A stretch of 64,000 bases of DNA from Betaproteobacteria bacterium (GTDB lineage Bacteria; Pseudomonadota; Gammaproteobacteria; Burkholderiales; SG8-41), in assembly GCA_016868035.1 (NCBI GenBank), contig VGID01000012.1, positions 1 through 64,000 of the forward strand, read 5' to 3'. The notes under the pieces were generated by a model. That model was not told the DNA's origin and did not search any database. It saw nothing but the letters and a program-made list of their open reading frames with translations. Shown piece by piece: positions 1 to 64,000 of this stretch. Numbering within the stretch: position 1 is the first letter of the stretch; each line of letters starts with the position of its first letter. Position numbers and translations under genes: made by a program.

Positions 1-216
1 ACGAAGATCAGCATGCCCACGGTCGATAGCAACCCGCGGCGGGAGGACGGAACGGTTGCCCACCCCGCGCCGCACGCAAACGGGCGGTGGTAAGCTTCTG
101 CGAAGGGGTTTTCCTACAGACTCGTTAGGTTGCACAAAGACCTATGCGTAGGTGCGCGTGTTACTTACGACGGAGAGACTTTCACGTATTGTGCTATCAC
201 GCGAAAGGAGGAGGCA

Positions 217-285
217 ATGAAAATCAAACGGTTGTTTACCCTGATTCTTGTGATGCGCCAAAGGGGTCAGGCCTTTACCTTATAG
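217..285 (+). pseudogene. Possible 5' stub of an exported-protein gene, cut off by a repeat
   Basis: A very strong Shine-Dalgarno sequence (aaaggaggagg, 204-214) precedes an ATG at 217. The reading frame begins M-K-I-K-R-L-F-T-L-I-L-V-M, a basic start followed by a hydrophobic stretch like the beginning of a signal peptide. After 22 codons it hits TAG at 283, and from 263 onward the sequence is the left arm of a REP-like inverted repeat. The simplest reading is that a gene for an exported protein was interrupted or truncated by the repeat. A genuine 22-residue peptide or leader cannot be excluded. No continuation of the protein is recognisable downstream. Confidence 0.35.
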
Positions 286-332
286 TCCGATGCCGATCCG
301 TCCGTTGAACTATAAAGTAAAGTCCTGACCCC
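263..332. repeat. REP-like imperfect inverted repeat
   Basis: Two 25-nt arms (263-287 and 308-332) match at 22 of 25 positions when one is reverse-complemented, and are separated by a 20-nt loop. Both arms begin with the ggggtcagg word at the outer edge. This outer word resembles ends of REP elements linked to REP-associated tyrosine transposases in proteobacteria (inference from memory). No transposase gene is in the window. The transcript of either strand would fold into a long hairpin. Confidence 0.6.
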
Positions 333-377
333 AAACACGCCAAACACCCGCGAGCGGCAGTGCGGTAGAATGAACAG

Positions 378-605
378 ATGCCGAAGGCTGACCGCATCAA
401 GGAAGAGATCGGATGGCTGAAGGTCGTGTTCGCGGTCTGCGTAGCATTGGACGCGTCGCTCGTCGCGTGGCTTGCCCAGAACTACGACACGGCACACCCT
501 CTCATAGTAGCCGCCGGCTTCGCGGCAGCGCTGGTTCTCGCGGTCGTTCTGGCCTACGTCAATCGCCTCGCGTACCGCCGGCTTAAGGAATTGGAGGACG
601 CGTAA
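378..605 (+). CDS. Small two-helix membrane protein, unknown function
   Basis: A 75-residue protein. It has a charged N-terminus (to about residue 14), a hydrophobic helix at about 15-33, a short polar turn, a second hydrophobic helix at about 41-60, and a basic/acidic tail ending in K-E-L-E-D-A. The layout suggests a small inner-membrane protein with both ends on the same side. I do not recognise a family. The ribosome-binding site is weak. Its TAA stop overlaps the ATG of a 29-codon ORF (605-694) that would encode another membrane segment, so the two may be translationally coupled. The gene sits in a repeat-rich stretch with no informative neighbours. Confidence 0.55.
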   Translation: MPKADRIKEEIGWLKVVFAVCVALDASLVAWLAQNYDTAHPLIVAAGFAAALVLAVVLAYVNRLAYRRLKELEDA

Positions 606-694
606 TGGAATGGTTTGTCGTCATTGCTCTCGCTGCCCTGGTGATCGCCATCGTATTGGTCGCGCGCGACGCTGCGTCACACGGGCATAGGTGA
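605..694 (+). CDS. Putative 29-residue single-helix membrane peptide
   Basis: This ORF starts in a TAATG overlap with the stop of the upstream small membrane protein and ends in TGA at 692-694. The peptide begins M-E-W-F-V-V, continues with an uninterrupted hydrophobic stretch of about 17 residues, and ends in a polar tail D-A-A-S-H-G-H-R. Overlap with the preceding gene and the clear membrane-helix composition favour real translation, but the size is too small for certainty. No function can be assigned. Confidence 0.35.
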   Translation: MEWFVVIALAALVIAIVLVARDAASHGHR

Positions 695-961
695 CGCCCG
701 ACAGCACACCCCACCGGGACGCGCGCGGAAGCGCCGTGCCATGCAAAGGTCCGCGGGCGCGTGCCCGTGGGCGTGGACGTTGATATGGCTTCCTGCTGTC
801 AAGGAGGCGAGTTTCCCCTGCCGTGTCGGGCACGGCGTGTGATTGCGCGATTCGTGCTCGATGGGCAACGCGGCGGGGCCGTGTGTGACGACGGTCGATC
901 AAGCTGATATGCGCGCGTTGGGTAGCGACCAGACTGTTGTGCGTCACGGAGCTGCCTCGCT
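695..961. other. Intergenic stretch with no recognised feature
   Basis: About 270 bases between the tiny membrane ORFs and the MITE-like element. Open frames here lack a plausible start, a ribosome-binding site or any recognisable protein. I see no RNA gene or strong hairpin. Confidence 0.5.
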
Positions 962-1156
962 CTAGTATCCCGAGTCACTAATTCGCTGAACAAAAGATGC
1001 CGACAATTGCCGCCATACTTTGTCGCAAATCCTCGCCAGGTGCCCAACCTGGCTGTGGTTTGCTTCGCGTCTGGCGCCAATTTCGGCACTTTTGTGATAC
1101 ATGGCGCGTACCGAGTGTAACGGATTAATCAACGAACTAGTGACTCGGGACACTAG
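962..1156. mobile_element. MITE-like element with 24-bp terminal inverted repeats
   Basis: The outer 24 nt at 962-985 and 1133-1156 are reverse complements with only two mismatches (22 of 24), and both ends read ctag. Inside, a second imperfect inverted pair (around 989-1009 and 1074-1095) shares the tgccga...aattg words. A perfect 7-bp hairpin (1035-1041 with 1047-1053, loop gccca) sits near the centre. The 195-bp size, nested symmetry and lack of coding capacity fit a non-autonomous miniature element. Its target-site duplication is unclear because ctag is itself palindromic. No transposase that could mobilise it is present here. Confidence 0.7.
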
Positions 1157-1192
1157 CAGTTTGTTGAAAAATGCGCCGCGCTCACGAAAAAC

Positions 1193-1219
1193 GTCATTCC
1201 CGCGGAGGCGGGAATCCAG
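1193..1219. repeat. dRS3-like short palindromic repeat
   Basis: The 8-nt arms attcccgc (1196-1203) and gcgggaat (1208-1215) flank the loop ggag. This is the widely dispersed palindrome known as dRS3 in Neisseria and common between genes in many beta- and gammaproteobacteria (from memory). Immediately downstream, agtctgacccc (about 1229-1240) looks like one half of another ggggtcag-type element, so several repeat families are stacked here. Confidence 0.65.
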
Positions 1220-1262
1220 AATCAATCGAGTCTGACCCCGCAGCGGACACTCTTCGAAGCGC

Positions 1263-1865
1263 ATGCCCGGGGAAATCGAACAGGTGCTGGAATTCTGGTT
1301 CGGCAAATGCGGCGCCGACGGCGCGATCGACCCCTCGAGGCGCAAGATGTGGTTCCGCGAAGGCCGCAAGCACGACGCGGAGATCCGCCGCAGGTTCGGA
1401 GCGCTGCACGAGCGCGCGTGCCGCGGCGAGCTCGATGACTGGGCCGCTACCGCGCGCGGGCGCCTTGCGCTGATCCTGGTGCTCGACCAGTTTTCGCGCC
1501 ACTTGTATCGCGGAAACGCGCGTGCCTGCGCACAGGATGCCCCCGCGCAGCGCCTCGCCCTGGGAGGGCTCGAACAGGGAGCCGACCGCGAGCTCGCACC
1601 TGCCGAGCGCGCCTTCTTCTACCTGCCGCTGGAGCACGCGGAGGATCGCGAGCTGCAGGAGCGGTCAGTGCGATGCTTCGCATCGCTCGCGGATGGGGTG
1701 CCCGCCGCCTCGCGCAAGGATTACAAAAGCTTCCTCGACTACGCGCGCCGCCACCGCGAAATCATCGAGCGCTTCGGCCGCTTCCCGCATCGCAACGTGG
1801 CGCTGGGACGTGCCTCCACGCCCGAGGAGCGCGAGTTCCTCGAACGGCGAGGCTCCTCATTCTAG
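1263..1865 (+). CDS. DUF924 family protein
   Basis: A 200-residue protein that opens with V-L-E-F-W-F-G (residues 8-14) and has the family's later motifs L-D-Q-F-S-R-H (about 74-80) and F-F-Y-L-P-L-E-H (about 117-124). These are characteristic of DUF924, an all-alpha TPR-like family found as single-domain proteins of about 180-220 residues. The biochemical role is not known. It is soluble with no signal peptide. The ATG at 1263 gives the normal family N-terminus. It lies just after the repeat cluster and is followed 92 bases later by the gamma-glutamyltransferase gene, so co-transcription is possible but the gap contains a candidate promoter. Confidence 0.85.
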   Translation: MPGEIEQVLEFWFGKCGADGAIDPSRRKMWFREGRKHDAEIRRRFGALHERACRGELDDWAATARGRLALILVLDQFSRHLYRGNARACAQDAPAQRLALGGLEQGADRELAPAERAFFYLPLEHAEDRELQERSVRCFASLADGVPAASRKDYKSFLDYARRHREIIERFGRFPHRNVALGRASTPEEREFLERRGSSF

Positions 1866-1909
1866 CGTTCGCGCCACCGCGGGCGGCACGGGGCCACCTT
1901 ACGCGGTGG

Positions 1910-1915
1910 TAGAAT
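1910..1915 (+). promoter_or_regulatory. Candidate extended -10 element upstream of the GGT gene
   Basis: TAGAAT preceded by tgg resembles an extended -10 hexamer, 43 nt before the TTG start at 1958. No convincing -35 box is visible at the usual distance, so this is a weak inference. Confidence 0.3.
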
Positions 1916-1957
1916 CTGTGCGGACCCGCAAGAGAACCTGCAGAACAAGGCTGCCCA

Positions 1958-3718
1958 TTGCAATCCGCGCCTCCTCACAAGCTCTCCTTCAGCGCGGTCA
2001 GCCTGCGCCCCACCGTCACCGGCAAGTCGCACGCGGTCGCGTGCGGCCACTACCTCGCGGCGATGGCGGCGATGCGCGTGCTCGACCGCGGTGGCAACGC
2101 GGTGGACGCCGGAGTAACGGCCGCGATGGCGCTCGCGGTGCTGCAACCCGACATCGTGAGCTTTGCCGGCGTCGCGCCGACGCTCGTCTATCTGCGGCGC
2201 GAGGATCGGGTCGTCAGCCTGGCCGGCCTCGGCTACTGGCCCGCGGCGACCGACGTCGAGCGCCTGCGCGCGGAAGGCGACGGTACGGTGCCCGAGGGCC
2301 TGCTGCGCACGGTGCTCCCGGCCGCGCCTGCCACGCATATCGAGGCGCTGCGGCGCTTCGGAACGATCTCTTTCGAGGAGGCGGCCACGCCCGCGCTGGA
2401 GCTTGCGCGCGAGGGTTTTGTCGTCTATCCCCTGCTCGCCGCCAACCTCGCTGCGCGCGGGACGGCCTACGCGCGCTGGCCCGACAGCAAGCGCATTTTC
2501 CTGCCGAAGGGCCGGGCGCCGGCGGCCGGCGACGTCTTCTACCAGGCAGACCTCGCGCGCGTCATCGCCGGCATGATCGAGTCGGAACGCGCGAGTCCCG
2601 GCGACCGCGACCGGAAGCTGCACGCCGCGCACGAATACTTCTATCGCGGCCCGGTAGCGCACGCGATCGCAGATTATCACTCCCGGAACAACGGTTTCGT
2701 CACCCTGGAGGACCTTGCGGGATTCGAGGTCCCCGTCGAGCGCAGCATTTCGGCGCGCTACCGAGGATACGACGTGCACACTTGCGATGTCTGGTGCCAG
2801 GGCATCACGCTGCTCGAGGCGCTGAAGATACTCGAAGGGTTCGACCTCAGGGCCTCCGGCCACAATGCTCCGGACTATCTGCACCGGGTGGCCGAAGCGC
2901 TCAATCTCTCGTTCGCCGACCGCGAGGCCTATGTCGGAGACCCCGCATTCGTGCGGGTGCCAACGTCGGCGATGCTCTCCGGGTCCTACGGCGCGCGCCA
3001 GCGCGCGCGCATCAGCGCGCAGCGTGCGTTCGGGCACATGCCCGAGCCGGGCGATCCCGAAGGTGCGAGCGTTGCGGCACGCGGCGCAGCGCGCCCCGCG
3101 TACGCGCGGGCGCGCGGCACGACCGGAATGTCGCTCGACACGATCTACTGCGGAGTGATGGACCACGAAGGGAATGCTTATTCGGCGACGCTCTCGGACA
3201 ACACGCAGGACACGCCGGTGATTCCCGGCACCGGGCTTGCCGTGTCCTCGCGCGGATCGCAGTCGCGCCTCACCCCCGGGCATCCGGCGGAAGTCAAGCC
3301 CGGCAAGCGCCCCCGGCTCACGCCGAGCCCGGCGCTCGCACTGCGCGAGGGCCGGCCGTACATGGTGTTTGGCACCCCGGGCGGCGACGTCCAGTCGCAG
3401 GCGATGCTGCAGGTATTCCTGAACATCGTGGAGTTCGGCATGAGCGTGCAGCAGGCGGTCGAGGCCCCGCGCGTGTACAGCGCGAGCTTCCCGGACTCGT
3501 TCGCCCCGCACGATTACTACCCCGGGCGCCTCGCGATGGACGGGCACATGCCCGTGGAAGTCGCGCAGGCGCTGGCGAACCTCGGGCACGACGTCGAGCG
3601 CTGGCCGCCGTTCCCCGCGGCGGGGGGCGCGGTGTGCGCGGTCGTGCGCGACCCGGCCTCCGGCCGGCTGCACGCAGGCGCCGACCCGCGCCGGGAAGCG
3701 TACGCGCTCGCCTGGTAA
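1958..3718 (+). CDS. Gamma-glutamyltransferase family protein
   Basis: 586 residues of the Ntn-hydrolase gamma-glutamyltransferase family, whose members self-cleave and transfer or hydrolyse gamma-glutamyl groups. Aligning L-D-T-I-Y-C-G-V-M-D with the E. coli T-T-H-Y-S-V-V-D block makes Thr395 the expected nucleophile, although the usual second Thr and His are Ile and Tyr. Further family blocks are G-K-R-P-R-L-T-P and F-G-T-P-G-G-D-V-Q-S-Q-A-M-L-Q. There is no obvious signal peptide, so it may be cytoplasmic, unlike the periplasmic E. coli enzyme. The start is TTG at 1958, with an aagg purine stretch upstream and no ATG in a suitable place. A Bug solute-binding gene follows 22 nt downstream, which suggests a shared transport and hydrolysis role. 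Substrate is unknown. Confidence 0.85.
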   Translation: MQSAPPHKLSFSAVSLRPTVTGKSHAVACGHYLAAMAAMRVLDRGGNAVDAGVTAAMALAVLQPDIVSFAGVAPTLVYLRREDRVVSLAGLGYWPAATDVERLRAEGDGTVPEGLLRTVLPAAPATHIEALRRFGTISFEEAATPALELAREGFVVYPLLAANLAARGTAYARWPDSKRIFLPKGRAPAAGDVFYQADLARVIAGMIESERASPGDRDRKLHAAHEYFYRGPVAHAIADYHSRNNGFVTLEDLAGFEVPVERSISARYRGYDVHTCDVWCQGITLLEALKILEGFDLRASGHNAPDYLHRVAEALNLSFADREAYVGDPAFVRVPTSAMLSGSYGARQRARISAQRAFGHMPEPGDPEGASVAARGAARPAYARARGTTGMSLDTIYCGVMDHEGNAYSATLSDNTQDTPVIPGTGLAVSSRGSQSRLTPGHPAEVKPGKRPRLTPSPALALREGRPYMVFGTPGGDVQSQAMLQVFLNIVEFGMSVQQAVEAPRVYSASFPDSFAPHDYYPGRLAMDGHMPVEVAQALANLGHDVERWPPFPAAGGAVCAVVRDPASGRLHAGADPRREAYALAW

Positions 3719-3740
3719 CGAAACCGACAGGGAGGAGACG

Positions 3741-4706
3741 ATGCCAAGAACACACCGGTGCCTGATGCTGCTCGCTGCCGCGCTCGCCGCGCCGGTCGCG
3801 GCTCAGAGCTATCCCTCGAAACCGGTGCGCATCGTCGTGCCCTACGCGCCCGGCGGCACCACCGACATCCTCACGCGCGCGGTCGGTCCCAAGCTCACCG
3901 AGGCGTGGGGCCAGCCCATCATCGTGGACAACCGGCCCGGAGCGAGCGGCATGATCGGCGCCGAGATCGCTGCGAAGGCGCCGCCCGACGGCTACACGCT
4001 GCTCATGTCCTATACCGCCGAGATCGCGATCACGGTGAGCCTGTTCAAGAAGATCAGCTACGACCCGCTGCGCGACCTCGCGCCGATCTCGCTCGGGGCG
4101 GTGACGCCGCTGATCCTCGTGGTGCATCCATCGCTGCCCGTAAAGAGCGTGAAGGAGCTGATCGCCCTCGCCCGCGCGAAGCCCAAGGCCCTGCCGTACG
4201 CTTCGGCAGGCAACGGCAGCCCCGCGCACCTCGCCTTCGAACTGATGCAACGCAGCGGCAAGATCGAGCTCACGCACGTGCCGTACAAAGGCGCCGCGCC
4301 AGCGGTGGTGGACCTCGTCGGCGGCCACGTCGTGATGTTCTTCTCCGGCATGCCCCCCGCCATGCCGCATGTGCGCAGCGGCAGGATGCGCGCGCTCGCG
4401 GTATCCACAGCCAAGCGCTCGCCCGCGGCGCCCGAAGTCCCGACCATGGCCGAGTCGGGAATGCCCGGGTTCGACATCCCGACATGGTTCGGACTGTTCG
4501 CCCCGGCGGCGACTCCGCGTGAGGTGATCACGAAGGTGCACGGCGACTTCGTCAAGGCGCTGGGCGCGTCCGACGTGAAGGCGAGGCTCATACCCGAGGG
4601 CGCCGAACCGAGCCCGATGACGCCGGAGCAGTTCGGGCAATTCGTGCGCTCCGAGACCGCGAAATACGCGCAAATCATCCGCGACTCGAACATCAAGCCC
4701 GATTAG
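3741..4706 (+). CDS. Bug/TctC-family tripartite tricarboxylate transporter substrate-binding protein
   Basis: 321 residues. A signal peptide ends near A-Q-S (residues 20-22), followed by the family hallmark S-Y-P-S-K-P-V-R-I-V-V-P-Y-A-P-G-G and later V-D-N-R-P-G-A-S-G and P-D-G-Y-T-L-L. Bug proteins are two-lobed periplasmic binders of carboxylates and related small molecules for TctAB permeases. An excellent ribosome-binding site (gggaggag) precedes the ATG. The gene follows the gamma-glutamyltransferase gene closely and in the same direction, so the ligand may be related to that enzyme's substrate. No TctA/TctB genes are adjacent, which is normal for this family. Confidence 0.92.
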   Translation: MPRTHRCLMLLAAALAAPVAAQSYPSKPVRIVVPYAPGGTTDILTRAVGPKLTEAWGQPIIVDNRPGASGMIGAEIAAKAPPDGYTLLMSYTAEIAITVSLFKKISYDPLRDLAPISLGAVTPLILVVHPSLPVKSVKELIALARAKPKALPYASAGNGSPAHLAFELMQRSGKIELTHVPYKGAAPAVVDLVGGHVVMFFSGMPPAMPHVRSGRMRALAVSTAKRSPAAPEVPTMAESGMPGFDIPTWFGLFAPAATPREVITKVHGDFVKALGASDVKARLIPEGAEPSPMTPEQFGQFVRSETAKYAQIIRDSNIKPD

Positions 4707-4800
4707 GCCCGGCGCGCCGGGGAAGACATGATGGAGAGATCCCCGCCGCCGGCCGGGCGCGGCGGAGCTCCTGTAGCGAACGCGCCCGCGGGCGCCGCGC

Positions 4801-5778
4801 TCAGTCGATTTTGGCGCCCGACGCTCTCACCAGCTTGCCGAATTTCTCCAGGTCGGTCTGCATGGTGCGGGAGAATTCCTCCGGCGTATTGCCGATGAGG
4901 TCGATGCCGAGCGAGGTCAGCCGCTGGCGGACGTCCGGAACCTGGATGAGGCGCGTCACCTCTCCGTGCAGCCGCGACACGACGTGTCGCGGCAGGGCGC
5001 CCGGCCCCATCAGCCCGATCCACGAATAGACTTCGTACCCGGGCAGCCCTGTCTCGGCCATGGTCGGGAGATCCGCCGCCGCCGGAGAGCGCTTGAGGCT
5101 CGTGACCGCGAGCGCGCGCAGCTTGCCGGCCCGGGCATGGGGCAGCCCCGCCGAGATCGCCGGGAACATGAGCGAAACCTGCCCGGCCAGCAGATCGATG
5201 AGGCCGGGCGCGAGGCCCCGGTAGGGAACGTGCACGATGTCGATCCCGGCCATGCTCTTCAGCAGCTCGCCCGAGAGGTGCGGCGGGCTGCCGTTGCCCG
5301 CCGAGCTGTAGAACAGCTCTCCGGGGCGCTTCTTGGCGAGCGCGATGAGCTCCTTCACCGACTTCACGGGCAGCGACGGGTGCGCCACCAGCACAAACGG
5401 CACCGCTCCCACAATCGTGACCGGCGTGAAATCACGGATCGTGTCGTACGGCAGCTTGCCGTAGAGCGCGGGTGTCACCACGTGGTTCGCTGCAATCATG
5501 CCCAGCGTGTGCCCGTCCTTCGCGGCCTTCGCCACGATGTCCGAGCCCGGTATGCCGTTCGCACCGGGCAGGTTTTCGACCACGAACTGCTGCCCGAGGC
5601 TCTCGGATAGTTTCTGCGCCATCAGGCGCGAGATCGTGTCAGTGGCTGTGCCGGTGGAATACGGAACGATCACCCGCACCGCCCTGGTCGGATAGCTCTG
5701 CGCGGCGGCGCCCGCCGCTGCCGCAAGTGCAACCGCTGCCGCCAATATGGACCCCACGAATCGAGTCTCCGGTTTCAT
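4801..5778 (-). CDS. Bug/TctC-family substrate-binding protein
   Basis: 325 residues with a signal peptide rich in Ala ending at A-A-A-Q-S (about 23-27), then S-Y-P-T-R-A-V-R-V-I-V-P-Y and V-E-N-L-P-G-A-N-G-I. It begins 30 nt downstream of soxG on the same strand and is the last gene of the sarcosine oxidase operon. That suggests it captures sarcosine, betaine-derived compounds or a carboxylate used with them (inference). It converges with the Bug gene at 3741-4706. The gap between them is GC-rich and contains a 14-bp perfect palindrome at 4782-4795 that could act as a shared terminator stem, though no T-run follows. Confidence 0.92.
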   Translation of the reverse strand: MKPETRFVGSILAAAVALAAAAGAAAQSYPTRAVRVIVPYSTGTATDTISRLMAQKLSESLGQQFVVENLPGANGIPGSDIVAKAAKDGHTLGMIAANHVVTPALYGKLPYDTIRDFTPVTIVGAVPFVLVAHPSLPVKSVKELIALAKKRPGELFYSSAGNGSPPHLSGELLKSMAGIDIVHVPYRGLAPGLIDLLAGQVSLMFPAISAGLPHARAGKLRALAVTSLKRSPAAADLPTMAETGLPGYEVYSWIGLMGPGALPRHVVSRLHGEVTRLIQVPDVRQRLTSLGIDLIGNTPEEFSRTMQTDLEKFGKLVRASGAKID

Positions 5779-5808
5779 CGCATCTCTCCCCTTTTCAAAC
5801 GGTTCGCG

Positions 5809-6393
5809 TCACACACCGAATTCGGTCACGGCATCCTCCAGCCAGTGCCAGAGATACTCCGCATAGCTGCGCTCAACCAGGATCTCGTAGGACGGATCCT
5901 GCGCCGTCTGGCAAATGATAACGCGTACCCGGGCGAGCGCGGTCAGCGCGAGCTCGCCCGGACGGAACGCGCGCGGGTGCAGGTCCACGGCGCAGCCTTT
6001 CGCCAGCAGGTCGCGAGCGCGCGCGCCTTTCACTTCGAACGCCGCCCGAAGGTCGCTCACGTCGGTGACGGCGCAGTGCATCCCCGCGAGCGCTTCGCTC
6101 AGCTGCACCGACACCGCCGCTTCTTCCCCGTCCGGCACCACGATCAGCCATTCGTCCGGCCCCAGCCATAGCGCCGCGCGCCCATCGTGGGCGCTGCGCG
6201 TATTGGGCCGCAGCGGCAACGCGATCCCGAGCGCCTCGCGCGCGCGCTCGCAAGCCCCGGGCGCCTGCGGATCCAGACGCACGTCGAGCATCCCGCGCGC
6301 GGCCATAAGCGCCACCGTCACGGCGCCGGGCGCGCCGAGCGCCCGCGGCGACGCATCTGCAAGCGCGGTCCGTGCGGCCAGGCGTTCAGCCAT
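5809..6393 (-). CDS. soxG: Sarcosine oxidase, gamma subunit
   Basis: 194 residues. The sequence fits the SoxG family, with a C-terminal half resembling the aminomethyltransferase/folate-binding fold (for example L-W-L-G-P-D-E-W-L-I-V and the C-A-V-T-D-V-S-D-L-R-A block). SoxG stabilises the heterotetrameric SoxABDG enzyme, which oxidises sarcosine to glycine and passes the methyl group to tetrahydrofolate. It starts with ATG at 6393 and overlaps the 3' end of soxA by 8 nt, so the two are coupled. Identification rests on position after soxA as well as on sequence. Confidence 0.88.
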   Translation of the reverse strand: MAERLAARTALADASPRALGAPGAVTVALMAARGMLDVRLDPQAPGACERAREALGIALPLRPNTRSAHDGRAALWLGPDEWLIVVPDGEEAAVSVQLSEALAGMHCAVTDVSDLRAAFEVKGARARDLLAKGCAVDLHPRAFRPGELALTALARVRVIICQTAQDPSYEILVERSYAEYLWHWLEDAVTEFGV

Positions 6394-9382
6394 GGAGCCG
6401 CTCTCCCTTCGGATCGTAGAAGCGCGGACTCGTGATGCGCGCCCGCACCGGCTTGCCGCGGCAGACGACTGCGACTTCCTCCGCCAGGCGGTTGCGCCCG
6501 TCCTCGATGAGCGCGAGCGCGATCGAGTGCCGCAGCGCGGGGCTCATGTAGCTCGAGCTCACGTGGCCGATCACGGGCACCGGCGGCCGGCCGACGCGGC
6601 CGGCGTTGGCGGCGGACACGATCGGGCTGCCCTCGGGCACTTGCGTTTGCGGGTCGAGCGTCAACAGGCCCACCAGCTGCTTGCGCCCGGCCCGTGCCGT
6701 GTCGCTGCGCGCAAGCGAGCGCTTGCCGAGAAAATCGGCCTTGGCGCCGCTCACGAGCCAGTTCATTCCCAGATCGAGCGGGGTCACGGTGCCGTCGGTC
6801 TCGTGGCCAATAGCGATGTAGCCCTTTTCGGCGCGCAGCACGTGCAGCGCCTCGGTCCCGAGCGGCGTGATGCCGAATTCCGCGCCCGCTGCGGTCAGCG
6901 CCTCCCACAGCGCCAGGCCGTAGCGCGCGGGAACGTTCACCTCGAAGGAGAGCTCGCCGGTAAAGCTTACACGGGCAATCCGCGCAGGCACCCCCATCAG
7001 GCTGCCCGCGCTCACACCCATGTGCGGCAACGCGGCGGCGGAAAGGTCGATCGTGCTCTCGAGCCGCGCGAGCACGTCGCGCGCACGCGGGCCAGCCACG
7101 TTCACGGTCGCCCAGTTCGCGGTGACCGGAGTGAGATGGGCCCGCAGGTCGCGCCACTCGCATTGCAGCCAGTCCTCGAGCCAGCCGAGCACGCCGTCGG
7201 CGCCACCGGACGTCGTCGTCATCAGGTAGTGGCGTTCGCCCAAGCGCGAAGTCACTCCGTCGTCGAATACCATGCCGTCCTCGCGCAGCATCAGCCCGTA
7301 GCGGCAGCGGCCCACCGCGAGGTCGTCCCAGGCGTTCGTGTACACGCGGTCAAGCAAAACGACGGCATCCGGCCCCTGGATGTCGATCTTGCCCAGCGTG
7401 GAAGCATCCAGAATCCCCACGCGCTGGCGTACCGCAAGGCACTCGCGTTCGACGGCCGCGGACATGTCTTCGCCCGCCCGCGGGTAGTAGAGCGGGCGGC
7501 GCCACAGTCCGACCGGCTCGAACACCGCGCCCGCCGCGACGTGCCAGTCGGACATCGGGGTGCGCCGCAACGGGTCCAGCGCGCCGCCGATCTCGCGCCC
7601 GGCAAGCGCGCCGATGGTCACCGGCGTGTACGGCGGCCGGAACGTGGTCGTTCCCACCTCCGGTATCGTCCGGCCGGTCACCCGCGCCAGGATGCCGTAG
7701 GCAACGACGTTGCCGGTCTTGCCCTGGTCCGTATTCATTCCCGTCGTCGTGTAGCGTTTGGCATGCTCCACCGCAACGTAGCCCTCGCGCGCGGCGAGCG
7801 CGATATCGGCGGCGGTCACGTCGCTCTGCAGGTCCACGAACTTCTTTGCCCGCCGCGCGTGCGCGGGCGCTTCCCACAACGGGGTCACCGCGAGCGGCGT
7901 GCGCCGCGGCGCAACGGGCCCGACCGCAGACGGATCCACGCAATGGCGCGCCGCGGCGAGTCCCGCAATCCGTGCTTGCGCGATGCACTCTTCGGTGTGG
8001 AACGCTCCGTTTGCGGCGCCAGCCGCGGAAGTCGCCTGCACCGCGGGTCCCGGCACGAAGCACTGCTGCACGCCGTCGAAGGCGAGCCTGCCGCCGGATT
8101 GCGAGTAGAGATGCACCGCCGGGTCCCAGCCGCCCGACACTGCCACCACGTCGCACGCCAGCTCCTCTGTCGTGCCGATTATCCGCGCACCGTCGGCCGA
8201 GACCGGCGCGGCCAGCACGCTCGCGACCCGAGTGCCCCCGCGCGCCGCGATCACCGCGCAGCCATCGAGCACCCGGATGCCGCGGCCCGCCGCGCGCGCG
8301 GCCGCAGCGCCCGTTGGGCGCGGATCCACGACCGCGGCGACCCGCACGCCGGAGGCCGCGAGCGCTGCCGCGCAATCGTAGCCGCTGTCGTTGTTGGTGA
8401 ACACCACCGCACGCGAACCCGGACGCACCGCGTACTGGCCGAGGTAGCGGCGCGCCGCGCCCGCGAGCATGACTCCCGGCGTGTCGTTGTCCGCGAACGC
8501 GATCATCCGCTCGATCGCGCCGGTTGCGACGATCACCTGGCGCGCGCGCACTTTCCACAGCCGCTGGCGCGGCAGCCTCGCGGGCGGCTCGCCCAGATGG
8601 TCGGTCACGCGCTCGAGCAGGCAGACGAGGTTGTGATCGTAGTAGCCGGTAGCGGTGGCCCGCGTCAGCACCCGCACTTCGTCCCGGGCGCGCAGCTCCC
8701 GAATCCCGTTCTCGCACCACTCCCGCGCCGCAAGCCCTTCCACGCGCTCCTCGCTGTACAGGAGTTGCCCCCCCGGCGCCGGGTTTTCGTCGGCGAGGAT
8801 GACCCGAGCCCCCGACTCGCTGGCGGCACCGGCCGCGGCGATCCCCGCGGGTCCGCCGCCGATGACGAGCACGTCGCAATGCTCGAAGCGCTTCTCGTAG
8901 CGGTCGGGATCCGGCGCATACGGCGCACGCCCGAGCCCGGCCGCGCGCCGGATGAAATACTCGTACGCCATCCAGGCCCGGTTAGGCCACATGAAGGTTT
9001 TGTAGTAGAAACCCGCCGGCAGCAACGCCGAGAGCACGTTGCCGAGCGCGCCGAGGTCGAACTCCACGCTCGGCCAGCAGTTGATGCTCTCCGCGCGCAG
9101 CCCCTCATAGAGCTCGACTGTAGTCGCGACGGCGTTGGGGATCACGCGCGCGCCCGTGCCGACGCGTACCATCGCGTTGGGCTCCTCCGAGCCCGAGCCG
9201 ACGATGCCGCGCGGCCGATGGTACTTGAAGCTGCGCGCGACGAGATGCACGCCGTTCGCGAGCAGCGCCGAAGCGAGCGTGTCGCCGCGAAACCCCTGGT
9301 AGCGCCGTCCGTTGAAGGCAAACGCGAGCGGCTCGTTGCGCGCGATTACGCCGCCCGCGGGCAGCCGGAAATGCTGGCTCAC
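6386..9382 (-). CDS. soxA: Sarcosine oxidase, alpha subunit
   Basis: 998 residues, the usual length for heterotetrameric SoxA. From the N-terminus it has a 2Fe-2S-ferredoxin-like domain (F-N-G-R-R-Y-Q-G-F-R-G-D-T-L), an NAD-binding Rossmann domain with G-G-G-P-A-G-I-A-A-A-G and an internal FAD/NAD redox region, and from about residue 600 a GcvT-like folate-binding domain. It catalyses oxidative demethylation of sarcosine with transfer of the one-carbon unit to tetrahydrofolate. I chose the GTG at 9382 because it forms a GTGA overlap with the soxD stop and gives the normal family start (S-Q-H-F-R-L). Longer upstream translation lies inside soxD and is not family-like. Confidence 0.94.
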   Translation of the reverse strand: MSQHFRLPAGGVIARNEPLAFAFNGRRYQGFRGDTLASALLANGVHLVARSFKYHRPRGIVGSGSEEPNAMVRVGTGARVIPNAVATTVELYEGLRAESINCWPSVEFDLGALGNVLSALLPAGFYYKTFMWPNRAWMAYEYFIRRAAGLGRAPYAPDPDRYEKRFEHCDVLVIGGGPAGIAAAGAASESGARVILADENPAPGGQLLYSEERVEGLAAREWCENGIRELRARDEVRVLTRATATGYYDHNLVCLLERVTDHLGEPPARLPRQRLWKVRARQVIVATGAIERMIAFADNDTPGVMLAGAARRYLGQYAVRPGSRAVVFTNNDSGYDCAAALAASGVRVAAVVDPRPTGAAAARAAGRGIRVLDGCAVIAARGGTRVASVLAAPVSADGARIIGTTEELACDVVAVSGGWDPAVHLYSQSGGRLAFDGVQQCFVPGPAVQATSAAGAANGAFHTEECIAQARIAGLAAARHCVDPSAVGPVAPRRTPLAVTPLWEAPAHARRAKKFVDLQSDVTAADIALAAREGYVAVEHAKRYTTTGMNTDQGKTGNVVAYGILARVTGRTIPEVGTTTFRPPYTPVTIGALAGREIGGALDPLRRTPMSDWHVAAGAVFEPVGLWRRPLYYPRAGEDMSAAVERECLAVRQRVGILDASTLGKIDIQGPDAVVLLDRVYTNAWDDLAVGRCRYGLMLREDGMVFDDGVTSRLGERHYLMTTTSGGADGVLGWLEDWLQCEWRDLRAHLTPVTANWATVNVAGPRARDVLARLESTIDLSAAALPHMGVSAGSLMGVPARIARVSFTGELSFEVNVPARYGLALWEALTAAGAEFGITPLGTEALHVLRAEKGYIAIGHETDGTVTPLDLGMNWLVSGAKADFLGKRSLARSDTARAGRKQLVGLLTLDPQTQVPEGSPIVSAANAGRVGRPPVPVIGHVSSSYMSPALRHSIALALIEDGRNRLAEEVAVVCRGKPVRARITSPRFYDPKGERLHG

Positions 9383-9660
9383 CGGTGCGCCTGCGGCGGC
9401 GGCTCGCCCATCGCGTACGCCGCCTTGATCTCGTGCGTCACGGTATCCCGCACCACGTTGAACCAGCGCCTGCAGCCCTGCGCGTGCATCCAGCGCTCGC
9501 GCTGCACGCCCTTCACGTTCTCGCGAAAGAACAGGTAGCGGCCCCACTGCTCGTCGCTCACCGCGTCCGGCTGTGGCGGGCGCACGATGTGCGCCTCGCC
9601 GCCGCTCGCGAACTCGGAATCCGGCCGCGCGCCGCACCACGGGCAGGGAATCAGCAGCAT
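9379..9660 (-). CDS. soxD: Sarcosine oxidase, delta subunit
   Basis: 93 residues, the typical SoxD size. The N-terminal L-I-P-C-P-W-C-G provides two Cys zinc ligands, and His/Cys residues later in H-A-Q-G-C-R-R-W-F probably complete the site. The body carries the conserved W-x-x-Y-L-F-F-R-E-N block. SoxD is the small zinc-containing structural subunit of heterotetrameric sarcosine oxidase. Its TGA overlaps the GTG of soxA, and soxB lies 54 nt upstream, so the order is soxB-D-A-G as in other proteobacteria. Confidence 0.93.
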   Translation of the reverse strand: MLLIPCPWCGARPDSEFASGGEAHIVRPPQPDAVSDEQWGRYLFFRENVKGVQRERWMHAQGCRRWFNVVRDTVTHEIKAAYAMGEPPPQAHR

Positions 9661-9714
9661 GGCCTTAACCGGGGTACAGGAAACGGTGCATGGCGACCCG
9701 GGATTCCGCGGCGC

Positions 9715-10962
9715 TCAGTGCGCGACACCCGCCGCCGCAGCCTCGTCCACCAGCCGCCCGGTATGGAAGCGCTCCAGCGTGAAGTTGCGGTTGAGCGGAT
9801 GCGGCTCGTCGTTCACGATGGTGTGCGCGAATACCCAGCCCGAGCCCGGCGTCGCCTTGAAGCCGCCGGTTCCCCAGCCGCAGTTCACGTAGAGATTCGC
9901 CACCGGGGTCTTGCCGATGATCGGGCTCGCGTCCGGCGCGCAATCCACGATGCCCGCCCACTGGCGCATCATCCTCAGCCGGCTGAAGACCGGAAACAAA
10001 CCAAGCAGCGCGCGCAGCTGCTCCTCGATCAGGTGGAAGCTGCCGCGCTGCGCGTACGAGACATAGTTGTCACGCGCCGCCCCGATCACGAGCTCGCCCT
10101 TGTCGGACTGCGAGAGGTAGACGTGGACGTGCCCCGCCATCACCACCGTATGCAACACGGGCTTGACCGGCTCGGAGACGAGCGCCTGCAGCGGAAAGCT
10201 CTGGATCGGAAGCTTCACCCCGGCGAGACCCATCACTACGCTGCAATGTCCGGCGACCGCCACCCCGACCCGGCCCGCGGCGATGTGCCCGCGCGAGGTG
10301 TCCACGCCGACGACGCGCCCGCCGTGCTGCCGGATCCCGGTCACGGCGCAGTTCTCAATGATGTCCACGCCGAGCGCGTTTGCCGCGCGCGCGTACCCCC
10401 ACGCGATGGCGTCGTGGCGCGCGTTGCCCCCGCGCCGCTGCACCAGACCGCCGAGCAACGGATGGCGCGCGGTATCGCGCGTGTCGAGTATCGGTATCCA
10501 GCGCTTGAGATCGGCGACGGTGAGCAGCTCACAATCGATGCCGTTCAGCCGCATCGCCCCCGCGCGCCGTTCCATCTCCGCGAGCTCGTGGCGGGTGAAC
10601 GCGAGGTTCACCACCCCGCGCTGGCTGAACATCGTGTTGAAATTGAGCTCGTGCGACAGATTCTCCCACAGCTTGAGCGCGTGCTCGTAGAGATGCGCAC
10701 TGTCGTCGCAGAGGTAATTCGAGCGCACCACCGTGGTGTTGCGGCCGGTGTTGCCGAGCCCGATCGGCCCGCGCTCGAGCACGGCGACGTCGGTGATGCC
10801 GTGGTTGCGGGCAAGGTAGTAGGCGGTGGCGAGGCCGTGGCCGCCGCCGCCCACGATCACCACGTCGTAGAAGCGCTTCGGCTCGGGGCTGCGCCAGGCG
10901 CGCGGCCAGCGCTCGTGGCCGCCGATGGCGTTCCCCAGCAGGCTCCACAGCGAATAGCGCAT
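9715..10962 (-). CDS. soxB: Sarcosine oxidase, beta subunit
   Basis: 415 residues of the FAD-dependent DAO family. The dinucleotide-binding motif [15 protein letters not shown] sits at about residues 34-48. The family block [11 protein letters not shown] follows, and the C-terminal [15 protein letters not shown] marks the SoxB group. SoxB carries the non-covalent FAD and the covalent FMN at the SoxA interface. The [10 protein letters not shown] segment probably holds the FMN-linked His (from family knowledge). The gene begins 10 nt after the metallo-beta-lactamase-fold gene ends. Confidence 0.94.
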
Positions 10963-10972
10963 CCGCAGCGGC

Positions 10973-11863
10973 CTACTCCATGCGGTGGAGCTTGGGGCCC
11001 TTGATCGGGATCTCCATCAGATCTTCTCCCCAGATCACGGGACCCTCGTAAATCCTGCCGATCTCGCGGATGATCTGCTCGCGCACGCCGGGCTGGTCGA
11101 TCTGCTCGAGCATGTGCGTGAGTACGAGAGTCTTCACGCCCGCCTTCTGCGCCACCTTGGCGGTGTCGATGTGGTTTCCGCAGACAAGGCGATAGATCTC
11201 GGTCGGCTCGGTGCCGCTGAAATAGTGGTTCATGTGGATCAGCACGTCGCAGCCGCGCGCGAGCTCGACGATGCCCGGCGCGACGCCTCCGCTGTCTCCC
11301 GAATAGCAGATCGAGCCCTCGTCCGCGTCGAGCCGGAATCCGTAGCAATCGAGATACGGCTGCACGTGGGATGCCGCTCCCACCGTGAGCGTCCAGTCTG
11401 GGCCGTGCACTTTCTCGCCCGCCCTGATCTCCGTGATCTCGGGTTTCGGCCATTTGCGTGGAGGCGTGCCCCCGCGCGCGACGAAGACGTCGATGGAGCC
11501 CTGGTGCTTGATGCGAGCGTTGATGTCGGGGCCGAACGCCGCGCGCTCGTCGCCGAACAAGAGCTCGATCATGCGGCGCGTGTGGGGCGGGCCGTACACC
11601 TTCAGCTCGGGTATGCGGTCCGCCCCCATGTCCCAGCGCGTGAGAAAGAGCCGCACGAAATCCGCGCAATGGTCGTAGTGCAGGTGGCTGAAGAACATGT
11701 GGGTAACGTCCACCGCGCGCTTTCCCGTCTGGAGCAGGCGGTGGTGCGACCCCGGCCCATGGTCCCACACCAGCACATCGTCGCCCACTTCGATCAGATA
11801 GCCTGAGCTCGCGCGCCTGAGCGACGGCGTGGGCGTCCCGGTTCCGAGCAGCGTCACTTTCAT
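10973..11863 (-). CDS. MBL-fold (metallo-beta-lactamase superfamily) hydrolase
   Basis: 296 residues starting [11 protein letters not shown]. The H-L-H-Y-D-H motif (residues 60-65) supplies the dinuclear metal site. A later C-Y-S-G-D-S-G-G gives the bridging Asp, and H-M-N-H-Y-F-S-G gives a further His. This looks like the RNase Z/arylsulfatase-like branch rather than a beta-lactamase. Its ATG overlaps the stop of the ComA-like gene (ATGA), and soxB follows 10 nt later, so it is firmly within the sarcosine oxidase operon. The substrate is unknown. A hydrolytic step releasing an N-methyl amino acid would fit the context, but that is speculation. Confidence 0.85.
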
Positions 11864-12702
11864 CCGTTGCGTCCCCTCCACCGCAGTTTCGTCGGCTGTA
11901 CCACCCCGAAGCCCTGGCGCGACATCTCGGTCTCGAACAGGTCCTCCGGCATGATGTTGCCCAGGTTCACGTCCGGACCGAACTCGCGGATCAGCAGCTT
12001 TTTCAGGTCCTGGACCGCGCTCGAACTCACCCCGCTGATCCACGGGCCGATCAGCTCGAACATCGTGCGCCGCGCATCGATCCCCGCGCGCAGCGAGTCG
12101 ATGAGGTCGCGCTTGGGCTTGCCCGAGTCGAACATCTCCGCGGCTTCCACGATCACGAGCTCCGATCCCGCGTCGAAGCAGTCGCGCGCCTGCGCGATGA
12201 GGTCGGCCGCCTCGTTGCGAGAGTGCTTCGATCCGATCTCGCCGTACACGGCGAGCCCGTGCTTGCGCGCGAGCTCGATCTGGCGCATGCGCTCGTCGCG
12301 GTCGAGCGCGACGTAGTTGTCCGAAATCTCGACGATGTCGAAACCGACGCGCCGCGCCTCCCGGAAGTAGGCCGGAAGCGCGGACGGCCCGTCGAGCGCG
12401 TAGAGGCGCTCGGCGGCACCGCCTCCGATGAAGCACCGGACCCCATGGTCCTTGTAGATCCGGATCTTGCGCTTGAGCTGCGCTTCGGCGTAGACGCGCA
12501 CCGAAACGACCGCGATCTTGGCGAGGTCGAGATAATCGCCCGACATCGCGAGGAGGTCCTTCTGCTGGCCGGCCGGCACGCCCCAGTCCACGATCATCGT
12601 GAGGCCGGACTTGCGCGGCTTGCGCATGGTCCGCTCCCCCGGCACCCCGAACATCGGAAATGCGCTGCGGGCCGCCTGCTTCGTGCTCTTTCGTGTCTTC
12701 AT
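11860..12702 (-). CDS. Phosphosulfolactate synthase (ComA)-like protein
   Basis: 280 residues of the ComA family, a TIM-barrel group whose founding member joins phosphoenolpyruvate and sulfite in coenzyme M synthesis. Recognisable blocks are G-L-T-M-I-V-D-W-G, S-G-D-Y-L-D-L-A-K-I, G-F-D-I-V-E-I-S-D-N-Y and G-S-K-H-S-R-N-E-A. I chose the ATG at 12702 because aggag stands 11 nt upstream and the family core begins soon after. An in-frame ATG at 12750 overlaps the stop of the preceding Bug gene but would add a non-conserved tail. It is coupled by ATGA to the downstream MBL gene. True sulfolactate chemistry is uncertain, since no other coenzyme M gene is visible. Confidence 0.78.
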   Translation of the reverse strand: MKTRKSTKQAARSAFPMFGVPGERTMRKPRKSGLTMIVDWGVPAGQQKDLLAMSGDYLDLAKIAVVSVRVYAEAQLKRKIRIYKDHGVRCFIGGGAAERLYALDGPSALPAYFREARRVGFDIVEISDNYVALDRDERMRQIELARKHGLAVYGEIGSKHSRNEAADLIAQARDCFDAGSELVIVEAAEMFDSGKPKRDLIDSLRAGIDARRTMFELIGPWISGVSSSAVQDLKKLLIREFGPDVNLGNIMPEDLFETEMSRQGFGVVQPTKLRWRGRNG

Positions 12703-12749
12703 TCGTTTCTGAACTCCTGTTCGTTCGCTCGTGTGCGGGGCCATGCGCA

Positions 12750-13724
12750 TCACTCCACCCGGGCGCCGGATTCCTTGACGATTCTTTCCCACTTCACCGC
12801 GTCCTTCGCCATCGTCGCCGTCAGCTCGTCCGCGCCGAGCGCGGCGAGCGTGATACCGAGGGAACTCGCCCGGCTGCGGATGTCCGGAAGCTGCTGGATC
12901 TTTCCGATCTCGGCATTGAGCTGGGCGACGACGCTGCGCGTGGTTCCCGCGGGCGCGAGCAGGCCGATCCAGTTGTCCACCTCGAAGCCGGGCAGCCCCG
13001 CTTCGGGGAAAGTCGGCAGCTGCGGCGCCGCCTCGAGGCGCTTCGGGCCCGACACCGCGAGCATGCGCACCTTGCCGCTGGCGGCCTGGGGCAGCGCCGA
13101 AGTAGGCACCAGGAACGAGAGCGCCACTTCCCCGGACAGCAGCGCCGTCAGCACCTGCGGTGCGCCCTTGTAGGGCACGTGCACGATGTCCAGTTTCTGC
13201 ATGGTCTTGAATAGCTCCGCGGACAAGTGCGTGGGGCTGCCGCTTCCGGTGGATCCGTAGTTGAGCTGCCCCGGTTTTGCCCGCGCCAGCGCGGTCAGCT
13301 GCTTCAGGTCGCGCGCGGGCACCGAGGGGTGCACGGAGAGCACGAAATATATGGAGCCGACCAGCGCGACGCCCGTGAAGTCCTTCACCGGATCGTATGC
13401 GAGCTTGCGCAGGGCCTGGTTGGTGACGTGATTGCCGCCGGCGATCATCAGCAGCGAGTAGCCGTCCTTCGGCGCCTTCGCCGCAAGCTCCGTGCCAATG
13501 ATGCCGTTTGCGCCCGCGATGTTCTCGATCACGAACTGCTGCTTCCAGGATTCGCCCAGCTTCTGCGCGACGGCGCGCGCCAGGATATCCACCACCCCGG
13601 CCGGGGCGTAGGGGACGATCACGCGCACGGGCTTGCTCGGGTAGCCCTGCGCCCAGCAAGCGGGCGCAACGATCGAAGCGACCGCGAATGCCGATGGCGC
13701 AAGAATTCTGCAGATGAAACGCAT
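12750..13724 (-). CDS. Bug/TctC-family substrate-binding protein
   Basis: 324 residues. A signal peptide ends at C-W-A-Q-G (about 22-26), followed by G-Y-P-S-K-P-V-R-V-I-V-P-Y-A-P and the V-I-E-N-I-A-G-A-N-G-I-I-G block of the family. I chose the ATG at 13724 because ggaggagga lies just upstream. An ATG ten codons earlier would include that ribosome-binding site in the protein. This is the first gene of the minus-strand run that continues through the ComA-like, MBL and soxBDAG genes to a second Bug gene at 4801-5778, so the operon has a binder at each end. Confidence 0.92.
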   Translation of the reverse strand: MRFICRILAPSAFAVASIVAPACWAQGYPSKPVRVIVPYAPAGVVDILARAVAQKLGESWKQQFVIENIAGANGIIGTELAAKAPKDGYSLLMIAGGNHVTNQALRKLAYDPVKDFTGVALVGSIYFVLSVHPSVPARDLKQLTALARAKPGQLNYGSTGSGSPTHLSAELFKTMQKLDIVHVPYKGAPQVLTALLSGEVALSFLVPTSALPQAASGKVRMLAVSGPKRLEAAPQLPTFPEAGLPGFEVDNWIGLLAPAGTTRSVVAQLNAEIGKIQQLPDIRSRASSLGITLAALGADELTATMAKDAVKWERIVKESGARVE

Positions 13725-13859
13725 GAGGTCCTCCTCCCTGGGTTGTCGATGCATGACCCGTTTCTAGTTCGCGCTCTCTGGGGCGCTTACCCGGTGCTGG
13801 CCGGGCCGCTTTTATTTTAACGCGCTTTCGCCAGCCCCGTGGCGCACCCGTTGCGATCC

Positions 13860-13884
13860 GAAAGGCCGGCGCCGCCCGGCCTTA
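13860..13884 (-). terminator. Rho-independent-like terminator after the DUF599 gene
   Basis: A perfect 8-bp stem (ccggcctt 13876-13883 with aaggccgg 13862-13869) has a 6-nt loop. On the minus strand it overlaps the TAA stop of the DUF599 gene and is followed by a short run of T. The T-run is only three bases, so it is plausible rather than strong. Confidence 0.5.
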
Positions 13885-14589
13885 CTCCTGCAGCAGGACC
13901 CGCAGGGTGCGCGAGCGGAATTCCCTCGTGTGCAGCACGTAGACCACGGCGAGAGTCACCACGATCATGAGGATCGGGTGCACGAACCAGGACAGCGCGG
14001 CCACCCCGAAATAATACGCGCGCAGTCCGTTGTTGAAGTTGCCGTTGGCAAAGCCGACGATGGTGTAGATGCGGTCGATGTGGGACGCGTATTGCTCCGG
14101 GTCGGGCGGTGGCTTGCGCGTCGCGCCGACCAGGATCGAGCAGAAGCCGAACTGGCGGATGGACCACGAGAACTTGAAGAACGCATAGACGAAAACAAGC
14201 AACAGCAGCAGGATCTTGAGCTCCCACAACCGCTGCGAGACCCGCCGCGCGAAAGGAAGCTCGGCGACCACGCTCGCCGCCTGCTCGGCGTAGCCCATCA
14301 GCGCAACCAGCGCGCCGAGGATGAGCATCGAGGTCGAGGCGAAGAACTGGGAGCTGCGCGTGAGATTGCGCAGCACGTTCACGTCCACCATCCGGTTGTC
14401 GCGCTCGACCATCCTCACGACCCACTCGCGCAGGTAGCGGTCCATCTCGCGCCCGAGCCGCGGCCGCACGCCGCGGCCGTAGTCCGCATACCACACGTAT
14501 CCCACCCAGAACGCGGCAAACAACGCGAGCGCAACCGCGTCGAGCCACGTGAGCGGCAGCATGAACGCGAGCTCGTCCAGGAATTCCAT
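13882..14589 (-). CDS. DUF599 family membrane protein
   Basis: 235 residues with about four hydrophobic segments: near residues 10-30, 85-105, 125-145 and 205-225. Conserved DUF599 features are W-Y-A-D-Y-G-R-G, the R-x-N-R-M-V-D block, S-S-Q-F-F-A-S-T-S and N-F-N-N-G-L-R-A-Y-Y-F. The family consists of inner-membrane proteins of unknown function. The first ATG (14589) gives the expected family N-terminus. It is monocistronic, followed by a hairpin terminator and separated from the FIST gene by a 7-nt-period repeat. Confidence 0.85.
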   Translation of the reverse strand: MEFLDELAFMLPLTWLDAVALALFAAFWVGYVWYADYGRGVRPRLGREMDRYLREWVVRMVERDNRMVDVNVLRNLTRSSQFFASTSMLILGALVALMGYAEQAASVVAELPFARRVSQRLWELKILLLLLVFVYAFFKFSWSIRQFGFCSILVGATRKPPPDPEQYASHIDRIYTIVGFANGNFNNGLRAYYFGVAALSWFVHPILMIVVTLAVVYVLHTREFRSRTLRVLLQE

Positions 14590-14647
14590 GACATCGCCTA
14601 GTCAGATCGCGTCGAAGATATACACGGATGAACGCAAATGAACGACA

Positions 14648-14736
14648 CGGTAAGCGGTAAACGGTAAGCGGCAAGCGGTGAACAAAAACGTTCGGCTTGA
14701 GGTTTCTCCCGCTAACCGCTTACCGCTCACGACTCA
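14648..14736. repeat. Heptanucleotide degenerate repeat with inverted arms
   Basis: Five consecutive 7-nt units at 14648-14682 (cggtaag, cggtaaa, cggtaag, cggcaag, cggtgaa) face four units at 14709-14736 (ccgctaa, ccgctta, ccgctca, cgactca). The right-hand units read as variants of the left-hand ones on the other strand, so the two arms can pair across a 26-nt spacer. It lies between the DUF599 and FIST genes. Confidence 0.8.
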
Positions 14737-14778
14737 CGATATCATGATCGGCATCCGTCGGCGGTTTCAAGGCCCGCT

Positions 14779-15885
14779 TCACACGAACAAGGTCAGCACC
14801 CCGGTGTAGCCGTAGAGCCGGTTGTGGGAAATCTCCCCGTTGCAAAAGAAGCCCACCAGCGGAAAATCCCCGAACGCCTCGCGGATCGTCTTGAGCTCTT
14901 CCGAGTTGGGCCCGAACAGGCTCGCGCCACGCCCGAGGCAGGAGTAGTACACGCCCCCGCGGGGCTGCGTGTACAGTCCCTTGCGGATGCTCTCCAGCAT
15001 GCGCGCCATGTCCTCCTGCGCGGTTTTCGCATCCCGGCGGCAGAACAGGATGCTCGAGCCGGGCTGCACCATCTCCCCGATGGCGATCAGCCGGTTGGCG
15101 GGGTCGACGCCCACGAGGTTGCGCACCAGGTAGTCGCCAATGTCGCTGCCGGGTATCGGCAGTCCCGCGAAGACGTGGCCGCCGACGCGGTTGAGATCGC
15201 GCGCGAGCGCTTCGCCGATGTCCTCCTTGAACACGTCGAGCGCGGGTCGCCCGTCGATGCTGATGATGACGTTTTGCTGGCAGGTGGTGACCACGTGCTT
15301 CGGGCCGATCGGCGAGCAGCCCTGCGTGAGCCGCGTCGCGATGGTGACGCCGTCGGAGAACGCCACCCCCGACAGCCCGCCCTCCATCACGCCGTCGGCG
15401 AACTGGAGGTTCTGGCGCCGCGAGCTCGTGAGCCCGCCCACCAGGAACCCGCTTTCCATCTTTTCCGCGAGCTGGCGCACCAGGTCCGTAATGCTCCGGT
15501 TCTGGGGGTCCGCGTGCACGATCGCGAAGTGGGGCTTCGCGTTTCCGCACTTGAGCCCGATATTGTCGATGTCCGTCCCGCTTGCCACGCCCGAGAACAC
15601 GCGGAACGTATCCGGCTCGAAGTCCCCGACCATGACGGCGAGTGCGGCCTCGTCGAGATATTCCTGCCCCGTGGCGCAGATGCCGACGCCCACCGTGCCC
15701 ACCCAGTGCGGCACGCCGGTGCGGCTCTTGAGGAGAGCGAGCAGCTCGCCGGCATGGTCGGCGAGCGCATCCGTCAGGTAGAGGAACCCGAGGCTCGCCG
15801 GCCCCTGCCCCAATTGCTCGAGGCAGGCGTCCGCCGCTTTGCGCCAGTCCCTGGCGTTGGAGTGGGCGTAACGGAATTCCGGCAT
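14779..15885 (-). CDS. FIST domain (FIST_N/FIST_C) signal transduction protein
   Basis: 368 residues, made of a FIST_N part (about 30-220, with G-F-L-Y-L-T-D, W-V-G-T-V-G-V-G-I and L-V-G-G-L-T-S-S-R) and a FIST_C part (about 230-360, with G-R-P-A-L-D-V-F-K and the C-terminal G-F-F-C-N-G-E-I). FIST is a proposed sensory domain thought to bind small ligands such as amino acids. Here it stands alone with no histidine kinase or chemoreceptor fused. It is soluble, with no signal peptide. Both flanks carry 7-nt-period repeats. Confidence 0.88.
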   Translation of the reverse strand: MPEFRYAHSNARDWRKAADACLEQLGQGPASLGFLYLTDALADHAGELLALLKSRTGVPHWVGTVGVGICATGQEYLDEAALAVMVGDFEPDTFRVFSGVASGTDIDNIGLKCGNAKPHFAIVHADPQNRSITDLVRQLAEKMESGFLVGGLTSSRRQNLQFADGVMEGGLSGVAFSDGVTIATRLTQGCSPIGPKHVVTTCQQNVIISIDGRPALDVFKEDIGEALARDLNRVGGHVFAGLPIPGSDIGDYLVRNLVGVDPANRLIAIGEMVQPGSSILFCRRDAKTAQEDMARMLESIRKGLYTQPRGGVYYSCLGRGASLFGPNSEELKTIREAFGDFPLVGFFCNGEISHNRLYGYTGVLTLFV

Positions 15886-15896
15886 TCAAACCCCAG

Positions 15897-15931
15897 TTTT
15901 GAATTTTGAATTTTGAGTTTTGAGTCTTGGA
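15897..15931. repeat. Heptanucleotide degenerate repeat, single arm
   Basis: Five units in phase: ttttgaa, ttttgaa, ttttgag, ttttgag, tcttgga. It is AT-rich, in contrast to its surroundings, and begins 11 nt upstream of the FIST start codon. No matching inverted arm is visible. Confidence 0.75.
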
Positions 15932-15980
15932 ACTAGCGCATGCGCGATGCGTTTGGATCATTCATCACTCAACGCTGTCG

Positions 15981-16571
15981 TCAGACCCGCTTGACCCAGC
16001 CGGGCAACGCCCCGAAGCGCTTGACCCACGCCATCACGGCCGGATAGTCCTCGAGCCGGAAGTTGCCTTCGGGCGCGACGGAGACGTAGGGATAGCACGC
16101 GACGTCGGCGATGGTGGGACGCCCGAGCGCGAGCCACTCGTTCTTCGCGAGCCGGCCCTCGAGCAGCGCCAGCCCGTTGCGCCCGTACTGGGAGTACTCC
16201 TCCAGGTTGCCGACGGCCCTGATCTTGGTCACGACCCCGCGCGCCCACTGCAGCCCGTAGTGCAGCTCGTTCTGGGCGACTTCGAGCCACTGCATCACCT
16301 CGGCCATCGCCGTCGGCTCGGTGGGGAGCCATTTTTCCCCGCCGTGCTTGCGCGCGACGTACGCGAGGCACGCCGTCGAACCCCAGAACGTGCGCCCGCC
16401 GTCCTCGACCACCGGCACCTGGCCGCGCGGATTGAGCTTCAGGAACGGCTCTTTCTTGTGCTCGCCCGACTTGAAATCCACGATGGCCTTCTCGTACGGC
16501 ACGTCGAGCATGGACAGCAGGAGGCGGACCTTGTAAGCGTTGCCGGAGCCTTCGGTCATATACAGTTTCAT
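15981..16571 (-). CDS. Glutathione S-transferase family protein
   Basis: 196 residues. It has an N-terminal thioredoxin-like domain with N-A-Y-K-V-R-L-L-L at about residues 11-19 and the cis-Pro block L-N-P-R-G-Q-V-P-V-V-E-D (about 46-57), then the all-alpha C-terminal domain with R-P-T-I-A-D-V-A-C-Y-P-Y (about 151-162). The position usually holding the catalytic Ser/Cys/Tyr is in S-G-N-A-Y-K. It is the second of two tandem paralogues, 12 nt downstream of the other, so the pair is probably one transcript. Substrate is unknown; GSTs of this type are often called detoxification or glutathione-lyase enzymes. Confidence 0.9.
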   Translation of the reverse strand: MKLYMTEGSGNAYKVRLLLSMLDVPYEKAIVDFKSGEHKKEPFLKLNPRGQVPVVEDGGRTFWGSTACLAYVARKHGGEKWLPTEPTAMAEVMQWLEVAQNELHYGLQWARGVVTKIRAVGNLEEYSQYGRNGLALLEGRLAKNEWLALGRPTIADVACYPYVSVAPEGNFRLEDYPAVMAWVKRFGALPGWVKRV

Positions 16572-16583
16572 CAGTCACCTTTC

Positions 16584-17216
16584 TTAGTGTTGAACGCCCG
16601 CGCGAGCGCGGGCGCCGGACGGTTTCAGAGACGGCGGCGGGACGTATCCGGGCAGGGCCTTGATGCGCCCGATCCATTGCAGCACGCCCGGATACGGATC
16701 GAGCGGGATCCCCCCTTCCGGCGCGAGCGCCACGTAAGGAAAACAAGCGATATCCGCGACGGTGGCGCGCCCGAGCGCGAGCCACGCATCGCGCCCCAGG
16801 CGCTCGTCCAGCACGCGCAACGCGGTACGGCCGTGCGCCTGGCATTCCTCGAGGCTGCCCGGCCGCGAGAAGTGGATGATCGCGCGCGCGAATTGCAGCC
16901 CGTAGTGGATTTCGTTCTGCGCGAGCGCCATCCACTGCATGACCTGCGCCATTTCCGCCGGATCCGCCGGCAGCCATTGCTCGCCCCCGTGCTTGCGCGC
17001 GATGTACACGAGGATCGCCGTGGAGTCCCAGTAGGCCGCGCCCTCGTCCTCGAGCACGGGCACCTGGCCGCGCGGATTGAGCGCGACGAAACGGGGCTGC
17101 TTCTGCTCGCGTTTCGCAAGGTCGATCTCGACGCTTTCGTACGGAACGTTAAGCAGCGCGAGCAGCAGCCGCGGCTTGTAGGAATTTCCAGAGCGAGCGC
17201 TGACGTAGAGCTTCAT
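16584..17216 (-). CDS. Glutathione S-transferase family protein (tandem paralogue)
   Basis: 210 residues starting M-K-L-Y-V-S-A-R-S-G-N-S-Y-K. It shares the blocks L-N-P-R-G-Q-V-P-V-L-E-D, A-R-K-H-G-G-E-Q-W-L-P and T-V-A-D-I-A-C-F-P-Y-V-A with its downstream neighbour, so the two arose by duplication. A basic C-terminal extension (about 20 residues, G-A-R-A-R-A-G-V-Q-H) is absent from the other copy. The ATG at 17216 gives the family start. Upstream in-frame sequence has no similarity and lies in the divergent promoter region shared with sbtA. Confidence 0.9.
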   Translation of the reverse strand: MKLYVSARSGNSYKPRLLLALLNVPYESVEIDLAKREQKQPRFVALNPRGQVPVLEDEGAAYWDSTAILVYIARKHGGEQWLPADPAEMAQVMQWMALAQNEIHYGLQFARAIIHFSRPGSLEECQAHGRTALRVLDERLGRDAWLALGRATVADIACFPYVALAPEGGIPLDPYPGVLQWIGRIKALPGYVPPPSLKPSGARARAGVQH

Positions 17217-17302
17217 CGTGCGGGCCGATCCGGGGATCGGGCCCACATCGTAGCACGCGACCCGTCGTGCGGCACGCGCGAAAGATCGCGTCCCGCATCG
17301 CC

Positions 17303-17308
17303 TATAAT
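17303..17308 (+). promoter_or_regulatory. Candidate -10 box for sbtAB
   Basis: A perfect TATAAT hexamer in the 246-bp gap between the divergent GST and sbtA genes. No good -35 element is seen at 16-18 nt, and the leader to sbtA would be about 150 nt, so it is tentative. Confidence 0.35.
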
Positions 17309-17462
17309 GAGGCCCTCTCCGCGCGCGCGATCTCGCGAATGAAGCGGATGCGCCCCGCGAAACGTCCATGAATCCGATTCTGAAGCAAACTCTTACCGCC
17401 CCGGGCGCACATCCGCGGACAACCGCGGCGCCGTCATGCCGCACCGGCCGGTGCGCAACCCC

Positions 17463-18404
17463 ATGGACGTAGTCGTCTACTTTTTCATCCTAGGCGTACT
17501 CGCCCGGCTGGTGCGCTCCGACCTGCGGCTCCCCGGCGCGCTCTACGAGACGTTGAGCATCTATCTCCTGCTCGCGATCGGACTCAAGGGCGGCCTCGAG
17601 ATGGCGCGCCAGCCCGTCGCGGGCCTCGTGCCGCAGATCGCGGCCGTGCTCGCGCTCGGCGTGCTCGTGCCGCTCGTCGCGTTTCCGGTGCTGCGCCGCC
17701 TCGGCCGCTTCAATGCCTACGACGCCGGCGCGCTCGCCGCGCACTACGGCTCGGTAAGCGTGGTGACCTTCGCGGTCGGCGTCGCCTACCTCGCCGACCG
17801 GGGCATCGCGTACGACCCGCACCTGCCGCTGTTCGTCGCGTTGCTCGAGGCTCCCGGCATCGTGGTCGGGGTGCTCCTCGCGCATCTTGCCACGGCCCAT
17901 CGCGCGGACCTGGGCCCGGCGACGCGCGAAGTATTGCTCGGCAAGAGCGTGCTGCTGCTGGTCGGGGGGCTCGCGATCGGCTGGATCGCGGGACCTCAGC
18001 GCATCGGCGAAATCGAGGCGCTGTTTTTCGGGCTGTTCAAGGGCGTGCTCGCGCTGTTCCTGGTCGAGCTGGGCCTGGTGGTGGGCGACCGCCTGCGCGA
18101 TCTGCGTCGCGCCAGCGCCTTCCTGGTGGGCTTCGGGGTGCTCATGCCCGTCGTCGCCGGGACGGCGGGCGTGCTGACGGGCGTGGCGATCGGGCTCACT
18201 CCGGGCGGCGCAGCGTTGCTCGGCACGCTGGCCGGCAGCGCCTCCTACATCGCCGCGCCGGCGGCGGTGCGCATCGCGCTGCCGCAGGCCAACCCGGCGC
18301 TCGCGCTTACCGCGGCGCTCGGCGTGACCTTTCCTTTCAACATCACGCTCGGGATCCCGCTCTACCTCGCCACGGCCCAATACCTGGAGGCCTACACAAG
18401 ATGA
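17463..18404 (+). CDS. sbtA: Sodium-dependent bicarbonate transporter family permease SbtA
   Basis: 313 residues from the ATG at 17463 (an upstream start at 17436 would add nine non-hydrophobic residues). About ten hydrophobic helices in two inverted halves fit the SbtA fold. The blocks H-Y-G-S-V-S-V-V-T-F (first half) and G-S-A-S-Y-I-A-A-P-A-A-V-R (second half) match the family's crossover substrate/Na+ site. SbtA imports bicarbonate with sodium across the inner membrane. Its stop overlaps the start of the PII-like gene (ATGA), the classic sbtA-sbtB arrangement. In heterotrophs it may feed carboxylases rather than carbon fixation (inference). Confidence 0.9.
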   Translation: MDVVVYFFILGVLARLVRSDLRLPGALYETLSIYLLLAIGLKGGLEMARQPVAGLVPQIAAVLALGVLVPLVAFPVLRRLGRFNAYDAGALAAHYGSVSVVTFAVGVAYLADRGIAYDPHLPLFVALLEAPGIVVGVLLAHLATAHRADLGPATREVLLGKSVLLLVGGLAIGWIAGPQRIGEIEALFFGLFKGVLALFLVELGLVVGDRLRDLRRASAFLVGFGVLMPVVAGTAGVLTGVAIGLTPGGAALLGTLAGSASYIAAPAAVRIALPQANPALALTAALGVTFPFNITLGIPLYLATAQYLEAYTR

Positions 18405-18703
18405 ATACCCACTCGCGGAAACTGCTGGTCATCATTACGGAGGCGGCACTCGAGGAGCGCATCACCCGCGACGCGATGCGGCTCGGCGCGCATGGCTACA
18501 CGGCGGTGGATGTGCGCGGTGCCGGCGGAGGCGGCAAGCGCGCCGGAGACTGGGAAGCCGACCGCAACGTGCAGATCGAGATCATCTGCGACGATGCGGT
18601 TGCGGCCGCCATTGCGGAGCACGTGCAGCGCACGTACTTCGAACACTACGCGGTGAGCCTGTTCGTCTCGGACGTGCATGTGCTGCGGCCGGAGAAGTTC
18701 TGA
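18401..18703 (+). CDS. sbtB: PII-like regulator of SbtA (SbtB)
   Basis: 100 residues of the PII superfamily. It opens with K-L-L-V-I-I-T-E-A, has a T-loop-like segment G-Y-T-A-V-D-V-R-G-A-G-G-G-G-K-R (about residues 32-47), and a second repeat with V-S-L-F-V-S-D-V-H-V-L-R at the C-terminus. SbtB proteins bind adenyl nucleotides (in cyanobacteria including cAMP/AMP) and plug SbtA from the cytoplasmic side. It lacks the uridylylated Tyr context of GlnB. It is translationally coupled to sbtA through a 4-nt overlap. Confidence 0.88.
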   Translation: MNTHSRKLLVIITEAALEERITRDAMRLGAHGYTAVDVRGAGGGGKRAGDWEADRNVQIEIICDDAVAAAIAEHVQRTYFEHYAVSLFVSDVHVLRPEKF

Positions 18704-18773
18704 AAACGAAGGTCATCGCCGGCGATACGGGTACGGGACGCTCCGTCCCCTGTTAACCTCGCGAACGGGCAAG

Positions 18774-18779
18774 TATACT
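18774..18779 (+). promoter_or_regulatory. Candidate -10 box for the uraD-uraH run
   Basis: TATACT lies 11 nt before the uraD ATG, which is close for an ordinary leader. It follows a short perfect hairpin (gggacg 18735-18740, cgtccc 18744-18749) that may end the sbtAB transcript. The -35 match is poor. Confidence 0.3.
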
Positions 18780-18790
18780 AAACGCCGCTG

Positions 18791-19306
18791 ATGCACTCCC
18801 TCGCGGAGATCAACCGCATGGACCGGAAAGCGTTCGTCCGGGCGCTGGGCGCCGTTTTCGAGCATTCACCGTGGGTCGCCGCGCGCGCGTTCGACGCGCG
18901 GCCCTTCGGCTCGGTGGACGAGTTGCATCGCGCGATGTCGCATGCGGTCGAGCGCGCTACCGAGGATGAGCGTCTCGCGCTCGTGCGCGCGCACCCGGAA
19001 CTCGCCGGGCGCGAGGCACGGACGGGAGAACTGACGGCGGCCTCGGGCGGCGAGCAGGCTCGGCTCGGCTTGACCGCTCTCGCTGCGCAGGAGCGCGCGC
19101 GCATCACCGAGCTCAATCGGCGCTACCGGGAGAAATTCGGCTTTCCGTGCATCATCGCGCTCAAGCTTCACAACTCGCGCGAGAGCGTCGTCGCCGAGCT
19201 CGACCGCCGCACCGGGAACGACCGCGCGACAGAGCTTGCTGACGCCCTCGAGCAGATCGGCCACATCGCGCGTGGCCGGCTCGAGAGACTCGTCGCGCAG
19301 GATTGA
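18791..19306 (+). CDS. uraD: 2-oxo-4-hydroxy-4-carboxy-5-ureidoimidazoline decarboxylase
   Basis: 171 residues, the usual size. Family motifs are V-R-A-H-P-E-L-A-G-R (about residues 70-79, containing the catalytic His), the mid-protein F-x-x-L-N-R-R-Y-R-E-K-F-G-F-P, and the C-terminal A-L-E-Q-I-G-H-I-A-R-G-R-L. The enzyme decarboxylates OHCU to (S)-allantoin, the last step of the three-step conversion of urate. The preceding step is encoded by uraH, 2 nt downstream. The urate oxidase itself is not in the window. Confidence 0.92.
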   Translation: MHSLAEINRMDRKAFVRALGAVFEHSPWVAARAFDARPFGSVDELHRAMSHAVERATEDERLALVRAHPELAGREARTGELTAASGGEQARLGLTALAAQERARITELNRRYREKFGFPCIIALKLHNSRESVVAELDRRTGNDRATELADALEQIGHIARGRLERLVAQD

Positions 19307-19308
19307 CG

Positions 19309-19662
19309 ATGGGGCGCCTCACCACCCACGTGCTCGACACCACCAGCGGAGGACCCGCGGCGGGCATGAAAATCGAATTCTCGGTCCTGGAGGACGCGCG
19401 CTGGCGGCTCGTTGCTTCGGCGACCACCAACGCCGGTGGCCGCACCGACCAGCCGCTTGCGGAAGGCAAGGCGCTCGTCAAGGGCCAGTACCGCATCGTG
19501 TTCCACGTCGCCGAGTACTTTCGCGCAAAGGGCACGCAGCTTCCGGAACCGCCGTTTCTCGAGCGCGTCCCGATCCGCTTCGGTATCGCCGATCCCGAGG
19601 CGCACTACCACGTTCCGTTGCTTTGCTCGCCCTGGAGCTATTCGACCTACCGCGGAAGCTGA
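19309..19662 (+). CDS. uraH: 5-hydroxyisourate hydrolase
   Basis: 117 residues of the transthyretin-like family. It opens with L-T-T-H-V-L-D-T-T-S-G, has the N-A-G-G-R-T-D-Q block carrying the conserved Arg, and ends H-Y-H-V-P and Y-R-G-S, the diagnostic C-terminal tetrapeptide of true HIU hydrolases. All expected active-site residues (N-terminal His, Arg, later His, terminal Ser) are present. It hydrolyses 5-hydroxyisourate to OHCU for UraD. The ATG at 19309 is preferred over an in-frame TTG two codons earlier. Confidence 0.93.
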   Translation: MGRLTTHVLDTTSGGPAAGMKIEFSVLEDARWRLVASATTNAGGRTDQPLAEGKALVKGQYRIVFHVAEYFRAKGTQLPEPPFLERVPIRFGIADPEAHYHVPLLCSPWSYSTYRGS

Positions 19663-19683
19663 TTTCCTGAAAGGAAACACATC

Positions 19684-20658
19684 ATGAACCGCTCCATCAT
19701 CGCACGCATCCTCGCCGGTCTCGCACTGGCGCTTACCTCCGTTCTTGCGCTCGCCCAGGCCTGGCCCACGAGACCCGTCACCGTCGTCGTCACGTTCTCG
19801 CCCGGTGGCTCGAGCGACATTGTTGCGCGGCTGCTCGCCGTGCCGCTGCAGGCCGAGCTCGGGCAACCCGTCGTCGTTGAGAACCGCCCCGGCGCGGGCG
19901 GCACGATCGGCGCGGCAGTTGTGGCCAAGGCCGCTCCCGACGGCTACACGCTGCTGCTCTCGAACAGCGCGCCGATCAGCATCTCGCCCTTCATGCTGGC
20001 GACCCCGACCTACGACCCGGTCAAGAGTTTCACCCACGTGAGTTACATCGGCTCGGTCCCGAACGTGTTCGTCGTGCACCCGTCGGTTCCGGCGAAGAAC
20101 ATGGCCGAGCTCATCGCCTGGATCAAGGCGCAGACGAACCCGGTGAACTACGGCTCGGGGGGCATAGGCTCGATCGGTCACATCGTCGGCGAGACCTTCA
20201 AGACCGACCACGGCCTGAAGATGGAGCATATCGGCTACAAGGGCTCCGCGCCGATGCACACCGACCTTCTCGGTGGACGGATCCTGCTCGCGGTGGACAC
20301 GCTCACGCAAAACGTGCCCTACATCAAGGACGGGAAGTTCCGCGCGCTGGCGGTGACCTCCCCGGCGCGCGTAAATATGGCGCCCGACGTGCCGACCGTG
20401 CTCGAGCTGAAACATCCGAAGCTCGTCGCGGAGAACTTCCTCGGAGTGTCCGGGCCGGCAGGCCTGCCGCAACCGGTCGTCGAGCGCCTGCACGCCGCCG
20501 TGCGCAAGGCGCTCGCAAATCCGGCCGTGACCAAGAGGCTCGAGGAGCTCGGTGTCTATGGCCGGGAGATGTCGAGCGCGGAGTTCACCGCATTCGTGCA
20601 GAAGCAGGTGAGCGAGTGGGCGGGGCCGGTGAAGGCGTCCGGCGCCAAGCTCAACTAG
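19684..20658 (+). CDS. Bug/TctC-family substrate-binding protein in the urate cluster
   Basis: 324 residues. The signal peptide ends at L-A-L-A-Q-A (about 19-24), then A-W-P-T-R-P-V-T-V-V-V-T-F-S-P-G-G-S-S-D and V-E-N-R-P-G-A-G-G-T-I-G mark the family. It is embedded between uraH (21 nt upstream, with a gaaagga ribosome-binding site) and a second HIU-hydrolase-like gene (4 nt downstream). This tight placement suggests the ligand is urate, allantoin or another purine-derived ureide (inference). Confidence 0.92.
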   Translation: MNRSIIARILAGLALALTSVLALAQAWPTRPVTVVVTFSPGGSSDIVARLLAVPLQAELGQPVVVENRPGAGGTIGAAVVAKAAPDGYTLLLSNSAPISISPFMLATPTYDPVKSFTHVSYIGSVPNVFVVHPSVPAKNMAELIAWIKAQTNPVNYGSGGIGSIGHIVGETFKTDHGLKMEHIGYKGSAPMHTDLLGGRILLAVDTLTQNVPYIKDGKFRALAVTSPARVNMAPDVPTVLELKHPKLVAENFLGVSGPAGLPQPVVERLHAAVRKALANPAVTKRLEELGVYGREMSSAEFTAFVQKQVSEWAGPVKASGAKLN

Positions 20659-20662
20659 CCCC

Positions 20663-21010
20663 GTGCCCGGCGTCTCGATCCACGTCGTCGACGTCGCGCG
20701 CGGTGTGGTCGGCACCGGCATGCGGGTGGAGCTTTACGCCACCACGCCCCGGCGGCTCGTCGCATCCGGCGCAATCGGCGCGAAGGGCCTGCTCGAGCAC
20801 GAAGGGCTGGGCGCGACGTTCGCGGCCGGAACCTACGAAGCCGTGTTCCACGTCGCGGAGTGGTACCGCGCCCAGCGCGTCGCGCTGCCGCAGACGCCGT
20901 TCCTCGACGTGGTGAGCTACCGGTTCGGCATCGGCGATCCGGCGCAGCACTATCACCTGCCGTTCAAATGCACGCCCTGGGGCTATTCGTGCTTCCGGGG
21001 AGGCGCCTGA
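20663..21010 (+). CDS. Divergent transthyretin-like (HIU hydrolase-like) protein
   Basis: 115 residues starting at GTG 20663. It keeps the fold's signatures V-S-I-H-V-V-D, F-H-V-A-E-W-Y and H-Y-H-L-P-F. However, the segment that carries the catalytic Arg in uraH is replaced by G-A-K-G-L-L-E-H, and the C-terminus reads C-F-R-G-G-A instead of Y-R-G-S. It is therefore a paralogue of the uraH product (19309-19662) with at least two key positions changed. It may act on a different ureide or be non-catalytic. It begins 4 nt after the Bug gene. Confidence 0.8.
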   Translation: MPGVSIHVVDVARGVVGTGMRVELYATTPRRLVASGAIGAKGLLEHEGLGATFAAGTYEAVFHVAEWYRAQRVALPQTPFLDVVSYRFGIGDPAQHYHLPFKCTPWGYSCFRGGA

Positions 21011-21082
21011 AGGGGTCGACCGAACGCCAGCATCGGCGGGCAGCACTTGCCCCGGGGCGCAACGTAAGAAAAGGATCCAAGC

Positions 21083-22066
21083 ATGAACCGCATCGCCTGC
21101 CTGCTCGCCATCGTGCCGCTCGTCGCCTACGCTGGCGGCTCGAACTACGGGATCACGCCGGGAGCGCATCCCAGCCTCGCCGGCAAGGTGAGCGAGTGGC
21201 CGGTGCCCACGCCGCGCTTCGCGCGCGACCCCGCGCCCGGGCCCGACGGCGCGATCTACATCGCGGTGATGCACGGCAACAAGGTCGCGCGCTTCGATCC
21301 GAAGTCGCAGACGTTCCGGGAATGGGACCTGCCGGACGGACACCGGCCCCACGGCGTGCTCGTGGACCGCAGCGGGATCGTCTGGACCACCGGCAACGGC
21401 AACGGCACGATCGGCCGGCTCGATCCGAAGACCGGGCAGATCACGGAATACAAGACACCCTCGGGCGGCGGCGGACCGCACACGCTGATCATCACCGATG
21501 ACGGGTCCACGATCTGGTTCACGATGCAGAGCGGAAACAAGGTCGGCCGCCTCGATACCAAATCGGGAAAGATCACCGAATACCAGAGTTCCGGCGGCCC
21601 GTACGGATTGTCGCTCGACAAGGCAGGCAACGTCTGGTTCTGCCGCATGGGCGAGAACAAGCTTGGCAGGCTCGATCCGAAGACCGGTAAGATGAGCGAG
21701 CTCGACATGGGCCCGCGCTCGCGCCCGCGCCGCGTCGCCACCGCCCCCGACGGCACGCTGTGGGTGACACTCTACGGCAACGGCAAGCTCGCGCAGGTGG
21801 ACCCCGCCGCGATGAAGATCGTGCGCGAGTACCCGATGCCCGCCGGCGACGCCGGCCCCTACGCGGTGACCGTGGACGGCGGGGGCATGATCTGGGCAAA
21901 CGAGATCAACACCGACACCGTGGTGCGGCTCGACCCGAAGACCGGCGAGATGCGCGTGGTGAAGCTGCCTTCTTCCAACGTCGGCATCCGCAAGATGGTG
22001 ACCGATGCGTCCGGCCGGCTGTGGTACATGGGCTCACACAACGGGCGGCTCGGTGTGGTCGAGTAA
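21083..22066 (+). CDS. Exported Vgb/SMP-30-like beta-propeller protein
   Basis: 327 residues. A short signal peptide ends near A-Y-A-G-G (residues 14-18), followed by about six propeller blades. Each blade carries a G-R-L-D-P-K-T-G-like turn (for example at about 112-119, 153-160 and 196-203), with W-x-T or W-F strands. The repeats resemble virginiamycin B lyase (Vgb) and related periplasmic propellers. Vgb linearises a cyclic peptide, but here the catalytic residues cannot be assigned, and the place between the urate genes and DUF1989 suggests a lactonase or ring-opening role on a purine-derived compound (inference). It has an aaaaggatc ribosome-binding site. Confidence 0.8.
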   Translation: MNRIACLLAIVPLVAYAGGSNYGITPGAHPSLAGKVSEWPVPTPRFARDPAPGPDGAIYIAVMHGNKVARFDPKSQTFREWDLPDGHRPHGVLVDRSGIVWTTGNGNGTIGRLDPKTGQITEYKTPSGGGGPHTLIITDDGSTIWFTMQSGNKVGRLDTKSGKITEYQSSGGPYGLSLDKAGNVWFCRMGENKLGRLDPKTGKMSELDMGPRSRPRRVATAPDGTLWVTLYGNGKLAQVDPAAMKIVREYPMPAGDAGPYAVTVDGGGMIWANEINTDTVVRLDPKTGEMRVVKLPSSNVGIRKMVTDASGRLWYMGSHNGRLGVVE

Positions 22067-22078
22067 CGAAGTGACGCA

Positions 22079-22678
22079 ATGAAAGAGCTGATCGAAATCC
22101 CGGCCCGCTGCGGCATAGCGGTCGAGGTGCCCGCGGGACAGTCGATCCGGGTCGTCAACACGCACGGGGGCCAGGTGGTCGACATGTGGGCGTTCCGCAG
22201 GGACGATCCCTCGGAGCACATGTCGATGCCCCATTCGGTGGTGACGCTGGGCCGTATCAAGCCCGCGGTGGGAGATTCGCTGGTGTCCAACCTGCGCAGG
22301 CCGGTGCTGCGACTCGTGGAAGACACCTCGCCCGGGGTGCATTGCATGCTGTTCGCCTCCTGCGACCCGGCGCGCTACCGCCTGCTGGGCTGCACCGAGT
22401 ATCACGACAACTGCGCGGACAACCTGCGCAGCGCGGTTGCGGCGCACCGCATTCCGCTGCCCTACATCCCGACGCCGCTCAATCTCTTCATGAATACCAA
22501 GTTCGACGACCATCGCGTGATGCGGGTGGAGCCTCCGGAAGCGCGCCCCGGCGATCGCGTCACCTTCCGCGCGGAGCACGATTGCATCGTCGCGCTCTCC
22601 GCGTGCCCGCAGGACCTCGTGCCGGTCAACGCGCACGGCTGCACGCCGACCGCGGTCGCCTACGCGGTTTTTTCCTAG
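22079..22678 (+). CDS. DUF1989 / urea carboxylase-associated family protein
   Basis: 199 residues with the family's opening I-P-A-R-C-G-I-A-V-E-V-P-A-G-Q and the His/Cys-rich blocks G-C-T-E-Y-H-D-N-C (about 105-113) and N-L-F-M-N (about 139-143), plus D-C-I-V-A-L-S-A-C-P-Q-D near the end. DUF1989 proteins are probable metal-binding enzymes found next to urea carboxylase, allophanate or ureide genes. It ends this urate/ureide run and converges with the hydroxyacid dehydrogenase gene. The spacing (12 nt after the propeller gene) supports one operon. Confidence 0.87.
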   Translation: MKELIEIPARCGIAVEVPAGQSIRVVNTHGGQVVDMWAFRRDDPSEHMSMPHSVVTLGRIKPAVGDSLVSNLRRPVLRLVEDTSPGVHCMLFASCDPARYRLLGCTEYHDNCADNLRSAVAAHRIPLPYIPTPLNLFMNTKFDDHRVMRVEPPEARPGDRVTFRAEHDCIVALSACPQDLVPVNAHGCTPTAVAYAVFS

Positions 22679-22703
22679 AACATATTTCATATATAGGTTC
22701 TAG
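22677..22703. terminator. AT-rich hairpin between convergent genes
   Basis: An imperfect hairpin with outer arms tagaac and gttcta and an AT-rich centre includes the stop codons of both convergent genes (DUF1989 and hydroxyacid dehydrogenase). It may serve as a bidirectional terminator. The pairing is short, so confidence is modest. Confidence 0.35.
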
Positions 22704-23731
22704 TACTCGCGCTCGAGATCGACGACGTTGCGCAGCGGCTGGCCTGCGAGATAGCGCCGCACGTTGTCGAAGAAGATGTCGAGCGTGCGCGGGATGTACT
22801 GCTCGATGTCGTCGGAGAGCACGTGCGGGGTGATGATGAGGTTGGGCGCATCCCACAGCGTCGAGTCCGCGGGCAGCGGCTCCGGCAGCGTCACGTCGAC
22901 CATCGCGCCGCCGAGATGCCCGCTGCGCAGGGCGCCCTCCAGCGCCTTCGGCTCGACGAGCCCGCCGCGCGACATGTTGATGAACCCGGCGCCGGGCTTC
23001 ATCAGCGCGAATTCCTTCTCGCCCATCAGGAAACGCGTGCGCGAGGTGAGCGCCGTGTTGAGGAGGACGATGTCCGCGCGCGGCAGGAGCGAATGCAGCG
23101 CATCCGGCCGGTGCATCTCGTCCACCGAGGGGTGCGGCTCTCCGCTGCGGCGGATGCCGATCACGCGCATGCCGTGTTGTTTTGCCTGCGCGGCGGCGCC
23201 GCCGCCGATGTGGCCAACGCCCACGATGAGCAGCGTCTTGCCTTCGACGGTGGTCGTGAAGATGCGGTTCCACTCCCGGCGCCGCTGCTCGGTGACGAGC
23301 GCGGGGATGCGGCTGTTCACCATGAGGATTGCCATCAGCGCCGATTGCGAGGCTTTCGGCACGTGCGCGCCCCAGTTGGTGGTGAGGATGAGGTCCTTCG
23401 GCACCCAGTCGAGGGGCAGCATGTAATCCACGCCGGCGCCGAGCACCTGGATCCACTTCAGGTGCGGCGCTCGGCCGCGCAGGTCGTCGCGCGGGAACCG
23501 GTAGCCGATCATTGCATCGGCATCCTGCATGGAGACGTCGTAGTTCTCGGCATCGAACCCCCAAGTCGTCTTCACCAGGCGCGCGACATCCGGGTGGCGC
23601 TCGAGCGCGGCCTCGTACTGTTCCGTGTGCACGATGAACACCGGCTTCAGCGTGCGCGAGTTCTCCACGTGAACGACGAAAGGGCGGGACGCCGAGTACG
23701 CGCGCGGATCCCGTCGTGGTTTTTCCGACAT
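22700..23731 (-). CDS. D-2-hydroxyacid dehydrogenase family protein
   Basis: 343 residues. The NAD(P)-binding motif V-G-V-G-H-I-G-G-G is at about residues 170-178. The catalytic set is visible as Arg in I-N-M-S-R-G-G-L-V, Glu in L-P-E-P-L-P and His in I-I-T-P-H-V-L. The family reversibly reduces 2-oxo acids. The ATG at 23731 starts the conserved protein (M-S-E-K-P), with gggaagg upstream. It is the last gene of the Bug-Rieske-dehydrogenase run, where it could reduce or oxidise a product of the oxygenase (inference). Confidence 0.88.
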   Translation of the reverse strand: MSEKPRRDPRAYSASRPFVVHVENSRTLKPVFIVHTEQYEAALERHPDVARLVKTTWGFDAENYDVSMQDADAMIGYRFPRDDLRGRAPHLKWIQVLGAGVDYMLPLDWVPKDLILTTNWGAHVPKASQSALMAILMVNSRIPALVTEQRRREWNRIFTTTVEGKTLLIVGVGHIGGGAAAQAKQHGMRVIGIRRSGEPHPSVDEMHRPDALHSLLPRADIVLLNTALTSRTRFLMGEKEFALMKPGAGFINMSRGGLVEPKALEGALRSGHLGGAMVDVTLPEPLPADSTLWDAPNLIITPHVLSDDIEQYIPRTLDIFFDNVRRYLAGQPLRNVVDLEREY

Positions 23732-23768
23732 GGCGGCCTTCCCTGAAAGAGTGAGCGGTGCCGCGGCC

Positions 23769-24959
23769 CTAGCCCGCGGCCCTTGCCTTCTGCGCCGGGT
23801 CGCGCGCGGCCCGCACCGGCGCCTGCGCGGGGCCGAGCACGCGGTCGAGCACGTAGTTGGCGATACGGTGCACGACGAATTCCTCCAGCGAGTAGCGACC
23901 GGGCGTATAGACCCCCGAACGCATTCCCCGCTGCACGTTGGGCGATATGCGCAGGTCCTCCCGGATGATCTCCGAATACTTGTGGTAGTACGCGGCACCG
24001 ACAGTCTCCGAGAACTGCGGCAGCTCCACCGTCGTCCCGGGAAATGTCCAGTTCTCGATCAGCCGCAGCTTCTCCGGCCCCTCGGGCAGGTACTGGCGGT
24101 ACTTCATCGAGGAGGAGGTGATGATGATCTGCAGGCTGGGCTTGAGCCAGATGTGGTAGAGCCCGTTCTCCTCTTTCTCGGTGAGCCCCGTCAGCGTGGG
24201 CAGGCCGGTGTACGCGACGATGCTGCGGCGGCTGTACATCGCTTCCCACACGCCGTCGGTTTCCTCGAACTGCCAGTTCTGCGGCTTCGCCGGGTCGATG
24301 TGCTTGCGGTGGATCGTCGGCACGTGGTAGTTCTCGAATGCGTTCTCGAGCCACACCTTCCAGTTGCACTCCACCTCGTAGACGTCGCGGTGGGTGAACT
24401 GCATGTTCTCGAGCCGGTAGTTGGCGAGGAACGCGGGCAGCGTGCCGAGCGATTCCATCAGCGGCTTCGGGCTCGGGTTGAAGGTGACGAAGATGAAGCC
24501 CGTCCAGAAATCCGTCGGGAGCGCCTTCAGCCCATGCTGCGCCCTGTCGAAGCCCTTGCTGCCGTCCATCGGCGGCGGGTTCCCGGGCGTATTGATGAGC
24601 GCGCCGTCGAGCGCATACGTCCAGTTGTGGTACGGGCACATGAACTGGCGGCAGCGCCCCTCGCCCTCGACGACGACCGCGCCGCGGTGCCGGCAGATCG
24701 CCGAGAGCACGTTGACCTTGCCGTTCTGATCGCGCGCGACGATCAACGGCTGGCCGAGCAGCGGTATCGTGTAAAAATCGCCCGGATTCGGGACCTGATC
24801 GACGCGCCCCACGCACAGCCACTCCTTGCGAAAGATCGTCTCCAGCTCGCGCTCGTACCACTCGGGCGAAACGTAGCACGAGCCGGGGAGCGGCGACGCC
24901 TCGGCGAGCGGGCGCCGGCTTGCGGCGTACTTCTCGGCAGAAAACAGTTCAGACGTCAT
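23769..24959 (-). CDS. Rieske non-heme iron oxygenase, alpha subunit
   Basis: 396 residues. The Rieske 2Fe-2S ligands are Cys89/His91 (C-R-H-R-G) and Cys108/His111 (C-P-Y-H-N-W-T-Y). The catalytic iron site is suggested by E-N-Y-H-V-P-T-I-H, with His212 and His217. Such enzymes hydroxylate or demethylate aromatic or quaternary-ammonium substrates with electrons from a reductase, which is not encoded nearby. It lies 15 nt after a Bug gene and 37 nt before the hydroxyacid dehydrogenase. The substrate cannot be read from the sequence; the size and fold would also fit a demethylase of betaine-like compounds. Confidence 0.9.
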   Translation of the reverse strand: MTSELFSAEKYAASRRPLAEASPLPGSCYVSPEWYERELETIFRKEWLCVGRVDQVPNPGDFYTIPLLGQPLIVARDQNGKVNVLSAICRHRGAVVVEGEGRCRQFMCPYHNWTYALDGALINTPGNPPPMDGSKGFDRAQHGLKALPTDFWTGFIFVTFNPSPKPLMESLGTLPAFLANYRLENMQFTHRDVYEVECNWKVWLENAFENYHVPTIHRKHIDPAKPQNWQFEETDGVWEAMYSRRSIVAYTGLPTLTGLTEKEENGLYHIWLKPSLQIIITSSSMKYRQYLPEGPEKLRLIENWTFPGTTVELPQFSETVGAAYYHKYSEIIREDLRISPNVQRGMRSGVYTPGRYSLEEFVVHRIANYVLDRVLGPAQAPVRAARDPAQKARAAG

Positions 24960-24974
24960 GCTCCACTTCCACCC

Positions 24975-25964
24975 TCAATCGATTTTGGTCCCGGAATCGC
25001 GGATCGCCTTCGCCCACTTCGCGTCCTCGCCGGCGATGAAGGCCGCGGCCTCCTTGGCGGTGCCGCCCAGCACGTTTACCCCGATCTTGTCGAGGCTCGA
25101 ACGCCCCTCCGGGCTCGCAAGCATGCGGGCGATCTCCGCGGAAAGTTTCGCGACGACGTCTCTGGGCGTATTGGCGGGCGCAAAGATTCCGTACCAGCCC
25201 GATATTTCGAAGCCGGGCAGTCCCGATTCGGCCACGGTCGGGAGCGTCGGCGCGCGCGGGTCGCGCTTCGCCGCGGCGACCCCGAGCGGCTTCACCTTGC
25301 CGCCGCCGAGCTGACCGACCACGGCGGGCATGTCGATCGAAAGAAATTGCACCTGCCCGCCCATCAATCCGATGAGGGCGGGCCCGCTCCCGGTAAACGG
25401 CACGTGGACCATGTCCACGCCGGCCATCCCCTTGAAGATTTCTCCCGCGAGATGATGCGGCGACCCGGTACCGACGGACGCGTACGTGAGCGCCTTTTTC
25501 TGGGCCTTCGCGTAGGCGATGAACTCCTTGACGTTGTTCGCCGGCACCGAAGGATGCACGAGCAGCACGTGCGGCACGTACCCTACTACGCTCACCGGCA
25601 CGAAATCACGCTTCGGGTTGTACGCGAGTTTGGGATTGAGCGCCGGGTTGATCGAGATCGTGCTCGTCGAGCCGACGAGCAGCGTGTAGCCGTCCGGAAC
25701 CGCTCTTGCCGCGAGCTCGGAGCCGATGGCCCCGGCCGCCCCGCCTCGGTTATCCACCACCACGTTCTGCCCGAAGCGCTCGGCGAGGTTCTGCCCGACG
25801 ATCCGCGCGACGGCATCCACCGCGCCGCCCGGCGGAAAAGGAGCGATCAGCCGTACCGGCTTGTTGGGGTACGACTGTGCGGCCACCGGCATCGCGGCAG
25901 CGGCAATAGTGAGCACGGCGGCGAGCCCGGCCCATTTTCCGATGTTCGGCGGAAATTTCTTCAT
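24975..25964 (-). CDS. Bug/TctC-family substrate-binding protein
   Basis: 329 residues beginning M-K-K-F-P-P-N, with a signal peptide ending at P-V-A-A-Q-S (about 27-32), then S-Y-P-N-K-P-V-R-L-I-A-P-F-P-P-G-G-A-V-D and V-D-N-R-G-G-A-A-G. The ATG at 25964 has a ggggag ribosome-binding site. The open frame continues far upstream but that part has no signal-peptide character. First gene of the transcript with the Rieske oxygenase, so it probably delivers the oxygenase substrate. Confidence 0.92.
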   Translation of the reverse strand: MKKFPPNIGKWAGLAAVLTIAAAAMPVAAQSYPNKPVRLIAPFPPGGAVDAVARIVGQNLAERFGQNVVVDNRGGAAGAIGSELAARAVPDGYTLLVGSTSTISINPALNPKLAYNPKRDFVPVSVVGYVPHVLLVHPSVPANNVKEFIAYAKAQKKALTYASVGTGSPHHLAGEIFKGMAGVDMVHVPFTGSGPALIGLMGGQVQFLSIDMPAVVGQLGGGKVKPLGVAAAKRDPRAPTLPTVAESGLPGFEISGWYGIFAPANTPRDVVAKLSAEIARMLASPEGRSSLDKIGVNVLGGTAKEAAAFIAGEDAKWAKAIRDSGTKID

Positions 25965-26432
25965 TGTTTCTCCCCAGTGAAAGGTGGTTCGCGGTCGTTC
26001 TGGCGCTGTCGGGGGATGTTCTTTCTGTAGAACCGCTGCGGGCGACCGCCGGCGTCTTCCGCCGGTGAAGTAAACCCCATCCGGTCCGTGAGCGTCAAGT
26101 CGCGCGCCTTCTGCGCTGCTGGACGGCGGTTTGCTCACGAAAGCGCCGAGCGATCGCCGCGGCGCCGAATCGCAGCTGGCGAATAGATGCCGCATCAGCG
26201 GCGCCAACGCGACCCGGGAAATCGCCAGAGGATCAGTGCGTTGCTTGGTTCCTTGCCGGTTATTGAAGGATCTGGCCGGTGCGTCCCGTAGGAAGCCGTT
26301 GATCCAATGTGCAATCGGGGGATGACGGCGAAGAATCATGTCATGATATTTTGCGCTTTCGCCGACCGTTGAAAGCCACAGCTCACTGGCTCTGCAGAAT
26401 GGGCGGTTCTACGGCATTTTGGAGGAAGCATA
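25965..26432. other. Divergent intergenic region with a short palindrome
   Basis: About 470 bases between the divergent Bug-Rieske run and the broken hydratase gene. The only clear signal is the perfect interrupted palindrome at 26335-26347 (6-nt arms atcatg/catgat around one base), which could be an operator. An open frame on the minus strand has no recognisable protein. No RNA gene was seen. Confidence 0.4.
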
Positions 26433-27237
26433 ATGCCCGCCGATGAGAGTCGTATACAGGATGCAGCACGGTTCTTGATCGAGGCACACCGGGAACGTCA
26501 ACCTTTCGGTCCTATTCCTGAGCGGACGAGGCCGCGGAGCATCGAAGAAGCCTACGCGACGCAAGATGCGTTCCAGAAGCTACGGAGCGTAACGCACGGC
26601 GCCGTTGCCGGATGCAAGATTGCCGCGACCACGCAGGTGATGCAACAGATGCTCGGAGTGCATGAACCGCTTGCGGGCTGCGCTCTTTGCGCGCACGATG
26701 CACCAGTCGCCCGCCACCGTCCGTGGGGCTGAGTACGTTCGTTTAGGCGTCGAATGCGAAATCGCCGTGCGATTGGGTACGGACCTCCCGGCGCCGCGCG
26801 GCCCCTACAGCCGTGAGGAAGTTGGCCGCGCCGTGGCCGCGGTGATGCCGGCCTTTGAGTTGGTCGATGACCGCCAGGCGGATTACGCACAACTCGCGGC
26901 TCACGTGTTCTCTGTTATCGCGGACAATGTATGGAACGCGGGGATCGTCCTGGGCGTACCGGTCACTGACTGGCGCGACCTCGATTTGGCCGCCGCACAT
27001 GGGACCATGCGCATAAACGATACGGTAGTCGGAGAGGGCCATGGAAGGGATGTCATGGGACATCCGCTGGAGGCTCTGACATGGCTCGTCAACATGCTCG
27101 CGAAGCGCGGGAAGAGCCTGCCTCAAGGCACGATCATCACGACCGGGAGCGTCATCACGACGAAATTCGTGCGCCCCGGTGACAGGGTCCACTTGTCAGT
27201 GGACGGACTGGGCGAGGTAAGCCTCCGCGTTGAGTAA
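26433..27237 (+). pseudogene. 2-keto-4-pentenoate hydratase-like gene with a single-base frameshift
   Basis: Two overlapping frames together give one MhpD-type hydratase/decarboxylase of about 267 residues. Frame one (from ATG 26433) covers the N-terminal third to L-A-G. Frame two then supplies A-L-F-A-R-T-M-H-Q-S-P-A and continues through V-E-C-E-I-A-V-R-L-G, F-E-L-V-D-D-R and the C-terminal P-G-D-R-V-H-L-S-V-D-G-L-G. Removing one base near 26679 joins them exactly, so there is an extra base (true mutation or sequencing error). Family members hydrate 2-hydroxypenta-2,4-dienoates in meta-cleavage pathways and bind Mg2+ through Glu residues such as those in V-E-C-E. The surrounding GC looks slightly lower than elsewhere. 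Confidence 0.8.
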
Positions 27238-27829
27238 CTCGACGATACCTTCAGCGACTCTTGCCAAGCCGGCTCCGAGCGGCGCGATCTTGGCATTCGT
27301 ATGCCTGCTCACCGTTCCCGCGTGGGCGGAACAACGTCTGTGGGAGCGGCTCGCAACCGAGCCGAATCTCGTCGTGCTGATGCGCCACACGCAGGCAGGC
27401 GGAGGCAATCCCTTGGCGTGGGACGAGAGCGGTGGCTGCAAGGGCGAAGCGAACCTTACGGCAGAGGGCAAGGCGCACGCGCGGAGGATCGGAGAGGCGT
27501 TCGCCGCGCGCGGGATCCGGCCTTTCGTTATCACCTCGCCGATGTGCCGCTGCCGGGACACCGCGCGAATCGCGTTCGACGAAAAGTACGTATCCGACCC
27601 GGCGCTGCGCGAGATCGCGAGCGCGGATCGGGAACGCATCGCGGAATTCGAGCGGGCGGCGCTCTCGCTCATCGCCAGGCACCGCGGCCCGACGCCGGTG
27701 GTGCTCGTCAATCACCGGCCGAACATCGAGCTGCTCAGCCTGGAACTCATCGACCCGGGCGAACTCGTGGTGGGCCGCGCGAACCCTAAAGGGGAGACCG
27801 ACGTCTTGGGCAGGATCCGGATTCCGTAG
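27230..27829 (+). CDS. Exported histidine phosphatase superfamily protein
   Basis: 199 residues from a TTG at 27230, overlapping the end of the hydratase gene by 8 nt. A signal peptide (L-A-F-V-C-L-L-T-V-P-A-W-A, about residues 21-33) precedes the phosphoglycerate-mutase-like core. The core has V-V-L-M-R-H-T-Q-A-G, with the catalytic Arg-His (about 51-52), and a second His in L-V-N-H-R-P-N-I-E. The C-P-M-C-R-C-R-D-T-A segment carries the usual second Arg. Periplasmic members dephosphorylate sugars or lipopolysaccharide components. The substrate is unknown here. Translation start is uncertain because no ATG fits. Confidence 0.8.
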   Translation: MSNSTIPSATLAKPAPSGAILAFVCLLTVPAWAEQRLWERLATEPNLVVLMRHTQAGGGNPLAWDESGGCKGEANLTAEGKAHARRIGEAFAARGIRPFVITSPMCRCRDTARIAFDEKYVSDPALREIASADRERIAEFERAALSLIARHRGPTPVVLVNHRPNIELLSLELIDPGELVVGRANPKGETDVLGRIRIP

Positions 27830-27842
27830 CCGCCGACGACCT

Positions 27843-28009
27843 CGTCACTCGTCACTCGCTTCCCGAAGGCAAAAGTCGAAAGTCGGAAGTCGAAAGTAAA
27901 GTCCGGTAACGTAGCCTCACTTTTGCCTATCGACTTTCGCCTTCCCCCTTTGGGTGGCGTCGTCAGTGATCAGTCGTTACCCGTCACCCGTCAGTCGTCA
28001 CTGCGTCAC
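27843..28009. repeat. Long heptanucleotide degenerate repeat tract
   Basis: A run of 7-nt units stays in phase from 27843 to about 27898 (cgtcact twice, cgcttcc, cgaaggc, then aaaagtc/gaaagtc/ggaagtc variants). A second block at 27919-27953 contains actttcg and ccttccc, complementary to the first. A third at 27961-28009 has seven units (cgtcagt, gatcagt, cgttacc, cgtcacc, cgtcagt, cgtcact, gcgtcac). It fills the convergent gap between the phosphatase gene and htpG. Confidence 0.8.
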
Positions 28010-28013
28010 CGGA

Positions 28014-29921
28014 TCACTTTCCCATCTGAAGCATGAGCTGATTGATCCGCTTGACGAACGCCGCCGGGTCCTCCAGCGTGCCGCCCTCCGCCAGCAGCGC
28101 CTGGTCGAAGAGCACCTGCGCGAAATCGCCGAAGCGCGCTTCCTCGCCTTCCTCCTTCAGCCGCTGCACCAGCGGATGGCCGGGATTCACCTCGAGGATC
28201 GGCTTCCATTCCGGCGCCTTCTGCCCGACGGCCTTCAGTATCCGCTGCAGGTTCGCGCCGAGATCGTGCTCGTCGGCGACGAGGCACGCCGGAGAGTCGG
28301 TGAGCCGTAGCGTAACCCGCACGTCTTTCACGCGCTCGCCGAGCGCCTTCTTGACGCGCTCGGTGAGCTCCTTGAATTCTCCGGCCTGCTTCTCCTGCTC
28401 CTTCTTCTCCTCCTCGTCCGCGAGCGCACCGAGCTCGAGCCGCCCCTTCATCACCGACTGGAGCGCCTTGCCGTCGAACTCGGTCAGGTGCGCCACCACC
28501 CATTCGTCCACGCGGTCGTGCAGGAGCAGCACCTCCACGCCCTTCTTGCGGAAGATCTCGAGGTGCGGGCTTGCCTTCGCGGCCGCGAAGCTCTCCGCGG
28601 TGATGTAGTAGATCTTCTCCTGTCCGGGCTTCATGCGCGCGACGTAGTCGGCGAGCGCGACCGCCTGCTCCCCGGTATCCGCGTGGGTCGAGGCGAAGCG
28701 AAGCAACTTCGCGATCCGCTCGCGGTTTGCGGCGTCCTCGCCGACGCCTTCCTTCAGCACGCGCCCGAACTCCTTCCAGAACTTCGCGTATTTCTCCTTC
28801 TGGCTCTCGGCGATTTCTTCCAGCAGGGAGAGCACGCGCCGTACCGATCCGGCGCGGATCATCTCCACGTCCTTCGATTCCTGCAGGATCTCACGCGAGA
28901 CGTTGAGCGGCAGGTCGTTGGAGTCGATCACCCCGCGCACGAAGCGCAGGTAGGCGGGCATCAGGTGCTCGGCGTCGTCCATGATGAACACCCGCCGCAC
29001 GTAGAGCTTGATGCCGCGCCGATGCTCGCGGTCCCACAGGTCGAAGGGCGCGCGCGAGGGGATGTAGAGCAGCTGGATGTACTCCTTGCGGCCTTCGACC
29101 TTCGCGTGGGCATGGGCGAGCGGCGGCTCGAAATCGTGGGCGACGTGCTTGTAGAATTCCTCGTACTGCTGCTCGCTGATCTCGCTCTTGGGCCGCGCCC
29201 ACAGCGCGCCCTCCTGGTTGACGCGCTCGTCCTCGCCCGTGGTGCGGTAGACGCGGTTGTCCTTGTCCCACTCCTCCTTCTTCATGAGGATCGGGACCAT
29301 GATGTGATCCGAGTAGCGGCGGATGATGGCGCGCAGGCGCTCGCCGTCCAGGAACTCGTCCTCGCCCTCGCGCAGGTGCAGCGTCACCGCGGTGCCGCGC
29401 GCGGGCTCCTCCACGGTCTCGACCGTGAACTCGCCGCCGCCGTCGGATTCCCACCGCACGCCCTCGGATGCCGGAGCGCCCGCGCGCCGCGTGGTGAGCG
29501 TCACCTTGTCGGCAACGATGAACGAGGAATAGAAGCCGACGCCGAACTGCCCGATCAGGCGCGCGTCCTTCGCCTCGTCCCCGGTCAGGCGCTCGAAGAA
29601 CTCGCGCGTGCCCGACCTGGCGATGGTGCCGATCTGCTCGATCACCTCCTGCCGCGACATGCCGATGCCGTTGTCGGACACGGTGACGGTGCGGGCCTTG
29701 GGATCGAAACGGACGCGAACCTTGAGATCGGGGTCGCTGTCATAGAGCGCGTTGTTGGTGAGCGCCTCGAACCGCAGCCGGTCGCATGCGTCGGAAGCGT
29801 TGGAGACGAGCTCGCGCAGGTAGATCTCCTTGTTCGAGTACAAGGAGTGGATCATGAGGTTGAGCAGCTGCTTGACTTCAGCCTGGAAGCCGCGGGTCTC
29901 CCTGGCGGTGGTGGCGGTCAT
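28014..29921 (-). CDS. htpG: Molecular chaperone HtpG (Hsp90)
   Basis: 635 residues, full length for bacterial Hsp90. The N-terminal GHKL ATPase shows [11 protein letters not shown] (about residues 38-48), D-N-G-I-G-M-S and G-Q-F-G-V-G-F-Y-S. The middle domain contains D-L-P-L-N-V-S-R-E, and the C-terminal dimerisation domain ends ...[11 protein letters not shown]. It is a cytosolic ATP-dependent chaperone. It stands alone and has its own sigma-32-type promoter just upstream. The charged linker is short, as in bacterial forms. Confidence 0.97.
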
Positions 29922-29951
29922 TGTTTTTCCCCTGAATTACAAGCGCTTGAA

Positions 29952-29979
29952 ACATGGGGCAGTCCGCCCGGTTTTCAAG
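29952..29979 (-). promoter_or_regulatory. Heat-shock (sigma-32) promoter of htpG
   Basis: On the minus strand CTTGAA (29974-29979) and CCCCATGT (29952-29959) are separated by 14 nt. This agrees with the E. coli RpoH consensus (CTTGAA, about 13-15 nt, CCCCATnT). The -10 box ends 30 nt before the htpG ATG, leaving room for a normal leader. It explains heat induction of the gene directly. Confidence 0.8.
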
Positions 29980-30057
29980 CCATGGTGGTCAAGGCATACG
30001 AAAAAATGTAGTATTTTCAAGCTCGAATCCAGACTATTCCTATAACGAGGAGGCTCC

Positions 30058-31389
30058 GTGTATCCCCAGCGCATCGTTACGTCCTGGCTCGCCGCCCTGT
30101 TGCTCGCCGCCGGCGCCACCGCGGCCCATGCCCAGCAGCTCACTATCATCACGTCCTTCCCCAAGGATCTCACCGAAGCCTACAAGCGGGCCTTCGAGAC
30201 GCGCAATCCGGGCGTCAAGGTCGAGGTTCTGAACCGGGGCACCTCGGCAGCGATCGCCTACGTGCGCGAAGCTCCGGCGACGAACAAGCCCGACGTATTC
30301 TGGGCCTCCGCGCCCGATGCGTTCGAAGTCCTGAACAAGGAGAACCTGCTCGCGAAGGTGGCCGACCTCGCCAACCCGGCGGTGCCCAAGAAGGTCGGCG
30401 CCTACCCGGTCAATCATCCGGGCGGGTTCTACCTCGGGCAGGCGCTCGCGGGCTACGGGCTCATGTGGAACACGCGCTACATGAAGGCGAACCGGCTGCC
30501 GGAGCCGAAGGAGTGGGTTGACCTCATGAAGCCCGTCTACTTCGGCCACGTCGCCATCTCCTCGCCGTCGCGCTCCGGCACGACCCACCTAACGATCGAG
30601 ACCATCCTGCAGGGCGAGGGCTGGGAGAAAGGCTGGCAACAGGTGCTGATGATCACGGGCAACAGCGCCGCGGTCACCGAGCGCAGCTTCGGCGTGCCCG
30701 ACGGCGTGAACAACGGCCAGTTCGGCATCGGGCTCGTGATCGACTTCTTCGGGCTCTCGGCCAAGGCCTCGGGCTTCCCGGTCGAGTTCGTCTATCCCTC
30801 GATGACCTCGATCGTGCCGGCCAACATCGGGCTCGTGGCCAACGCGCGCAATCCCGACATGGGCCGCAAATTCATAGCCTTCGCTCTGTCGCCGGAAGGC
30901 CAGGAAATCCTGCTCGATCCCAAGATCCGGCGCCTGCCGGTGCTGCCGGCGACCTACCAGAAGGCGCCCGCCGACTATCCCAACCCGTTCGGCGGCAAGG
31001 TCAAGGCCAAGGTCAACTTCAACTCCGAGCTCTCCGAGTCGCGCTACTACGTCGTGAGCTCGATTTTCGACCAGACGATCACGTTCCGCCACCGCGAGCT
31101 GGTGGCGGCGACCAAGGCGATCCACGAGGCGACCGCGAGGCTCGCCGGCAAGAAGAACCCGGAAGCGCAGAAGCTGCTCGAGGAAGCGCGCGAGCTCGCC
31201 TTCGCCCCGATCGTGAGCGAGGCGAAGTCGAAAGACAAGGAGTTTCTCGCGCTGTTCCGCGACACCAAGCGCGACGCGCTGAAGACGAAGCAGCTCACCG
31301 GGCTCGAGGAATACTGGAACTCGACGGCGCGCAAGAACTACGTGCGCGCGGCCGAGCTCGCGAACCGGGCCGCGGCGATGGCCCGGTAA
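30058..31389 (+). CDS. ABC transporter periplasmic substrate-binding protein (Fe3+/phosphonate type)
   Basis: 443 residues from a GTG with the strong ribosome-binding site gaggagg. A signal peptide ends at A-A-H-A-Q-Q (about 22-27). The mature protein opens L-T-I-I-T-S-F-P-K-D, and later blocks such as S-R-S-G-T-T-H-L-T-I-E place it in the extracellular solute-binding family 1/8 group with FbpA- and 2-aminoethylphosphonate-binders. An extended charged C-terminal region (about 340-430) is longer than in FbpA. The permease and ATPase genes follow at 31540 and 33242. The actual ligand (iron, putrescine or phosphonate) cannot be fixed. Confidence 0.88.
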   Translation: MYPQRIVTSWLAALLLAAGATAAHAQQLTIITSFPKDLTEAYKRAFETRNPGVKVEVLNRGTSAAIAYVREAPATNKPDVFWASAPDAFEVLNKENLLAKVADLANPAVPKKVGAYPVNHPGGFYLGQALAGYGLMWNTRYMKANRLPEPKEWVDLMKPVYFGHVAISSPSRSGTTHLTIETILQGEGWEKGWQQVLMITGNSAAVTERSFGVPDGVNNGQFGIGLVIDFFGLSAKASGFPVEFVYPSMTSIVPANIGLVANARNPDMGRKFIAFALSPEGQEILLDPKIRRLPVLPATYQKAPADYPNPFGGKVKAKVNFNSELSESRYYVVSSIFDQTITFRHRELVAATKAIHEATARLAGKKNPEAQKLLEEARELAFAPIVSEAKSKDKEFLALFRDTKRDALKTKQLTGLEEYWNSTARKNYVRAAELANRAAAMAR

Positions 31390-31416
31390 ATCCGCGGATC
31401 AACGCCGATCTTTCCT

Positions 31417-31504
31417 GGTGACGGGTGATGGGCGATGGGTAATGGGCGTGAGCTCATTACCCTCCTCTCCCGTTACCCGTTACCGATGACCCATGACCCA
31501 TTAC
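31417..31504. repeat. Heptanucleotide inverted repeat inside an ABC operon
   Basis: The left arm has five units at 31417-31451 (ggtgacg, ggtgatg, ggcgatg, ggtaatg, ggcgtga). The right arm has five at 31470-31504 (ccgttac twice, cgatgac, ccatgac, ccattac), the complement of the left-hand words. It would form a hairpin of about 30 bp between the binding-protein gene and the permease gene, a place where a stem-loop could stabilise or attenuate the upstream message (inference). Confidence 0.8.
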
Positions 31505-31539
31505 CGGGGCCCTTTGCATACCCCGGCGATTTCTAGCGC

Positions 31540-33240
31540 ATGAGCACGCGCATTACCTGGCCCCAGGTCGCGATCGCCGCGGCGATCGGGCTTTTCCTGT
31601 TCGCCTTCCTGGTCGTCCCGGTACTCACTGTCATCTACGTCGCCTTCGTCGACGGCACCGGCGGCTTCACGCTGTCGCACTTCGTCTCGTTCTTTCACAT
31701 CTCGCTCATGCGCGAGTCGTTCTGGAACAGCCTGTATGTCGCCACCCTCTCCGTGGTGTTCGCGACGATCATCGCGGTGCCGCTTGCCTACTTCACGGCG
31801 CGCTTCCAGTTCCGCGGCGCGCTGCTGATCCAGACCCTGGGGATCCTGCCGCTCATCATGCCGCCCTTCGTCGGCGCGATCGCGATGCAGCTCATCTTCG
31901 GGCGCAGCGGCTCGGTGAACCTGCTGCTGAACGACTGGTTCGGGTTCACGCTCCCGATCATGGACGGTCTGAACGGCGTGATCTTCGTGGAGGCGATCCA
32001 CTACTTCCCGTTCATCCTGATGAACCTGGTGGTGGCGCTGAACAACATCGACAGCTCGATGGAGGAATCGGCGCTGAACCTCGGCGCAAGCGGCATGCGG
32101 CTGTTCCGGCGCATCGTCTTCCCCCTCGCCATGCCGGGCTACATCGCGGGCGCGGCGCTCGTCTTCATCAAGGTATTCGACGATCTCGGCACGCCGCTCG
32201 TGCTCAACGTCACCAACATGCTGGCGCCGCAGGCATACCTGCGCATCACCTCGGTCGGAATCGAGGACCCGATCGGCTACGTGATCGGCGTGTTCATGAT
32301 CGTGTTCTCTCTGGTGGCGCTGTGGGCGTCCGCGCTCGTTCTGAAGGGACGCGAATACGCGACGATGCAGCGCGGCTACAGCGGGCTTGCGAAACGGCGG
32401 CTCACGCCGTGGCAGGGGGTCTTCGCCTACGGCTGGATCGTCCTCGTGCTCGCGCTGGTGCTCGCCCCGCATCTGGGCATCCTGATGCTCTCGCTCGCAA
32501 AGGTGTGGAGCTTCAGCGTGCTGCCCGAGGGCTTCACGCTCCAGCACTACGCCACCGTGTTCCAGGACTCCCCGCGCATGATCTGGAACACGCTGCTCTA
32601 CTGCGGGATCGCCGCCGGCATCGACGTCGTGCTCGGCACCGCGATCGCCTACTTGATCCTGCGCACCCGGGTGCCCGCAAGGCTGTCGCTCGACTTTATC
32701 GCGACCGCCGCGCTCGCGATCCCGGGCGTGGTGCTCGCCATCGGTTATCTGCGCACCTTCCGCGGGATGGAGCTGCCGTTCACCGACGATCTGCTGACCT
32801 CCTCGTGGCTGCTGCTCGTCGTCGCCTACTCGATCCGGCGCCTGCCCTACGCGCTGCGCTCGTGCCTCGCGGCGCTGCAGCAGATGCACGTCTCGCTCGA
32901 GGAAGCGGCCGAGAACCTGGGCGCGCGGAAGTCGCGCGCGATCGTGCGGGTGGTGGTTCCGCTGATGGCGGGCGGGATCCTCGCCGGCTTCGTCACGAGC
33001 TTCATGACCGCCGCGGTCGAGCTCTCGGCGACCCTCATGCTGGTGACCGCCCAGCACGATGCGCCGATGTCCTACGGCATCTACCTCTACATGCAGAGCG
33101 CAGCCGGGCGCGGCCCCGGCGCCGCTCTTGGCGTGCTCGCCGTAGCGATCGTCGCGATCGGCACCTACCTCTCGCACCGGCTGATCGAGCGGCGCGAGGC
33201 CGAAAAGCAATCCCAGCCGCTTGCCAGAATCGAGGTCTGA
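31540..33240 (+). CDS. ABC transporter permease, FbpB-like with two fused halves
   Basis: 566 residues with about 12 hydrophobic helices in two halves. Each half contains an EAA loop that contacts the ATPase: E-E-S-A-L-N-L-G-A-S-G-M-R-L-F-R-R (about 184-200) and E-E-A-A-E-N-L-G-A-R-K-S-R-A (about 454-467). The fused layout is typical of iron(III) and 2-aminoethylphosphonate importers. ATG 31540 directly precedes the hydrophobic N-terminus. The ATPase gene starts 1 nt after its stop. Confidence 0.92.
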   Translation: MSTRITWPQVAIAAAIGLFLFAFLVVPVLTVIYVAFVDGTGGFTLSHFVSFFHISLMRESFWNSLYVATLSVVFATIIAVPLAYFTARFQFRGALLIQTLGILPLIMPPFVGAIAMQLIFGRSGSVNLLLNDWFGFTLPIMDGLNGVIFVEAIHYFPFILMNLVVALNNIDSSMEESALNLGASGMRLFRRIVFPLAMPGYIAGAALVFIKVFDDLGTPLVLNVTNMLAPQAYLRITSVGIEDPIGYVIGVFMIVFSLVALWASALVLKGREYATMQRGYSGLAKRRLTPWQGVFAYGWIVLVLALVLAPHLGILMLSLAKVWSFSVLPEGFTLQHYATVFQDSPRMIWNTLLYCGIAAGIDVVLGTAIAYLILRTRVPARLSLDFIATAALAIPGVVLAIGYLRTFRGMELPFTDDLLTSSWLLLVVAYSIRRLPYALRSCLAALQQMHVSLEEAAENLGARKSRAIVRVVVPLMAGGILAGFVTSFMTAAVELSATLMLVTAQHDAPMSYGIYLYMQSAAGRGPGAALGVLAVAIVAIGTYLSHRLIERREAEKQSQPLARIEV

Positions 33241-33241
33241 A

Positions 33242-34321
33242 ATGGAGAAACAGCGCCAGGTCCCGGTGGAGTTCGCCAACGTCTCGCTCTCCTACGGCGC
33301 GACACGGGTTCTGCACGACGTGAGCGTCACGATCGAGCCGGGCGAGTTTTTCGCGCTGCTGGGCCCCTCAGGGTCGGGAAAGTCAACGCTGCTGCGCCTG
33401 CTCGCCGGCTTCCTGCAGCCGGACACCGGGACGATTCGCGTCGCGGGCGCGGACATCACCCGCGTCTCCCCCTGGGATCGCGACATCGGGATGGTGTTCC
33501 AGAACTACGCGCTGTGGCCGCACATGACGGTCGCGCAGAACGTCGCCTTCGGACTCGTCGAGCGCAAGCTCCCGCGCGCGGAGATCGAGACCCGCGTGGC
33601 CGCCGCCCTCGAACTCGTCGGGCTGAAGGAATTCGGCGCGCGCCGCCCGGGCCAGCTCTCGGGCGGCCAGCAGCAGCGCGTCGCGCTCGCGCGCACCATC
33701 GCGATCGAGCCCAAGGTGCTGCTGCTCGACGAGCCGCTGTCCAATCTCGACGCCAAGCTGCGCGTGCACATGCGCACGGAGCTCTTCGAGCTCCAGCGCA
33801 AGCTCGGGATCACCACCATCTTCGTGACGCACGACCAAGAGGAGGCGCTCTCGATCTCGGACCGCGTCGCGGTGCTCGACGGGGGCGTGATCCAGCAGGT
33901 GGGCTCGCCCATGGAGCTCTACGACAATCCCGCCAATCGCTTCATCGCCAATTTCGTGGGCACCATCAACCTGCTGCGCGGCACGCTCGAGCGCGACGGC
34001 GAGCGCGGCGTGTTCCGCTCTCCGGTGCTGGGCGAGGTTCCGCTCGGCAGGACGGCCGCGCCGGCCGGTTCGGCCGAGATCGCCGTGCGCCCGCACACGC
34101 TCAAGCTCGTTGCCCCGGATGCGCCGGACGAGCCCGGGCGCAGCTGGGTCGCGGGGACGGTGGCCGAGCGCGAATTCCTGGGAGAGTTCGTGCGCTACAC
34201 GCTGCGCGTGGGCAACGCCGAGCTGGTTGCCGACCAGCCGCATTTCATCGGCGAGCGCGGCTTCGCCCCGGGCGTCGCCGTCAAGGTGGGGGTCAACCCC
34301 GCGCAGGTGAAGATCCTCTAA
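33242..34321 (+). CDS. ABC transporter ATP-binding protein (Fe3+/spermidine type)
   Basis: 359 residues. Walker A is G-P-S-G-S-G-K-S-T (41-49), the signature is L-S-G-G-Q-Q-Q-R (about 140-147), and Walker B is L-L-L-D-E-P-L-S-N-L-D, followed by the switch His in T-H-D-Q-E-E-A. The C-terminal 110 residues form a TOBE-like regulatory domain, including A-V-R-P-H-T-L-K-L. This is the energising subunit for the upstream permease and binding protein. The ATG at 33242 sits one base after the permease stop, so the genes are translationally linked. A hairpin follows its stop. Confidence 0.95.
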   Translation: MEKQRQVPVEFANVSLSYGATRVLHDVSVTIEPGEFFALLGPSGSGKSTLLRLLAGFLQPDTGTIRVAGADITRVSPWDRDIGMVFQNYALWPHMTVAQNVAFGLVERKLPRAEIETRVAAALELVGLKEFGARRPGQLSGGQQQRVALARTIAIEPKVLLLDEPLSNLDAKLRVHMRTELFELQRKLGITTIFVTHDQEEALSISDRVAVLDGGVIQQVGSPMELYDNPANRFIANFVGTINLLRGTLERDGERGVFRSPVLGEVPLGRTAAPAGSAEIAVRPHTLKLVAPDAPDEPGRSWVAGTVAEREFLGEFVRYTLRVGNAELVADQPHFIGERGFAPGVAVKVGVNPAQVKIL

Positions 34322-34323
34322 CA

Positions 34324-34349
34324 CGGTGAAACGCACGCGCGTTTCACCG
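34324..34349. terminator. Perfect hairpin between convergent genes
   Basis: An 11-bp perfect stem (cggtgaaacgc with gcgtttcaccg) and a 4-nt loop begin 3 nt after the ABC ATPase stop and end 11 nt before the stop of the convergent permease gene. No T-run follows on either strand, so it may be a Rho-assisted or bidirectional stop or a 3'-end stabiliser. Confidence 0.55.
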
Positions 34350-34360
34350 CGTCAGAACAT

Positions 34361-35719
34361 CTACGCTGCTCGCCGCCTGGCGAGCGCCAGCACCGGCAGC
34401 CCGGTCGCGAGCATTGCCATGCCCACGATCGCGCCGATGCTGCCCGGGTCGAGGCTCATCGCGTAGTTGAAGCTCGAGTAGAGCATGTAGGCCGCGGTCA
34501 AGCAGAACAGCGCCGGTGTCACCGGGTAGAGCGGCACCCGGAACGGATCTGCGCTGGCGGGCGACTGCCGGCGCAATAGAAACAGCGAGATGCCGGTCAG
34601 CATGAAGAACAGCCAGAACGCCGGCGCCGTGTACGCGACCATGGTGGTGAACCCGTCTGGCGTGAGCGAGGCGAGCGCGACGAGCGCGAGCGCGATCGCT
34701 CCTTGCACGAGCAGGGCGTTGCCCGGCGCGGCGGATTTCTCGTCCCACCGCCCCAGCGCGCGGAAAATGCGGAAGTCGCGCCCCAGCGCGTAGTTGGTGC
34801 GCGCGCCGGTGAACACGGTCGCGTTGAGCGTCGAGAGCGACGCCGACACCACCACGATGGACAGCAGCCAGGCTCCCGCGTCTCCCCACGCGACCCGCAT
34901 CAGGTCCGCCGCGACCGCGCTGGATGCCTTCATGCCGCCGAGCCCGAGCGCGTTGAGGTAGGCGAGATTGAGCAGCAGGTAGAGCGTGGTGATCACGACG
35001 ATGCCGATGATGAGCGCGCGCACGACGTTGCGCTTCGCCTCCCGGATCTCGGCGCTGAGGTAGGCGGCCTCGTTCCATCCCCCGTAGGTAAGCAGCACGA
35101 AGATCAGCGCGAGCCCGCCGAAGAACGGCACCTCCGCCTGCGCCGGCGCCGGCGCAGCCGCCGGGGCCGCGGAGGCCGTGAGGCCGCCCGCCACCACCGC
35201 GAGGATGGCGAGCGCGAGCGCGACGGTGAGCGTGTTCTGCACCCATTTGCTCCGGGTCGTGCCGGTGACGTTCAAAGCGGTGATCGCGGCGACCGCGAGC
35301 CCGGCGTAGATGCCCGAGCTGTAGGCCCCGAGCGGCACGAGCCGCGTCGCGTAGTCGCCGAACACGAAGGCGATCGCGGCGATTGCCCCGGTCTGGATGA
35401 CCGTCATGCGCGCCCATGCGAAGAGAAATCCGAGCCAGTCCCCGTAGGCACGGTTGAGGAAGTGGTACTCGCCGCCCGCGTTGGGATGCGAGCTCGCGAG
35501 TTCCGCGTAGCAAAGCGCACCGATCAGGGAAATCACGCCGCCCGCGATCCAGATCGCGATGAACGCGGTCTCGCTCCCCACGTTGCCGGCGACGATGGAC
35601 GGCGCCTTGAAGATCCCCACCCCGACGACGATGCCGACGATCATCGCCACCGCGTCGAACACGGTGAGCGTCGGGCGCGGCGCGCCTCCCGCGCCCGGGG
35701 CCTGCGCGGGCGCGCTCAT
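34361..35719 (-). CDS. APC-superfamily amino acid permease
   Basis: 452 residues with about 12 hydrophobic helices. The N-terminal V-G-I-V-V-G-V-G-I-F-K-A-P-S block corresponds to helix 1 of LAT/APC transporters (substrate backbone contact), and G-G-W-N-E-A-A-Y-L-S-A-E and T-G-A-R-T-N-Y-A-L-G follow in helices 6 and 8. It is an inner-membrane amino acid or polyamine transporter of unknown specificity. Its ATG overlaps the stop of a methyltransferase-like gene (ATGA), so the two are translationally coupled. It is the last gene of the methyltransferase-like array on this strand. Confidence 0.9.
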   Translation of the reverse strand: MSAPAQAPGAGGAPRPTLTVFDAVAMIVGIVVGVGIFKAPSIVAGNVGSETAFIAIWIAGGVISLIGALCYAELASSHPNAGGEYHFLNRAYGDWLGFLFAWARMTVIQTGAIAAIAFVFGDYATRLVPLGAYSSGIYAGLAVAAITALNVTGTTRSKWVQNTLTVALALAILAVVAGGLTASAAPAAAPAPAQAEVPFFGGLALIFVLLTYGGWNEAAYLSAEIREAKRNVVRALIIGIVVITTLYLLLNLAYLNALGLGGMKASSAVAADLMRVAWGDAGAWLLSIVVVSASLSTLNATVFTGARTNYALGRDFRIFRALGRWDEKSAAPGNALLVQGAIALALVALASLTPDGFTTMVAYTAPAFWLFFMLTGISLFLLRRQSPASADPFRVPLYPVTPALFCLTAAYMLYSSFNYAMSLDPGSIGAIVGMAMLATGLPVLALARRRAA

Positions 35720-36639
35720 CGGAATGCTCCCGCCAGAGCGGGAGCGACGGCGCTCATGCGCGCTTCGCCGCGCGCCGTGAGCTTCGCGCGCCACGGCGTG
35801 ACCCGCTGGCCCGCGCCCTCGCCTATGGTCACCGTTCCTTCGATGACATCGTCCTTGACCCAGCCGCGGAAGCGGTGGCTCACCAGGCTGCCGCCGATGG
35901 TCGCGTTCAGGGGGAAGTTCATCTCCTCGCCGTTGAGCCGGATCTGCGGCAGACGGAACTCGCGCTGGTCTATCCGCACGCTGCCTTGCACCACCTGGTA
36001 GCGCTGCTCGAACGCGAACTGATAGGCGACGGTGCGGCCGCCGACCGGCAGCTGCGACTCCCAGCGCCCGGCGACCCGGGCCGGTACGACCCACAGGTAG
36101 ACGTAGCTCTTGCCCGGATCGCCGACCGTCTTCTCCGGGACGATCAGGATCCTCTCGTCGTCCGGGTCCCAGTCGCCCATCGCGTAGTCGTGGGCCACCA
36201 CGCGCGTGCCGGGCTTGAGCGAGAGCAGCTTCGGGCGCAGCTTCAAGTTCATCTCGGGCAGCAGGTAGCTCGTGATCACCGTCGCGGAGCCGAGATCGGT
36301 CTCGAACAGGTTCTGCTCGATGAAGCGCGCGCGATCGGCTACTCCTTCCTTGCTGGCACGCTCGTTGGCCAGCTTGTTGAGATGGGTGTCGAGATCCACG
36401 CCGAATCCGCGCGCGCCGAATTGCTTCGCGGCCGTGACCACGATGCGCCCGTCGCCCGAGCCCAGATCGATCACGTAGTCCTTGGGACCGACCTTCGCCA
36501 TCTGCAGCATCTCGTCCACGACGATCTGCGGCGTGGGCACGTACACGACGTCGCCCCTGCCATCCTGCGCGCCGGCGCCCGGCGCTGCGAGCGCGAGCGC
36601 CACGGCGAATCCGCGAACCCAACGCGTTACCCGATCCAT
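35716..36639 (-). CDS. Exported SAM-methyltransferase-like protein, array copy 1
   Basis: 307 residues from the ATG at 36639, preceded by gaaaggg. A signal peptide (F-A-V-A-L-A-L-A-A-P-G-A-G-A-Q, about 11-25) is followed by Y-V-P-T-P-Q-I-V-V-D-E-M-L, the SAM motif D-L-G-S-G-D-G-R (58-65), A-A-K-Q-F-G-A-R-G-F-G-V-D-L-D, and S-Y-L-L-P-E-M...L-K-P-G-T-R-V-V-A-H-D-Y. The last 120 residues are a beta-rich domain ending near V-T-P-W-R-A-K-L. The Rossmann part resembles DOT1/FAM173-type lysine methyltransferases (inference). An exported SAM enzyme is odd because SAM is cytosolic. Coupled to the APC permease by ATGA. Confidence 0.82.
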   Translation of the reverse strand: MDRVTRWVRGFAVALALAAPGAGAQDGRGDVVYVPTPQIVVDEMLQMAKVGPKDYVIDLGSGDGRIVVTAAKQFGARGFGVDLDTHLNKLANERASKEGVADRARFIEQNLFETDLGSATVITSYLLPEMNLKLRPKLLSLKPGTRVVAHDYAMGDWDPDDERILIVPEKTVGDPGKSYVYLWVVPARVAGRWESQLPVGGRTVAYQFAFEQRYQVVQGSVRIDQREFRLPQIRLNGEEMNFPLNATIGGSLVSHRFRGWVKDDVIEGTVTIGEGAGQRVTPWRAKLTARGEARMSAVAPALAGAFR

Positions 36640-36762
36640 ATCGAACCCTTTCTCATCAGAACCCGTCTCGAAAAATCCCGGCTCTCCGGTGTCGATGTCA
36701 TCGGCGTCCATCGGCACCGTGCCGCCCGCATTATCCCATCAACCCGCCGCGCGGCGCCGCAT

Positions 36763-37623
36763 TCACCGTTTGATTCTCACCGCGCGCCACTTCGCGACGC
36801 GGCGCTGCATGCCCACCCCGCGCGTCACCTCGCCTTCGATGACGTCCCCGCTCACCCGGCCCTCGAAGTACAGCGCGGACTCGCCCTCGCCCGCGTCGGC
36901 GTCGGTCATCACGAAGCTCAGACGCTCGCCCGCGATTCGCGCCTCCCACACCATCGCCGGCGCGCCGTCGAGGCGCCCGTGCGCGCTCACCTGCTGGTAG
37001 CGCTGCGTGAATTCCAGATCGAGCTTGCGCGCCGCCGCCGGCAACTCGATGCTGGTGCGCCACACGCCCGCAACCTGCGCGGGCACGATCCAGAGGTAGA
37101 CGTTCTTGCGCACCGACGTGGTCTGGTCGGGCTTCCAGTCGCCCAGGTCGAAATCGTGCGAGACGACGCGCGTGCCAGGCTTGAGCGCGAGCAGCCGGTC
37201 GCGCAGCTTCAGCATGACGCCCGGCAGCAGGTAGGTCGTGATCACGCTCGCCGGACTGAGGTCGGTCTTGAAGAGATCCTGCTGGAGGAACTGGACGCGG
37301 TCCGCCACGCCGGCCTGCCGCGCAGACTCCTCGGACTGGATGACGAGGTTGAAATCGAGATCCACGCCCAGGCCGCGCGCGCCGAATTTCCGCGCCGCCG
37401 TGATCACGATGCGCCCGTCGCCGGAGCCGAGATCGATCACGAAATCCTTGGCGGTGACCCCGGCGAGCCGCAGCATCTCGTCCACGGTGAGCTGCGCGGT
37501 GGGCACGAACGGCACGTCGTGCGGGAAGCCGCGCTCCTGGGCGTGCGAGGGCGCGAGCGGAACGGCAAGGACCGCGCACAGCAGGGCGCAAAGAACGGCC
37601 GGAACCGCCCGTGCTCCCATCAT
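36763..37623 (-). CDS. Exported SAM-methyltransferase-like protein, array copy 2
   Basis: 286 residues. A clear signal peptide (V-L-C-A-L-L-C-A-V-L-A-V-P-L-A-P-S-H-A-Q, 10-29) precedes F-V-P-T-A-Q-L-T-V-D-E-M-L (P-T-A-Q instead of P-T-P-Q) and D-L-G-S-G-D-G-R (64-71), then F-G-A-R-G-L-G-V-D-L-D and T-Y-L-L-P-G-V. The C-terminal domain ends R-V-A-K-W-R-A-V-R. The ATG at 37623 overlaps the TGA of copy 3; a second ATG directly follows. A 123-nt gap separates it from copy 1, the only large gap within the downstream half of the array. Confidence 0.82.
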   Translation of the reverse strand: MMGARAVPAVLCALLCAVLAVPLAPSHAQERGFPHDVPFVPTAQLTVDEMLRLAGVTAKDFVIDLGSGDGRIVITAARKFGARGLGVDLDFNLVIQSEESARQAGVADRVQFLQQDLFKTDLSPASVITTYLLPGVMLKLRDRLLALKPGTRVVSHDFDLGDWKPDQTTSVRKNVYLWIVPAQVAGVWRTSIELPAAARKLDLEFTQRYQQVSAHGRLDGAPAMVWEARIAGERLSFVMTDADAGEGESALYFEGRVSGDVIEGEVTRGVGMQRRVAKWRAVRIKR

Positions 37624-38477
37624 CCCTCTTCCGCTCCGGAAACGATGCGCGTCGCGCGCCAGCGGCTCGCGACGAGCTGCGGCCCGGTGCCCGAGCGCAC
37701 CACGCCTTCCATCGCCGCGCCCCGGACCTGCCCCTCGAAGCGGTGGCTCGTCTGCCCGGTCACCAGCACGAACTGGATGCGGTCTCCAGAGAGCCGCGCC
37801 TCGAAAGCGGGCAGGAAGCCGCCCGAGAGGTGCGCGCCACCGCGTATTTCCTGGTAGCGCTGCTCCAGGCGCAGCTCGTACTCGCCCTCGCCCCCGGGCA
37901 GCGTCGCAGTGAGCTGCCACCGGCCGGCAACCTGCGCCGGCACGACGTAGAGATAATAGGTCTTGGATATGGTGACGCGCCGGTCCGCCTTCCAGTCGGA
38001 GAAGCCGTAATCGTGCGCGACGATGCGCGTGCCGGGCCGCAATTCCGCGAGCAGCCTGGGCTTGAGCCGCTCGACCAGGGGAGTGAGCAGATACATGGTG
38101 ACGACCGTGCCGGCCCGCAGGTCGGCCGTGAGCACGTCGCCGTGCCGGAATTCCACCCGCTCCGCCACGCCGGCCCGCCGGGCGTTCGCGCGGCTCTCCT
38201 CGACGAGCGCGGGATCGATCTCGATGCCCAGGCCGCGCGCGCCCCAGTCGCGCGCCGCGGCGATCACCACGCGCCCGTCTCCGGAGCCGAGATCGACGAC
38301 CAGGTCTTCCGCGCGCACCTCCGCGAGCCGCAGCATCTCATCCACCGCGACATGGGTGGAGGCGAGATACGGTGTCGGGATGTCGGGCAGGCCGGCGGCA
38401 GCGCCAGGGCCGGCAGCCACCGCCGCAGCGAGCATGCATGCGGCCGCCGCCGTGGACCGCGCCCGCCCCTGCGCCAT
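37620..38477 (-). CDS. Exported SAM-methyltransferase-like protein, array copy 3
   Basis: 285 residues with an Ala-rich signal peptide (about 9-29), then T-H-V-A-V-D-E-M-L, D-L-G-S-G-D-G-R-V-V-I (62-72), G-I-E-I-D-P and V-T-M-Y-L-L-T-P. Copy 3 departs most from the others at the front, where P-T-P-Y-L-A-S-T-H replaces the Y-V-P-T-P-Q-x-V-V run, and it has T-P instead of the usual L-L-P. The C-terminal domain is intact, with H-R-F-E-G-Q-V-R-G-A-A-M-E-G-V-V. Its start abuts the copy 4 stop (TAG-ATG) and its stop overlaps copy 2, so translation is coupled on both sides. Confidence 0.82.
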   Translation of the reverse strand: MAQGRARSTAAAACMLAAAVAAGPGAAAGLPDIPTPYLASTHVAVDEMLRLAEVRAEDLVVDLGSGDGRVVIAAARDWGARGLGIEIDPALVEESRANARRAGVAERVEFRHGDVLTADLRAGTVVTMYLLTPLVERLKPRLLAELRPGTRIVAHDYGFSDWKADRRVTISKTYYLYVVPAQVAGRWQLTATLPGGEGEYELRLEQRYQEIRGGAHLSGGFLPAFEARLSGDRIQFVLVTGQTSHRFEGQVRGAAMEGVVRSGTGPQLVASRWRATRIVSGAEEG

Positions 38478-39404
38478 CTATTTCGCGACCTGCGGCGCGG
38501 GTGCGTCGGTATGGCGCGGAGGCCATGCCTCGACGCGTGCGGCGCTCCAGCCGATTTCCTGCGATTGCGCGCCGCGCACGACGCGGACCGTGCCCTTGAT
38601 CGCGTCGCCGGCGATGCGTCCGGAAAACTCGTATCGCACCGCTGCCGCGCCACTGCCGGAAGCCGCCGCGAACCCGATACGCTCGCCCGCGAGCACCCCG
38701 TTTTCGATGGCCATGCCTTGCCCGGACACGGTGAGCCTGCCGTTCAGTTTCTGGAACTGCTGGTCGAGCGATAGCTCGAAGGGCGCCGGTCCCCCGTCCA
38801 GGCCGAGCTCCCAGCGCCAGCGCCCTGCCGCGCTCGCCGGCACTACCCAGTACAGGATCTTGCTGGTTTTTTTCAGTCCGACCGGCTTGTCCGGCGCGTC
38901 GACCTCGATCTGGAAATCGGGCTGCCATTCGCCCAGGTCGTAATCGTGCGACACGATGCGCGCGCCGGGCTTCAACTCGGCGAGCAGCTTGGGCCTGACC
39001 ATCAGGACCACCTCGGGCAGCAGGTACATCGTGAGCACCGTCGCGCGGCTGACATCGGTCTGGTAGAGATCGCGCGCGTAGAACGCGGCCCGCTTCGCCA
39101 CCCCGGCCTGCGCCGCGAGCTTCTTGCTGCGCTCCACGAGCCGCGGATCGATGTCCACGCCGAAGCCGCGCGCGCCGAATTTCTTCGCCGCGGTGATCAC
39201 GATACGCCCGTCGCCCGAGCCGAGGTCCACCACGAAATCGTTGGGCCCCACGCTCGCCACCTCGAGCATCTTGTCCACCACGCTCTGCGGGGTGGGCACA
39301 TACGGCGAGTCGCCGTAATCCTGGGCGAGCGCCACGCCCGCGGCGAGGCCCGCCGCCGCGAACGACCAGCCGAGCCGCCTCCGGAGCGAGCCGCAGTTCT
39401 TCAT
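38478..39404 (-). CDS. Exported SAM-methyltransferase-like protein, array copy 4
   Basis: 308 residues from the ATG at 39404, which overlaps the TGA of copy 5. The N-terminus M-K-N-C-G-S-L-R-R-R-L-G-W-S and an Ala-rich hydrophobic core end at A-L-A-Q-D (about 25-29). Then come Y-V-P-T-P-Q-S-V-V-D-K-M-L, D-L-G-S-G-D-G-R-I-V-I-T-A-A (60-73) and F-G-A-R-G-F-G-V-D-I-D-P. Y-W-V-V-P-A-S-A-A-G-R-W starts the beta-rich domain. A C-terminal extension after the usual end (E-A-W-P-P-R-H-T-D-A) is unique to this copy. Two Arg pairs in the leader make Tat export conceivable. Confidence 0.83.
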   Translation of the reverse strand: MKNCGSLRRRLGWSFAAAGLAAGVALAQDYGDSPYVPTPQSVVDKMLEVASVGPNDFVVDLGSGDGRIVITAAKKFGARGFGVDIDPRLVERSKKLAAQAGVAKRAAFYARDLYQTDVSRATVLTMYLLPEVVLMVRPKLLAELKPGARIVSHDYDLGEWQPDFQIEVDAPDKPVGLKKTSKILYWVVPASAAGRWRWELGLDGGPAPFELSLDQQFQKLNGRLTVSGQGMAIENGVLAGERIGFAAASGSGAAAVRYEFSGRIAGDAIKGTVRVVRGAQSQEIGWSAARVEAWPPRHTDAPAPQVAK

Positions 39405-40354
39405 TTCGGGGTCTCCACGAAGCGCACGGCGTAGGGGTCCGCCCGCACAGGGGCCGCCGCTCCCCGTACCGTGCGCCGCGCATTCCATTCGATCTGGGCG
39501 GTGACGCGCGCGCCCGATACCGCGACCGTGCCGGCAATGGTATCGGCCTCGACCTTTCCGGTGAACTCGTGCTTCACCGGCGCGCCGTCCAGCTCCGCGG
39601 TGAAGTTGAAGCGGATCTCGTCACCGCGCAGGCGCGCGCCCTGCACCCGGATCGTGCGGCCGCCGAGCCGCACGGAGCCGGAGATTTCCTGGAAGCGCTG
39701 TTCCAGCGTCACTTCGTAGGAGTGCGGCTTGCCGGCCACCGGAAACTGCCATTGCCAGGTGCCGGAAACCTGCGCGGGCACGATCCAGAAATAGATCTCG
39801 CTCCTGCCGCCGGCCCCGCCGTACTTGTCCTTGCTTTCCACCGTGACGTGGGTATCGGGCTTCCACTCCTCCATGGAAAAATCGTGCGAGACCAGCCGCG
39901 TGCCGGGCTTGAGCTGGAGCAGTCGCGGGCGCAGCTCCAGGTTGACGCGCGGCAGCAGGTACATCGTGATCACGGTCGCCTCGCTCAAATCGGTCTCGAA
40001 GAGGTCGCGCTGATAGAACGCGACCTTGTCGCTCACGCCCGCCTTGCGCGCGTTCTCGACGCTCTCGGTGATGCGCTGCGGGTTGAGATCCACGCCGAAG
40101 CCGCGCGCGCCGAATTTCCTCGCCGCGGTGATCACGATGCGCCCGTCGCCCGAGCCGAGATCGATCACGTAGTCCCTCGGCGTGACCTTGGCGATCTGCA
40201 ACATCCGCTCCACCACGTCCTGCGGCGTCGGCACGTAGGGAACGCTCGGCTCCCCGCCCCAGGCCGGGGCGAGCGCCAGGCCGGACACGGCGGCCGCGGC
40301 GGTCAGGCACCGCCGCACAACGCTCGATACTCGATCACACGATGTGGACTGCAC
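39401..40354 (-). CDS. Exported SAM-methyltransferase-like protein, array copy 5 (promoter-proximal)
   Basis: 317 residues from a GTG at 40354 with an excellent agaggagg ribosome-binding site 6 nt upstream. The leader contains V-R-R-C-L-T-A-A-A-A-V-S-G-L-A-L-A-P-A-W. It is followed by Y-V-P-T-P-Q-D-V-V-E-R-M-L, D-L-G-S-G-D-G-R-I-V-I (65-75), V-D-L-N-P-Q-R and M-Y-L-L-P-R-V. The beta-rich domain carries H-E-F-T-G-K-V-E-A-D-T-I-A-G-T-V. This is the first gene of a five-gene methyltransferase-like run that ends in the APC permease. It is divergent from the spermidine-synthase-like gene across a 109-nt gap. Confidence 0.84.
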   Translation of the reverse strand: MQSTSCDRVSSVVRRCLTAAAAVSGLALAPAWGGEPSVPYVPTPQDVVERMLQIAKVTPRDYVIDLGSGDGRIVITAARKFGARGFGVDLNPQRITESVENARKAGVSDKVAFYQRDLFETDLSEATVITMYLLPRVNLELRPRLLQLKPGTRLVSHDFSMEEWKPDTHVTVESKDKYGGAGGRSEIYFWIVPAQVSGTWQWQFPVAGKPHSYEVTLEQRFQEISGSVRLGGRTIRVQGARLRGDEIRFNFTAELDGAPVKHEFTGKVEADTIAGTVAVSGARVTAQIEWNARRTVRGAAAPVRADPYAVRFVETPK

Positions 40355-40463
40355 GGATCACCTCCTCTGGTCTGCTCGGCACCGTCCTCCTCGTCGGCAT
40401 TGTGTTCCTGCGTTATATTGGCAGGCTCGAAAACGGTGAATTATACCCGACTGATTCCCGGAC

Positions 40464-42065
40464 ATGCTCTACGCCATCATCTTCGTCTCGGGCGCCGCGG
40501 TGCTCGCGCTCGAGCTGCTTGCCTCGCGCATCATGACGCCCTATTTCGGGGTGAGCCTCTACATCTGGACCGGCATACTCTCGATCACGCTCGTTGCGCT
40601 CGCGCTCGGCTACTGGGCCGGCGGACGGTTCGCCGGATTTCGCTCCGGCGCGAGCGTCGAGCGGCTCACGCAGCTCTTCGCGCTGATGCCCGCCGCCGCC
40701 GCTTTCGCCATCGTCGCCGCGTGCCTCGCGTATCCCTACCTGTTCGCCGGGCTCGCAGCCATGGACCTGGTGCTGGGAGCGTTCGCAGCGTGCCTGATCC
40801 TGCTCTTCGTGCCGCTGGTCGCGGTCTCCGCGATGAACCCGCTGCTGGTGGCGATACTGCTCGCGCGCGGCGCGGGGCGCGGGGGAGATGCCGGCGCCGG
40901 CCGGGTCTTCTTCGTGAGCACCATCGGCTCGGTCGCGGGCGTGCTGGTGACCGCTTTCGGCCTCATTCCCAACTTCAGCAATTTTTCCGCCACGCTGACG
41001 GTGGCGCTCATGCTCGCGCTGCTCTCGCTCGCCGCCGCCGTGCGCGCGCCCGCTTCGCTCGGGGCGCGCCGCAAGCTCGGCCTCGCCGCCGGGGGCGCGA
41101 CACTCGCCGCCGCACTGATGCTGTGGCAGGCCGATGCCTACGTCGGCCGCATGTGGCCGGCGAACCACGGGGGCAGGACGTGGCGCGTCGAGGCGCGCAT
41201 CAATTCTCTCTTCGGCACGGTGAAGATCCTGCGCAGCGATCCCGATCCGGTCACCGGCGGATTCGTGCGCATCTACTTCCAGGACGGGCTGATCCAGAAT
41301 ACCGTCGCCTCGGACGGGCGCTCGCTTTCCTACTACACCTACGCGCTCGAGGCGCTGGCGCACGCCTACCGCCCGCAAATCGAGCATGCGCTCGTGCTGG
41401 GCCTGGGCGCCGGCATCGTGCCGATGCGCTTCGCGGAACGGGGCGTGCCCGTGGACGCCGTGGAGATCGACCCCGCCTCGCTCGCCGCGGCGCAGCGCTA
41501 TTTCGGCTTCGATCCCTCGCGCGTGCGCGTCGAGCTCGCCGACGCGCGCACGCAGCTGCGCCGCTGCGCCCGGCGCTACGATGTGATCATCGTGGACCTC
41601 TTCCACGGCGACGGCATACCCGATTACCTGGTCACGCGCGATTTCTTCAACGACCTGCGCCGCTGCCTCACCGCGGACGGCATCGCGGTATTCAACACCT
41701 TCGCGGACCTGGCGCTTCCCGATGCCTACGCGCACCTGCTCGCGACGGTGCGCGCCGAGCTGCCCCATATCGTGCTCTACCGGCCCGAGTGGCCGGGGTC
41801 GGCGCACGTGAACAGCTTCCTCGTGGCGAGCGTGCGCCCCCTGCCCCCCGCCCGGCCGGTCGCGCTGGATCACGTCGTGCCACAGCATGCCGCGACGCTC
41901 GCCGCGATGCTCGCGCGCCCCCAAGCGCTGCACCGCGGCCTGCTCGAACACGGCGAGATCGTGACCGACGCGCGCAACCGCGGGGTGCACGACATTGCGG
42001 AGACGCAGGCGAACTACCGGCGCGCCATGGTGGAATCGCTGCCGCGGGCTTTCCTGCTGAACTGA
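40464..42065 (+). CDS. Membrane-fused spermidine synthase-like protein
   Basis: 533 residues. The first 215 contain about six or seven hydrophobic helices (opening L-Y-A-I-I-F-V-S-G-A-A-V-L-A-L-E-L-L). The rest is a soluble spermidine-synthase-type domain with Y-F-Q-D-G-L-I-Q-N (about 272-280), the nucleotide motif L-V-L-G-L-G-A-G-I-V-P, V-D-A-V-E-I-D-P and D-V-I-I-V-D-L-F-H-G-D-G-I-P. Classical enzymes transfer aminopropyl from decarboxylated SAM. Membrane-fused forms are common in bacteria and poorly characterised. It is flanked on both sides by the methyltransferase-like array on the opposite strand and converges with copy 6. It may use the same cofactor family or substrate. Confidence 0.88.
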   Translation: MLYAIIFVSGAAVLALELLASRIMTPYFGVSLYIWTGILSITLVALALGYWAGGRFAGFRSGASVERLTQLFALMPAAAAFAIVAACLAYPYLFAGLAAMDLVLGAFAACLILLFVPLVAVSAMNPLLVAILLARGAGRGGDAGAGRVFFVSTIGSVAGVLVTAFGLIPNFSNFSATLTVALMLALLSLAAAVRAPASLGARRKLGLAAGGATLAAALMLWQADAYVGRMWPANHGGRTWRVEARINSLFGTVKILRSDPDPVTGGFVRIYFQDGLIQNTVASDGRSLSYYTYALEALAHAYRPQIEHALVLGLGAGIVPMRFAERGVPVDAVEIDPASLAAAQRYFGFDPSRVRVELADARTQLRRCARRYDVIIVDLFHGDGIPDYLVTRDFFNDLRRCLTADGIAVFNTFADLALPDAYAHLLATVRAELPHIVLYRPEWPGSAHVNSFLVASVRPLPPARPVALDHVVPQHAATLAAMLARPQALHRGLLEHGEIVTDARNRGVHDIAETQANYRRAMVESLPRAFLLN

Positions 42066-42084
42066 ACGGTCCGCCGCCCGGACT

Positions 42085-43131
42085 TCAGCGCTCCGTCCCG
42101 TCCAGGGGCTGCCGACGCGAGGTGCGGCGGGCGCTCCAGCGCGCCGTGGCCGGAGCGTCGGTGCCGCGGCGGATGTGCACCTCGCCCATCATCGCGTCTC
42201 CTTCCAGGCGGGCAGACACCTCGTATTGCGTCTCCCCCGCCTCGATCCCGAAAGCGATCTGCGCTCCGCGCACCGCGACGCTCGTGAGGTCCCACGCCTC
42301 GGCGCCGCGCCGGGCGAGCCCCCCGGCGCGCTGGAAACGCTGCCGGATGGAGAGCGCCAGCGACTCGCTGCGCGCACCCTCGATGCGCGCGTCCCAGTCG
42401 CCGGAGAAATTCGCGGGGACTACCCACAGCCGCACGGTGCTCTCGCCCCCGCGACCCTGGTTGCGCTCCGGCACGTAGAAGGTGAGCGTCTCGTCGGGAG
42501 ACCAGTCGGTCATGGTGAAGTCGTGCACGAGGATGCGCGCGCCGGGCTTCAGTTCCGCGAGCAGCTTGCGCCGCAGCCGCGCGATCAGCCCCGGCAACAG
42601 GTAAATCGTCACGACCGTGGCCTTGCTCGTGTCGGTCTTCAGCACGTCGCGCTGCTCGAAGCGCACGCGTTCCGCGACGCCCTGGCGCTTCGCCTCGGCG
42701 ATGCTCTGCCCGATCAGCTCGGCGTCGCTGTCCACGCCCCAGCCGCGCGCACCGAAATAGCGCGCCGCGCTGATCGGGATGCGCCCGTCGCCCGAGCCCA
42801 GGTCGAGCACCAGGTCCGCCGGCCCGACCCTCGCAAGCTCGAGCATGCGCACCACGGTCGCCTGCGGTGTCGGGAAAAAAAAGGAGAAGGTTTCGTCGGC
42901 GTGCGGCTTCTCGGCGCGCAGCGCCTCGCCCCGCGCAGCCCAGACGGCCTGCGTCCAGCGCGCCGAGACGAGCAGCGCAGCCGCGCCGCACAGTGCTTCG
43001 CGCCGGTTCAAGCGCTGCCTTTGCTTCCCAGGGGAGTCGGAACGCCCTTCCAGGAGCGGGCATCCCGGCGCCGCCGTGCCCGCGCCGCGCCTCTCAGGTG
43101 CCGATGCGCCTGCCGTTCCACCGCGCGACAC
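42085..43131 (-). CDS. Exported SAM-methyltransferase-like protein, array copy 6
   Basis: 348 residues if begun at ATG 43131, which overlaps copy 7 by 38 nt; a later start near L-N-R-R-E-A-L-C-G (residue 41) is possible. That leader has a twin Arg followed by A-L-C-G-A-A-A-L-L-V-S-A, so Tat export is plausible. Then come F-F-F-P-T-P-Q-A-T-V-V-R-M-L, D-L-G-S-G-D-G-R-I-P-I (110-120), F-G-A-R-G-W-G-V-D-S-D and I-Y-L-L-P-G-L, then the beta-rich domain ending A-T-A-R-W-S-A-R-R. It is the most divergent copy, for example with F-F-F before P-T-P-Q. It converges with the spermidine-synthase-like gene, 19 nt apart. Confidence 0.8.
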   Translation of the reverse strand: MSRGGTAGASAPERRGAGTAAPGCPLLEGRSDSPGKQRQRLNRREALCGAAALLVSARWTQAVWAARGEALRAEKPHADETFSFFFPTPQATVVRMLELARVGPADLVLDLGSGDGRIPISAARYFGARGWGVDSDAELIGQSIAEAKRQGVAERVRFEQRDVLKTDTSKATVVTIYLLPGLIARLRRKLLAELKPGARILVHDFTMTDWSPDETLTFYVPERNQGRGGESTVRLWVVPANFSGDWDARIEGARSESLALSIRQRFQRAGGLARRGAEAWDLTSVAVRGAQIAFGIEAGETQYEVSARLEGDAMMGEVHIRRGTDAPATARWSARRTSRRQPLDGTER

Positions 43132-43969
43132 CCCTGCCGCCGGCGAGCTCGACGCCGCCCTCCATGGCCTCCCCGCTCACCTGCCCCTTGAAGACGTGCC
43201 GGCCGCCGGCGACGGGCAGGGAAAAAACGATCTCCTCGCCGCGCAGCCGCGTCTGCACGAGCTTCCCGGCCTTGCCCGCCGCACCCGTGATCGTTCCGTC
43301 GAATCTCTGGTAGCTCTGGCGCAGCACCACTTCATGCTGCTCCGCCCCCCCGGAAGCCGTGACGCGGATCTGCCACCTGCCGGCGACCCGTGCCGGCACG
43401 ATCCACAGGTAAACGGTGGCGCTCGGGATGCCGCTCACCTTCTCCTTCTCGGGCACGTCGAGCGTCACCCGCGCGTCCGGCTGCCACTCGCCGAAATGAT
43501 AATCGTGCGAGACCACGCGCGCGCCGGGCTTGAGCTCGCGCAGCATCTTGGCGGCGAGGCTCAGCATCATCTCCGGCAGCAGGTAGAGCGTCACCACTGT
43601 CGCCTTGCTGATGTCCGCGTCGTACACATTCTGCACCCGGAACTGCGCGAGTTCCGCGACGCCGAGGCGACGCGCCTCGCTGTTGCTGTACTTCACCAGC
43701 TCCGGGTCGATGTCCACGCCGAAGCCGTGCGCCTTGAATCTGCGCGCGGCCGTGAGCACGATGACGCCGTCGCCCGACCCGAGGTCCACCACGAAGTCGC
43801 GCGGCCCGACGTTGGCCATGCGCAGCATCTCGTCCACCACGACCTGCGGGGTGGGCACGTACGGCCCGCCCGTGCGCGCGATCTCCGCGGCCCCGGCGAG
43901 CCGCGCCGCGGGCAGCGCGGCGAGTGCAGCCAATACGCGTCTGCGCAACATGGAAAAATCTTCTGCCAT
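43094..43969 (-). CDS. Exported SAM-methyltransferase-like protein, array copy 7
   Basis: 291 residues from ATG 43969 with ggag 7 nt upstream. The leader M-L-R-R-R-V-L-A-A-L-A-A-L-P resembles a weak Tat or Sec signal. It is followed by Y-V-P-T-P-Q-V-V-V-D-E-M-L, D-L-G-S-G-D-G-V-I-V-L (62-72), F-K-A-H-G-F-G-V-D-I-D-P-E and L-Y-L-L-P-E-M-M. Its SAM motif has Val where all other copies have Arg (D-G-V for D-G-R), and its F-K-A-H replaces F-G-A-R, so cofactor or product may differ. First gene of a two-gene minus-strand run with copy 6, divergent from the GNAT gene. Confidence 0.83.
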   Translation of the reverse strand: MAEDFSMLRRRVLAALAALPAARLAGAAEIARTGGPYVPTPQVVVDEMLRMANVGPRDFVVDLGSGDGVIVLTAARRFKAHGFGVDIDPELVKYSNSEARRLGVAELAQFRVQNVYDADISKATVVTLYLLPEMMLSLAAKMLRELKPGARVVSHDYHFGEWQPDARVTLDVPEKEKVSGIPSATVYLWIVPARVAGRWQIRVTASGGAEQHEVVLRQSYQRFDGTITGAAGKAGKLVQTRLRGEEIVFSLPVAGGRHVFKGQVSGEAMEGGVELAGGRGVARWNGRRIGT

Positions 43970-44042
43970 GGGGTTCTCCGTCTCCGATTGCCGAATGCTG
44001 CGGCCTTCCATCGCATTGTAAACCAGTGCCGGAGCCCCGTAG

Positions 44043-44048
44043 TAGAAT
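44043..44048 (+). promoter_or_regulatory. Candidate -10 box for the GNAT-GcvT-oxidoreductase run
   Basis: TAGAAT lies 79 nt upstream of the GNAT start in the divergent gap with methyltransferase copy 7. The -35 region is not convincing, so this is only a candidate. Confidence 0.25.
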
Positions 44049-44126
44049 CGGCGCGATGATCGTGCGCGGGCCACTTGCGGCCGTCCCCGTGACGGCCATT
44101 TTTCCCATCCTGCCCCGCGGCCGCGC

Positions 44127-44675
44127 ATGGGTTCCGGCGCGCTGATCCGTCCCGCGCGCGCCGCGGACCTCGCCGCAGCCGCGGACATCTATGCCTTTTA
44201 CGTGCTGAACGGGCTCGCTTCGTTCGAGCTCGAGCCGCCGTCCGTCGAGGAAATGGCGCGCCGTCATGCGTCCATTACGGCGGCTACCCTGCCCTATCTG
44301 GTTGCCGAGCTCGATGGGCGTGTAGCCGGCTACGCATATGCGTCCGCCTACCGCGCGCGCCCGGCGTATCGCTACACGGTGGAAGATTCGGTCTACGTGC
44401 ACCGCGACTGCGGGAAACGCGGCGTCGGCGGCGCACTGCTCAGGGAACTGATCGCCCGGTGCGCCGCGGCGGGCGCCCGCCAGATGATCGCGGTGATCGG
44501 CGACAGCGCCAACCATCCTTCGATCCGCCTGCACGAGAAACACGGCTTCGCGCGCGTGGGGCTCCTGCCATCGGTCGGCTACAAGTTCGAGCGCTGGGTG
44601 GACAGCGTGCTCATGCAGCGCGCGCTCGGCGCCGGCGACACGACGGCGCCGGCGCAGAGCGCGGCACGCGGCTGA
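44127..44675 (+). CDS. GNAT family N-acetyltransferase (phosphinothricin acetyltransferase type)
   Basis: 182 residues. The N-terminal I-R-P-A-R-A-A-D-L-A-A-A-A-D-I-Y and F-E-L-E-P-P-S match the Pat/Bar group. The acetyl-CoA-binding loop is C-G-K-R-G-V-G-G-A-L-L (about 93-103), and the end has L-H-E-K-H-G-F-A-R-V-G and G-Y-K-F-E-R-W-V-D-S-V. Family members acetylate phosphinothricin, methionine sulfoximine or related amino compounds in the cytoplasm. It is 28 nt upstream of the GcvT-like gene, in the same direction. Confidence 0.88.
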   Translation: MGSGALIRPARAADLAAAADIYAFYVLNGLASFELEPPSVEEMARRHASITAATLPYLVAELDGRVAGYAYASAYRARPAYRYTVEDSVYVHRDCGKRGVGGALLRELIARCAAAGARQMIAVIGDSANHPSIRLHEKHGFARVGLLPSVGYKFERWVDSVLMQRALGAGDTTAPAQSAARG

Positions 44676-44702
44676 GGATTTCCGCGACCGGGACCGCGCC
44701 GC

Positions 44703-45890
44703 ATGCTGAAGACCACGCCCTTCCACGAGCGCACCGCACGCGTGTGCGTGAGCCACGCGTGGCGGCGCTGGGCCGGCCATATCGTCGCCAGCTCCTACGA
44801 GCTCTCGCACGAGCGCGAGTACCACGCGATACGGTCCGCGGCCGCCCTCTTCGACATCTCTCCGCTCTACAAGTACCTGGTGCGCGGGCGCGACGCTGCG
44901 CGCCTGCTCGACGGCATTGCGACGCGCAACGTGGCGGGCGCACGGGTGGGAGACGTGCTCTACACGCCCTGGTGCGACGCCGCCGGCAAGGTCCTCGATG
45001 ACGGGACGGTCGCCCGCCTTGCCGAGGACACCTTCCGCCTCACCGCCGCGGATCCCAATCTGCGCTGGCTGCAGGACAACGCAACGGGGCTCGAGGTGAC
45101 GATAGAGGACGTCTCCGAGTCCACCGCGGCCCTCGCGCTGCAAGGCCCCGCCTCGCGCCAGATTCTCCAGCAATTGACCGACACTGACCTGACCAGTCTC
45201 AAATATTTCAGAATTACCGCAGCTCGCCTGCGGGAATTCTCGGTGACGATCTCGCGCACCGGGTACACCGGGGACCTCGGCTACGAGATCTGGCTCGAGC
45301 GCGAGCACGCGATTCCCGTATGGGATGCGCTGATCGAGGCCGGCACCCCGTACGGAATCACGCCCGCGGGGATGCTCGCGCTCGACATCGCGCGCATCGA
45401 GGCGGGGCTGATGCTGATCGACGTGGACTACGTGCCCGCCCGCAAGGCGCTCATCCCGGCGCAGACCTCCTCCCCCTTCGAGCTCGACATCGGCTGGACG
45501 GTAAGCCTCGAGAAGGAGCATTTCGTCGGCAAGCCTGCGCTTGCGGAGGAAGCGCGTCGCGGACCGGCCTGGCGGTTCACGGGGCTCGAGATCGAGTGGG
45601 ACGCGCTCGAGCGGCTCTACGACGAGGTCGGGCTCGCGCCGCGGCTACCTGCCGCGGCGTGGCGCACGAGCGTCCCGGTATATGCGGGCGGGGAGCAGGT
45701 CGGCTACGCGACGAGCGGGGGCTGGTCGCCGCTGCTCAAGAAATATCTCGCGCTCGCGCACCTGCGCTCGCGCTCGGCCGCGCCCGGAACGCGCCTCGAG
45801 ATGGAGGTGACGATCGAGCACCGGCGCAAGCGCGCCGGCGCGCGCGTGGCGAAGAAGCCCTTCTTCAACCCCGAGCGCAAGCGCGCATAG
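44703..45890 (+). CDS. GcvT-like aminomethyltransferase family protein
   Basis: 395 residues. It shares the GcvT layout: a tetrahydrofolate-binding region around S-A-A-A-L-F-D-I-S-P-L-Y-K-Y (about 45-58), A-L-A-L-Q-G-P-A-S-R (about 142-151), S-R-T-G-Y-T-G-D-L-G-Y-E-I (about 182-194), and the C-terminal barrel domain with T-S-G-G-W-S-P. The two glycine-cleavage partners (GcvH, GcvP) are absent, so it more likely transfers a one-carbon group from another N-methyl compound or acts as a folate-dependent demethylase. It is followed 10 nt later by two FAD oxidoreductases, a combination that fits oxidative demethylation (inference). Confidence 0.88.
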   Translation: MLKTTPFHERTARVCVSHAWRRWAGHIVASSYELSHEREYHAIRSAAALFDISPLYKYLVRGRDAARLLDGIATRNVAGARVGDVLYTPWCDAAGKVLDDGTVARLAEDTFRLTAADPNLRWLQDNATGLEVTIEDVSESTAALALQGPASRQILQQLTDTDLTSLKYFRITAARLREFSVTISRTGYTGDLGYEIWLEREHAIPVWDALIEAGTPYGITPAGMLALDIARIEAGLMLIDVDYVPARKALIPAQTSSPFELDIGWTVSLEKEHFVGKPALAEEARRGPAWRFTGLEIEWDALERLYDEVGLAPRLPAAAWRTSVPVYAGGEQVGYATSGGWSPLLKKYLALAHLRSRSAAPGTRLEMEVTIEHRRKRAGARVAKKPFFNPERKRA

Positions 45891-45900
45891 CGGGCGCCGG

Positions 45901-47487
45901 ATGCCGATGCCTGCCTCCTACGACGCGATCGTGATCGGCGGCGGCCATAACGGGCTCGTGTGCGCCGCGTACCTCGCGCGCGCGGGAAAACGCGTAGTCG
46001 TGCTCGAGCGCCGCGATGAGGTCGGAGGCGCCGCGGTAAGCGAAGAAGTCTTCCCCGGGTTCACGTTCTCGACCTACTCGTACGTCGTGAGCCTGCTGCG
46101 GCCCGAGATCATCCGCGACCTCGATCTCCCGCGCCATGGGCTGCACATCCTGCCGCTCGAGAGCACGTTGACGCCGCTTGCGAACGGCGACTACCTCGCG
46201 CAGTGGAGCGACCACGACCAGAACCACCGCGAGCTTGCCCGCCACTCCGCGCGCGACGCGGAGGCCCTCGAGGAATTCGGCCGCCTCATGCACCAGATGG
46301 CGCGCGCGGTGAAGCCGTTGCTCGGCATGGTCCCTCCGGACCCGGCCTCGCTCGCCCCCCGCGACCTGCTCGGGCTCATGCGCGTCGCGCGGCACGTGCG
46401 CGGCCTCGGACCCGGCGCGTTCCACGCGCTGTGCAAGCTGATGACGATGAGCGCCGCGGACTACCTCGATGAGTGGTTCGAGACCGATGCGCTCAAGGCG
46501 ACGAAATCCGCGAGCGGCATCATCGGCACCCTTCTCGGGCCGCGCTCGCCGGGAACCGCCTACGTGCTGCTGCACCACTACATGGGCGAGATCGACGGCG
46601 TCTTCCGTGCGTGGGGCTTCGCGAAAGGCGGAAACGGCTCGGTGAGCGCAGCGATTGCCGGCGCAGCGCGGGCGCTCGGCGCCGAAATCCGCACAGGTGC
46701 TCCGGTTGCGCGTGTGCTGGTCGGGAACGGCCGCGCCACGGGTGTCGCGTTGGAAAGCGGAGAGGAGATCGCGGCGCAGTGCGTGGTTTCCGGCGTCGAT
46801 CCGCGGCGCACCTTCATCGAGCTCGTGGGCGCGGAGCACCTGCCTTCCGAATTCGTCGAGGCGATCCGCCGATTCAAGTTCCGCGGCTCTTCCGGCAAGG
46901 TGAACCTCGCGCTCGGCGCGCTGCCCGACTTCACCTGCCTGCCGGGCGCCGGGCCACACCTGCGCGGGGCCATCTCGATCAGCCCGAGCGTGGACTACCT
47001 CGAGCGCGCGTACGACGAGGCCAAGTACGGCGAGTGCTCGCGCCGCCCGTATCTCGACATCGTCATCCCGTCCATGATCGACCCGGCGATGGCGCCGCCG
47101 GGCCGGCACGTCATGTCCATCTTCGTGCAGTACGCGCCGTATGCAGTGAACGGCGGCTGGACGGAAGCGCGGCGCGCGGCGTTCGGCGATGCGGTGATCG
47201 ACACGCTCGCCGAGTATGCGCCGAACATCAGGTCCGCGATCCTGCACCGGCAGGTGATCACGCCCGCCGACATCGAGCGCACGCTGGGCCTCTCCGAGGG
47301 CAACATCTTCCAGGGCGAGCTCACGCTGCAGCAGATGTTCTTCCTGCGCCCGGCGCCCGCGTGGGCGAAGTACCAGACGCCGATTCACGCGCTCTGGCAG
47401 TGCGGCGCGGGCACGCACCCGGGCGGCGGGGTCATGGGTGCTTCCGGCCGCAACGCGGCGCTCACCATGTTGGGAAGCGCAAGGTGA
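45901..47487 (+). CDS. FAD-dependent oxidoreductase (CrtI/PYROXD2-like)
   Basis: 528 residues. The dinucleotide-binding motif is I-V-I-G-G-G-H-N-G-L-V-C-A-A-Y-L-A-R-A-G (about 10-29), followed by the V-L-E-R-R-D-E-V-G-G-A-A-V region. Later come M-T-M-S-A-A-D-Y-L-D-E-W-F-E and the C-terminal A-G-T-H-P-G-G-G-V-M-G-A-S-G-R-N-A. This group resembles carotenoid desaturases and the uncharacterised PYROXD2 oxidoreductases. It overlaps the next gene by 4 nt (GTGA), and the two proteins are clear paralogues. Confidence 0.87.
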   Translation: MPMPASYDAIVIGGGHNGLVCAAYLARAGKRVVVLERRDEVGGAAVSEEVFPGFTFSTYSYVVSLLRPEIIRDLDLPRHGLHILPLESTLTPLANGDYLAQWSDHDQNHRELARHSARDAEALEEFGRLMHQMARAVKPLLGMVPPDPASLAPRDLLGLMRVARHVRGLGPGAFHALCKLMTMSAADYLDEWFETDALKATKSASGIIGTLLGPRSPGTAYVLLHHYMGEIDGVFRAWGFAKGGNGSVSAAIAGAARALGAEIRTGAPVARVLVGNGRATGVALESGEEIAAQCVVSGVDPRRTFIELVGAEHLPSEFVEAIRRFKFRGSSGKVNLALGALPDFTCLPGAGPHLRGAISISPSVDYLERAYDEAKYGECSRRPYLDIVIPSMIDPAMAPPGRHVMSIFVQYAPYAVNGGWTEARRAAFGDAVIDTLAEYAPNIRSAILHRQVITPADIERTLGLSEGNIFQGELTLQQMFFLRPAPAWAKYQTPIHALWQCGAGTHPGGGVMGASGRNAALTMLGSAR

Positions 47488-48947
47488 GCGAACCGGTCGT
47501 CATCATTGGGAGCGGCGTCAACGAGCTCGTGTGCGCGCACCGGCTCGCGCGCGCCGGCCGGCGCGTGCTCGTGATCGCCGCGCGCGAGCCGCGCGACGGC
47601 TCCCTGCTCGAGCCGGGGTGGATCCCGCCGGCCATCGTGCGCGATTTCTCGCTCGATCGGCACGGCCTCACGATCCACCGCCCCGACCCGTGGGCGACGG
47701 TGGCGTTGCCGGGCGGCGGGGCCCTGGAGTTGAGTAGCGACATGGAGCGCTCGGTCACGGCGATCCGGAGGCTGAGCCCGCGCGATGCGGAGCGTTGGCC
47801 CGCGTTCTGCGAACGGATGGCGCGTCTTGCGCGGCTGCTCGAAGCGGTCTACGCGGCGGCGCCACCGGATCCCTTGGGCCGCGCACCACGAGACGTGCTG
47901 CAGCTCGCGGCAATCGCGCTGCGGGCGCGGCGGCTCGGCAGGCAGGGAGTCGAGGACCTGCTGCGCCTGTTGCCGATTTCCGCCGCGGACCTCCTCGATG
48001 ACTGGTTCGAAACCGACGCCTTGAAGGGCGCACTCGGCGCGGCGGGCATCCTGCACCTCGCCCGGGGGCCGCGCTCGGGAGGAACGGCGTTCAATCTGCT
48101 CCACCACCATGTCGGCAGCCCGCCCGGCGTCTTCCGCCCGCCGCGCTCGAATGTCCGGCACGTGCTGGCCGGGCTGCCCGGCATCGAGCTGCGCCGCGGG
48201 GCCGAGGTAGCGCGCATCGGCGTGCGCGACGGGCGCGCAACAAGCGTCGTGCTCGCGAGCGGAGAGGAGATCGCCGCCGCGCACGTCGCCTCCGGCGCCG
48301 ACCCGCTCCGCACGCTGACCGTGCTCGCCGACCCGAAATGGCTCGACCCGGACCTCGCGCGTGCGCTACGGCATGTCCGGTCGCGTGGCGTCGTCGCCCG
48401 CGTGAGCCTCATGCTCGAGCGCCCGGCCGGACCCCGTGCGCTGGTGGTCGCGCCCTCGCTCGACGATCTCGAGCACGCCTACGACGATGCGAAATACGGA
48501 CGCGTGTCGCAGCATCCGTACCTCGAGGCGGTGAGCGCCGCGGATGGAGCGGCGGGTTCCGGCCGCGTGGACGTGCACGTGCAATGCGCACCGTACGCGC
48601 TCGCGCAGGGCGCATGGGACGACGGCCGCCGCCTTGAACTAGGCAATCTCACCGTGAAGATGCTGTCTCGGCACTTTCCGGATTTCGAAGCGGCGGTCGT
48701 TACGCGCGTGCTCTCGCCGCGCGAACTCGAGGTCGAATACGGCTGGCCCGAAGGCCAGGCCTGCCATGCGGAGCTCGCGCTGGACCAGGCGCTGTGGATG
48801 CGCCCGGTGCCCGCGCTGGCGCGCTACCGCACGCCGATCCGCGGGCTGTACCTGTGCGGTGCGGGGATGCATCCCGGCGCCGGCGTGGCGGGCGCGGCCG
48901 GTGCCCATGCGGCGCAGGAAATCCTGCGCGACGGCGATCGAACCTGA
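47484..48947 (+). CDS. Paralogous oxidoreductase with altered FAD-binding motif
   Basis: 487 residues from a GTG that overlaps the TGA of the upstream paralogue. Shared blocks include S-A-A-D-L-L-D-D-W-F-E-T-D-A-L, G-P-R-S-G-G-T-A-F-N-L-L-H-H-H and G-A-G-M-H-P-G-A-G-V-A-G-A-A-G. Near the N-terminus, the partner's G-G-G-H-N-G is replaced by G-S-G-V-N-E, which loses the third glycine, and the partner's D-E-V-G-G-A-A-V becomes E-P-R-D-G-S-L-L. FAD binding is therefore doubtful. It may be a structural partner of the intact copy, or a substrate-binding subunit. No frameshift was found. Confidence 0.85.
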   Translation: MSEPVVIIGSGVNELVCAHRLARAGRRVLVIAAREPRDGSLLEPGWIPPAIVRDFSLDRHGLTIHRPDPWATVALPGGGALELSSDMERSVTAIRRLSPRDAERWPAFCERMARLARLLEAVYAAAPPDPLGRAPRDVLQLAAIALRARRLGRQGVEDLLRLLPISAADLLDDWFETDALKGALGAAGILHLARGPRSGGTAFNLLHHHVGSPPGVFRPPRSNVRHVLAGLPGIELRRGAEVARIGVRDGRATSVVLASGEEIAAAHVASGADPLRTLTVLADPKWLDPDLARALRHVRSRGVVARVSLMLERPAGPRALVVAPSLDDLEHAYDDAKYGRVSQHPYLEAVSAADGAAGSGRVDVHVQCAPYALAQGAWDDGRRLELGNLTVKMLSRHFPDFEAAVVTRVLSPRELEVEYGWPEGQACHAELALDQALWMRPVPALARYRTPIRGLYLCGAGMHPGAGVAGAAGAHAAQEILRDGDRT

Positions 48948-49019
48948 GAAAGCAGTCCATCGTTGCGCCTTCGCGTCTTTGCGTTCCGCTTTTTCCAGGT
49001 TGAAACGGGAGGACTTCCT

Positions 49020-50237
49020 TCAACGCACCTCGGGGTGCGCGGCGCGGTCCTGCCGGCGGGCGACGAGCACGCACGCCAGACCCACCGCCGCCGGGACCGC
49101 GAGCAGGGCAAAGGCGAGCGTGTAGCTGCCGCCCGCGAGATAGGCGTGGGTGAATGCGATCGGCCCGACGGTCTTGCCGACGTTCACGAAGACGAGCGAG
49201 CCTCCGGTCGCGCTGGCGATCGCAGCGCGCGGGCTCAACTGCGCCACCTCCGCCAGGTACGCTCCATTCCAGCCGCTCGCGGTGGAGCCGAGCACGAAAA
49301 ACAGCGCGCAGGAGACCGCGATCGGTAGCGCCGGCGTAACCCCCAGCACCAGCACCGAGCTCGCCAGCATGACGGCGGCCAGCACCGCCAGCACCGCGAA
49401 GCAGTTGCGCGTGAGATCGGCGAGCCACCCCCAGAACACCCGTCCCGCCACCCCGCCCACCTGGGAGGCGGTCAGCACGATGCCGGCCGCGATCAGACCG
49501 GTCTGCATCTCTTCCGCGAACAGCACGACGGTGAACGTCGAGAGACAGACCTGCACGATGACGAAGCAGCCGCCCGCGATCGAGAGCAGCCGCAGCGCGG
49601 GATCGTTCCAGACGCGGGCCACACCGGCGAAGGGCGCGACTGCGAGCGGCGCGTGCGGATCGCGGTCGTCGTCCCATTGCGCCCGCCCCTTTTCGAGCTG
49701 CATCACGATGAGCAGCATCGCGAGCGCGTTGCCCGCGAGCGCCCACTGCCAGCCGAACGCAACCGCCACCTGCGGCCCGATCACGGCGGCGCCGATACCC
49801 CCTAACGGCACGCCGGTCTGCTTGAGCGAGAACACCAGGTTGCGCCGGCCCGCGGGCGCGTAGCGCATCAGGAGATGCGACGCGGAAGGCGTGAGCAGAC
49901 CGTACCCCAGGCCGAGCGCGAGCGCCGAGGCGAACAGGAGCGCGACGTGCGGCAAGATGGCGACGACGCAGCCCGCGGTGAGCAACAGAAGCCCGACCTG
50001 CGTCACGCGGCACGGGCCCCACCGCGTGGAAAGGTGCGACCCGAACACCAGCGCGAGCACCATCGCCGCAGCGAGCAGGCTGATCTGGTAGCCGATCAGC
50101 GAGGCGCTGATGCCGTAGGTCTCGGCCACCTTCGGCGCCATCGCGGGCAGAAGCATAGTCGCGACGGTGCCGATAGTCTGCCCCGTGAGCAGCGCCCCGA
50201 GGAGAAACCCGAAACCGGGCCCGCGCCCGCCGTTCAC
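49020..50237 (-). CDS. MFS transporter coupled to methyltransferase-like copy 8
   Basis: 405 residues starting at a GTG that forms a GTGA overlap with the stop of copy 8. About 12 hydrophobic segments follow (G-F-L-L-G-A-L-L-T-G-Q-T-I-G-T-V-A-T at the front). The cytoplasmic loop between helices 2 and 3 has G-S-H-L-S-T-R-W-G-P, a degenerate MFS motif A. The protein resembles the cyanate or general MFS group. It is an inner-membrane permease of unknown substrate. Upstream frame translation has no membrane character, which supports the GTG start. Confidence 0.87.
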   Translation of the reverse strand: MNGGRGPGFGFLLGALLTGQTIGTVATMLLPAMAPKVAETYGISASLIGYQISLLAAAMVLALVFGSHLSTRWGPCRVTQVGLLLLTAGCVVAILPHVALLFASALALGLGYGLLTPSASHLLMRYAPAGRRNLVFSLKQTGVPLGGIGAAVIGPQVAVAFGWQWALAGNALAMLLIVMQLEKGRAQWDDDRDPHAPLAVAPFAGVARVWNDPALRLLSIAGGCFVIVQVCLSTFTVVLFAEEMQTGLIAAGIVLTASQVGGVAGRVFWGWLADLTRNCFAVLAVLAAVMLASSVLVLGVTPALPIAVSCALFFVLGSTASGWNGAYLAEVAQLSPRAAIASATGGSLVFVNVGKTVGPIAFTHAYLAGGSYTLAFALLAVPAAVGLACVLVARRQDRAAHPEVR

Positions 50238-51079
50238 GGAATGCGCACGGCGCTCCAGCGCGCGGTGACCGTGCCGTCGGCCCGCCGCGCTTCGCCCTTC
50301 ATGCTCTCGCCCTCGACCACGCCCACGAAGAGCTCGCGGGGCGAGCCGCTTGCGCCCTGCGCGCCGAATTGCAGCCGGGTCCCGTCGATCCTGCCGCCTT
50401 CGAGCTTCACGCTCGCGCCCCCGTGCGCGAGCCGGCCGCCGAAGCGCTGAAACGTCTGGCGGATCTCGAGCCGGAATTCCCCGCCCCCGGGGTCGGACCA
50501 CGTGCCGCGCCAGTTCCCCTGCACGGCGGCCGGCACGACCCAAAGGTGCACCGTGGAGGTCCAGATCTGTCCGGTCTGATCGTACTTTTCGGGTGTTTCC
50601 ACCGTGACGCTGCGATCCGGTTTCCAGTCGCCCAGATCAAAATCGTGCGACACGATGCGAGCCCCGGGACGCAGCTCCTTCAGGAACTTCGGGCGCAGGG
50701 TTTCCATCATTCCCGGCAGCAGATAGAGCGTCAGCACGGTGGCACGCCGCAGGTCCGCGTTGCGCACGTCCTGCCGGAGGAAATGCACGCGCTCCGCCAC
50801 TCCGAGCTTCCGCGCGGCGGCGTTGCTCCGTTCCACGAGCTCCGCGTCGATGTCCACGCCGAAGCCGCGCGCACCGAATTTCCTGGCGGCGGTGAGCACG
50901 ATGCGCCCGTCTCCCGAGCCGAGGTCCACGACGTAGTCCCTGGAACCGACGCGTGCGATCTTCAGCATCGCGTCCACCACGACCGGCGGCGTGGGGATGT
51001 AGGGCCCGCCCTCGTGAATTTCGCCCGCGGCGTGCGCGAGCGAAGCGCAGACCAATAACGCGGCGCCGGAAGCCCGCAT
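50234..51079 (-). CDS. Exported SAM-methyltransferase-like protein, dispersed copy 8
   Basis: 281 residues, about 6 kb from the main array. A short signal peptide M-R-A-S-G-A-A-L-L-V-C-A-S-L-A-H-A-A-G (1-19) is followed by Y-I-P-T-P-P-V-V-V-D-A-M-L, D-L-G-S-G-D-G-R-I-V-L-T-A-A (52-65), F-G-A-R-G-F-G-V-D-I-D-A-E and L-Y-L-L-P-G-M-M-E. Its C-terminal domain ends V-T-A-R-W-S-A-V-R. It is most like copies 4 and 7 over the N-terminal blocks. The start has no strong ribosome-binding site. It is coupled to an MFS permease and lies downstream of tctCBA on the same strand, separated from tctA by a 7-nt-period repeat. Confidence 0.83.
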   Translation of the reverse strand: MRASGAALLVCASLAHAAGEIHEGGPYIPTPPVVVDAMLKIARVGSRDYVVDLGSGDGRIVLTAARKFGARGFGVDIDAELVERSNAAARKLGVAERVHFLRQDVRNADLRRATVLTLYLLPGMMETLRPKFLKELRPGARIVSHDFDLGDWKPDRSVTVETPEKYDQTGQIWTSTVHLWVVPAAVQGNWRGTWSDPGGGEFRLEIRQTFQRFGGRLAHGGASVKLEGGRIDGTRLQFGAQGASGSPRELFVGVVEGESMKGEARRADGTVTARWSAVRIP

Positions 51080-51133
51080 CAAGACGTTCGTGCCGGCCAA
51101 GATAGACGAGGAACCAGCGCGGTGCCGCCCGCA

Positions 51134-51175
51134 CGATTCGCCATTCCCCATTCCCGATTTCCCGTTCACCGCACT
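51134..51175. repeat. Heptanucleotide degenerate repeat between tctA and copy 8
   Basis: Six in-phase units: cgattcg, ccattcc, ccattcc, cgatttc, ccgttca, ccgcact. It ends 3 nt before the tctA stop codon. No inverted partner is seen close by. Confidence 0.75.
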
Positions 51176-51177
51176 GC

Positions 51178-52701
51178 TCAGCTCTGCTCGCTCTCGAGAC
51201 CGACGCTGGCGCGCCAGTCCTTGCGCTTGCTGATCAGCGGCTTCAGGCTGAGGACCACGATCAGCACGCCGATCCCGAGCATGATGGCGGCGATCGGCCG
51301 GTTGACGAAGATCGCATAGGTCCCGGCGCTCATCGCGAGCGACTGGCGCACCGAGAGCTCGAGCATCGGCGCGAGCACGAGGCCGAGCGCGATCGGCGCA
51401 AGGTCGTAGCCGAACTTGCGCAGCAGGTAGCCGATCACGCCCATGCCGAGCATGATCCAGACGTCCACGATGCTGTTCGCCACCGAGTAGCCGCCGAGGA
51501 TCGTGAAGCACAGGATGCAGGGGTAGAGGTACGCGTAGGGTATGCGCAGCAGGTTCACGAACAGCCCCACCATCGGAAGGTTCAGGATCAGCAGCACGAC
51601 GTTCCCCACGTACATGCTCGCGACGAACCCCCAGAACAGCTCCGGCTGCTGCTGGATCAGCAGGGGCCCCGGCGAGATGCCGTGCACCATGACCGCCGCG
51701 ATCATGACCGCCGTGATCGGGCTCGTGGGGATGCCAAGCGCCATCATCGGAACGAAGGCGCCGCTCGCCGCGGAGTTGTTGGCCGATTCCGGCCCCGCGA
51801 CGCCCTCGATCGCGCCGCTGCCGAAGCGCTCCGGGTGCTTCGAGATGCGCCGCTCGATGCCATAGGAGACGAAGGACGAGATGATGTGCGCGGAACCCGG
51901 GATGATGCCGATCAGGAAGCCGAGCAGGCTGCCGCGCGCGATCGGGCCCACCGAGAGCCTGAGCTCCTCGCGCGAGGGGATGAGCTCGCGCAGCTTCGGG
52001 CGCTGGACCTTGGGCGGCTCCGCCGCGCCCGCGACCAGCAGGATCTCCGAGATGCCGAACAGCCCGACCGCAACCGGCACGATGCCGATGCCGTCGCCGA
52101 GCTCGATCACGCCGAAACTGAAGCGCGTGTAGCCGGTCATGGTGTCGATGCCGACCATCCCGAAAATGAGCCCGAGCCCCGCCATGGAGAGCGTCTTCGG
52201 CATCGAGCCTGCGCTCATGTAGGCGAGGATGAAGAACCCCATGAGCAGCAGCGCGGTGTATTCGGGCGGCCCGAACCGCAGCGCGAAGGCGGCGAGCGTG
52301 GGCGCCAGCAGCATCAGCCCGACCACGCCCAGGGATCCGGCAATGAACGAGCCGATCGCCGCGATAGCGAGCGCCGGCCCCGCGCGGCCGTTCTGGGTCA
52401 TCGCGTAGCCGTCGATGCAGGTCATCACCGAGGCCGCCTCGCCCGGGATGCGCATCAGGATCGAGGTCGTCGAGCCGCCGTACATCGCGCCGTAATAGAC
52501 GCCGGAGAGCAGCACGATGGCGATGATCGGATTGAGCCCGAACGTCGCGGGCAGCAGCAGGCTGATCCCGGCGAGCGGGCCCAGCCCCGGCATCATGCCC
52601 ACCAGCGTGCCGATGATGCACCCGACGAACGCGTACACGAGCACCTGCGGGCTCAGCGCGATCGAAAAGCCGAGGTAGAGATCCTGGAACGTTTCAACCA
52701 T
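51178..52701 (-). CDS. tctA: Tripartite tricarboxylate transporter large permease TctA
   Basis: 507 residues with about 12 helices. The diagnostic TctA segment G-T-L-V-G-M-M-P-G-L-G-P-L-A-G (about 31-45) and the second copy-like block G-I-I-P-G-S-A-H-I-I-S-S-F (about 263-275) are present, as in E. coli/Salmonella TctA. It is the main membrane channel of the secondary-active tripartite system, driven by the ion gradient and fed by a TctC-type binding protein. tctB and tctC lie immediately upstream on the same strand, separated from tctA by a 7-nt-period repeat of 98 nt. Confidence 0.95.
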   Translation of the reverse strand: MVETFQDLYLGFSIALSPQVLVYAFVGCIIGTLVGMMPGLGPLAGISLLLPATFGLNPIIAIVLLSGVYYGAMYGGSTTSILMRIPGEAASVMTCIDGYAMTQNGRAGPALAIAAIGSFIAGSLGVVGLMLLAPTLAAFALRFGPPEYTALLLMGFFILAYMSAGSMPKTLSMAGLGLIFGMVGIDTMTGYTRFSFGVIELGDGIGIVPVAVGLFGISEILLVAGAAEPPKVQRPKLRELIPSREELRLSVGPIARGSLLGFLIGIIPGSAHIISSFVSYGIERRISKHPERFGSGAIEGVAGPESANNSAASGAFVPMMALGIPTSPITAVMIAAVMVHGISPGPLLIQQQPELFWGFVASMYVGNVVLLILNLPMVGLFVNLLRIPYAYLYPCILCFTILGGYSVANSIVDVWIMLGMGVIGYLLRKFGYDLAPIALGLVLAPMLELSVRQSLAMSAGTYAIFVNRPIAAIMLGIGVLIVVLSLKPLISKRKDWRASVGLESEQS

Positions 52702-52708
52702 TCAGAAC

Positions 52709-52806
52709 CGTGAGCAGTGAGCGGTGAGCCGTGAGCGGTAGCCCTTCTGTCTTCATCCTTTCGCCTACGTCTTTTCGACTTTCGACTTTCGACTTTCGAC
52801 TTTTAG
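52709..52806. repeat. Continuous 14-unit heptanucleotide tract between tctB and tctA
   Basis: Units keep a strict 7-nt phase: cgtgagc, agtgagc, ggtgagc, cgtgagc, ggtagcc, cttctgt, cttcatc, ctttcgc, ctacgtc, ttttcga, then ctttcga three times and cttttag. The first third is a gtgagc family and the last third a ctttcga family, bridged without breaking phase. It overlaps the tctB stop codon and ends 7 nt before the tctA start. Confidence 0.85.
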
Positions 52807-53282
52807 AAGCCCCACGGGCTGCGCGGCAGCGGCACCACCAGCAGGTCGCCAATGACGTAGAAGGAGATCATCGCAAACGATATCGAGACGATCAGCACCG
52901 GCAGCGGGCGCTTGCGCTCGAGCACGCCGAGCAGGAAGATCAGCAGGGCGATAATCGTGAGCCGGTAGCCGATGCGCTCGAGGGCAAACGCGGCCGCACC
53001 GCACGCGATGAGCACGATCACGGCGTGCGGAGCCTCGACCCACTTCATCTCCAGGAGCCGGGAGCGGCCGCTGAAGATGATGATCAGCACGCCCATCGCG
53101 GCGAGGAAGATCGCGAGCATCAGCGGCATGTATCCCGGGCCGGGCTCGGCGAGCGAGCCGACGGGATAGGCGCGATTCTCCCAGTAGAGGTAGAGCGCGA
53201 ACAGGATCAGCAGCAGCCCGGAGAACTGGTCGTTGCGCAGCCTCCGCCACGCTTGCTCAGGGGCTTGCTCTGTTTCCTGCAT
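52803..53282 (-). CDS. tctB: Tripartite tricarboxylate transporter small permease TctB
   Basis: 159 residues with four hydrophobic helices (about 20-40, 50-70, 85-105 and 125-150), the size and layout of TctB. The first helix is preceded by R-N-D-Q-F-S-G-L-L-L-I, and the block G-P-G-Y-M-P-L-M-L-A follows, a common TctB signature. It is the small subunit that assembles with TctA. It starts 42 nt after the tctC stop. Confidence 0.88.
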   Translation of the reverse strand: MQETEQAPEQAWRRLRNDQFSGLLLILFALYLYWENRAYPVGSLAEPGPGYMPLMLAIFLAAMGVLIIIFSGRSRLLEMKWVEAPHAVIVLIACGAAAFALERIGYRLTIIALLIFLLGVLERKRPLPVLIVSISFAMISFYVIGDLLVVPLPRSPWGF

Positions 53283-53324
53283 CAGATGCTCTCGAATGGT
53301 CGAACACGCATCAATGCCCCTGCA

Positions 53325-54302
53325 CTACTTTGCTTCTTCGATCTTGCCCATTCGCCGTATCGCGCTAGATAGCATTTTTAGGTCCTTTTCCAGGAACTTC
53401 TGAAACTCCAGCGCATCAAGATAGGCGATCGGCGTCTTGATCCTTTCCATTGACGTCTTAAAGTCAACCGAAAGCACCGCCTGCCTGACCGTTTCGCGTA
53501 AGGACGAAACTACAGCCGTGCCAACCCCTCTGGGCGCGAACATGCCCGACCAGACGTAGAATTCCAGGTCGTAACCCACCTCCTTGAACGTAGGCACGTC
53601 CGGGAGGGAGGCCAGCCGTTTGTCGCCCCAAGACGCGAGTGCGCGCAGCTTCGTGTTCGCGATATGTGGCACCGCCATCGCAGGAGGTGATGCCCACATT
53701 CCCGCGTGCCCGCCCAGAACCAGCGCCATCGTGGGCCCCCCTCCTACCGCAGGCAAATGACGCATTTTTATGCCTGCTGCGTGCACAAACATCTCCATCG
53801 GCACGTGAGACGGGCCGTACACCCCCGAATGCGAAAACACTATTTCATTGGGACGTTTTTTCGCCAGGGCTACCAAATCTTTTACCGATTTCGCCGGCAG
53901 CGATGGATGAACGACTAGAACCGGCGGATCTGCGGCGATCAGCGCTATTGGAACAAACTGTTCTCGTGAATAAGCGGGCGCGCGGCCGAACATGGCGTCG
54001 ACTTCCGGAATGGTGTTGTACGACACCAACGTGACCATGACGGTGTAGCCGTCGGGTTTCGCGATCGACACGGACTGCATGCCCACGGCGCCGCCGGCAC
54101 CTGGCCGGTTGATGATCGGTACCGGTTGCTTCCAGATTTTTTCCATTGCGGCAGCAAGAGGCCGAGCCGAGAGGTCGGCCATTCCTCCGGGGGGAAACGG
54201 TACCACCACGTTCACCGGCCGCGTAGGATACGGCTCTTGAGCAAAAGCAGTGAGCGCCGCGAACGCAATGACGCATGCGCTGATAGTAGTGGAAAGCCTC
54301 AT
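53325..54302 (-). CDS. tctC: TctC/Bug-type substrate-binding protein of the tctCBA operon
   Basis: 325 residues with signal peptide ending A-L-T-A-F-A-Q-E (about 16-23), then E-P-Y-P-T-R-P-V-N-V-V-V-P-F-P-P-G-G-M-A-D and I-N-R-P-G-A-G-G-A-V-G. Its later blocks (L-A-S-W-G-D-K-R-L-A-S-L-P-D-V-P-T-F-K-E) are closely shared with the Bug proteins at 57525-58505 and 58531-59508, so these three form a subgroup. As the only Bug gene in the window next to tctB and tctA it is the likely cognate binder. GC looks lower than in most neighbours. Confidence 0.93.
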   Translation of the reverse strand: MRLSTTISACVIAFAALTAFAQEPYPTRPVNVVVPFPPGGMADLSARPLAAAMEKIWKQPVPIINRPGAGGAVGMQSVSIAKPDGYTVMVTLVSYNTIPEVDAMFGRAPAYSREQFVPIALIAADPPVLVVHPSLPAKSVKDLVALAKKRPNEIVFSHSGVYGPSHVPMEMFVHAAGIKMRHLPAVGGGPTMALVLGGHAGMWASPPAMAVPHIANTKLRALASWGDKRLASLPDVPTFKEVGYDLEFYVWSGMFAPRGVGTAVVSSLRETVRQAVLSVDFKTSMERIKTPIAYLDALEFQKFLEKDLKMLSSAIRRMGKIEEAK

Positions 54303-54418
54303 GACTTACTCCTCCTCTTCGCGAGCCGCTTGCGGACTATAACAACTCACCAAACACCGGGCAAGCATATCGGCCGCGCATTCGCGTCGCTTGACCAGTG
54401 AAATTGTAGGGCGCTAGG

Positions 54419-55876
54419 ATGCACATCCTTCTACGCGACGCTGTTTCCATGACAGGACAATACGTACACGACGATCTCGCGCAAGTCTGCCGCGTGCTCG
54501 CCTTGCATCGCATGATCGACCTATGGGGTCACGCCAGTCTGCGCATGCCGAAAAGCGATCTCGTTCTTGTGACGCCGCGCTTTGGCCGGGACTGCCTGCC
54601 GCGGTACATCAGGGGCGAGCAGATGCTGGTGTGCGATCTCCAGGGAAACGTCATCGAGGGGCGTGGGGAGTTGCCCCTTCAGTTCGCGGTAGACATCGCA
54701 CTGTATCAAAAGAACCCACGACTGGGAGCGTGCATCTTCGTGTCACCGGAAACCGCGATGGCGGCCGGCATTACGCGCGCCGATCTCAAACCGATTACCC
54801 ATATGGAGTCGGAGATCGCATATCGCATTGCCACGTGGGATTCCGCCGCGCTTGCCGATTCCGCCGCGATGGCCGGCGAACTGTCCAAGCTGATCGCGGG
54901 CAGTGGCGTTACGCATCAACCGGGCATCGGCGTATGGGTGGGCGGCAAGGAGCTCTCGGAATGCTTGATGACGGCGTATCACCTCGAGTACCTCGCTCAA
55001 GCAAACGTGATCGCCGCGCGCATGGACGCCGAATTGCGAATGGTGGTCCGTGAGGACTCCGACAAACTCTGGACGCAGTTCAGCGGACATCACCACTACG
55101 ACGAGTTCTTCGCATCCCTCGATCCCGGAGCAGGATCGCATCCCTATCACGAGTACCTTGCGCAACATACCCCGGGCCGCGAGCAGTTTGAGGAACTAAA
55201 AGCCACTATCGCATTCAGCTGCCGCGCCTTGTGGGAGCGTGGAACGCTCGTGGCGTTTCTTGAGCACATCAGTCACCGCCTGCCGGTGGACAACCGGTTC
55301 CTGATGACGGCCGCAAAAAATTACCGCGACATGGATCCCCAGGACATTACGCTGCTTGACTACGCGGCAAACTGGATCTCGGGACCTCGTCCACCGGGAT
55401 TCAAATGGTTCCACGCCCAAATCATGGCCGAGCGCCGTGACGTGAAAGCAGTGGTTCACACGCACGATTTGTACGGCCGCGTCTATGCGGCCGCACAGCA
55501 GGCACTGCCGCCAGTCCATCGCCTCGGCCTGAAGATCGCGACACGCGCGTTGCCAATTTACCCGCGCTGCGATCTGATCGTTGATCCCGACGTGCGACGG
55601 AGCGCCCTCGATGCCTTGGGGAACGGCCCGGTCGTGCACGAAGCCGGCCATGGTACCGATTTCGTTGCGACCACACTCGAACAAGCGGTCGTCGATTCCA
55701 TCCAGCGGGAGGCTTTCATTTCCATGCTCCACCTGGCGCAGCATTTCGGGAAGCCACGTCCGCTGCCGACGGGGCTGATCGATGCTGTGCTACGCCACGA
55801 TCCGGATTCGACTGACTGGTGGTGGTTCTATTCCGGTGAAGTCGGTGCGCCGCGCCGCAGCGCGGCTGGACTTTAG
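54419..55876 (+). CDS. Double class II aldolase/adducin-domain protein
   Basis: 485 residues made of two tandem class II aldolase/adducin-like domains. The first starts near D-D-L-A-Q-V-C-R-V-L-A-L-H (18-30) and the second near L-K-A-T-I-A-F-S-C-R-A-L-W (260-272). In domain two the metal ligands are clear: H-T-H at 347-349 and the His of A-G-H-G-T (411). In domain one the matching place reads F-V-S-P (107-110), so its metal site is lost. It may be an aldolase, epimerase or decarboxylase with one working domain and one structural domain. The ATG at 54419 is used, but a start at 54449 (M-T-G-Q) is equally possible. Followed by a small gene and an amidase. Confidence 0.82.
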   Translation: MHILLRDAVSMTGQYVHDDLAQVCRVLALHRMIDLWGHASLRMPKSDLVLVTPRFGRDCLPRYIRGEQMLVCDLQGNVIEGRGELPLQFAVDIALYQKNPRLGACIFVSPETAMAAGITRADLKPITHMESEIAYRIATWDSAALADSAAMAGELSKLIAGSGVTHQPGIGVWVGGKELSECLMTAYHLEYLAQANVIAARMDAELRMVVREDSDKLWTQFSGHHHYDEFFASLDPGAGSHPYHEYLAQHTPGREQFEELKATIAFSCRALWERGTLVAFLEHISHRLPVDNRFLMTAAKNYRDMDPQDITLLDYAANWISGPRPPGFKWFHAQIMAERRDVKAVVHTHDLYGRVYAAAQQALPPVHRLGLKIATRALPIYPRCDLIVDPDVRRSALDALGNGPVVHEAGHGTDFVATTLEQAVVDSIQREAFISMLHLAQHFGKPRPLPTGLIDAVLRHDPDSTDWWWFYSGEVGAPRRSAAGL

Positions 55877-55897
55877 CCCTGATTGGGAAGGCACATC

Positions 55898-56092
55898 ATG
55901 GACGCTGACATCCTGACCGGCCATTTTCGGGAAATCTACGGCCGAGATTTGAATCTCGATGCAGTTTCCGGGTACGCCGATATCGTCGCGAAGCTCAACG
56001 CCGCCATTCGCGATGCGGCTGAAAAAGGGCTTGCCTTCGAGGACGAGCCATCCGCGTTCCTCGGCGTTATTGCGCGTCACGGCCAATTATGA
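55898..56092 (+). CDS. Small GatC/AtzG-like protein preceding an amidase
   Basis: 64 residues, starting at ATG 55898 with gggaagg upstream. Its ATGA overlap with the amidase start and its predicted helices (D-A-V-S-G-Y-A-D-I-V-A-K-L-N-A-A-I) resemble the small GatC/AtzG-type partners that assemble with amidase-signature enzymes such as AtzE. The sequence similarity itself is weak, so the role is inferred from size, position and helix pattern. It could instead be an unrelated small subunit. Confidence 0.55.
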   Translation: MDADILTGHFREIYGRDLNLDAVSGYADIVAKLNAAIRDAAEKGLAFEDEPSAFLGVIARHGQL

Positions 56093-57507
56093 GCACGGCG
56101 ATCGAGCAACTCACGCTTGAGGAAGCTGCTCGAGCGATTGCGCGCGGCGATGTTTCCTCCGAGCAAGTGACGGCACTATCGCTTGAACGTCTCCGTCGGC
56201 TTGGACCGTTGCTCAACTGCGTCGCCAATGTCGCCGACGATTCCGTGCTGGACGTCGCGCGCACATTGGACCGCGAGCGTGCTCGCGGGAAGCTGCGCGG
56301 CCGCCTCCACGGTGTGCCGCTCGCGCACAAGGACTTGTTCTACCGCAAGGGCAGGAGAGTAGCCTGCGGTTCGAAGATCCGGCGAGACTTCGTGGCCAAT
56401 ACAACGGCGACAGTCCTGGAAAGGCTCGACGCCGCCGGCGCGCTCGATCTCGGCACGCTGCATATGTCGGAGTTCGCGTTTAGTCCGACAGGCTACAACC
56501 ATCACTACGGCCACGGGCTTAACCCTTGGGATCTGACACGAGTTCCCGGGGGTTCCTCGAGCGGGTCTGCCGCAGCGGTCGCCGCACGGCTGGTTTACGG
56601 CTCGCTCGGCACCGATTCAGGAGGCTCCTTGCGCCACCCGGCCGCGATGTGCGGCCTGACAGGACTCAAACCCACGCAAACAAGAGTAAGCCGCGCGGGA
56701 GTCATGCCGCTATCGCATTCTCTCGATTGCGTGGGACCGCTTGCGCGAACGGCGCGGGACTGCGCCTGGCTGCTACAAGCCATCGCGGGCCCGGATCATG
56801 CCGACCCGACCGCAGCCGGCTTCAGCGTGCCCGATTTCGACGCGGGACTCACCGGGGATGTGACAGGACTCCGCATCGCGGTTCCCACTAACTATTATTA
56901 CGATCACGCCACCGAGGACGTGCGTAGGCTGCTCGACGCAACGCTCGACGTGTACCGGCAACTCGGCGCGAAGGTGTCGCCAGTGCGCGTGCCGGACGTG
57001 AACCTTTTCAATACGCTGGCGCAGGTCATCATGGGCGTCGAGGCCGCGACAATCCATCAGCGCTGGCTCGCTACCCGGCGCAACGAGTATTCGGATATTG
57101 TGCGTGCGCGAATCGAAGTGGGACTGATGTATCCCGCGACGCGCTATTGCGAAGCGCTCGCGCTGCGAGGGAAGCTGACAGAGGCATTTATATCGGCCAC
57201 GCTCGGGGAATGCGACGTGTTGCATCTACCGGCGGTTTCAATTCCGGTGCCGACGATAGAGGAGACCACTAACGGCGATCCGGCGCATATCGCCAGAACG
57301 CTGGGCGCGCTTACACACTGCACCCGCGGAATCAACTATCTAGGATTGCCCGCAGTTACACTTCCTTGCGGGTTCACCGCCAACCGTATGCCTTGCGGTT
57401 TTCAATTGGTTGGGCGCCCGTTTGCCGAAGGACTGCTGTTACGCGTGGCGGACGCGTACCAGCGCGCCATCGACTGGCACAGGCGCGCGCCCGCACTACA
57501 AGAGTAG
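56089..57507 (+). CDS. Amidase-signature family hydrolase
   Basis: 472 residues of the amidase signature family. The Ser-cisSer-Lys triad can be placed as Lys81 (P-L-A-H-K-D-L-F), Ser156 in G-G-S-S-S-G-S and Ser180 in D-S-G-G-S-L-R-H-P-A. The family hydrolyses amides, or carboxamides formed during ring breakdown (as in AtzE or GatA-like proteins). There is no signal peptide. Coupled by a 4-nt overlap to the small gene upstream and in one run with the aldolase-like gene, so the three probably act on one compound. Converges with a Bug gene 17 nt downstream. Confidence 0.92.
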   Translation: MSTAIEQLTLEEAARAIARGDVSSEQVTALSLERLRRLGPLLNCVANVADDSVLDVARTLDRERARGKLRGRLHGVPLAHKDLFYRKGRRVACGSKIRRDFVANTTATVLERLDAAGALDLGTLHMSEFAFSPTGYNHHYGHGLNPWDLTRVPGGSSSGSAAAVAARLVYGSLGTDSGGSLRHPAAMCGLTGLKPTQTRVSRAGVMPLSHSLDCVGPLARTARDCAWLLQAIAGPDHADPTAAGFSVPDFDAGLTGDVTGLRIAVPTNYYYDHATEDVRRLLDATLDVYRQLGAKVSPVRVPDVNLFNTLAQVIMGVEAATIHQRWLATRRNEYSDIVRARIEVGLMYPATRYCEALALRGKLTEAFISATLGECDVLHLPAVSIPVPTIEETTNGDPAHIARTLGALTHCTRGINYLGLPAVTLPCGFTANRMPCGFQLVGRPFAEGLLLRVADAYQRAIDWHRRAPALQE

Positions 57508-57524
57508 GCGGAGCAGACGACTGC

Positions 57525-58505
57525 TTATTTTTCGTCGACCTTGCCGACCCGCTTCACGGTGAGCGCGAGGCGCTTGGCGTCGCGGTCCCAGAATTGCTGG
57601 AACTGAGGCGCGTCGAGATAGTTGATCGGGGTCTCGAGCTTGGCCATGATCGTCTTGAACTCGGAATCCTCGACGCCCTTGCGAGCGGCATCGCGCAGCG
57701 TCTTGATCGCCGCCTCGGGCGTGCCACGGGGCGCGACGAGCCCGGCCCAGATGTAGAATTCGACGTCCTTGAAGCCCAGCTCCTTGAACGTGGGCAGTTC
57801 CGGAAGCGAGGCGAGCCGCTTGTCGCCCCAGTTCGCGATGGCGCGCAGCTTCCCCGAGCGCAGGTAGGCGATCGCGGCCGCCGGCCCCGACGAGAGCGCC
57901 TGCACGTGGCCGCCGAGCAGCGCGGTGATCGCGGGTCCGCCGCCGGCGAACGGAACGTGCCGCAGCTTGATGTTCGCCGAATGGACGAGCATTTCCATCG
58001 CGACGTGCAGCGTGCCGTAGACGCCGGACGAGGAAAACGCGATCTCGTTCGGGTTCTTTCTCGCCAGCGCGACGAACTCCTTCGCCGACTTGACCGGCAT
58101 CGAGGGGTGCACGACCAGGATGGTCGGATCGGCCGAGATGAGCGCGATCGGCACCAGCTGGTCCATCGTGTAAGCGGACTTCCGGCCGAAGATCGCGTCG
58201 ACTTCGGGAAAGATCGAAACGCTGGAGAGCGCGATCAGTATGGTGTAGCCGTCGGGCTTGGCGTTCGCCGCGGCCGCATAGCCGACCATTCCACCCGCCC
58301 CCGAGCGGTTCACCGGAGCGATCGGCTGCTTGATGACCTTCTCCATCGCGGCCGCGATCGGCCGCCCGGTGAGATCGGCGACGCCGCCCGGCGGGAACGG
58401 CACGATCATGGTGATCGGGCGGTTGGGATACGCGTCCTGCCCCGCCGCCGTGTATGCAACGAGCGCCAGCACCACGGCGCTCAGAATCCGCGTAATCGCA
58501 ATCAT
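57525..58505 (-). CDS. Bug/TctC-family substrate-binding protein
   Basis: 326 residues. Leader M-I-A-I-T-R-I-L-S-A-V-V-L-A-L-V-A-Y-T-A-A-G-Q, then Y-P-N-R-P-I-T-M-I-V-P-F-P-P-G-G-V-A-D and V-N-R-S-G-A-G-G-M-V-G. It shares the unusual blocks L-T-G-R-P-I-A-A-A-M-E-K and N-W-G-D-K-R-L-A-S-L-P-E-L-P-T-F-K-E with tctC at 53325 and with the neighbouring Bug gene. Last gene of the minus-strand FAH run. The two tandem copies suggest duplication with ligand divergence. Confidence 0.92.
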   Translation of the reverse strand: MIAITRILSAVVLALVAYTAAGQDAYPNRPITMIVPFPPGGVADLTGRPIAAAMEKVIKQPIAPVNRSGAGGMVGYAAAANAKPDGYTILIALSSVSIFPEVDAIFGRKSAYTMDQLVPIALISADPTILVVHPSMPVKSAKEFVALARKNPNEIAFSSSGVYGTLHVAMEMLVHSANIKLRHVPFAGGGPAITALLGGHVQALSSGPAAAIAYLRSGKLRAIANWGDKRLASLPELPTFKELGFKDVEFYIWAGLVAPRGTPEAAIKTLRDAARKGVEDSEFKTIMAKLETPINYLDAPQFQQFWDRDAKRLALTVKRVGKVDEK

Positions 58506-58530
58506 ATGGCCTCCTGACCGATCAAGCTGC

Positions 58531-59508
58531 TCAATTCGCTTCCACCTTGCCGATGCGCTTCACCACGGCGGCGAGCCGCTCGGCGTCCTTGTCCCACCAC
58601 GCCTTGAACTCATCCGCGTCCTGGTAGGCGATCGGGGTGCGCACCTTCTCGAAGCCCTTCTTCACGTCGGGATCCTGCACCGCCTGGCGCACCGCGTCGC
58701 GCAACGTCTTGAACACGCCGGACGGAACGTTCCTCTGCGCGAAGAGCCCCGCCCACAGGTAAAACTCGACGTCGATGCCTTGCTCCTTGAAGCTCGGGAT
58801 GTCCGGGAAATCCGCGAGCCGGCTGCCGCCCCAGATCGCGTATGCCCTGATCTTGCCCGCCTTCAGGTGCGGCGCGGCGATCGCGGGCGGCGAAGCCCAG
58901 CTCACCGCGTGCCCGCCCAGCACGGCGGTCATCGCCGGCGCCCCGCCGGTCGTGGGCAGGTGCCTCATTTGCGCGCCGATCGCCTGGAGAAACATCGCGT
59001 ACGGCACGTGGGATGCCCCGTACGGGCCCGAGGACGAAAAGATCATGTCGCCGGCGCGCTTCTTCGCGAGCGCGACGAACTCCTTGAGGTTCTTCGCGGG
59101 CACGGACGGATGCGCGACCAGCATCGGCGGATCCGCGTTGATGCGCGCGATCCCGAGAAACTGGTCCCGGGTGAACACCGGTGGCCGGCCAAACAGCTTG
59201 TCCACTTCCGGCAGCGTCGAAATGCTGACGAGATGGCACAACAGCGTGTAGCCGTCGGCCGCTGCGTTGGCCGCGGCATGCGCGCCGGTCGCGCCCGCCG
59301 CCCCCGGCCGGTTCTGGATCACGACGTTCTGCTTGAGGGCGCGCTCGAAACCGGGAGCAAGCGTGCGCGAGGTAATGTCCGCGATGCCGCCCGGCGGGAA
59401 GGGCACGATGATCGTGACGGCGCGCGCCGGGTATTCCTGGGCGGTTGCAGCGTTCGCGGCGAGTGCCGCAAGAACCGCAAAGGCCGCCGCTGCTATGGAC
59501 TTGACCAT
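58531..59508 (-). CDS. Bug/TctC-family substrate-binding protein (tandem paralogue)
   Basis: 325 residues. The signal peptide ends at A-A-T-A-Q-E (about 20-25), followed by Y-P-A-R-A-V-T-I-I-V-P-F-P-P-G-G-I-A-D-I and Q-N-R-P-G-A-A-G-A-T-G. It is 25 nt upstream of a close paralogue and 39 nt downstream of an FAH-family gene. Probably carries the substrate of the FAH-type hydrolases encoded upstream (inference). Confidence 0.92.
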   Translation of the reverse strand: MVKSIAAAAFAVLAALAANAATAQEYPARAVTIIVPFPPGGIADITSRTLAPGFERALKQNVVIQNRPGAAGATGAHAAANAAADGYTLLCHLVSISTLPEVDKLFGRPPVFTRDQFLGIARINADPPMLVAHPSVPAKNLKEFVALAKKRAGDMIFSSSGPYGASHVPYAMFLQAIGAQMRHLPTTGGAPAMTAVLGGHAVSWASPPAIAAPHLKAGKIRAYAIWGGSRLADFPDIPSFKEQGIDVEFYLWAGLFAQRNVPSGVFKTLRDAVRQAVQDPDVKKGFEKVRTPIAYQDADEFKAWWDKDAERLAAVVKRIGKVEAN

Positions 59509-59547
59509 GGTTGTTCCTCCTGTGTTCAGTACCGATTCTACCGATGC

Positions 59548-60510
59548 TCAGGACTGCGCCGCCACCACCCGATTGCGCAACCGGCCGATACCCTCGATTT
59601 CGCACACGACTTCGTCGCCCGCCTGCAGATAGCCCCGGGGGGCGACCACGTCCCGGCGCATTGGTTTCTTGCCCCCGAGCTCCGGGTCGGTACCCCAGGC
59701 GGTGCCCCCGGGCGTGCCGGTCGAGATCACCACCCCCGGGCGCAACGTGATGAAGGTGGAGAAAAACTCGACGAGCCGGGCGCAGTCCCAGATCATCTTC
59801 GCGGTCGTGTTGTTCTGCCGCAGCTCGCCGTTCACCCGGGTCTTGAGCTCGAGCGCCTGCGGGTCGGTGATCTCGTCGCGCGTCACGATGCACGGGCCCA
59901 GCGGCGCGCAGGTATCGAAATTCTTGCCCGGTCCCAGATTGTAGACCGAAGTGCCGTCGGGGCGCAGCGTCACCTGCCGGTCGCGGGCCGTCACGTCGTT
60001 CAGGATGGAGTAGCCGAACACGTGATCGAGGGCGCGCGCCCGCGCGATGTGCCTTCCGGGCTTGCCGATGACGATCGCGAGCTCCGTCTCGTAATCGAGC
60101 TTGGCGGTGACGCGCTCGTCGCGAACGATCTCCTCGTCCGGGCCGATCACGCCCAGGCTTGCCTTCAGGAAGAACTCCGGGTCCTTGCGCGTGACTTCCG
60201 GCTTCTCGTCGCGGTGGTCCCAGTAGTTCTCGCCGCTGCACACGATCAGCGCCGGCTCCATCGGCGCCTTGAGCCTCGCCTTCGCGAGCGGCACGCGACC
60301 GGCGCCGTTCTTCTGCGACTGCGCGAGCGCGGCGCGCACGCTCGCGAGCCCCTCCTCGCCCGCAGCGATGAGCCGCGTCATGTCCGAGAGCGCCGCGAGA
60401 TGCGCGGTGGGCGTGCCGACCGGACACGCGTCGAGGAGATCCACCACGTGCTCGCCGTCGAGCGCGCCGAGGCGCACCGCGCCGTTTCTGTCATACCGTA
60501 CCAGCTTCAT
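59548..60510 (-). CDS. Fumarylacetoacetate hydrolase (FAH) family protein
   Basis: 320 residues. The catalytic domain starts near C-S-G-E-N-Y-W-D-H (about 80-88), with the metal-binding acidic set in D-Y-E-T-E-L-A-I-V-I-G-K-P (about 128-140) and Y-S-I-L-N-D-V-T-A-R-D (about 157-167). Family enzymes hydrolyse C-C bonds or decarboxylate 2-oxo acids of aromatic meta-cleavage pathways and bind Mg2+ or Ca2+. N-terminal residues 1-70 form the small extra domain seen in the 2-hydroxyhepta-2,4-diene-1,7-dioate isomerase group. The ATG at 60510 is followed by a typical start M-K-L-V-R-Y. Confidence 0.9.
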   Translation of the reverse strand: MKLVRYDRNGAVRLGALDGEHVVDLLDACPVGTPTAHLAALSDMTRLIAAGEEGLASVRAALAQSQKNGAGRVPLAKARLKAPMEPALIVCSGENYWDHRDEKPEVTRKDPEFFLKASLGVIGPDEEIVRDERVTAKLDYETELAIVIGKPGRHIARARALDHVFGYSILNDVTARDRQVTLRPDGTSVYNLGPGKNFDTCAPLGPCIVTRDEITDPQALELKTRVNGELRQNNTTAKMIWDCARLVEFFSTFITLRPGVVISTGTPGGTAWGTDPELGGKKPMRRDVVAPRGYLQAGDEVVCEIEGIGRLRNRVVAAQS

Positions 60511-60523
60511 TGTTTAACCTCTC

Positions 60524-60695
60524 ACCGCAGAGGACACCGAGGACGCAGAGGAAAAACGAGAACAGGACACGGGAGAAAGATCAAGACTCAAAACACGTCG
60601 CGTTGTTCTCTTGCGGCCCTTCAAGAATTCACGTTCTCAATTCCTGTTTCATTCTGGTATCGGGTTTCCTCCGCGTCCACCGCGTCCCCGCGGTT
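60524..60695. repeat. Nonanucleotide-period inverted repeat between FAH genes
   Basis: Three 9-nt units at 60524-60550 (accgcagag, gacaccgag, gacgcagag) face three near-complementary units at 60669-60695 (ctccgcgtc, caccgcgtc, cccgcggtt), 118 nt apart. Together they could pair as a long hairpin in the 194-nt gap between the two FAH genes. Confidence 0.7.
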
Positions 60696-60704
60696 AGAGG
60701 TGGT

Positions 60705-61589
60705 CTAACCGACGGGGTTCTCCAGCGTGCCGATGGGCTCGATGGTGACCGCTACCACGTCGCCTTTCTTCAGATACTTCGGCGGCGTGAAGCCGATGCC
60801 CACGCCCGCGCAGGTGCCGGTCGCGATGAGGTCTCCCGGCTCGAGCGTCATCACCCGCGAGATGGTCTCGATCAGCGTCGGGATGTCGAAGATCAGCTGG
60901 TTCACGTGCGCGTCCTGCCGCACCTCGCCGTTCACGCGGGTGACGAGGTGCAGCTCGCCTACTTCCTCGATGTCGTCGGCGGTAACGATGCACGGCCCCA
61001 TCGGACAGAAGCCGTCGGGACTTTTCCCCAGGAACCATTGCCGGTGCCTGTTCTGCAGCGTGCGCGCGCTCACGTCGTTCACGATCGTGTAGCCGTAGAC
61101 GTGATCGTACGCGTCCTTTTTGACGATGTTGCGCCCGCCCTCGCCGATCACCACCGCAAGCTCGCCCTCGTAGTCGACCGAGCCGGTGTAGTCGTTCGCG
61201 CTCGGGATCGGCGCGCCCGGGCCGATCACCGAGTTCGGCCACTTGGTGAAGATGATCGGCACCTCCGGGATCGTCTCCTTCCCGCTGGCGTCAACCCCGC
61301 TCGCGTGGAACTCCTGCGCGTGATCGTGGTAGTTCTTGCCCACGCACAGCACGTTCTTCGCCGGCCGCGGGAAGGGCGCGAGGATCCTGACCTGGGACAT
61401 CGGTATGCGCCCCTTCCCGCTCTTGACGGCGCGGCGCGCGCGCTGCAGGCCCTTCTTGCCGAGCGCGACGAAGGCCGTCATGTCGTGCGGCAGGCGCGTG
61501 CTTGCCACGAGGTCCACGATCTCGTTCGCCGCCGGATCGTGAACGCCGACACGCGCACCCTGTGAATCCGAGAATGTCACCAAGCGCAT
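60705..61589 (-). CDS. Fumarylacetoacetate hydrolase (FAH) family protein
   Basis: 294 residues. It has V-G-K-N-Y-H-D-H (about 82-89), the metal site block D-Y-E-G-E-L-A-V-V-I-G-E-G (about 136-148) and Y-G-Y-T-I-V-N-D-V-S-A-R (about 162-173). Near the C-terminus, G-D-L-I-A-T-G-T-C-A-G-V-G is a usual FAH loop, with C-A where most have P-G. It is a paralogue of the neighbouring FAH gene but only moderately similar. Both could act at successive steps of one catabolic pathway (inference). Confidence 0.9.
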   Translation of the reverse strand: MRLVTFSDSQGARVGVHDPAANEIVDLVASTRLPHDMTAFVALGKKGLQRARRAVKSGKGRIPMSQVRILAPFPRPAKNVLCVGKNYHDHAQEFHASGVDASGKETIPEVPIIFTKWPNSVIGPGAPIPSANDYTGSVDYEGELAVVIGEGGRNIVKKDAYDHVYGYTIVNDVSARTLQNRHRQWFLGKSPDGFCPMGPCIVTADDIEEVGELHLVTRVNGEVRQDAHVNQLIFDIPTLIETISRVMTLEPGDLIATGTCAGVGIGFTPPKYLKKGDVVAVTIEPIGTLENPVG

Positions 61590-61755
61590 AAGAATTCCAT
61601 GTTATGAGTTGTCAAAAGCTGCCTCCCGGATCCGAATTGAACTGCCGATGCAGCGCTTACGCGAAGACAACGCGCGAGTATCGTATCCTCCGTGCGCAGC
61701 GTCAACCGCGCGCCGGCAGTAGCTGATCGCCGCACCTCCAAAGACGGGCGGGATA

Positions 61756-63117
61756 TCAGGCCCCCTTCGCCGTTGGCTTCCTTTCGGCGCTGGCGTGCAT
61801 CGCGCTGTGCCGCGCACGGCGCTCCTGTGCGCGCCCGAGTCCGAGCGCAAGCGCGAGCCAGGCAGCCATCACCGGGACCACCGCCAGAGAGATCGCCTGG
61901 AGTTCGAGTCCCACCGTGCGCATCATGGCAAACAGCCAGCCGCTCACCGCATCGGCTCCACGGAAGACGACAACGTCGATCACGTTCTTCGCCTTGTATT
62001 TCTCTTCCCGCGTGACAACGGTGAACAGCACCTCGCGCGCCGGGTTCGAGATGGCGAAGTTGGCGGTGCGCTGGATCGCCTGGAATGCGATCACCACGGC
62101 GAGCGCCGGTGACACGGCGAGCGCGACGAAGCCGGCGGCGAAGACCACGGGCAGGAAACCGGCGGCCGGCCCCACGCCGTAGCGGGTGATCAGCCTGCCC
62201 GTCACGAGCAGCTGGACGATGATGGTGAGCATCCCGACGGCGAGATCGATCGTTGCGAAAATGCGGGTACGAACCGCGGGGTCCTCGGAGGCGGCCGCAA
62301 CGATGTTCGCCTGCTCGAAATAGAGGAAAGTTCCCGCGAGCGCCAGCAGGGCCACCCACAGCGCAATGCCGGCCAGATAAGGCGATCGCAGCAAGAGCGT
62401 TATGCCGGCGAGCCACCCGCCACCGAGCGGACTCGTCGGGGGTGATCCTACCGGCGCCGCAACCGCCGGCACCGCGACCGGCTGCTTTCCGCGACGCGCT
62501 GCCGCTCGCTCCAGCCGCAGCGCGCACAGCACCGCCACCTCCAGCAGCACCGCGGCTACGATCAGCAGGTTGGCCGGACCGAGCGGCACGGCGAGCCCCA
62601 CGGTCACCGCCGGCCCGACCAGCGCACCGGCGGACCCGCCGGCGGCGATGAAACCGAAGAGCCGCTTGCCCTGCTCGGCCGCGAATAGATCGGCCATGAA
62701 GGACCAGAAGACCGACACCGCGAAAAGGTTGAACACACTGATCCACACGAAGAACACCCGCGCGACATGCACCCTGCCGATGTCCAGGGTCAGCAGCAGC
62801 CAGAAGATCACGATGTTGGCGACGAAGAAATGGTAGACGAGCGGAATGAAGCGCGCGCGCGGCAGCCGCGCCACGACCGCGCCGTAGAGCGGCACCGCGG
62901 CCAGCATCACGAAGAAAGTGGCGGTGAACAGCCATTGCAGGTTGCGCACGCCGCCCGCGATGCCCATTTCGTCGCGCACCGGTCGCAATACGTAGTAGCC
63001 GGCGAGCAGAAAGAAAAAATAGGCAAACGACCAGAGGAGCGCCTGCAGCTCGCCGGGACGCACCGCGACGATCCGCGCCAGCCACCGTCGCAGGCCCGTT
63101 TCGCTGTCGTTCGCCAT
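61756..63117 (-). CDS. NTP/NDP-exchanger-like MFS membrane protein
   Basis: 453 residues with about 12 helices. The opening P-G-E-L-Q-A-L-L-W-S-F-A-Y-F-F-F-L-L-A-G-Y-Y-V-L-R matches the NTP/NDP exchanger-like (AAA-type) transporters known from endosymbionts and found, usually uncharacterised, in free-living proteobacteria. A central Pro/Ala-rich loop (about 210-230) links the two halves. In a free-living cell it probably does not import ATP. It is the second gene of a run beginning with the UGSC selenoprotein gene, 34 nt upstream, and its last residues are basic. Confidence 0.82.
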   Translation of the reverse strand: MANDSETGLRRWLARIVAVRPGELQALLWSFAYFFFLLAGYYVLRPVRDEMGIAGGVRNLQWLFTATFFVMLAAVPLYGAVVARLPRARFIPLVYHFFVANIVIFWLLLTLDIGRVHVARVFFVWISVFNLFAVSVFWSFMADLFAAEQGKRLFGFIAAGGSAGALVGPAVTVGLAVPLGPANLLIVAAVLLEVAVLCALRLERAAARRGKQPVAVPAVAAPVGSPPTSPLGGGWLAGITLLLRSPYLAGIALWVALLALAGTFLYFEQANIVAAASEDPAVRTRIFATIDLAVGMLTIIVQLLVTGRLITRYGVGPAAGFLPVVFAAGFVALAVSPALAVVIAFQAIQRTANFAISNPAREVLFTVVTREEKYKAKNVIDVVVFRGADAVSGWLFAMMRTVGLELQAISLAVVPVMAAWLALALGLGRAQERRARHSAMHASAERKPTAKGA

Positions 63118-63151
63118 CGCGTTTCCCGCGGGCCCGAGCGCTCTCGGGGCG

Positions 63152-63667
63152 TCAGGATGCGGTGAGCAGCTCTAGCGCCGGCTCGATGACATCGTCCGCG
63201 ATACGCGCAAGCTCCTCGCGGGTGCGGTTCTGGATCGGGTGCGGCACGTAGAGCACCGCCGGATCAAAGCCGAGCGCGCGGGATTGCACGTCGACCGCGT
63301 CGGTGAACTCGGCCGTAACGATGGAGACGCCCGGAATGCCGCGCCCGTCGAGGTTCATGAGGTCGTGCAGACTGCACGACGTGCATGAGCCTCAGTCCGA
63401 GAGCGCGATCAGCACCGCATCGGCTTCGGCGACCACCTTCTGGATGACCGCGTCCGGTGCGACCTTGGCGTTCGTGGGCTTCGCGTAGCGCCTGATCTTG
63501 AGGCCCCGCTCGGCGAAGCGCTTCTCGACCTGGTCGAGGAACTCGTCGCTGCGCGTCTTGCCGATGTCGAACAGCCCGATGGTGAGCCCGTGCAGGCTGG
63601 TTGGCCGCTTCACGGGCGGGCGCTTGAGGGGAGTGGTCTCGGCGGTGGGGTCGCGCATCCAGCTCAT
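63152..63667 (-). CDS. UGSC-motif family probable selenoprotein with in-frame TGA (Sec92)
   Basis: 171 residues if TGA at 63392-63394 is read as selenocysteine. The frame is open on both sides: upstream ...V-L-I-A-L-S-D, then U-G-S-C-T-S-C-S-L-H-D, then M-N-L-D-G-R-G-I-P-G-V-S-I. U-G-S-C is the hallmark of the UGSC family of (seleno)proteins (family knowledge), where many homologues have Cys at U. The N-terminal part holds L-T-I-G-L-F-D-I-G-K-T-R-S and an Ala/Val-rich strand, suggesting a Rossmann-like fold similar to the glycine/betaine reductase selenoprotein B group. A hairpin with SECIS features follows the TGA. Read as a stop, two useless fragments would result. Function is unknown, with possible redox or reductive-cleavage chemistry. 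Confidence 0.8.
63362..63380 (-). promoter_or_regulatory. Bacterial SECIS-like hairpin after the in-frame TGA
   Basis: On the minus-strand RNA the sequence 63380-63362 forms a perfect 8-bp stem (GUCGUGCA with UGCACGAC) closed by a GUC loop. Its base begins 11 nt after the UGA. The apex, UGCAGUCUGCA, closely resembles the UGCAGGUCUGCA of E. coli fdhF SECIS as I remember it, and the spacing is in the range recognised by SelB. This supports selenocysteine decoding of the UGA at 63394-63392. Confidence 0.7.
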
Positions 63668-63707
63668 GATGAATCTCCTCGTTTCGAAGCAAGACGGGAA
63701 ATCTTAA

Positions 63708-63743
63708 ACCACAAAGGACACAAAGGACACGAAGGAAAGCAAG
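63708..63743. repeat. Nonanucleotide degenerate repeat
   Basis: Four in-phase 9-nt units: accacaaag, gacacaaag, gacacgaag, gaaagcaag. It starts 41 nt upstream of the UGSC gene start, so it lies in that gene's promoter region or leader. No inverted partner is visible before the PhzF gene. Confidence 0.7.
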
Positions 63744-63788
63744 AATACAAGCGCCAAGACAATCAGGAATAATTCATGATTCCCCGGA

Positions 63789-64000
63789 TCACAGAAGTTC
63801 TCCTCGAACAATCGGAATGACCTGGCCGCCCACACGCACCTCGCGGGACGGACCGGCCATTCGAGCACGCAGGAGTACCAACGAAGGCCGGCGTATCTCG
63901 TATCCCTGCTCGATCCTCAGGTTCAGGTCGGGCCCGGAGAACACTCGATGCTCCGCGAGGTACGCGCCGAGAAATGCCGCTGCACTCCCCGTAGCCGGAT
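63789..64000 (-). CDS. PhzF-family isomerase, C-terminal part (5' end beyond the window)
   Basis: About 70 residues are visible, ending at TGA 63791-63789. The frame begins P-A-T-G-S-A-A-A-F-L-G-A-Y-L, the family block that carries the second substrate-binding glycine loop. It continues I-E-Q-G-Y-E-I-R-R-P-S-L-V-L-L-R-A and ends V-R-V-G-G-Q-V-I-P-I-V-R-G-E-L-L. PhzF enzymes isomerise trans-2,3-dihydro-3-hydroxyanthranilate or related compounds, and most homologues have unknown substrates. Start and upstream context are outside the window. Confidence 0.85.
   Translation of the reverse strand, partial: PATGSAAAFLGAYLAEHRVFSGPDLNLRIEQGYEIRRPSLVLLRARMAGPSREVRVGGQVIPIVRGELL

Follow-up and report, generated by a model that had tools for sequence, protein, structure and literature searches.

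Exported methyltransferase paralogues in conserved order beside an amino-acid permease: a candidate extracytoplasmic SAM-dependent methylation system in Burkholderiales

Introduction

Which role could an array of SAM-methyltransferase-like proteins (MTs) with putative export leaders play in a bacterium? SAM chemistry is generally regarded as cytoplasmic, extending in eukaryotes to those compartments that have a SAM carrier. The question arose from a betaproteobacterial contig (VGID01000012.1, positions 1 to 64,000; this stretch of 64,000 nucleotides is the window), for which a first-pass annotation had proposed seven tandem exported MT paralogues plus a detached eighth, acting as a multi-enzyme set. 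We analysed the genes of the window, their domains and leaders, and their counterparts in other genomes.

Gene content of the array

The eight proposed copies are real: all are complete and lie on the minus strand. Start codons were chosen by us; neither c5 nor c6 has an ATG start. Starting from the permease side, the copies are c1 (35716-36639; leader MDRVTRWVRGFAVALALAAPGAGAQ), assigned to orthogroup F, the group adjoining the APC gene; c2 (36763-37620), orthogroup D; c3 (37620-38477), orthogroup C; c4 (38478-39404; twin-arginine-like leader LRRRLGW), orthogroup B; c5 (39401-40354; GTG start), orthogroup A; c6 (42085-43011; TTG start; twin-arginine-like leader NRREALCGAAALL); and c7 (43094-43969), orthogroup U. 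Copy c6 is divergent, with an end branch of 0.91 in the tree and a low-margin assignment that leaves its orthogroup unsure. The detached c8 (50234-51079) falls inside the U clade, where it pairs with L124_U2 (SH-aLRT 98). Identity of c2 to c8 with c1 is 38-48%, and the D-L-G-S-G-D-G block is invariant across c1 to c8. Seven further MT copies, full or partial, are found elsewhere in the same genome (E < 1e-60).

The row of seven is not an unbroken tandem. A plus-strand gene encoding a membrane-bound, spermidine-synthase-like protein (SPD, 40464-42065) lies between c5 and c6 and had been overlooked, as had the gene of an APC-superfamily amino-acid permease (34361-35719, minus strand), which overlaps c1 by 4 bp; both are important for the mechanism considered below. 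The claim that most copies are joined by ATGA or abutting start/stop pairs applies to three of the five junctions between direct neighbours (c5/c4, -4 bp; c4/c3, 0 bp; c3/c2, -1 bp), while c2/c1 and c7/c6 are separated by 123 and 82 bp. An MFS transporter gene (49020-50237, minus strand) overlaps the end of c8 by 4 bp and is a candidate member of the cluster with an uncertain link.

Orthogroups and conserved order

Rather than an exceptional local expansion, as had been supposed, the array is a recurring cluster present in three families of our order sample (250 genomes). Its recurrent layout in Burkholderiales relatives is U|SPD|A-B-(C)-D-E-F>APC, each letter denoting an old orthogroup. The tree resolved seven such orthogroups, defined by its clades, which bears out the idea of a multi-enzyme set. 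Among 56 arrays, 38 were informative, each holding two or more A-F copies that had been assigned with confidence, and the A-F order computed for them was broken in none; 20 of these 38 loci had not been used in building the groups. Recent tandem duplication is ruled out for the main layout because copies group by position rather than by genome. It may have occurred in the large arrays L088, L089, L092 and L112 of another family, because most of their copies were assigned with low margin only and fit no group clearly. MT copy numbers per genome in the order sample are lower bounds, the best 9 matches having been scored in each genome.

The MT orthogroups are under purifying selection, with computed dN/dS values of 0.08-0.47 for the orthogroups found in 8 genome pairs (one pair for group C). 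By a loose pattern, 254 of 257 copies retain the SAM motif; in 243 it is preserved letter for letter. A loss of SAM-site residues, named beforehand as a finding that would speak against methyltransferases, is thus ruled out at the level of the motif. In some relatives the same cluster contains a third SAM-methyltransferase family (C6), which bears a lipobox.

The methyltransferase domain

The profile search proposed with the first-pass annotation gave SAM-methyltransferase matches in Pfam and NCBIfam for all eight copies, far beyond chance. The best family was NF041081 (protein-lysine N-methyltransferase) for 8/8 copies, with 99.7-133.1 bits, below the curated cut-off of 200 bits. PF08123 (DOT1) reached its gathering score of 23 with c1, c4, c5, c7 and c8 and stayed below it with c2, c3 and c6; the matches start from the beginning of the profile and extend as far as positions 75-157 of its 205.

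The Rossmann part had been likened to DOT1 and FAM173 enzymes. Structure comparison showed it to be related to the archaeal lysine methyltransferase aKMT: the model of c5, the only copy modelled (pLDDT 90.4), aligned with SAM-bound and SAH-bound aKMT at Z 26.9 and 27.4, the latter with 5fad, in a VIA-align comparison spanning residues 37-195. The likeness to DOT1 was weaker (Z 16.7), and the link to FAM173 is one made by the literature. Across the aKMT structures of Sulfolobus islandicus (5fa8, 5fad, 5jwj) and 5bxy of Salinibacter ruber, the MT Rossmann domain scored Z 20.1-27.6 over 152-155 residues at 45-54% identity; these proteins share the SAM motif of the MTs and the YLLP or a similar motif. 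What sets the cluster MTs apart from aKMT is a putative leader for export, a beta domain at the C-terminus and the large number of paralogues. The accessible text of PMC4639711 describes aKMT4 as lacking substrate-recognition domains and as methylating many proteins. The C-terminal domain of the MTs is all-beta; it gave no supported Pfam match in the eight copies (best E 0.14), and a profile search of the PDB gave TamB as its best hit, at E 0.062 only.

The human enzymes FAM173A/B (ANT-KMT and ATPSc-KMT) are mitochondrial lysine methyltransferases, compared here with the MTs by description. In the accessible part of PMC10238732 they form an 'Archaeal KMT-like' group, have one known mitochondrial target each, and are stated to be strongly homologous to alphaproteobacterial KMTs. 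KmtA and the rickettsial PKMT1/2 are examples of enzymes that methylate lysines of Gram-negative surface proteins (PMC11784438, PMC10450907, each as far as accessible). By description, these methyltransferases of outer-membrane proteins differ in architecture, a dimerization domain being described in the accessible text of PMC11784438, and the accessible descriptions in PMC11784438 and PMC10450907 mention no dedicated transporter.

Export leaders

Export of the MTs, as had been proposed, was borne out as a prediction. A hydrophobic leader was found in 240 of 255 array copies, 15 remaining under the threshold. Cytosolic controls rarely exceeded it (HtpG 0/24, EtfA 0/9, EtfB 1/8, ABC ATPases 1/15), and the exported control TctC reached it in only 62% of 37; for the controls, scoring used the first 35 residues, and many leaders are longer than that. 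Starts were set by a hydropathy-blind rule (ATG preferred to GTG and GTG to other codons, taking the start farthest upstream within 70 codons), and some of them are surely wrong. Positively charged residues stood at the hydrophobic core or ahead of it in 246/255 copies, an A-x-A-like site downstream of the core in 252/255 by a loose pattern, and a twin-arginine-like leader in 52/255.

The possibility that homologues elsewhere are single cytosolic enzymes with mis-annotated leaders was checked with 21 loci outside arrays, of which L117 and L119 gave no row. A leader was present in 18 of the remaining 19, L198 having none as read. Mis-called leaders of cytosolic enzymes are therefore unlikely, since leaders occur in array copies and outside arrays alike.

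The SPD protein

SPD passed the curated cut-off of NF037959 ('fused MFS/spermidine synthase'; 40 bits) with 161 bits and E 4e-47. It has seven predicted transmembrane segments, and the positive-inside alternation predicts that its spermidine-synthase-like SAM-binding domain lies on the periplasmic side. Aminopropyltransferase function depends on acidic residues that SPD lacks: in the alignment to 1iy9, A316 stands opposite the aspartate of GGGDG, this alanine being invariant in 37/37 sequences, and H381 opposite the second acid of the VDSTE/D motif. SPD is a strongly conserved subfamily that differs from NF037959 in lacking these residues and, within the order sample, in being tied to the MT array: it occurred in 18 of 250 genomes, all 18 with large MT arrays.

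The APC permease

The APC profile matched solved structures of the SLC7 LAT/xCT/b0,+AT type and bacterial relatives (6f2g, which we take to be BasC, and 9h76) at E 1e-70 to 9e-51. The best NCBIfam match was TIGR00911 (L-type amino acid transporter) with 185 bits, below the curated 701.8. LAT-type proteins are exchangers. Unlike them, the APC of the cluster is bacterial, and it is linked to the exported MTs in that their genes co-occur and adjoin. In the order sample MT was found in 47 genomes, APC in 43 and both in 38, with 9 of 47 MT genomes lacking this APC and 5 of 43 APC genomes lacking MT at E <= 1e-70; p-values computed for such co-occurrence ignore the relatedness of genomes. In another class MT and APC occurred in the identical 6 of 240 genomes. 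In all six, and in both proteobacterial plasmids examined, an MT gene and an APC gene are neighbours of the same orientation, with either of them first, and a minimal pair of one MT and one APC is also found outside the order, e.g. on a Chelatococcus plasmid. In G047 a single APC stands alongside 14 MTs, which suggests that the APC handles what the MTs share, SAM/SAH.

Two order-sample genomes, G107 and G172, had two APC matches each instead of one.

Proposed mechanism and alternatives

Taken together, we lean with about even confidence on the reading that the cluster is an extracytoplasmic SAM-dependent methylation system with its own transporter. Each MT would be exported by Sec or, for the roughly one fifth with a twin-arginine-like leader, by Tat, and would methylate amines, most likely lysine, as a soluble periplasmic enzyme, whose substrate may be chosen by the C-terminal beta domain together with a loop that differs between orthogroups. 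SPD would be an additional SAM-binding transferase, fixed in the inner membrane so that its catalytic domain lies outside, and the APC, being of exchanger type, would carry the cofactor common to the MTs, most probably exporting SAM in exchange for SAH (or methionine). We infer enzyme activity, amine or lysine chemistry, SAM transport and substrates alike. SAM is made in the cytoplasm, which counts against this reading, and we know of no bacterial SAM exporter that has been described. A literature search returned no assay of any enzyme of this MT family and no description of such a system of exported MTs with a transporter.

The cytoplasmic origin of SAM would be accommodated if the hydrophobic segment were an uncleaved anchor and the MTs faced the cytoplasm as lysine methyltransferases for inner-membrane or nascent exported proteins. 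FAM173A/B, which modify matrix-facing lysines of inner-membrane proteins according to the accessible part of PMC10238732, offer a parallel, and the proteins of L162 and Gloeothece resemble anchored forms more. Yet the distribution of charge and the loosely defined A-x-A-like sites are those expected of a leader whose mature protein lies outside, and the twin-arginine-like leaders, the lipobox of the neighbouring C6 family and the predicted outside position of the SPD domain point the same way, so that we regard an anchor as fairly unlikely. Export of many paralogues together with a single transporter would also suit periplasmic binders of SAM, SAH or similar metabolites, whose ligand the APC imports and which transfer no methyl group, the more so as methyltransferase activity is only inferred. 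Against such binders, the motif set and the group-specific loops are kept under purifying selection, seven conserved kinds in a fixed order would be needless for paralogues that bind a single ligand, and we know of no need of APC-type secondary transporters for binding proteins; we judge them quite improbable.

The spermidine-synthase fold of SPD and the likeness of the MTs to amine methyltransferases could further indicate extracytoplasmic synthesis of N-methylated long-chain polyamines by the cluster, SPD adding aminopropyl groups and the MTs methylating them. The aminopropyl donor requires SAM decarboxylase. In a search for the SAM-decarboxylase family PF02675, this domain was not found in 17 of 18 SPD genomes, the source genome included, and was found in 8 of 14 controls. 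Together with the missing acidic residues of SPD this makes polyamine synthesis unlikely, and we rate it as very improbable.

Extracytoplasmic methylation, the preferred reading, would make the cluster a route of chemical marking of molecules outside the cytoplasm for which we know of no earlier description. If it is true, the periplasm would also be a SAM compartment, with exported SAM-dependent MTs genetically linked to one exchanger-type permease. In its widest form, which we put forward tentatively and with more doubt than confidence, bacteria would methylate with SAM outside the cytoplasm, a dedicated exchanger delivering it, and in some Burkholderiales families seven or more different kinds of exported MT, in a set order, would have come to act jointly with a membrane-held SAM-transferase in methylating several envelope sites or molecules.

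Occurrence in the phylum sample

Observations that count against the preferred reading came from the phylum sample, where SPD was found without MT in two genomes at E <= 1e-100 (G326 and G442) and in two more at E <= 1e-60; two of these four matches were as strong as E 3e-163 and 8e-144. All four genomes lacked MT matches at E <= 1e-60, and the 3.9 to 19 kb of DNA covered around SPD showed neither MT nor APC. Six other genomes had an MT at E <= 1e-60. The APC adjoins that MT in two of them, and in the remaining four no APC was found beside it in the 19 kb covered around each. The second gene caller overlooked the MT and the APC on L160, as shown by L155 and by six-frame translation, and it also passed over the MTs on L144 and L164. 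G301, one of the four genomes without an APC at the scored MT, carries another, weaker MT beside an APC.

The methyltransferase gene cluster

The window codes for eight copies of one protein family, aKMT/FAM173-like methyltransferases with predicted export (MTs), all on the minus strand. Copies 1-7 lie within 35716-43969 and copy 8 at 50234-51079. Compared with copy 1 the others are 38-48% identical, the D-L-G-S-G-D-G block is invariant, and a Pfam search matched each of the eight to SAM-methyltransferase families. The best NCBIfam match was NF041081 (archaeal protein-lysine N-methyltransferase) with 99.7-133.1 bits, below its cut-off of 200 bits. Elsewhere in the same genome seven further copies were found at E < 1e-60; those at L114, L117, L118 and L120 are near TctC-type genes. 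The window, too, has many TctC-type genes, and the proximity may be chance.

The first-pass annotation had reported a tandem of seven copies plus an eighth. All eight are present, but the array is split between copies 5 and 6 by a gene overlooked in that reading. It is SPD (40464-42065, plus strand), a spermidine-synthase-like membrane protein (NF037959, fused MFS/spermidine synthase, 161 bits versus a cut-off of 40). Equally overlooked was the amino-acid permease gene APC (34361-35719), which has a 4-bp overlap with copy 1. On the other side, 44127-48947 contains a gene for a GcvT-like aminomethyltransferase, then two for CrtO/phytoene-desaturase-like oxidoreductases, the second named by similarity to the first; a phosphinothricin/arsinothricin-type N-acetyltransferase gene adjoins them.

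Relatives were gathered by a public-genome scan (best 80 matches, 74 loci), a relatives search and gene maps of these loci. SPD or APC was present at 56 non-redundant loci, both at 29. The recurrent layout had one MT gene or two, followed by an oppositely oriented SPD, a further set of several MTs and then APC. When 113 MTs taken from 18 loci were placed in a tree, the sequences clustered by position in the array, not by genome, with SH-aLRT values of 95 for clade U, 100 for B, 100 for C, 89 for D, 98 for C+D, 99 for E, 99 for F and 96 for A (85 with L049 included). Group E is absent from the window, and the divergent copy 6 is of unsure group. Clade profiles assigned 225 of all 257 MTs from the 56 loci at a margin above 20 bits; 32 fell below. 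The consensus order was U, SPD, then A-B-(C)-D-E-F>APC. In 38 loci two or more distinct A-F copies were assigned with confidence, and none of these loci had the A-F order inverted; 18 of them had given rows to the tree and 20 had not. The remaining 18 loci, among them L088, L089, L092 and L112 with many copies without clear group, held too few confident A-F copies to judge the order.

The dN/dS ratio was 0.08-0.47 for orthogroups present in eight genome pairs, group C being present in one pair only. The SAM motif was retained in 254 of 257 MTs (letter-for-letter in 243). A loop that follows the MT core was group-specific and absent from C and D. Arrays of another family (f13) had up to 14 MTs, with SPD and APC at opposite ends. 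The largest seen (L134:10506-20000 plus L135:1-13776, one contig, G047:C11) comprised SPD, 14 MTs and APC over about 23 kb; inside it there are also genes for a ferritin-like protein, DUF1643, a TctC-like protein, a sodium symporter and the DUF4212 protein that partners this symporter. Metagenome bins with loci L054, L063, L064, L065, L074, L080 and L093 are labelled Bordetella parapertussis, a label that looks wrong; their loci cluster with environmental Burkholderiales/Betaproteobacteria bins.

Predicted export

MT start codons were picked by a rule blind to hydropathy before leaders were scored. The threshold for a hydrophobic leader was reached by 240 of 255 array MTs and by 62% of 37 TctC proteins, which are exported. 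Control proteins rarely reached it: HtpG 0/24, EtfA 0/9, EtfB 1/8, ABC ATPases 1/15, acyl-CoA-dehydrogenase-like 0/9, FAH-like 0/9 and another family 1/4 (names not given by profile are our presumption). Of the array leaders, 252/255 had an A-x-A-like site (loose pattern), 246/255 a positive charge at the hydrophobic core or in front of it and 52/255 a twin-arginine-like motif. Outside arrays, 18 of 19 readable copies (from 21 loci) had a leader.

SPD has seven TM segments in both a 39-sequence alignment and the structure model (pLDDT 87.4). Since its positive charges sit in loops 2, 4 and 6, the catalytic domain is predicted to be outside. Some relatives also have, directly upstream of group U, a third family of SAM-methyltransferases, the PCMT-like C6 (L124:13855-14622, L132:3826-4566 and others); none was seen in the window. 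Nine of 15 listed C6 proteins (one weakly) carry an N-terminal lipoprotein-type signal whose last residue is a cysteine, and the other six are without N-terminus as called. Taken together, MT leaders, SPD topology and C6 signals point to three different SAM-binding families of one cluster all being directed outside.

Structural models

In the copy 5 model (pLDDT 90.4) about ten strands come after a Rossmann domain of aKMT type. VIA-align superimposed the model on 5bxy (Z 27.6, 154 residues, rmsd 1.2), SAH-bound aKMT (Z 27.4, 155 residues, rmsd 1.6), SAM-bound aKMT (Z 26.9, 154 residues, rmsd 1.9) and nucleosome-bound Dot1 (7k6q; Z 16.7, 160 residues, rmsd 2.5). Sequence searches with the C-terminal beta domain gave no convincing match.

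The SPD domain has a spermidine-synthase fold and is also similar to METTL13 (5wcj, which we take to be its second domain). That second domain is described in PMC10238732 as trimethylating the eEF1A N-terminus. SPD is without the acidic residues typical of aminopropyltransferases, and SAM decarboxylase (PF02675), searched for in 18 SPD genomes, was not found in 17. On these grounds a role for SPD in polyamine synthesis is less likely than one as a transferase that uses SAM.

Co-occurrence of MT, SPD and APC

Among 250 Burkholderiales genomes MT (E <= 1e-70) occurred in 47, SPD (E <= 1e-100) in 18 and APC (E <= 1e-120) in 43. All 18 SPD genomes had eight or nine MTs among the matches listed, nine meaning at least nine; the remaining 29 MT genomes had one to six and no SPD. 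MT and APC were found together in 38 genomes, MT alone in nine and APC alone in five (Fisher p 8e-31, relatedness ignored). Exactly one APC of the subfamily was present in each of ten genomes tested, and two of the 43 APC genomes had two matches each. MT-APC junctions in arrays overlapped in 18 of 45 cases.

Outside the order the SPD-MT link is broken. In a phylum sample of 299 genomes, four others had SPD-like proteins at E <= 1e-60 (two at 3e-163 and 8e-144), none of them with an MT at E <= 1e-60. DNA fetched around these four 7-TM genes of other proteobacteria (L166, L167, L168, L169) contained neither MT nor APC.

The MT-APC link is upheld there. Six of 240 genomes of another class had an MT at E <= 1e-30, and the same six had APC, one each (p 4e-12). 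Each of the six has one or more MTs adjoining APC on the same strand, with variable order of the pair (L178, L179, L180, L182, L185, L186); the L185 MT has no visible C-terminal domain. APC was absent nearby at four of ten MT loci of this sample. Five plasmid records matched copy 5, two of them from Leptolyngbya; the neighbourhoods in the other three, from Chelatococcus, Agrobacterium and Gloeothece, were examined. The MT adjoins an amino acid permease of the APC subfamily on the Chelatococcus and Agrobacterium plasmids; the Gloeothece MT-like protein is shorter and has no such permease beside it.

Novelty and proposed mechanism

Lysine methylation of surface proteins is known for OmpB and AtaA, as stated in PMC10450907 and PMC11784438. 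In the literature on exported or periplasmic methyltransferases, fused spermidine synthases and periplasmic SAM no such system was found, judged by titles and abstract openings with most subscription journals outside the search. The parts of the cluster are members or near-members of known families. Because their combination is unfamiliar to us, we regard it as new at the system level, with a putative function.

That a single permease accompanies 1-14 different MTs argues that it serves something common to all of them, which would be SAM in and SAH out. The APC profile most resembles the SLC7 proteins of LAT/xCT type, which are exchangers. Because of this likeness and the shared need we propose that APC may exchange SAM/SAH (or be methionine-linked) across the inner membrane and that the MTs would transfer methyl groups in the periplasm. 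Activity, transport and specificity are all part of this proposal. According to PMC4639711, aKMT4 has no substrate-recognition domains and many protein targets. For the MTs of this cluster, specificity might come from the added beta domain together with the group-specific loop.
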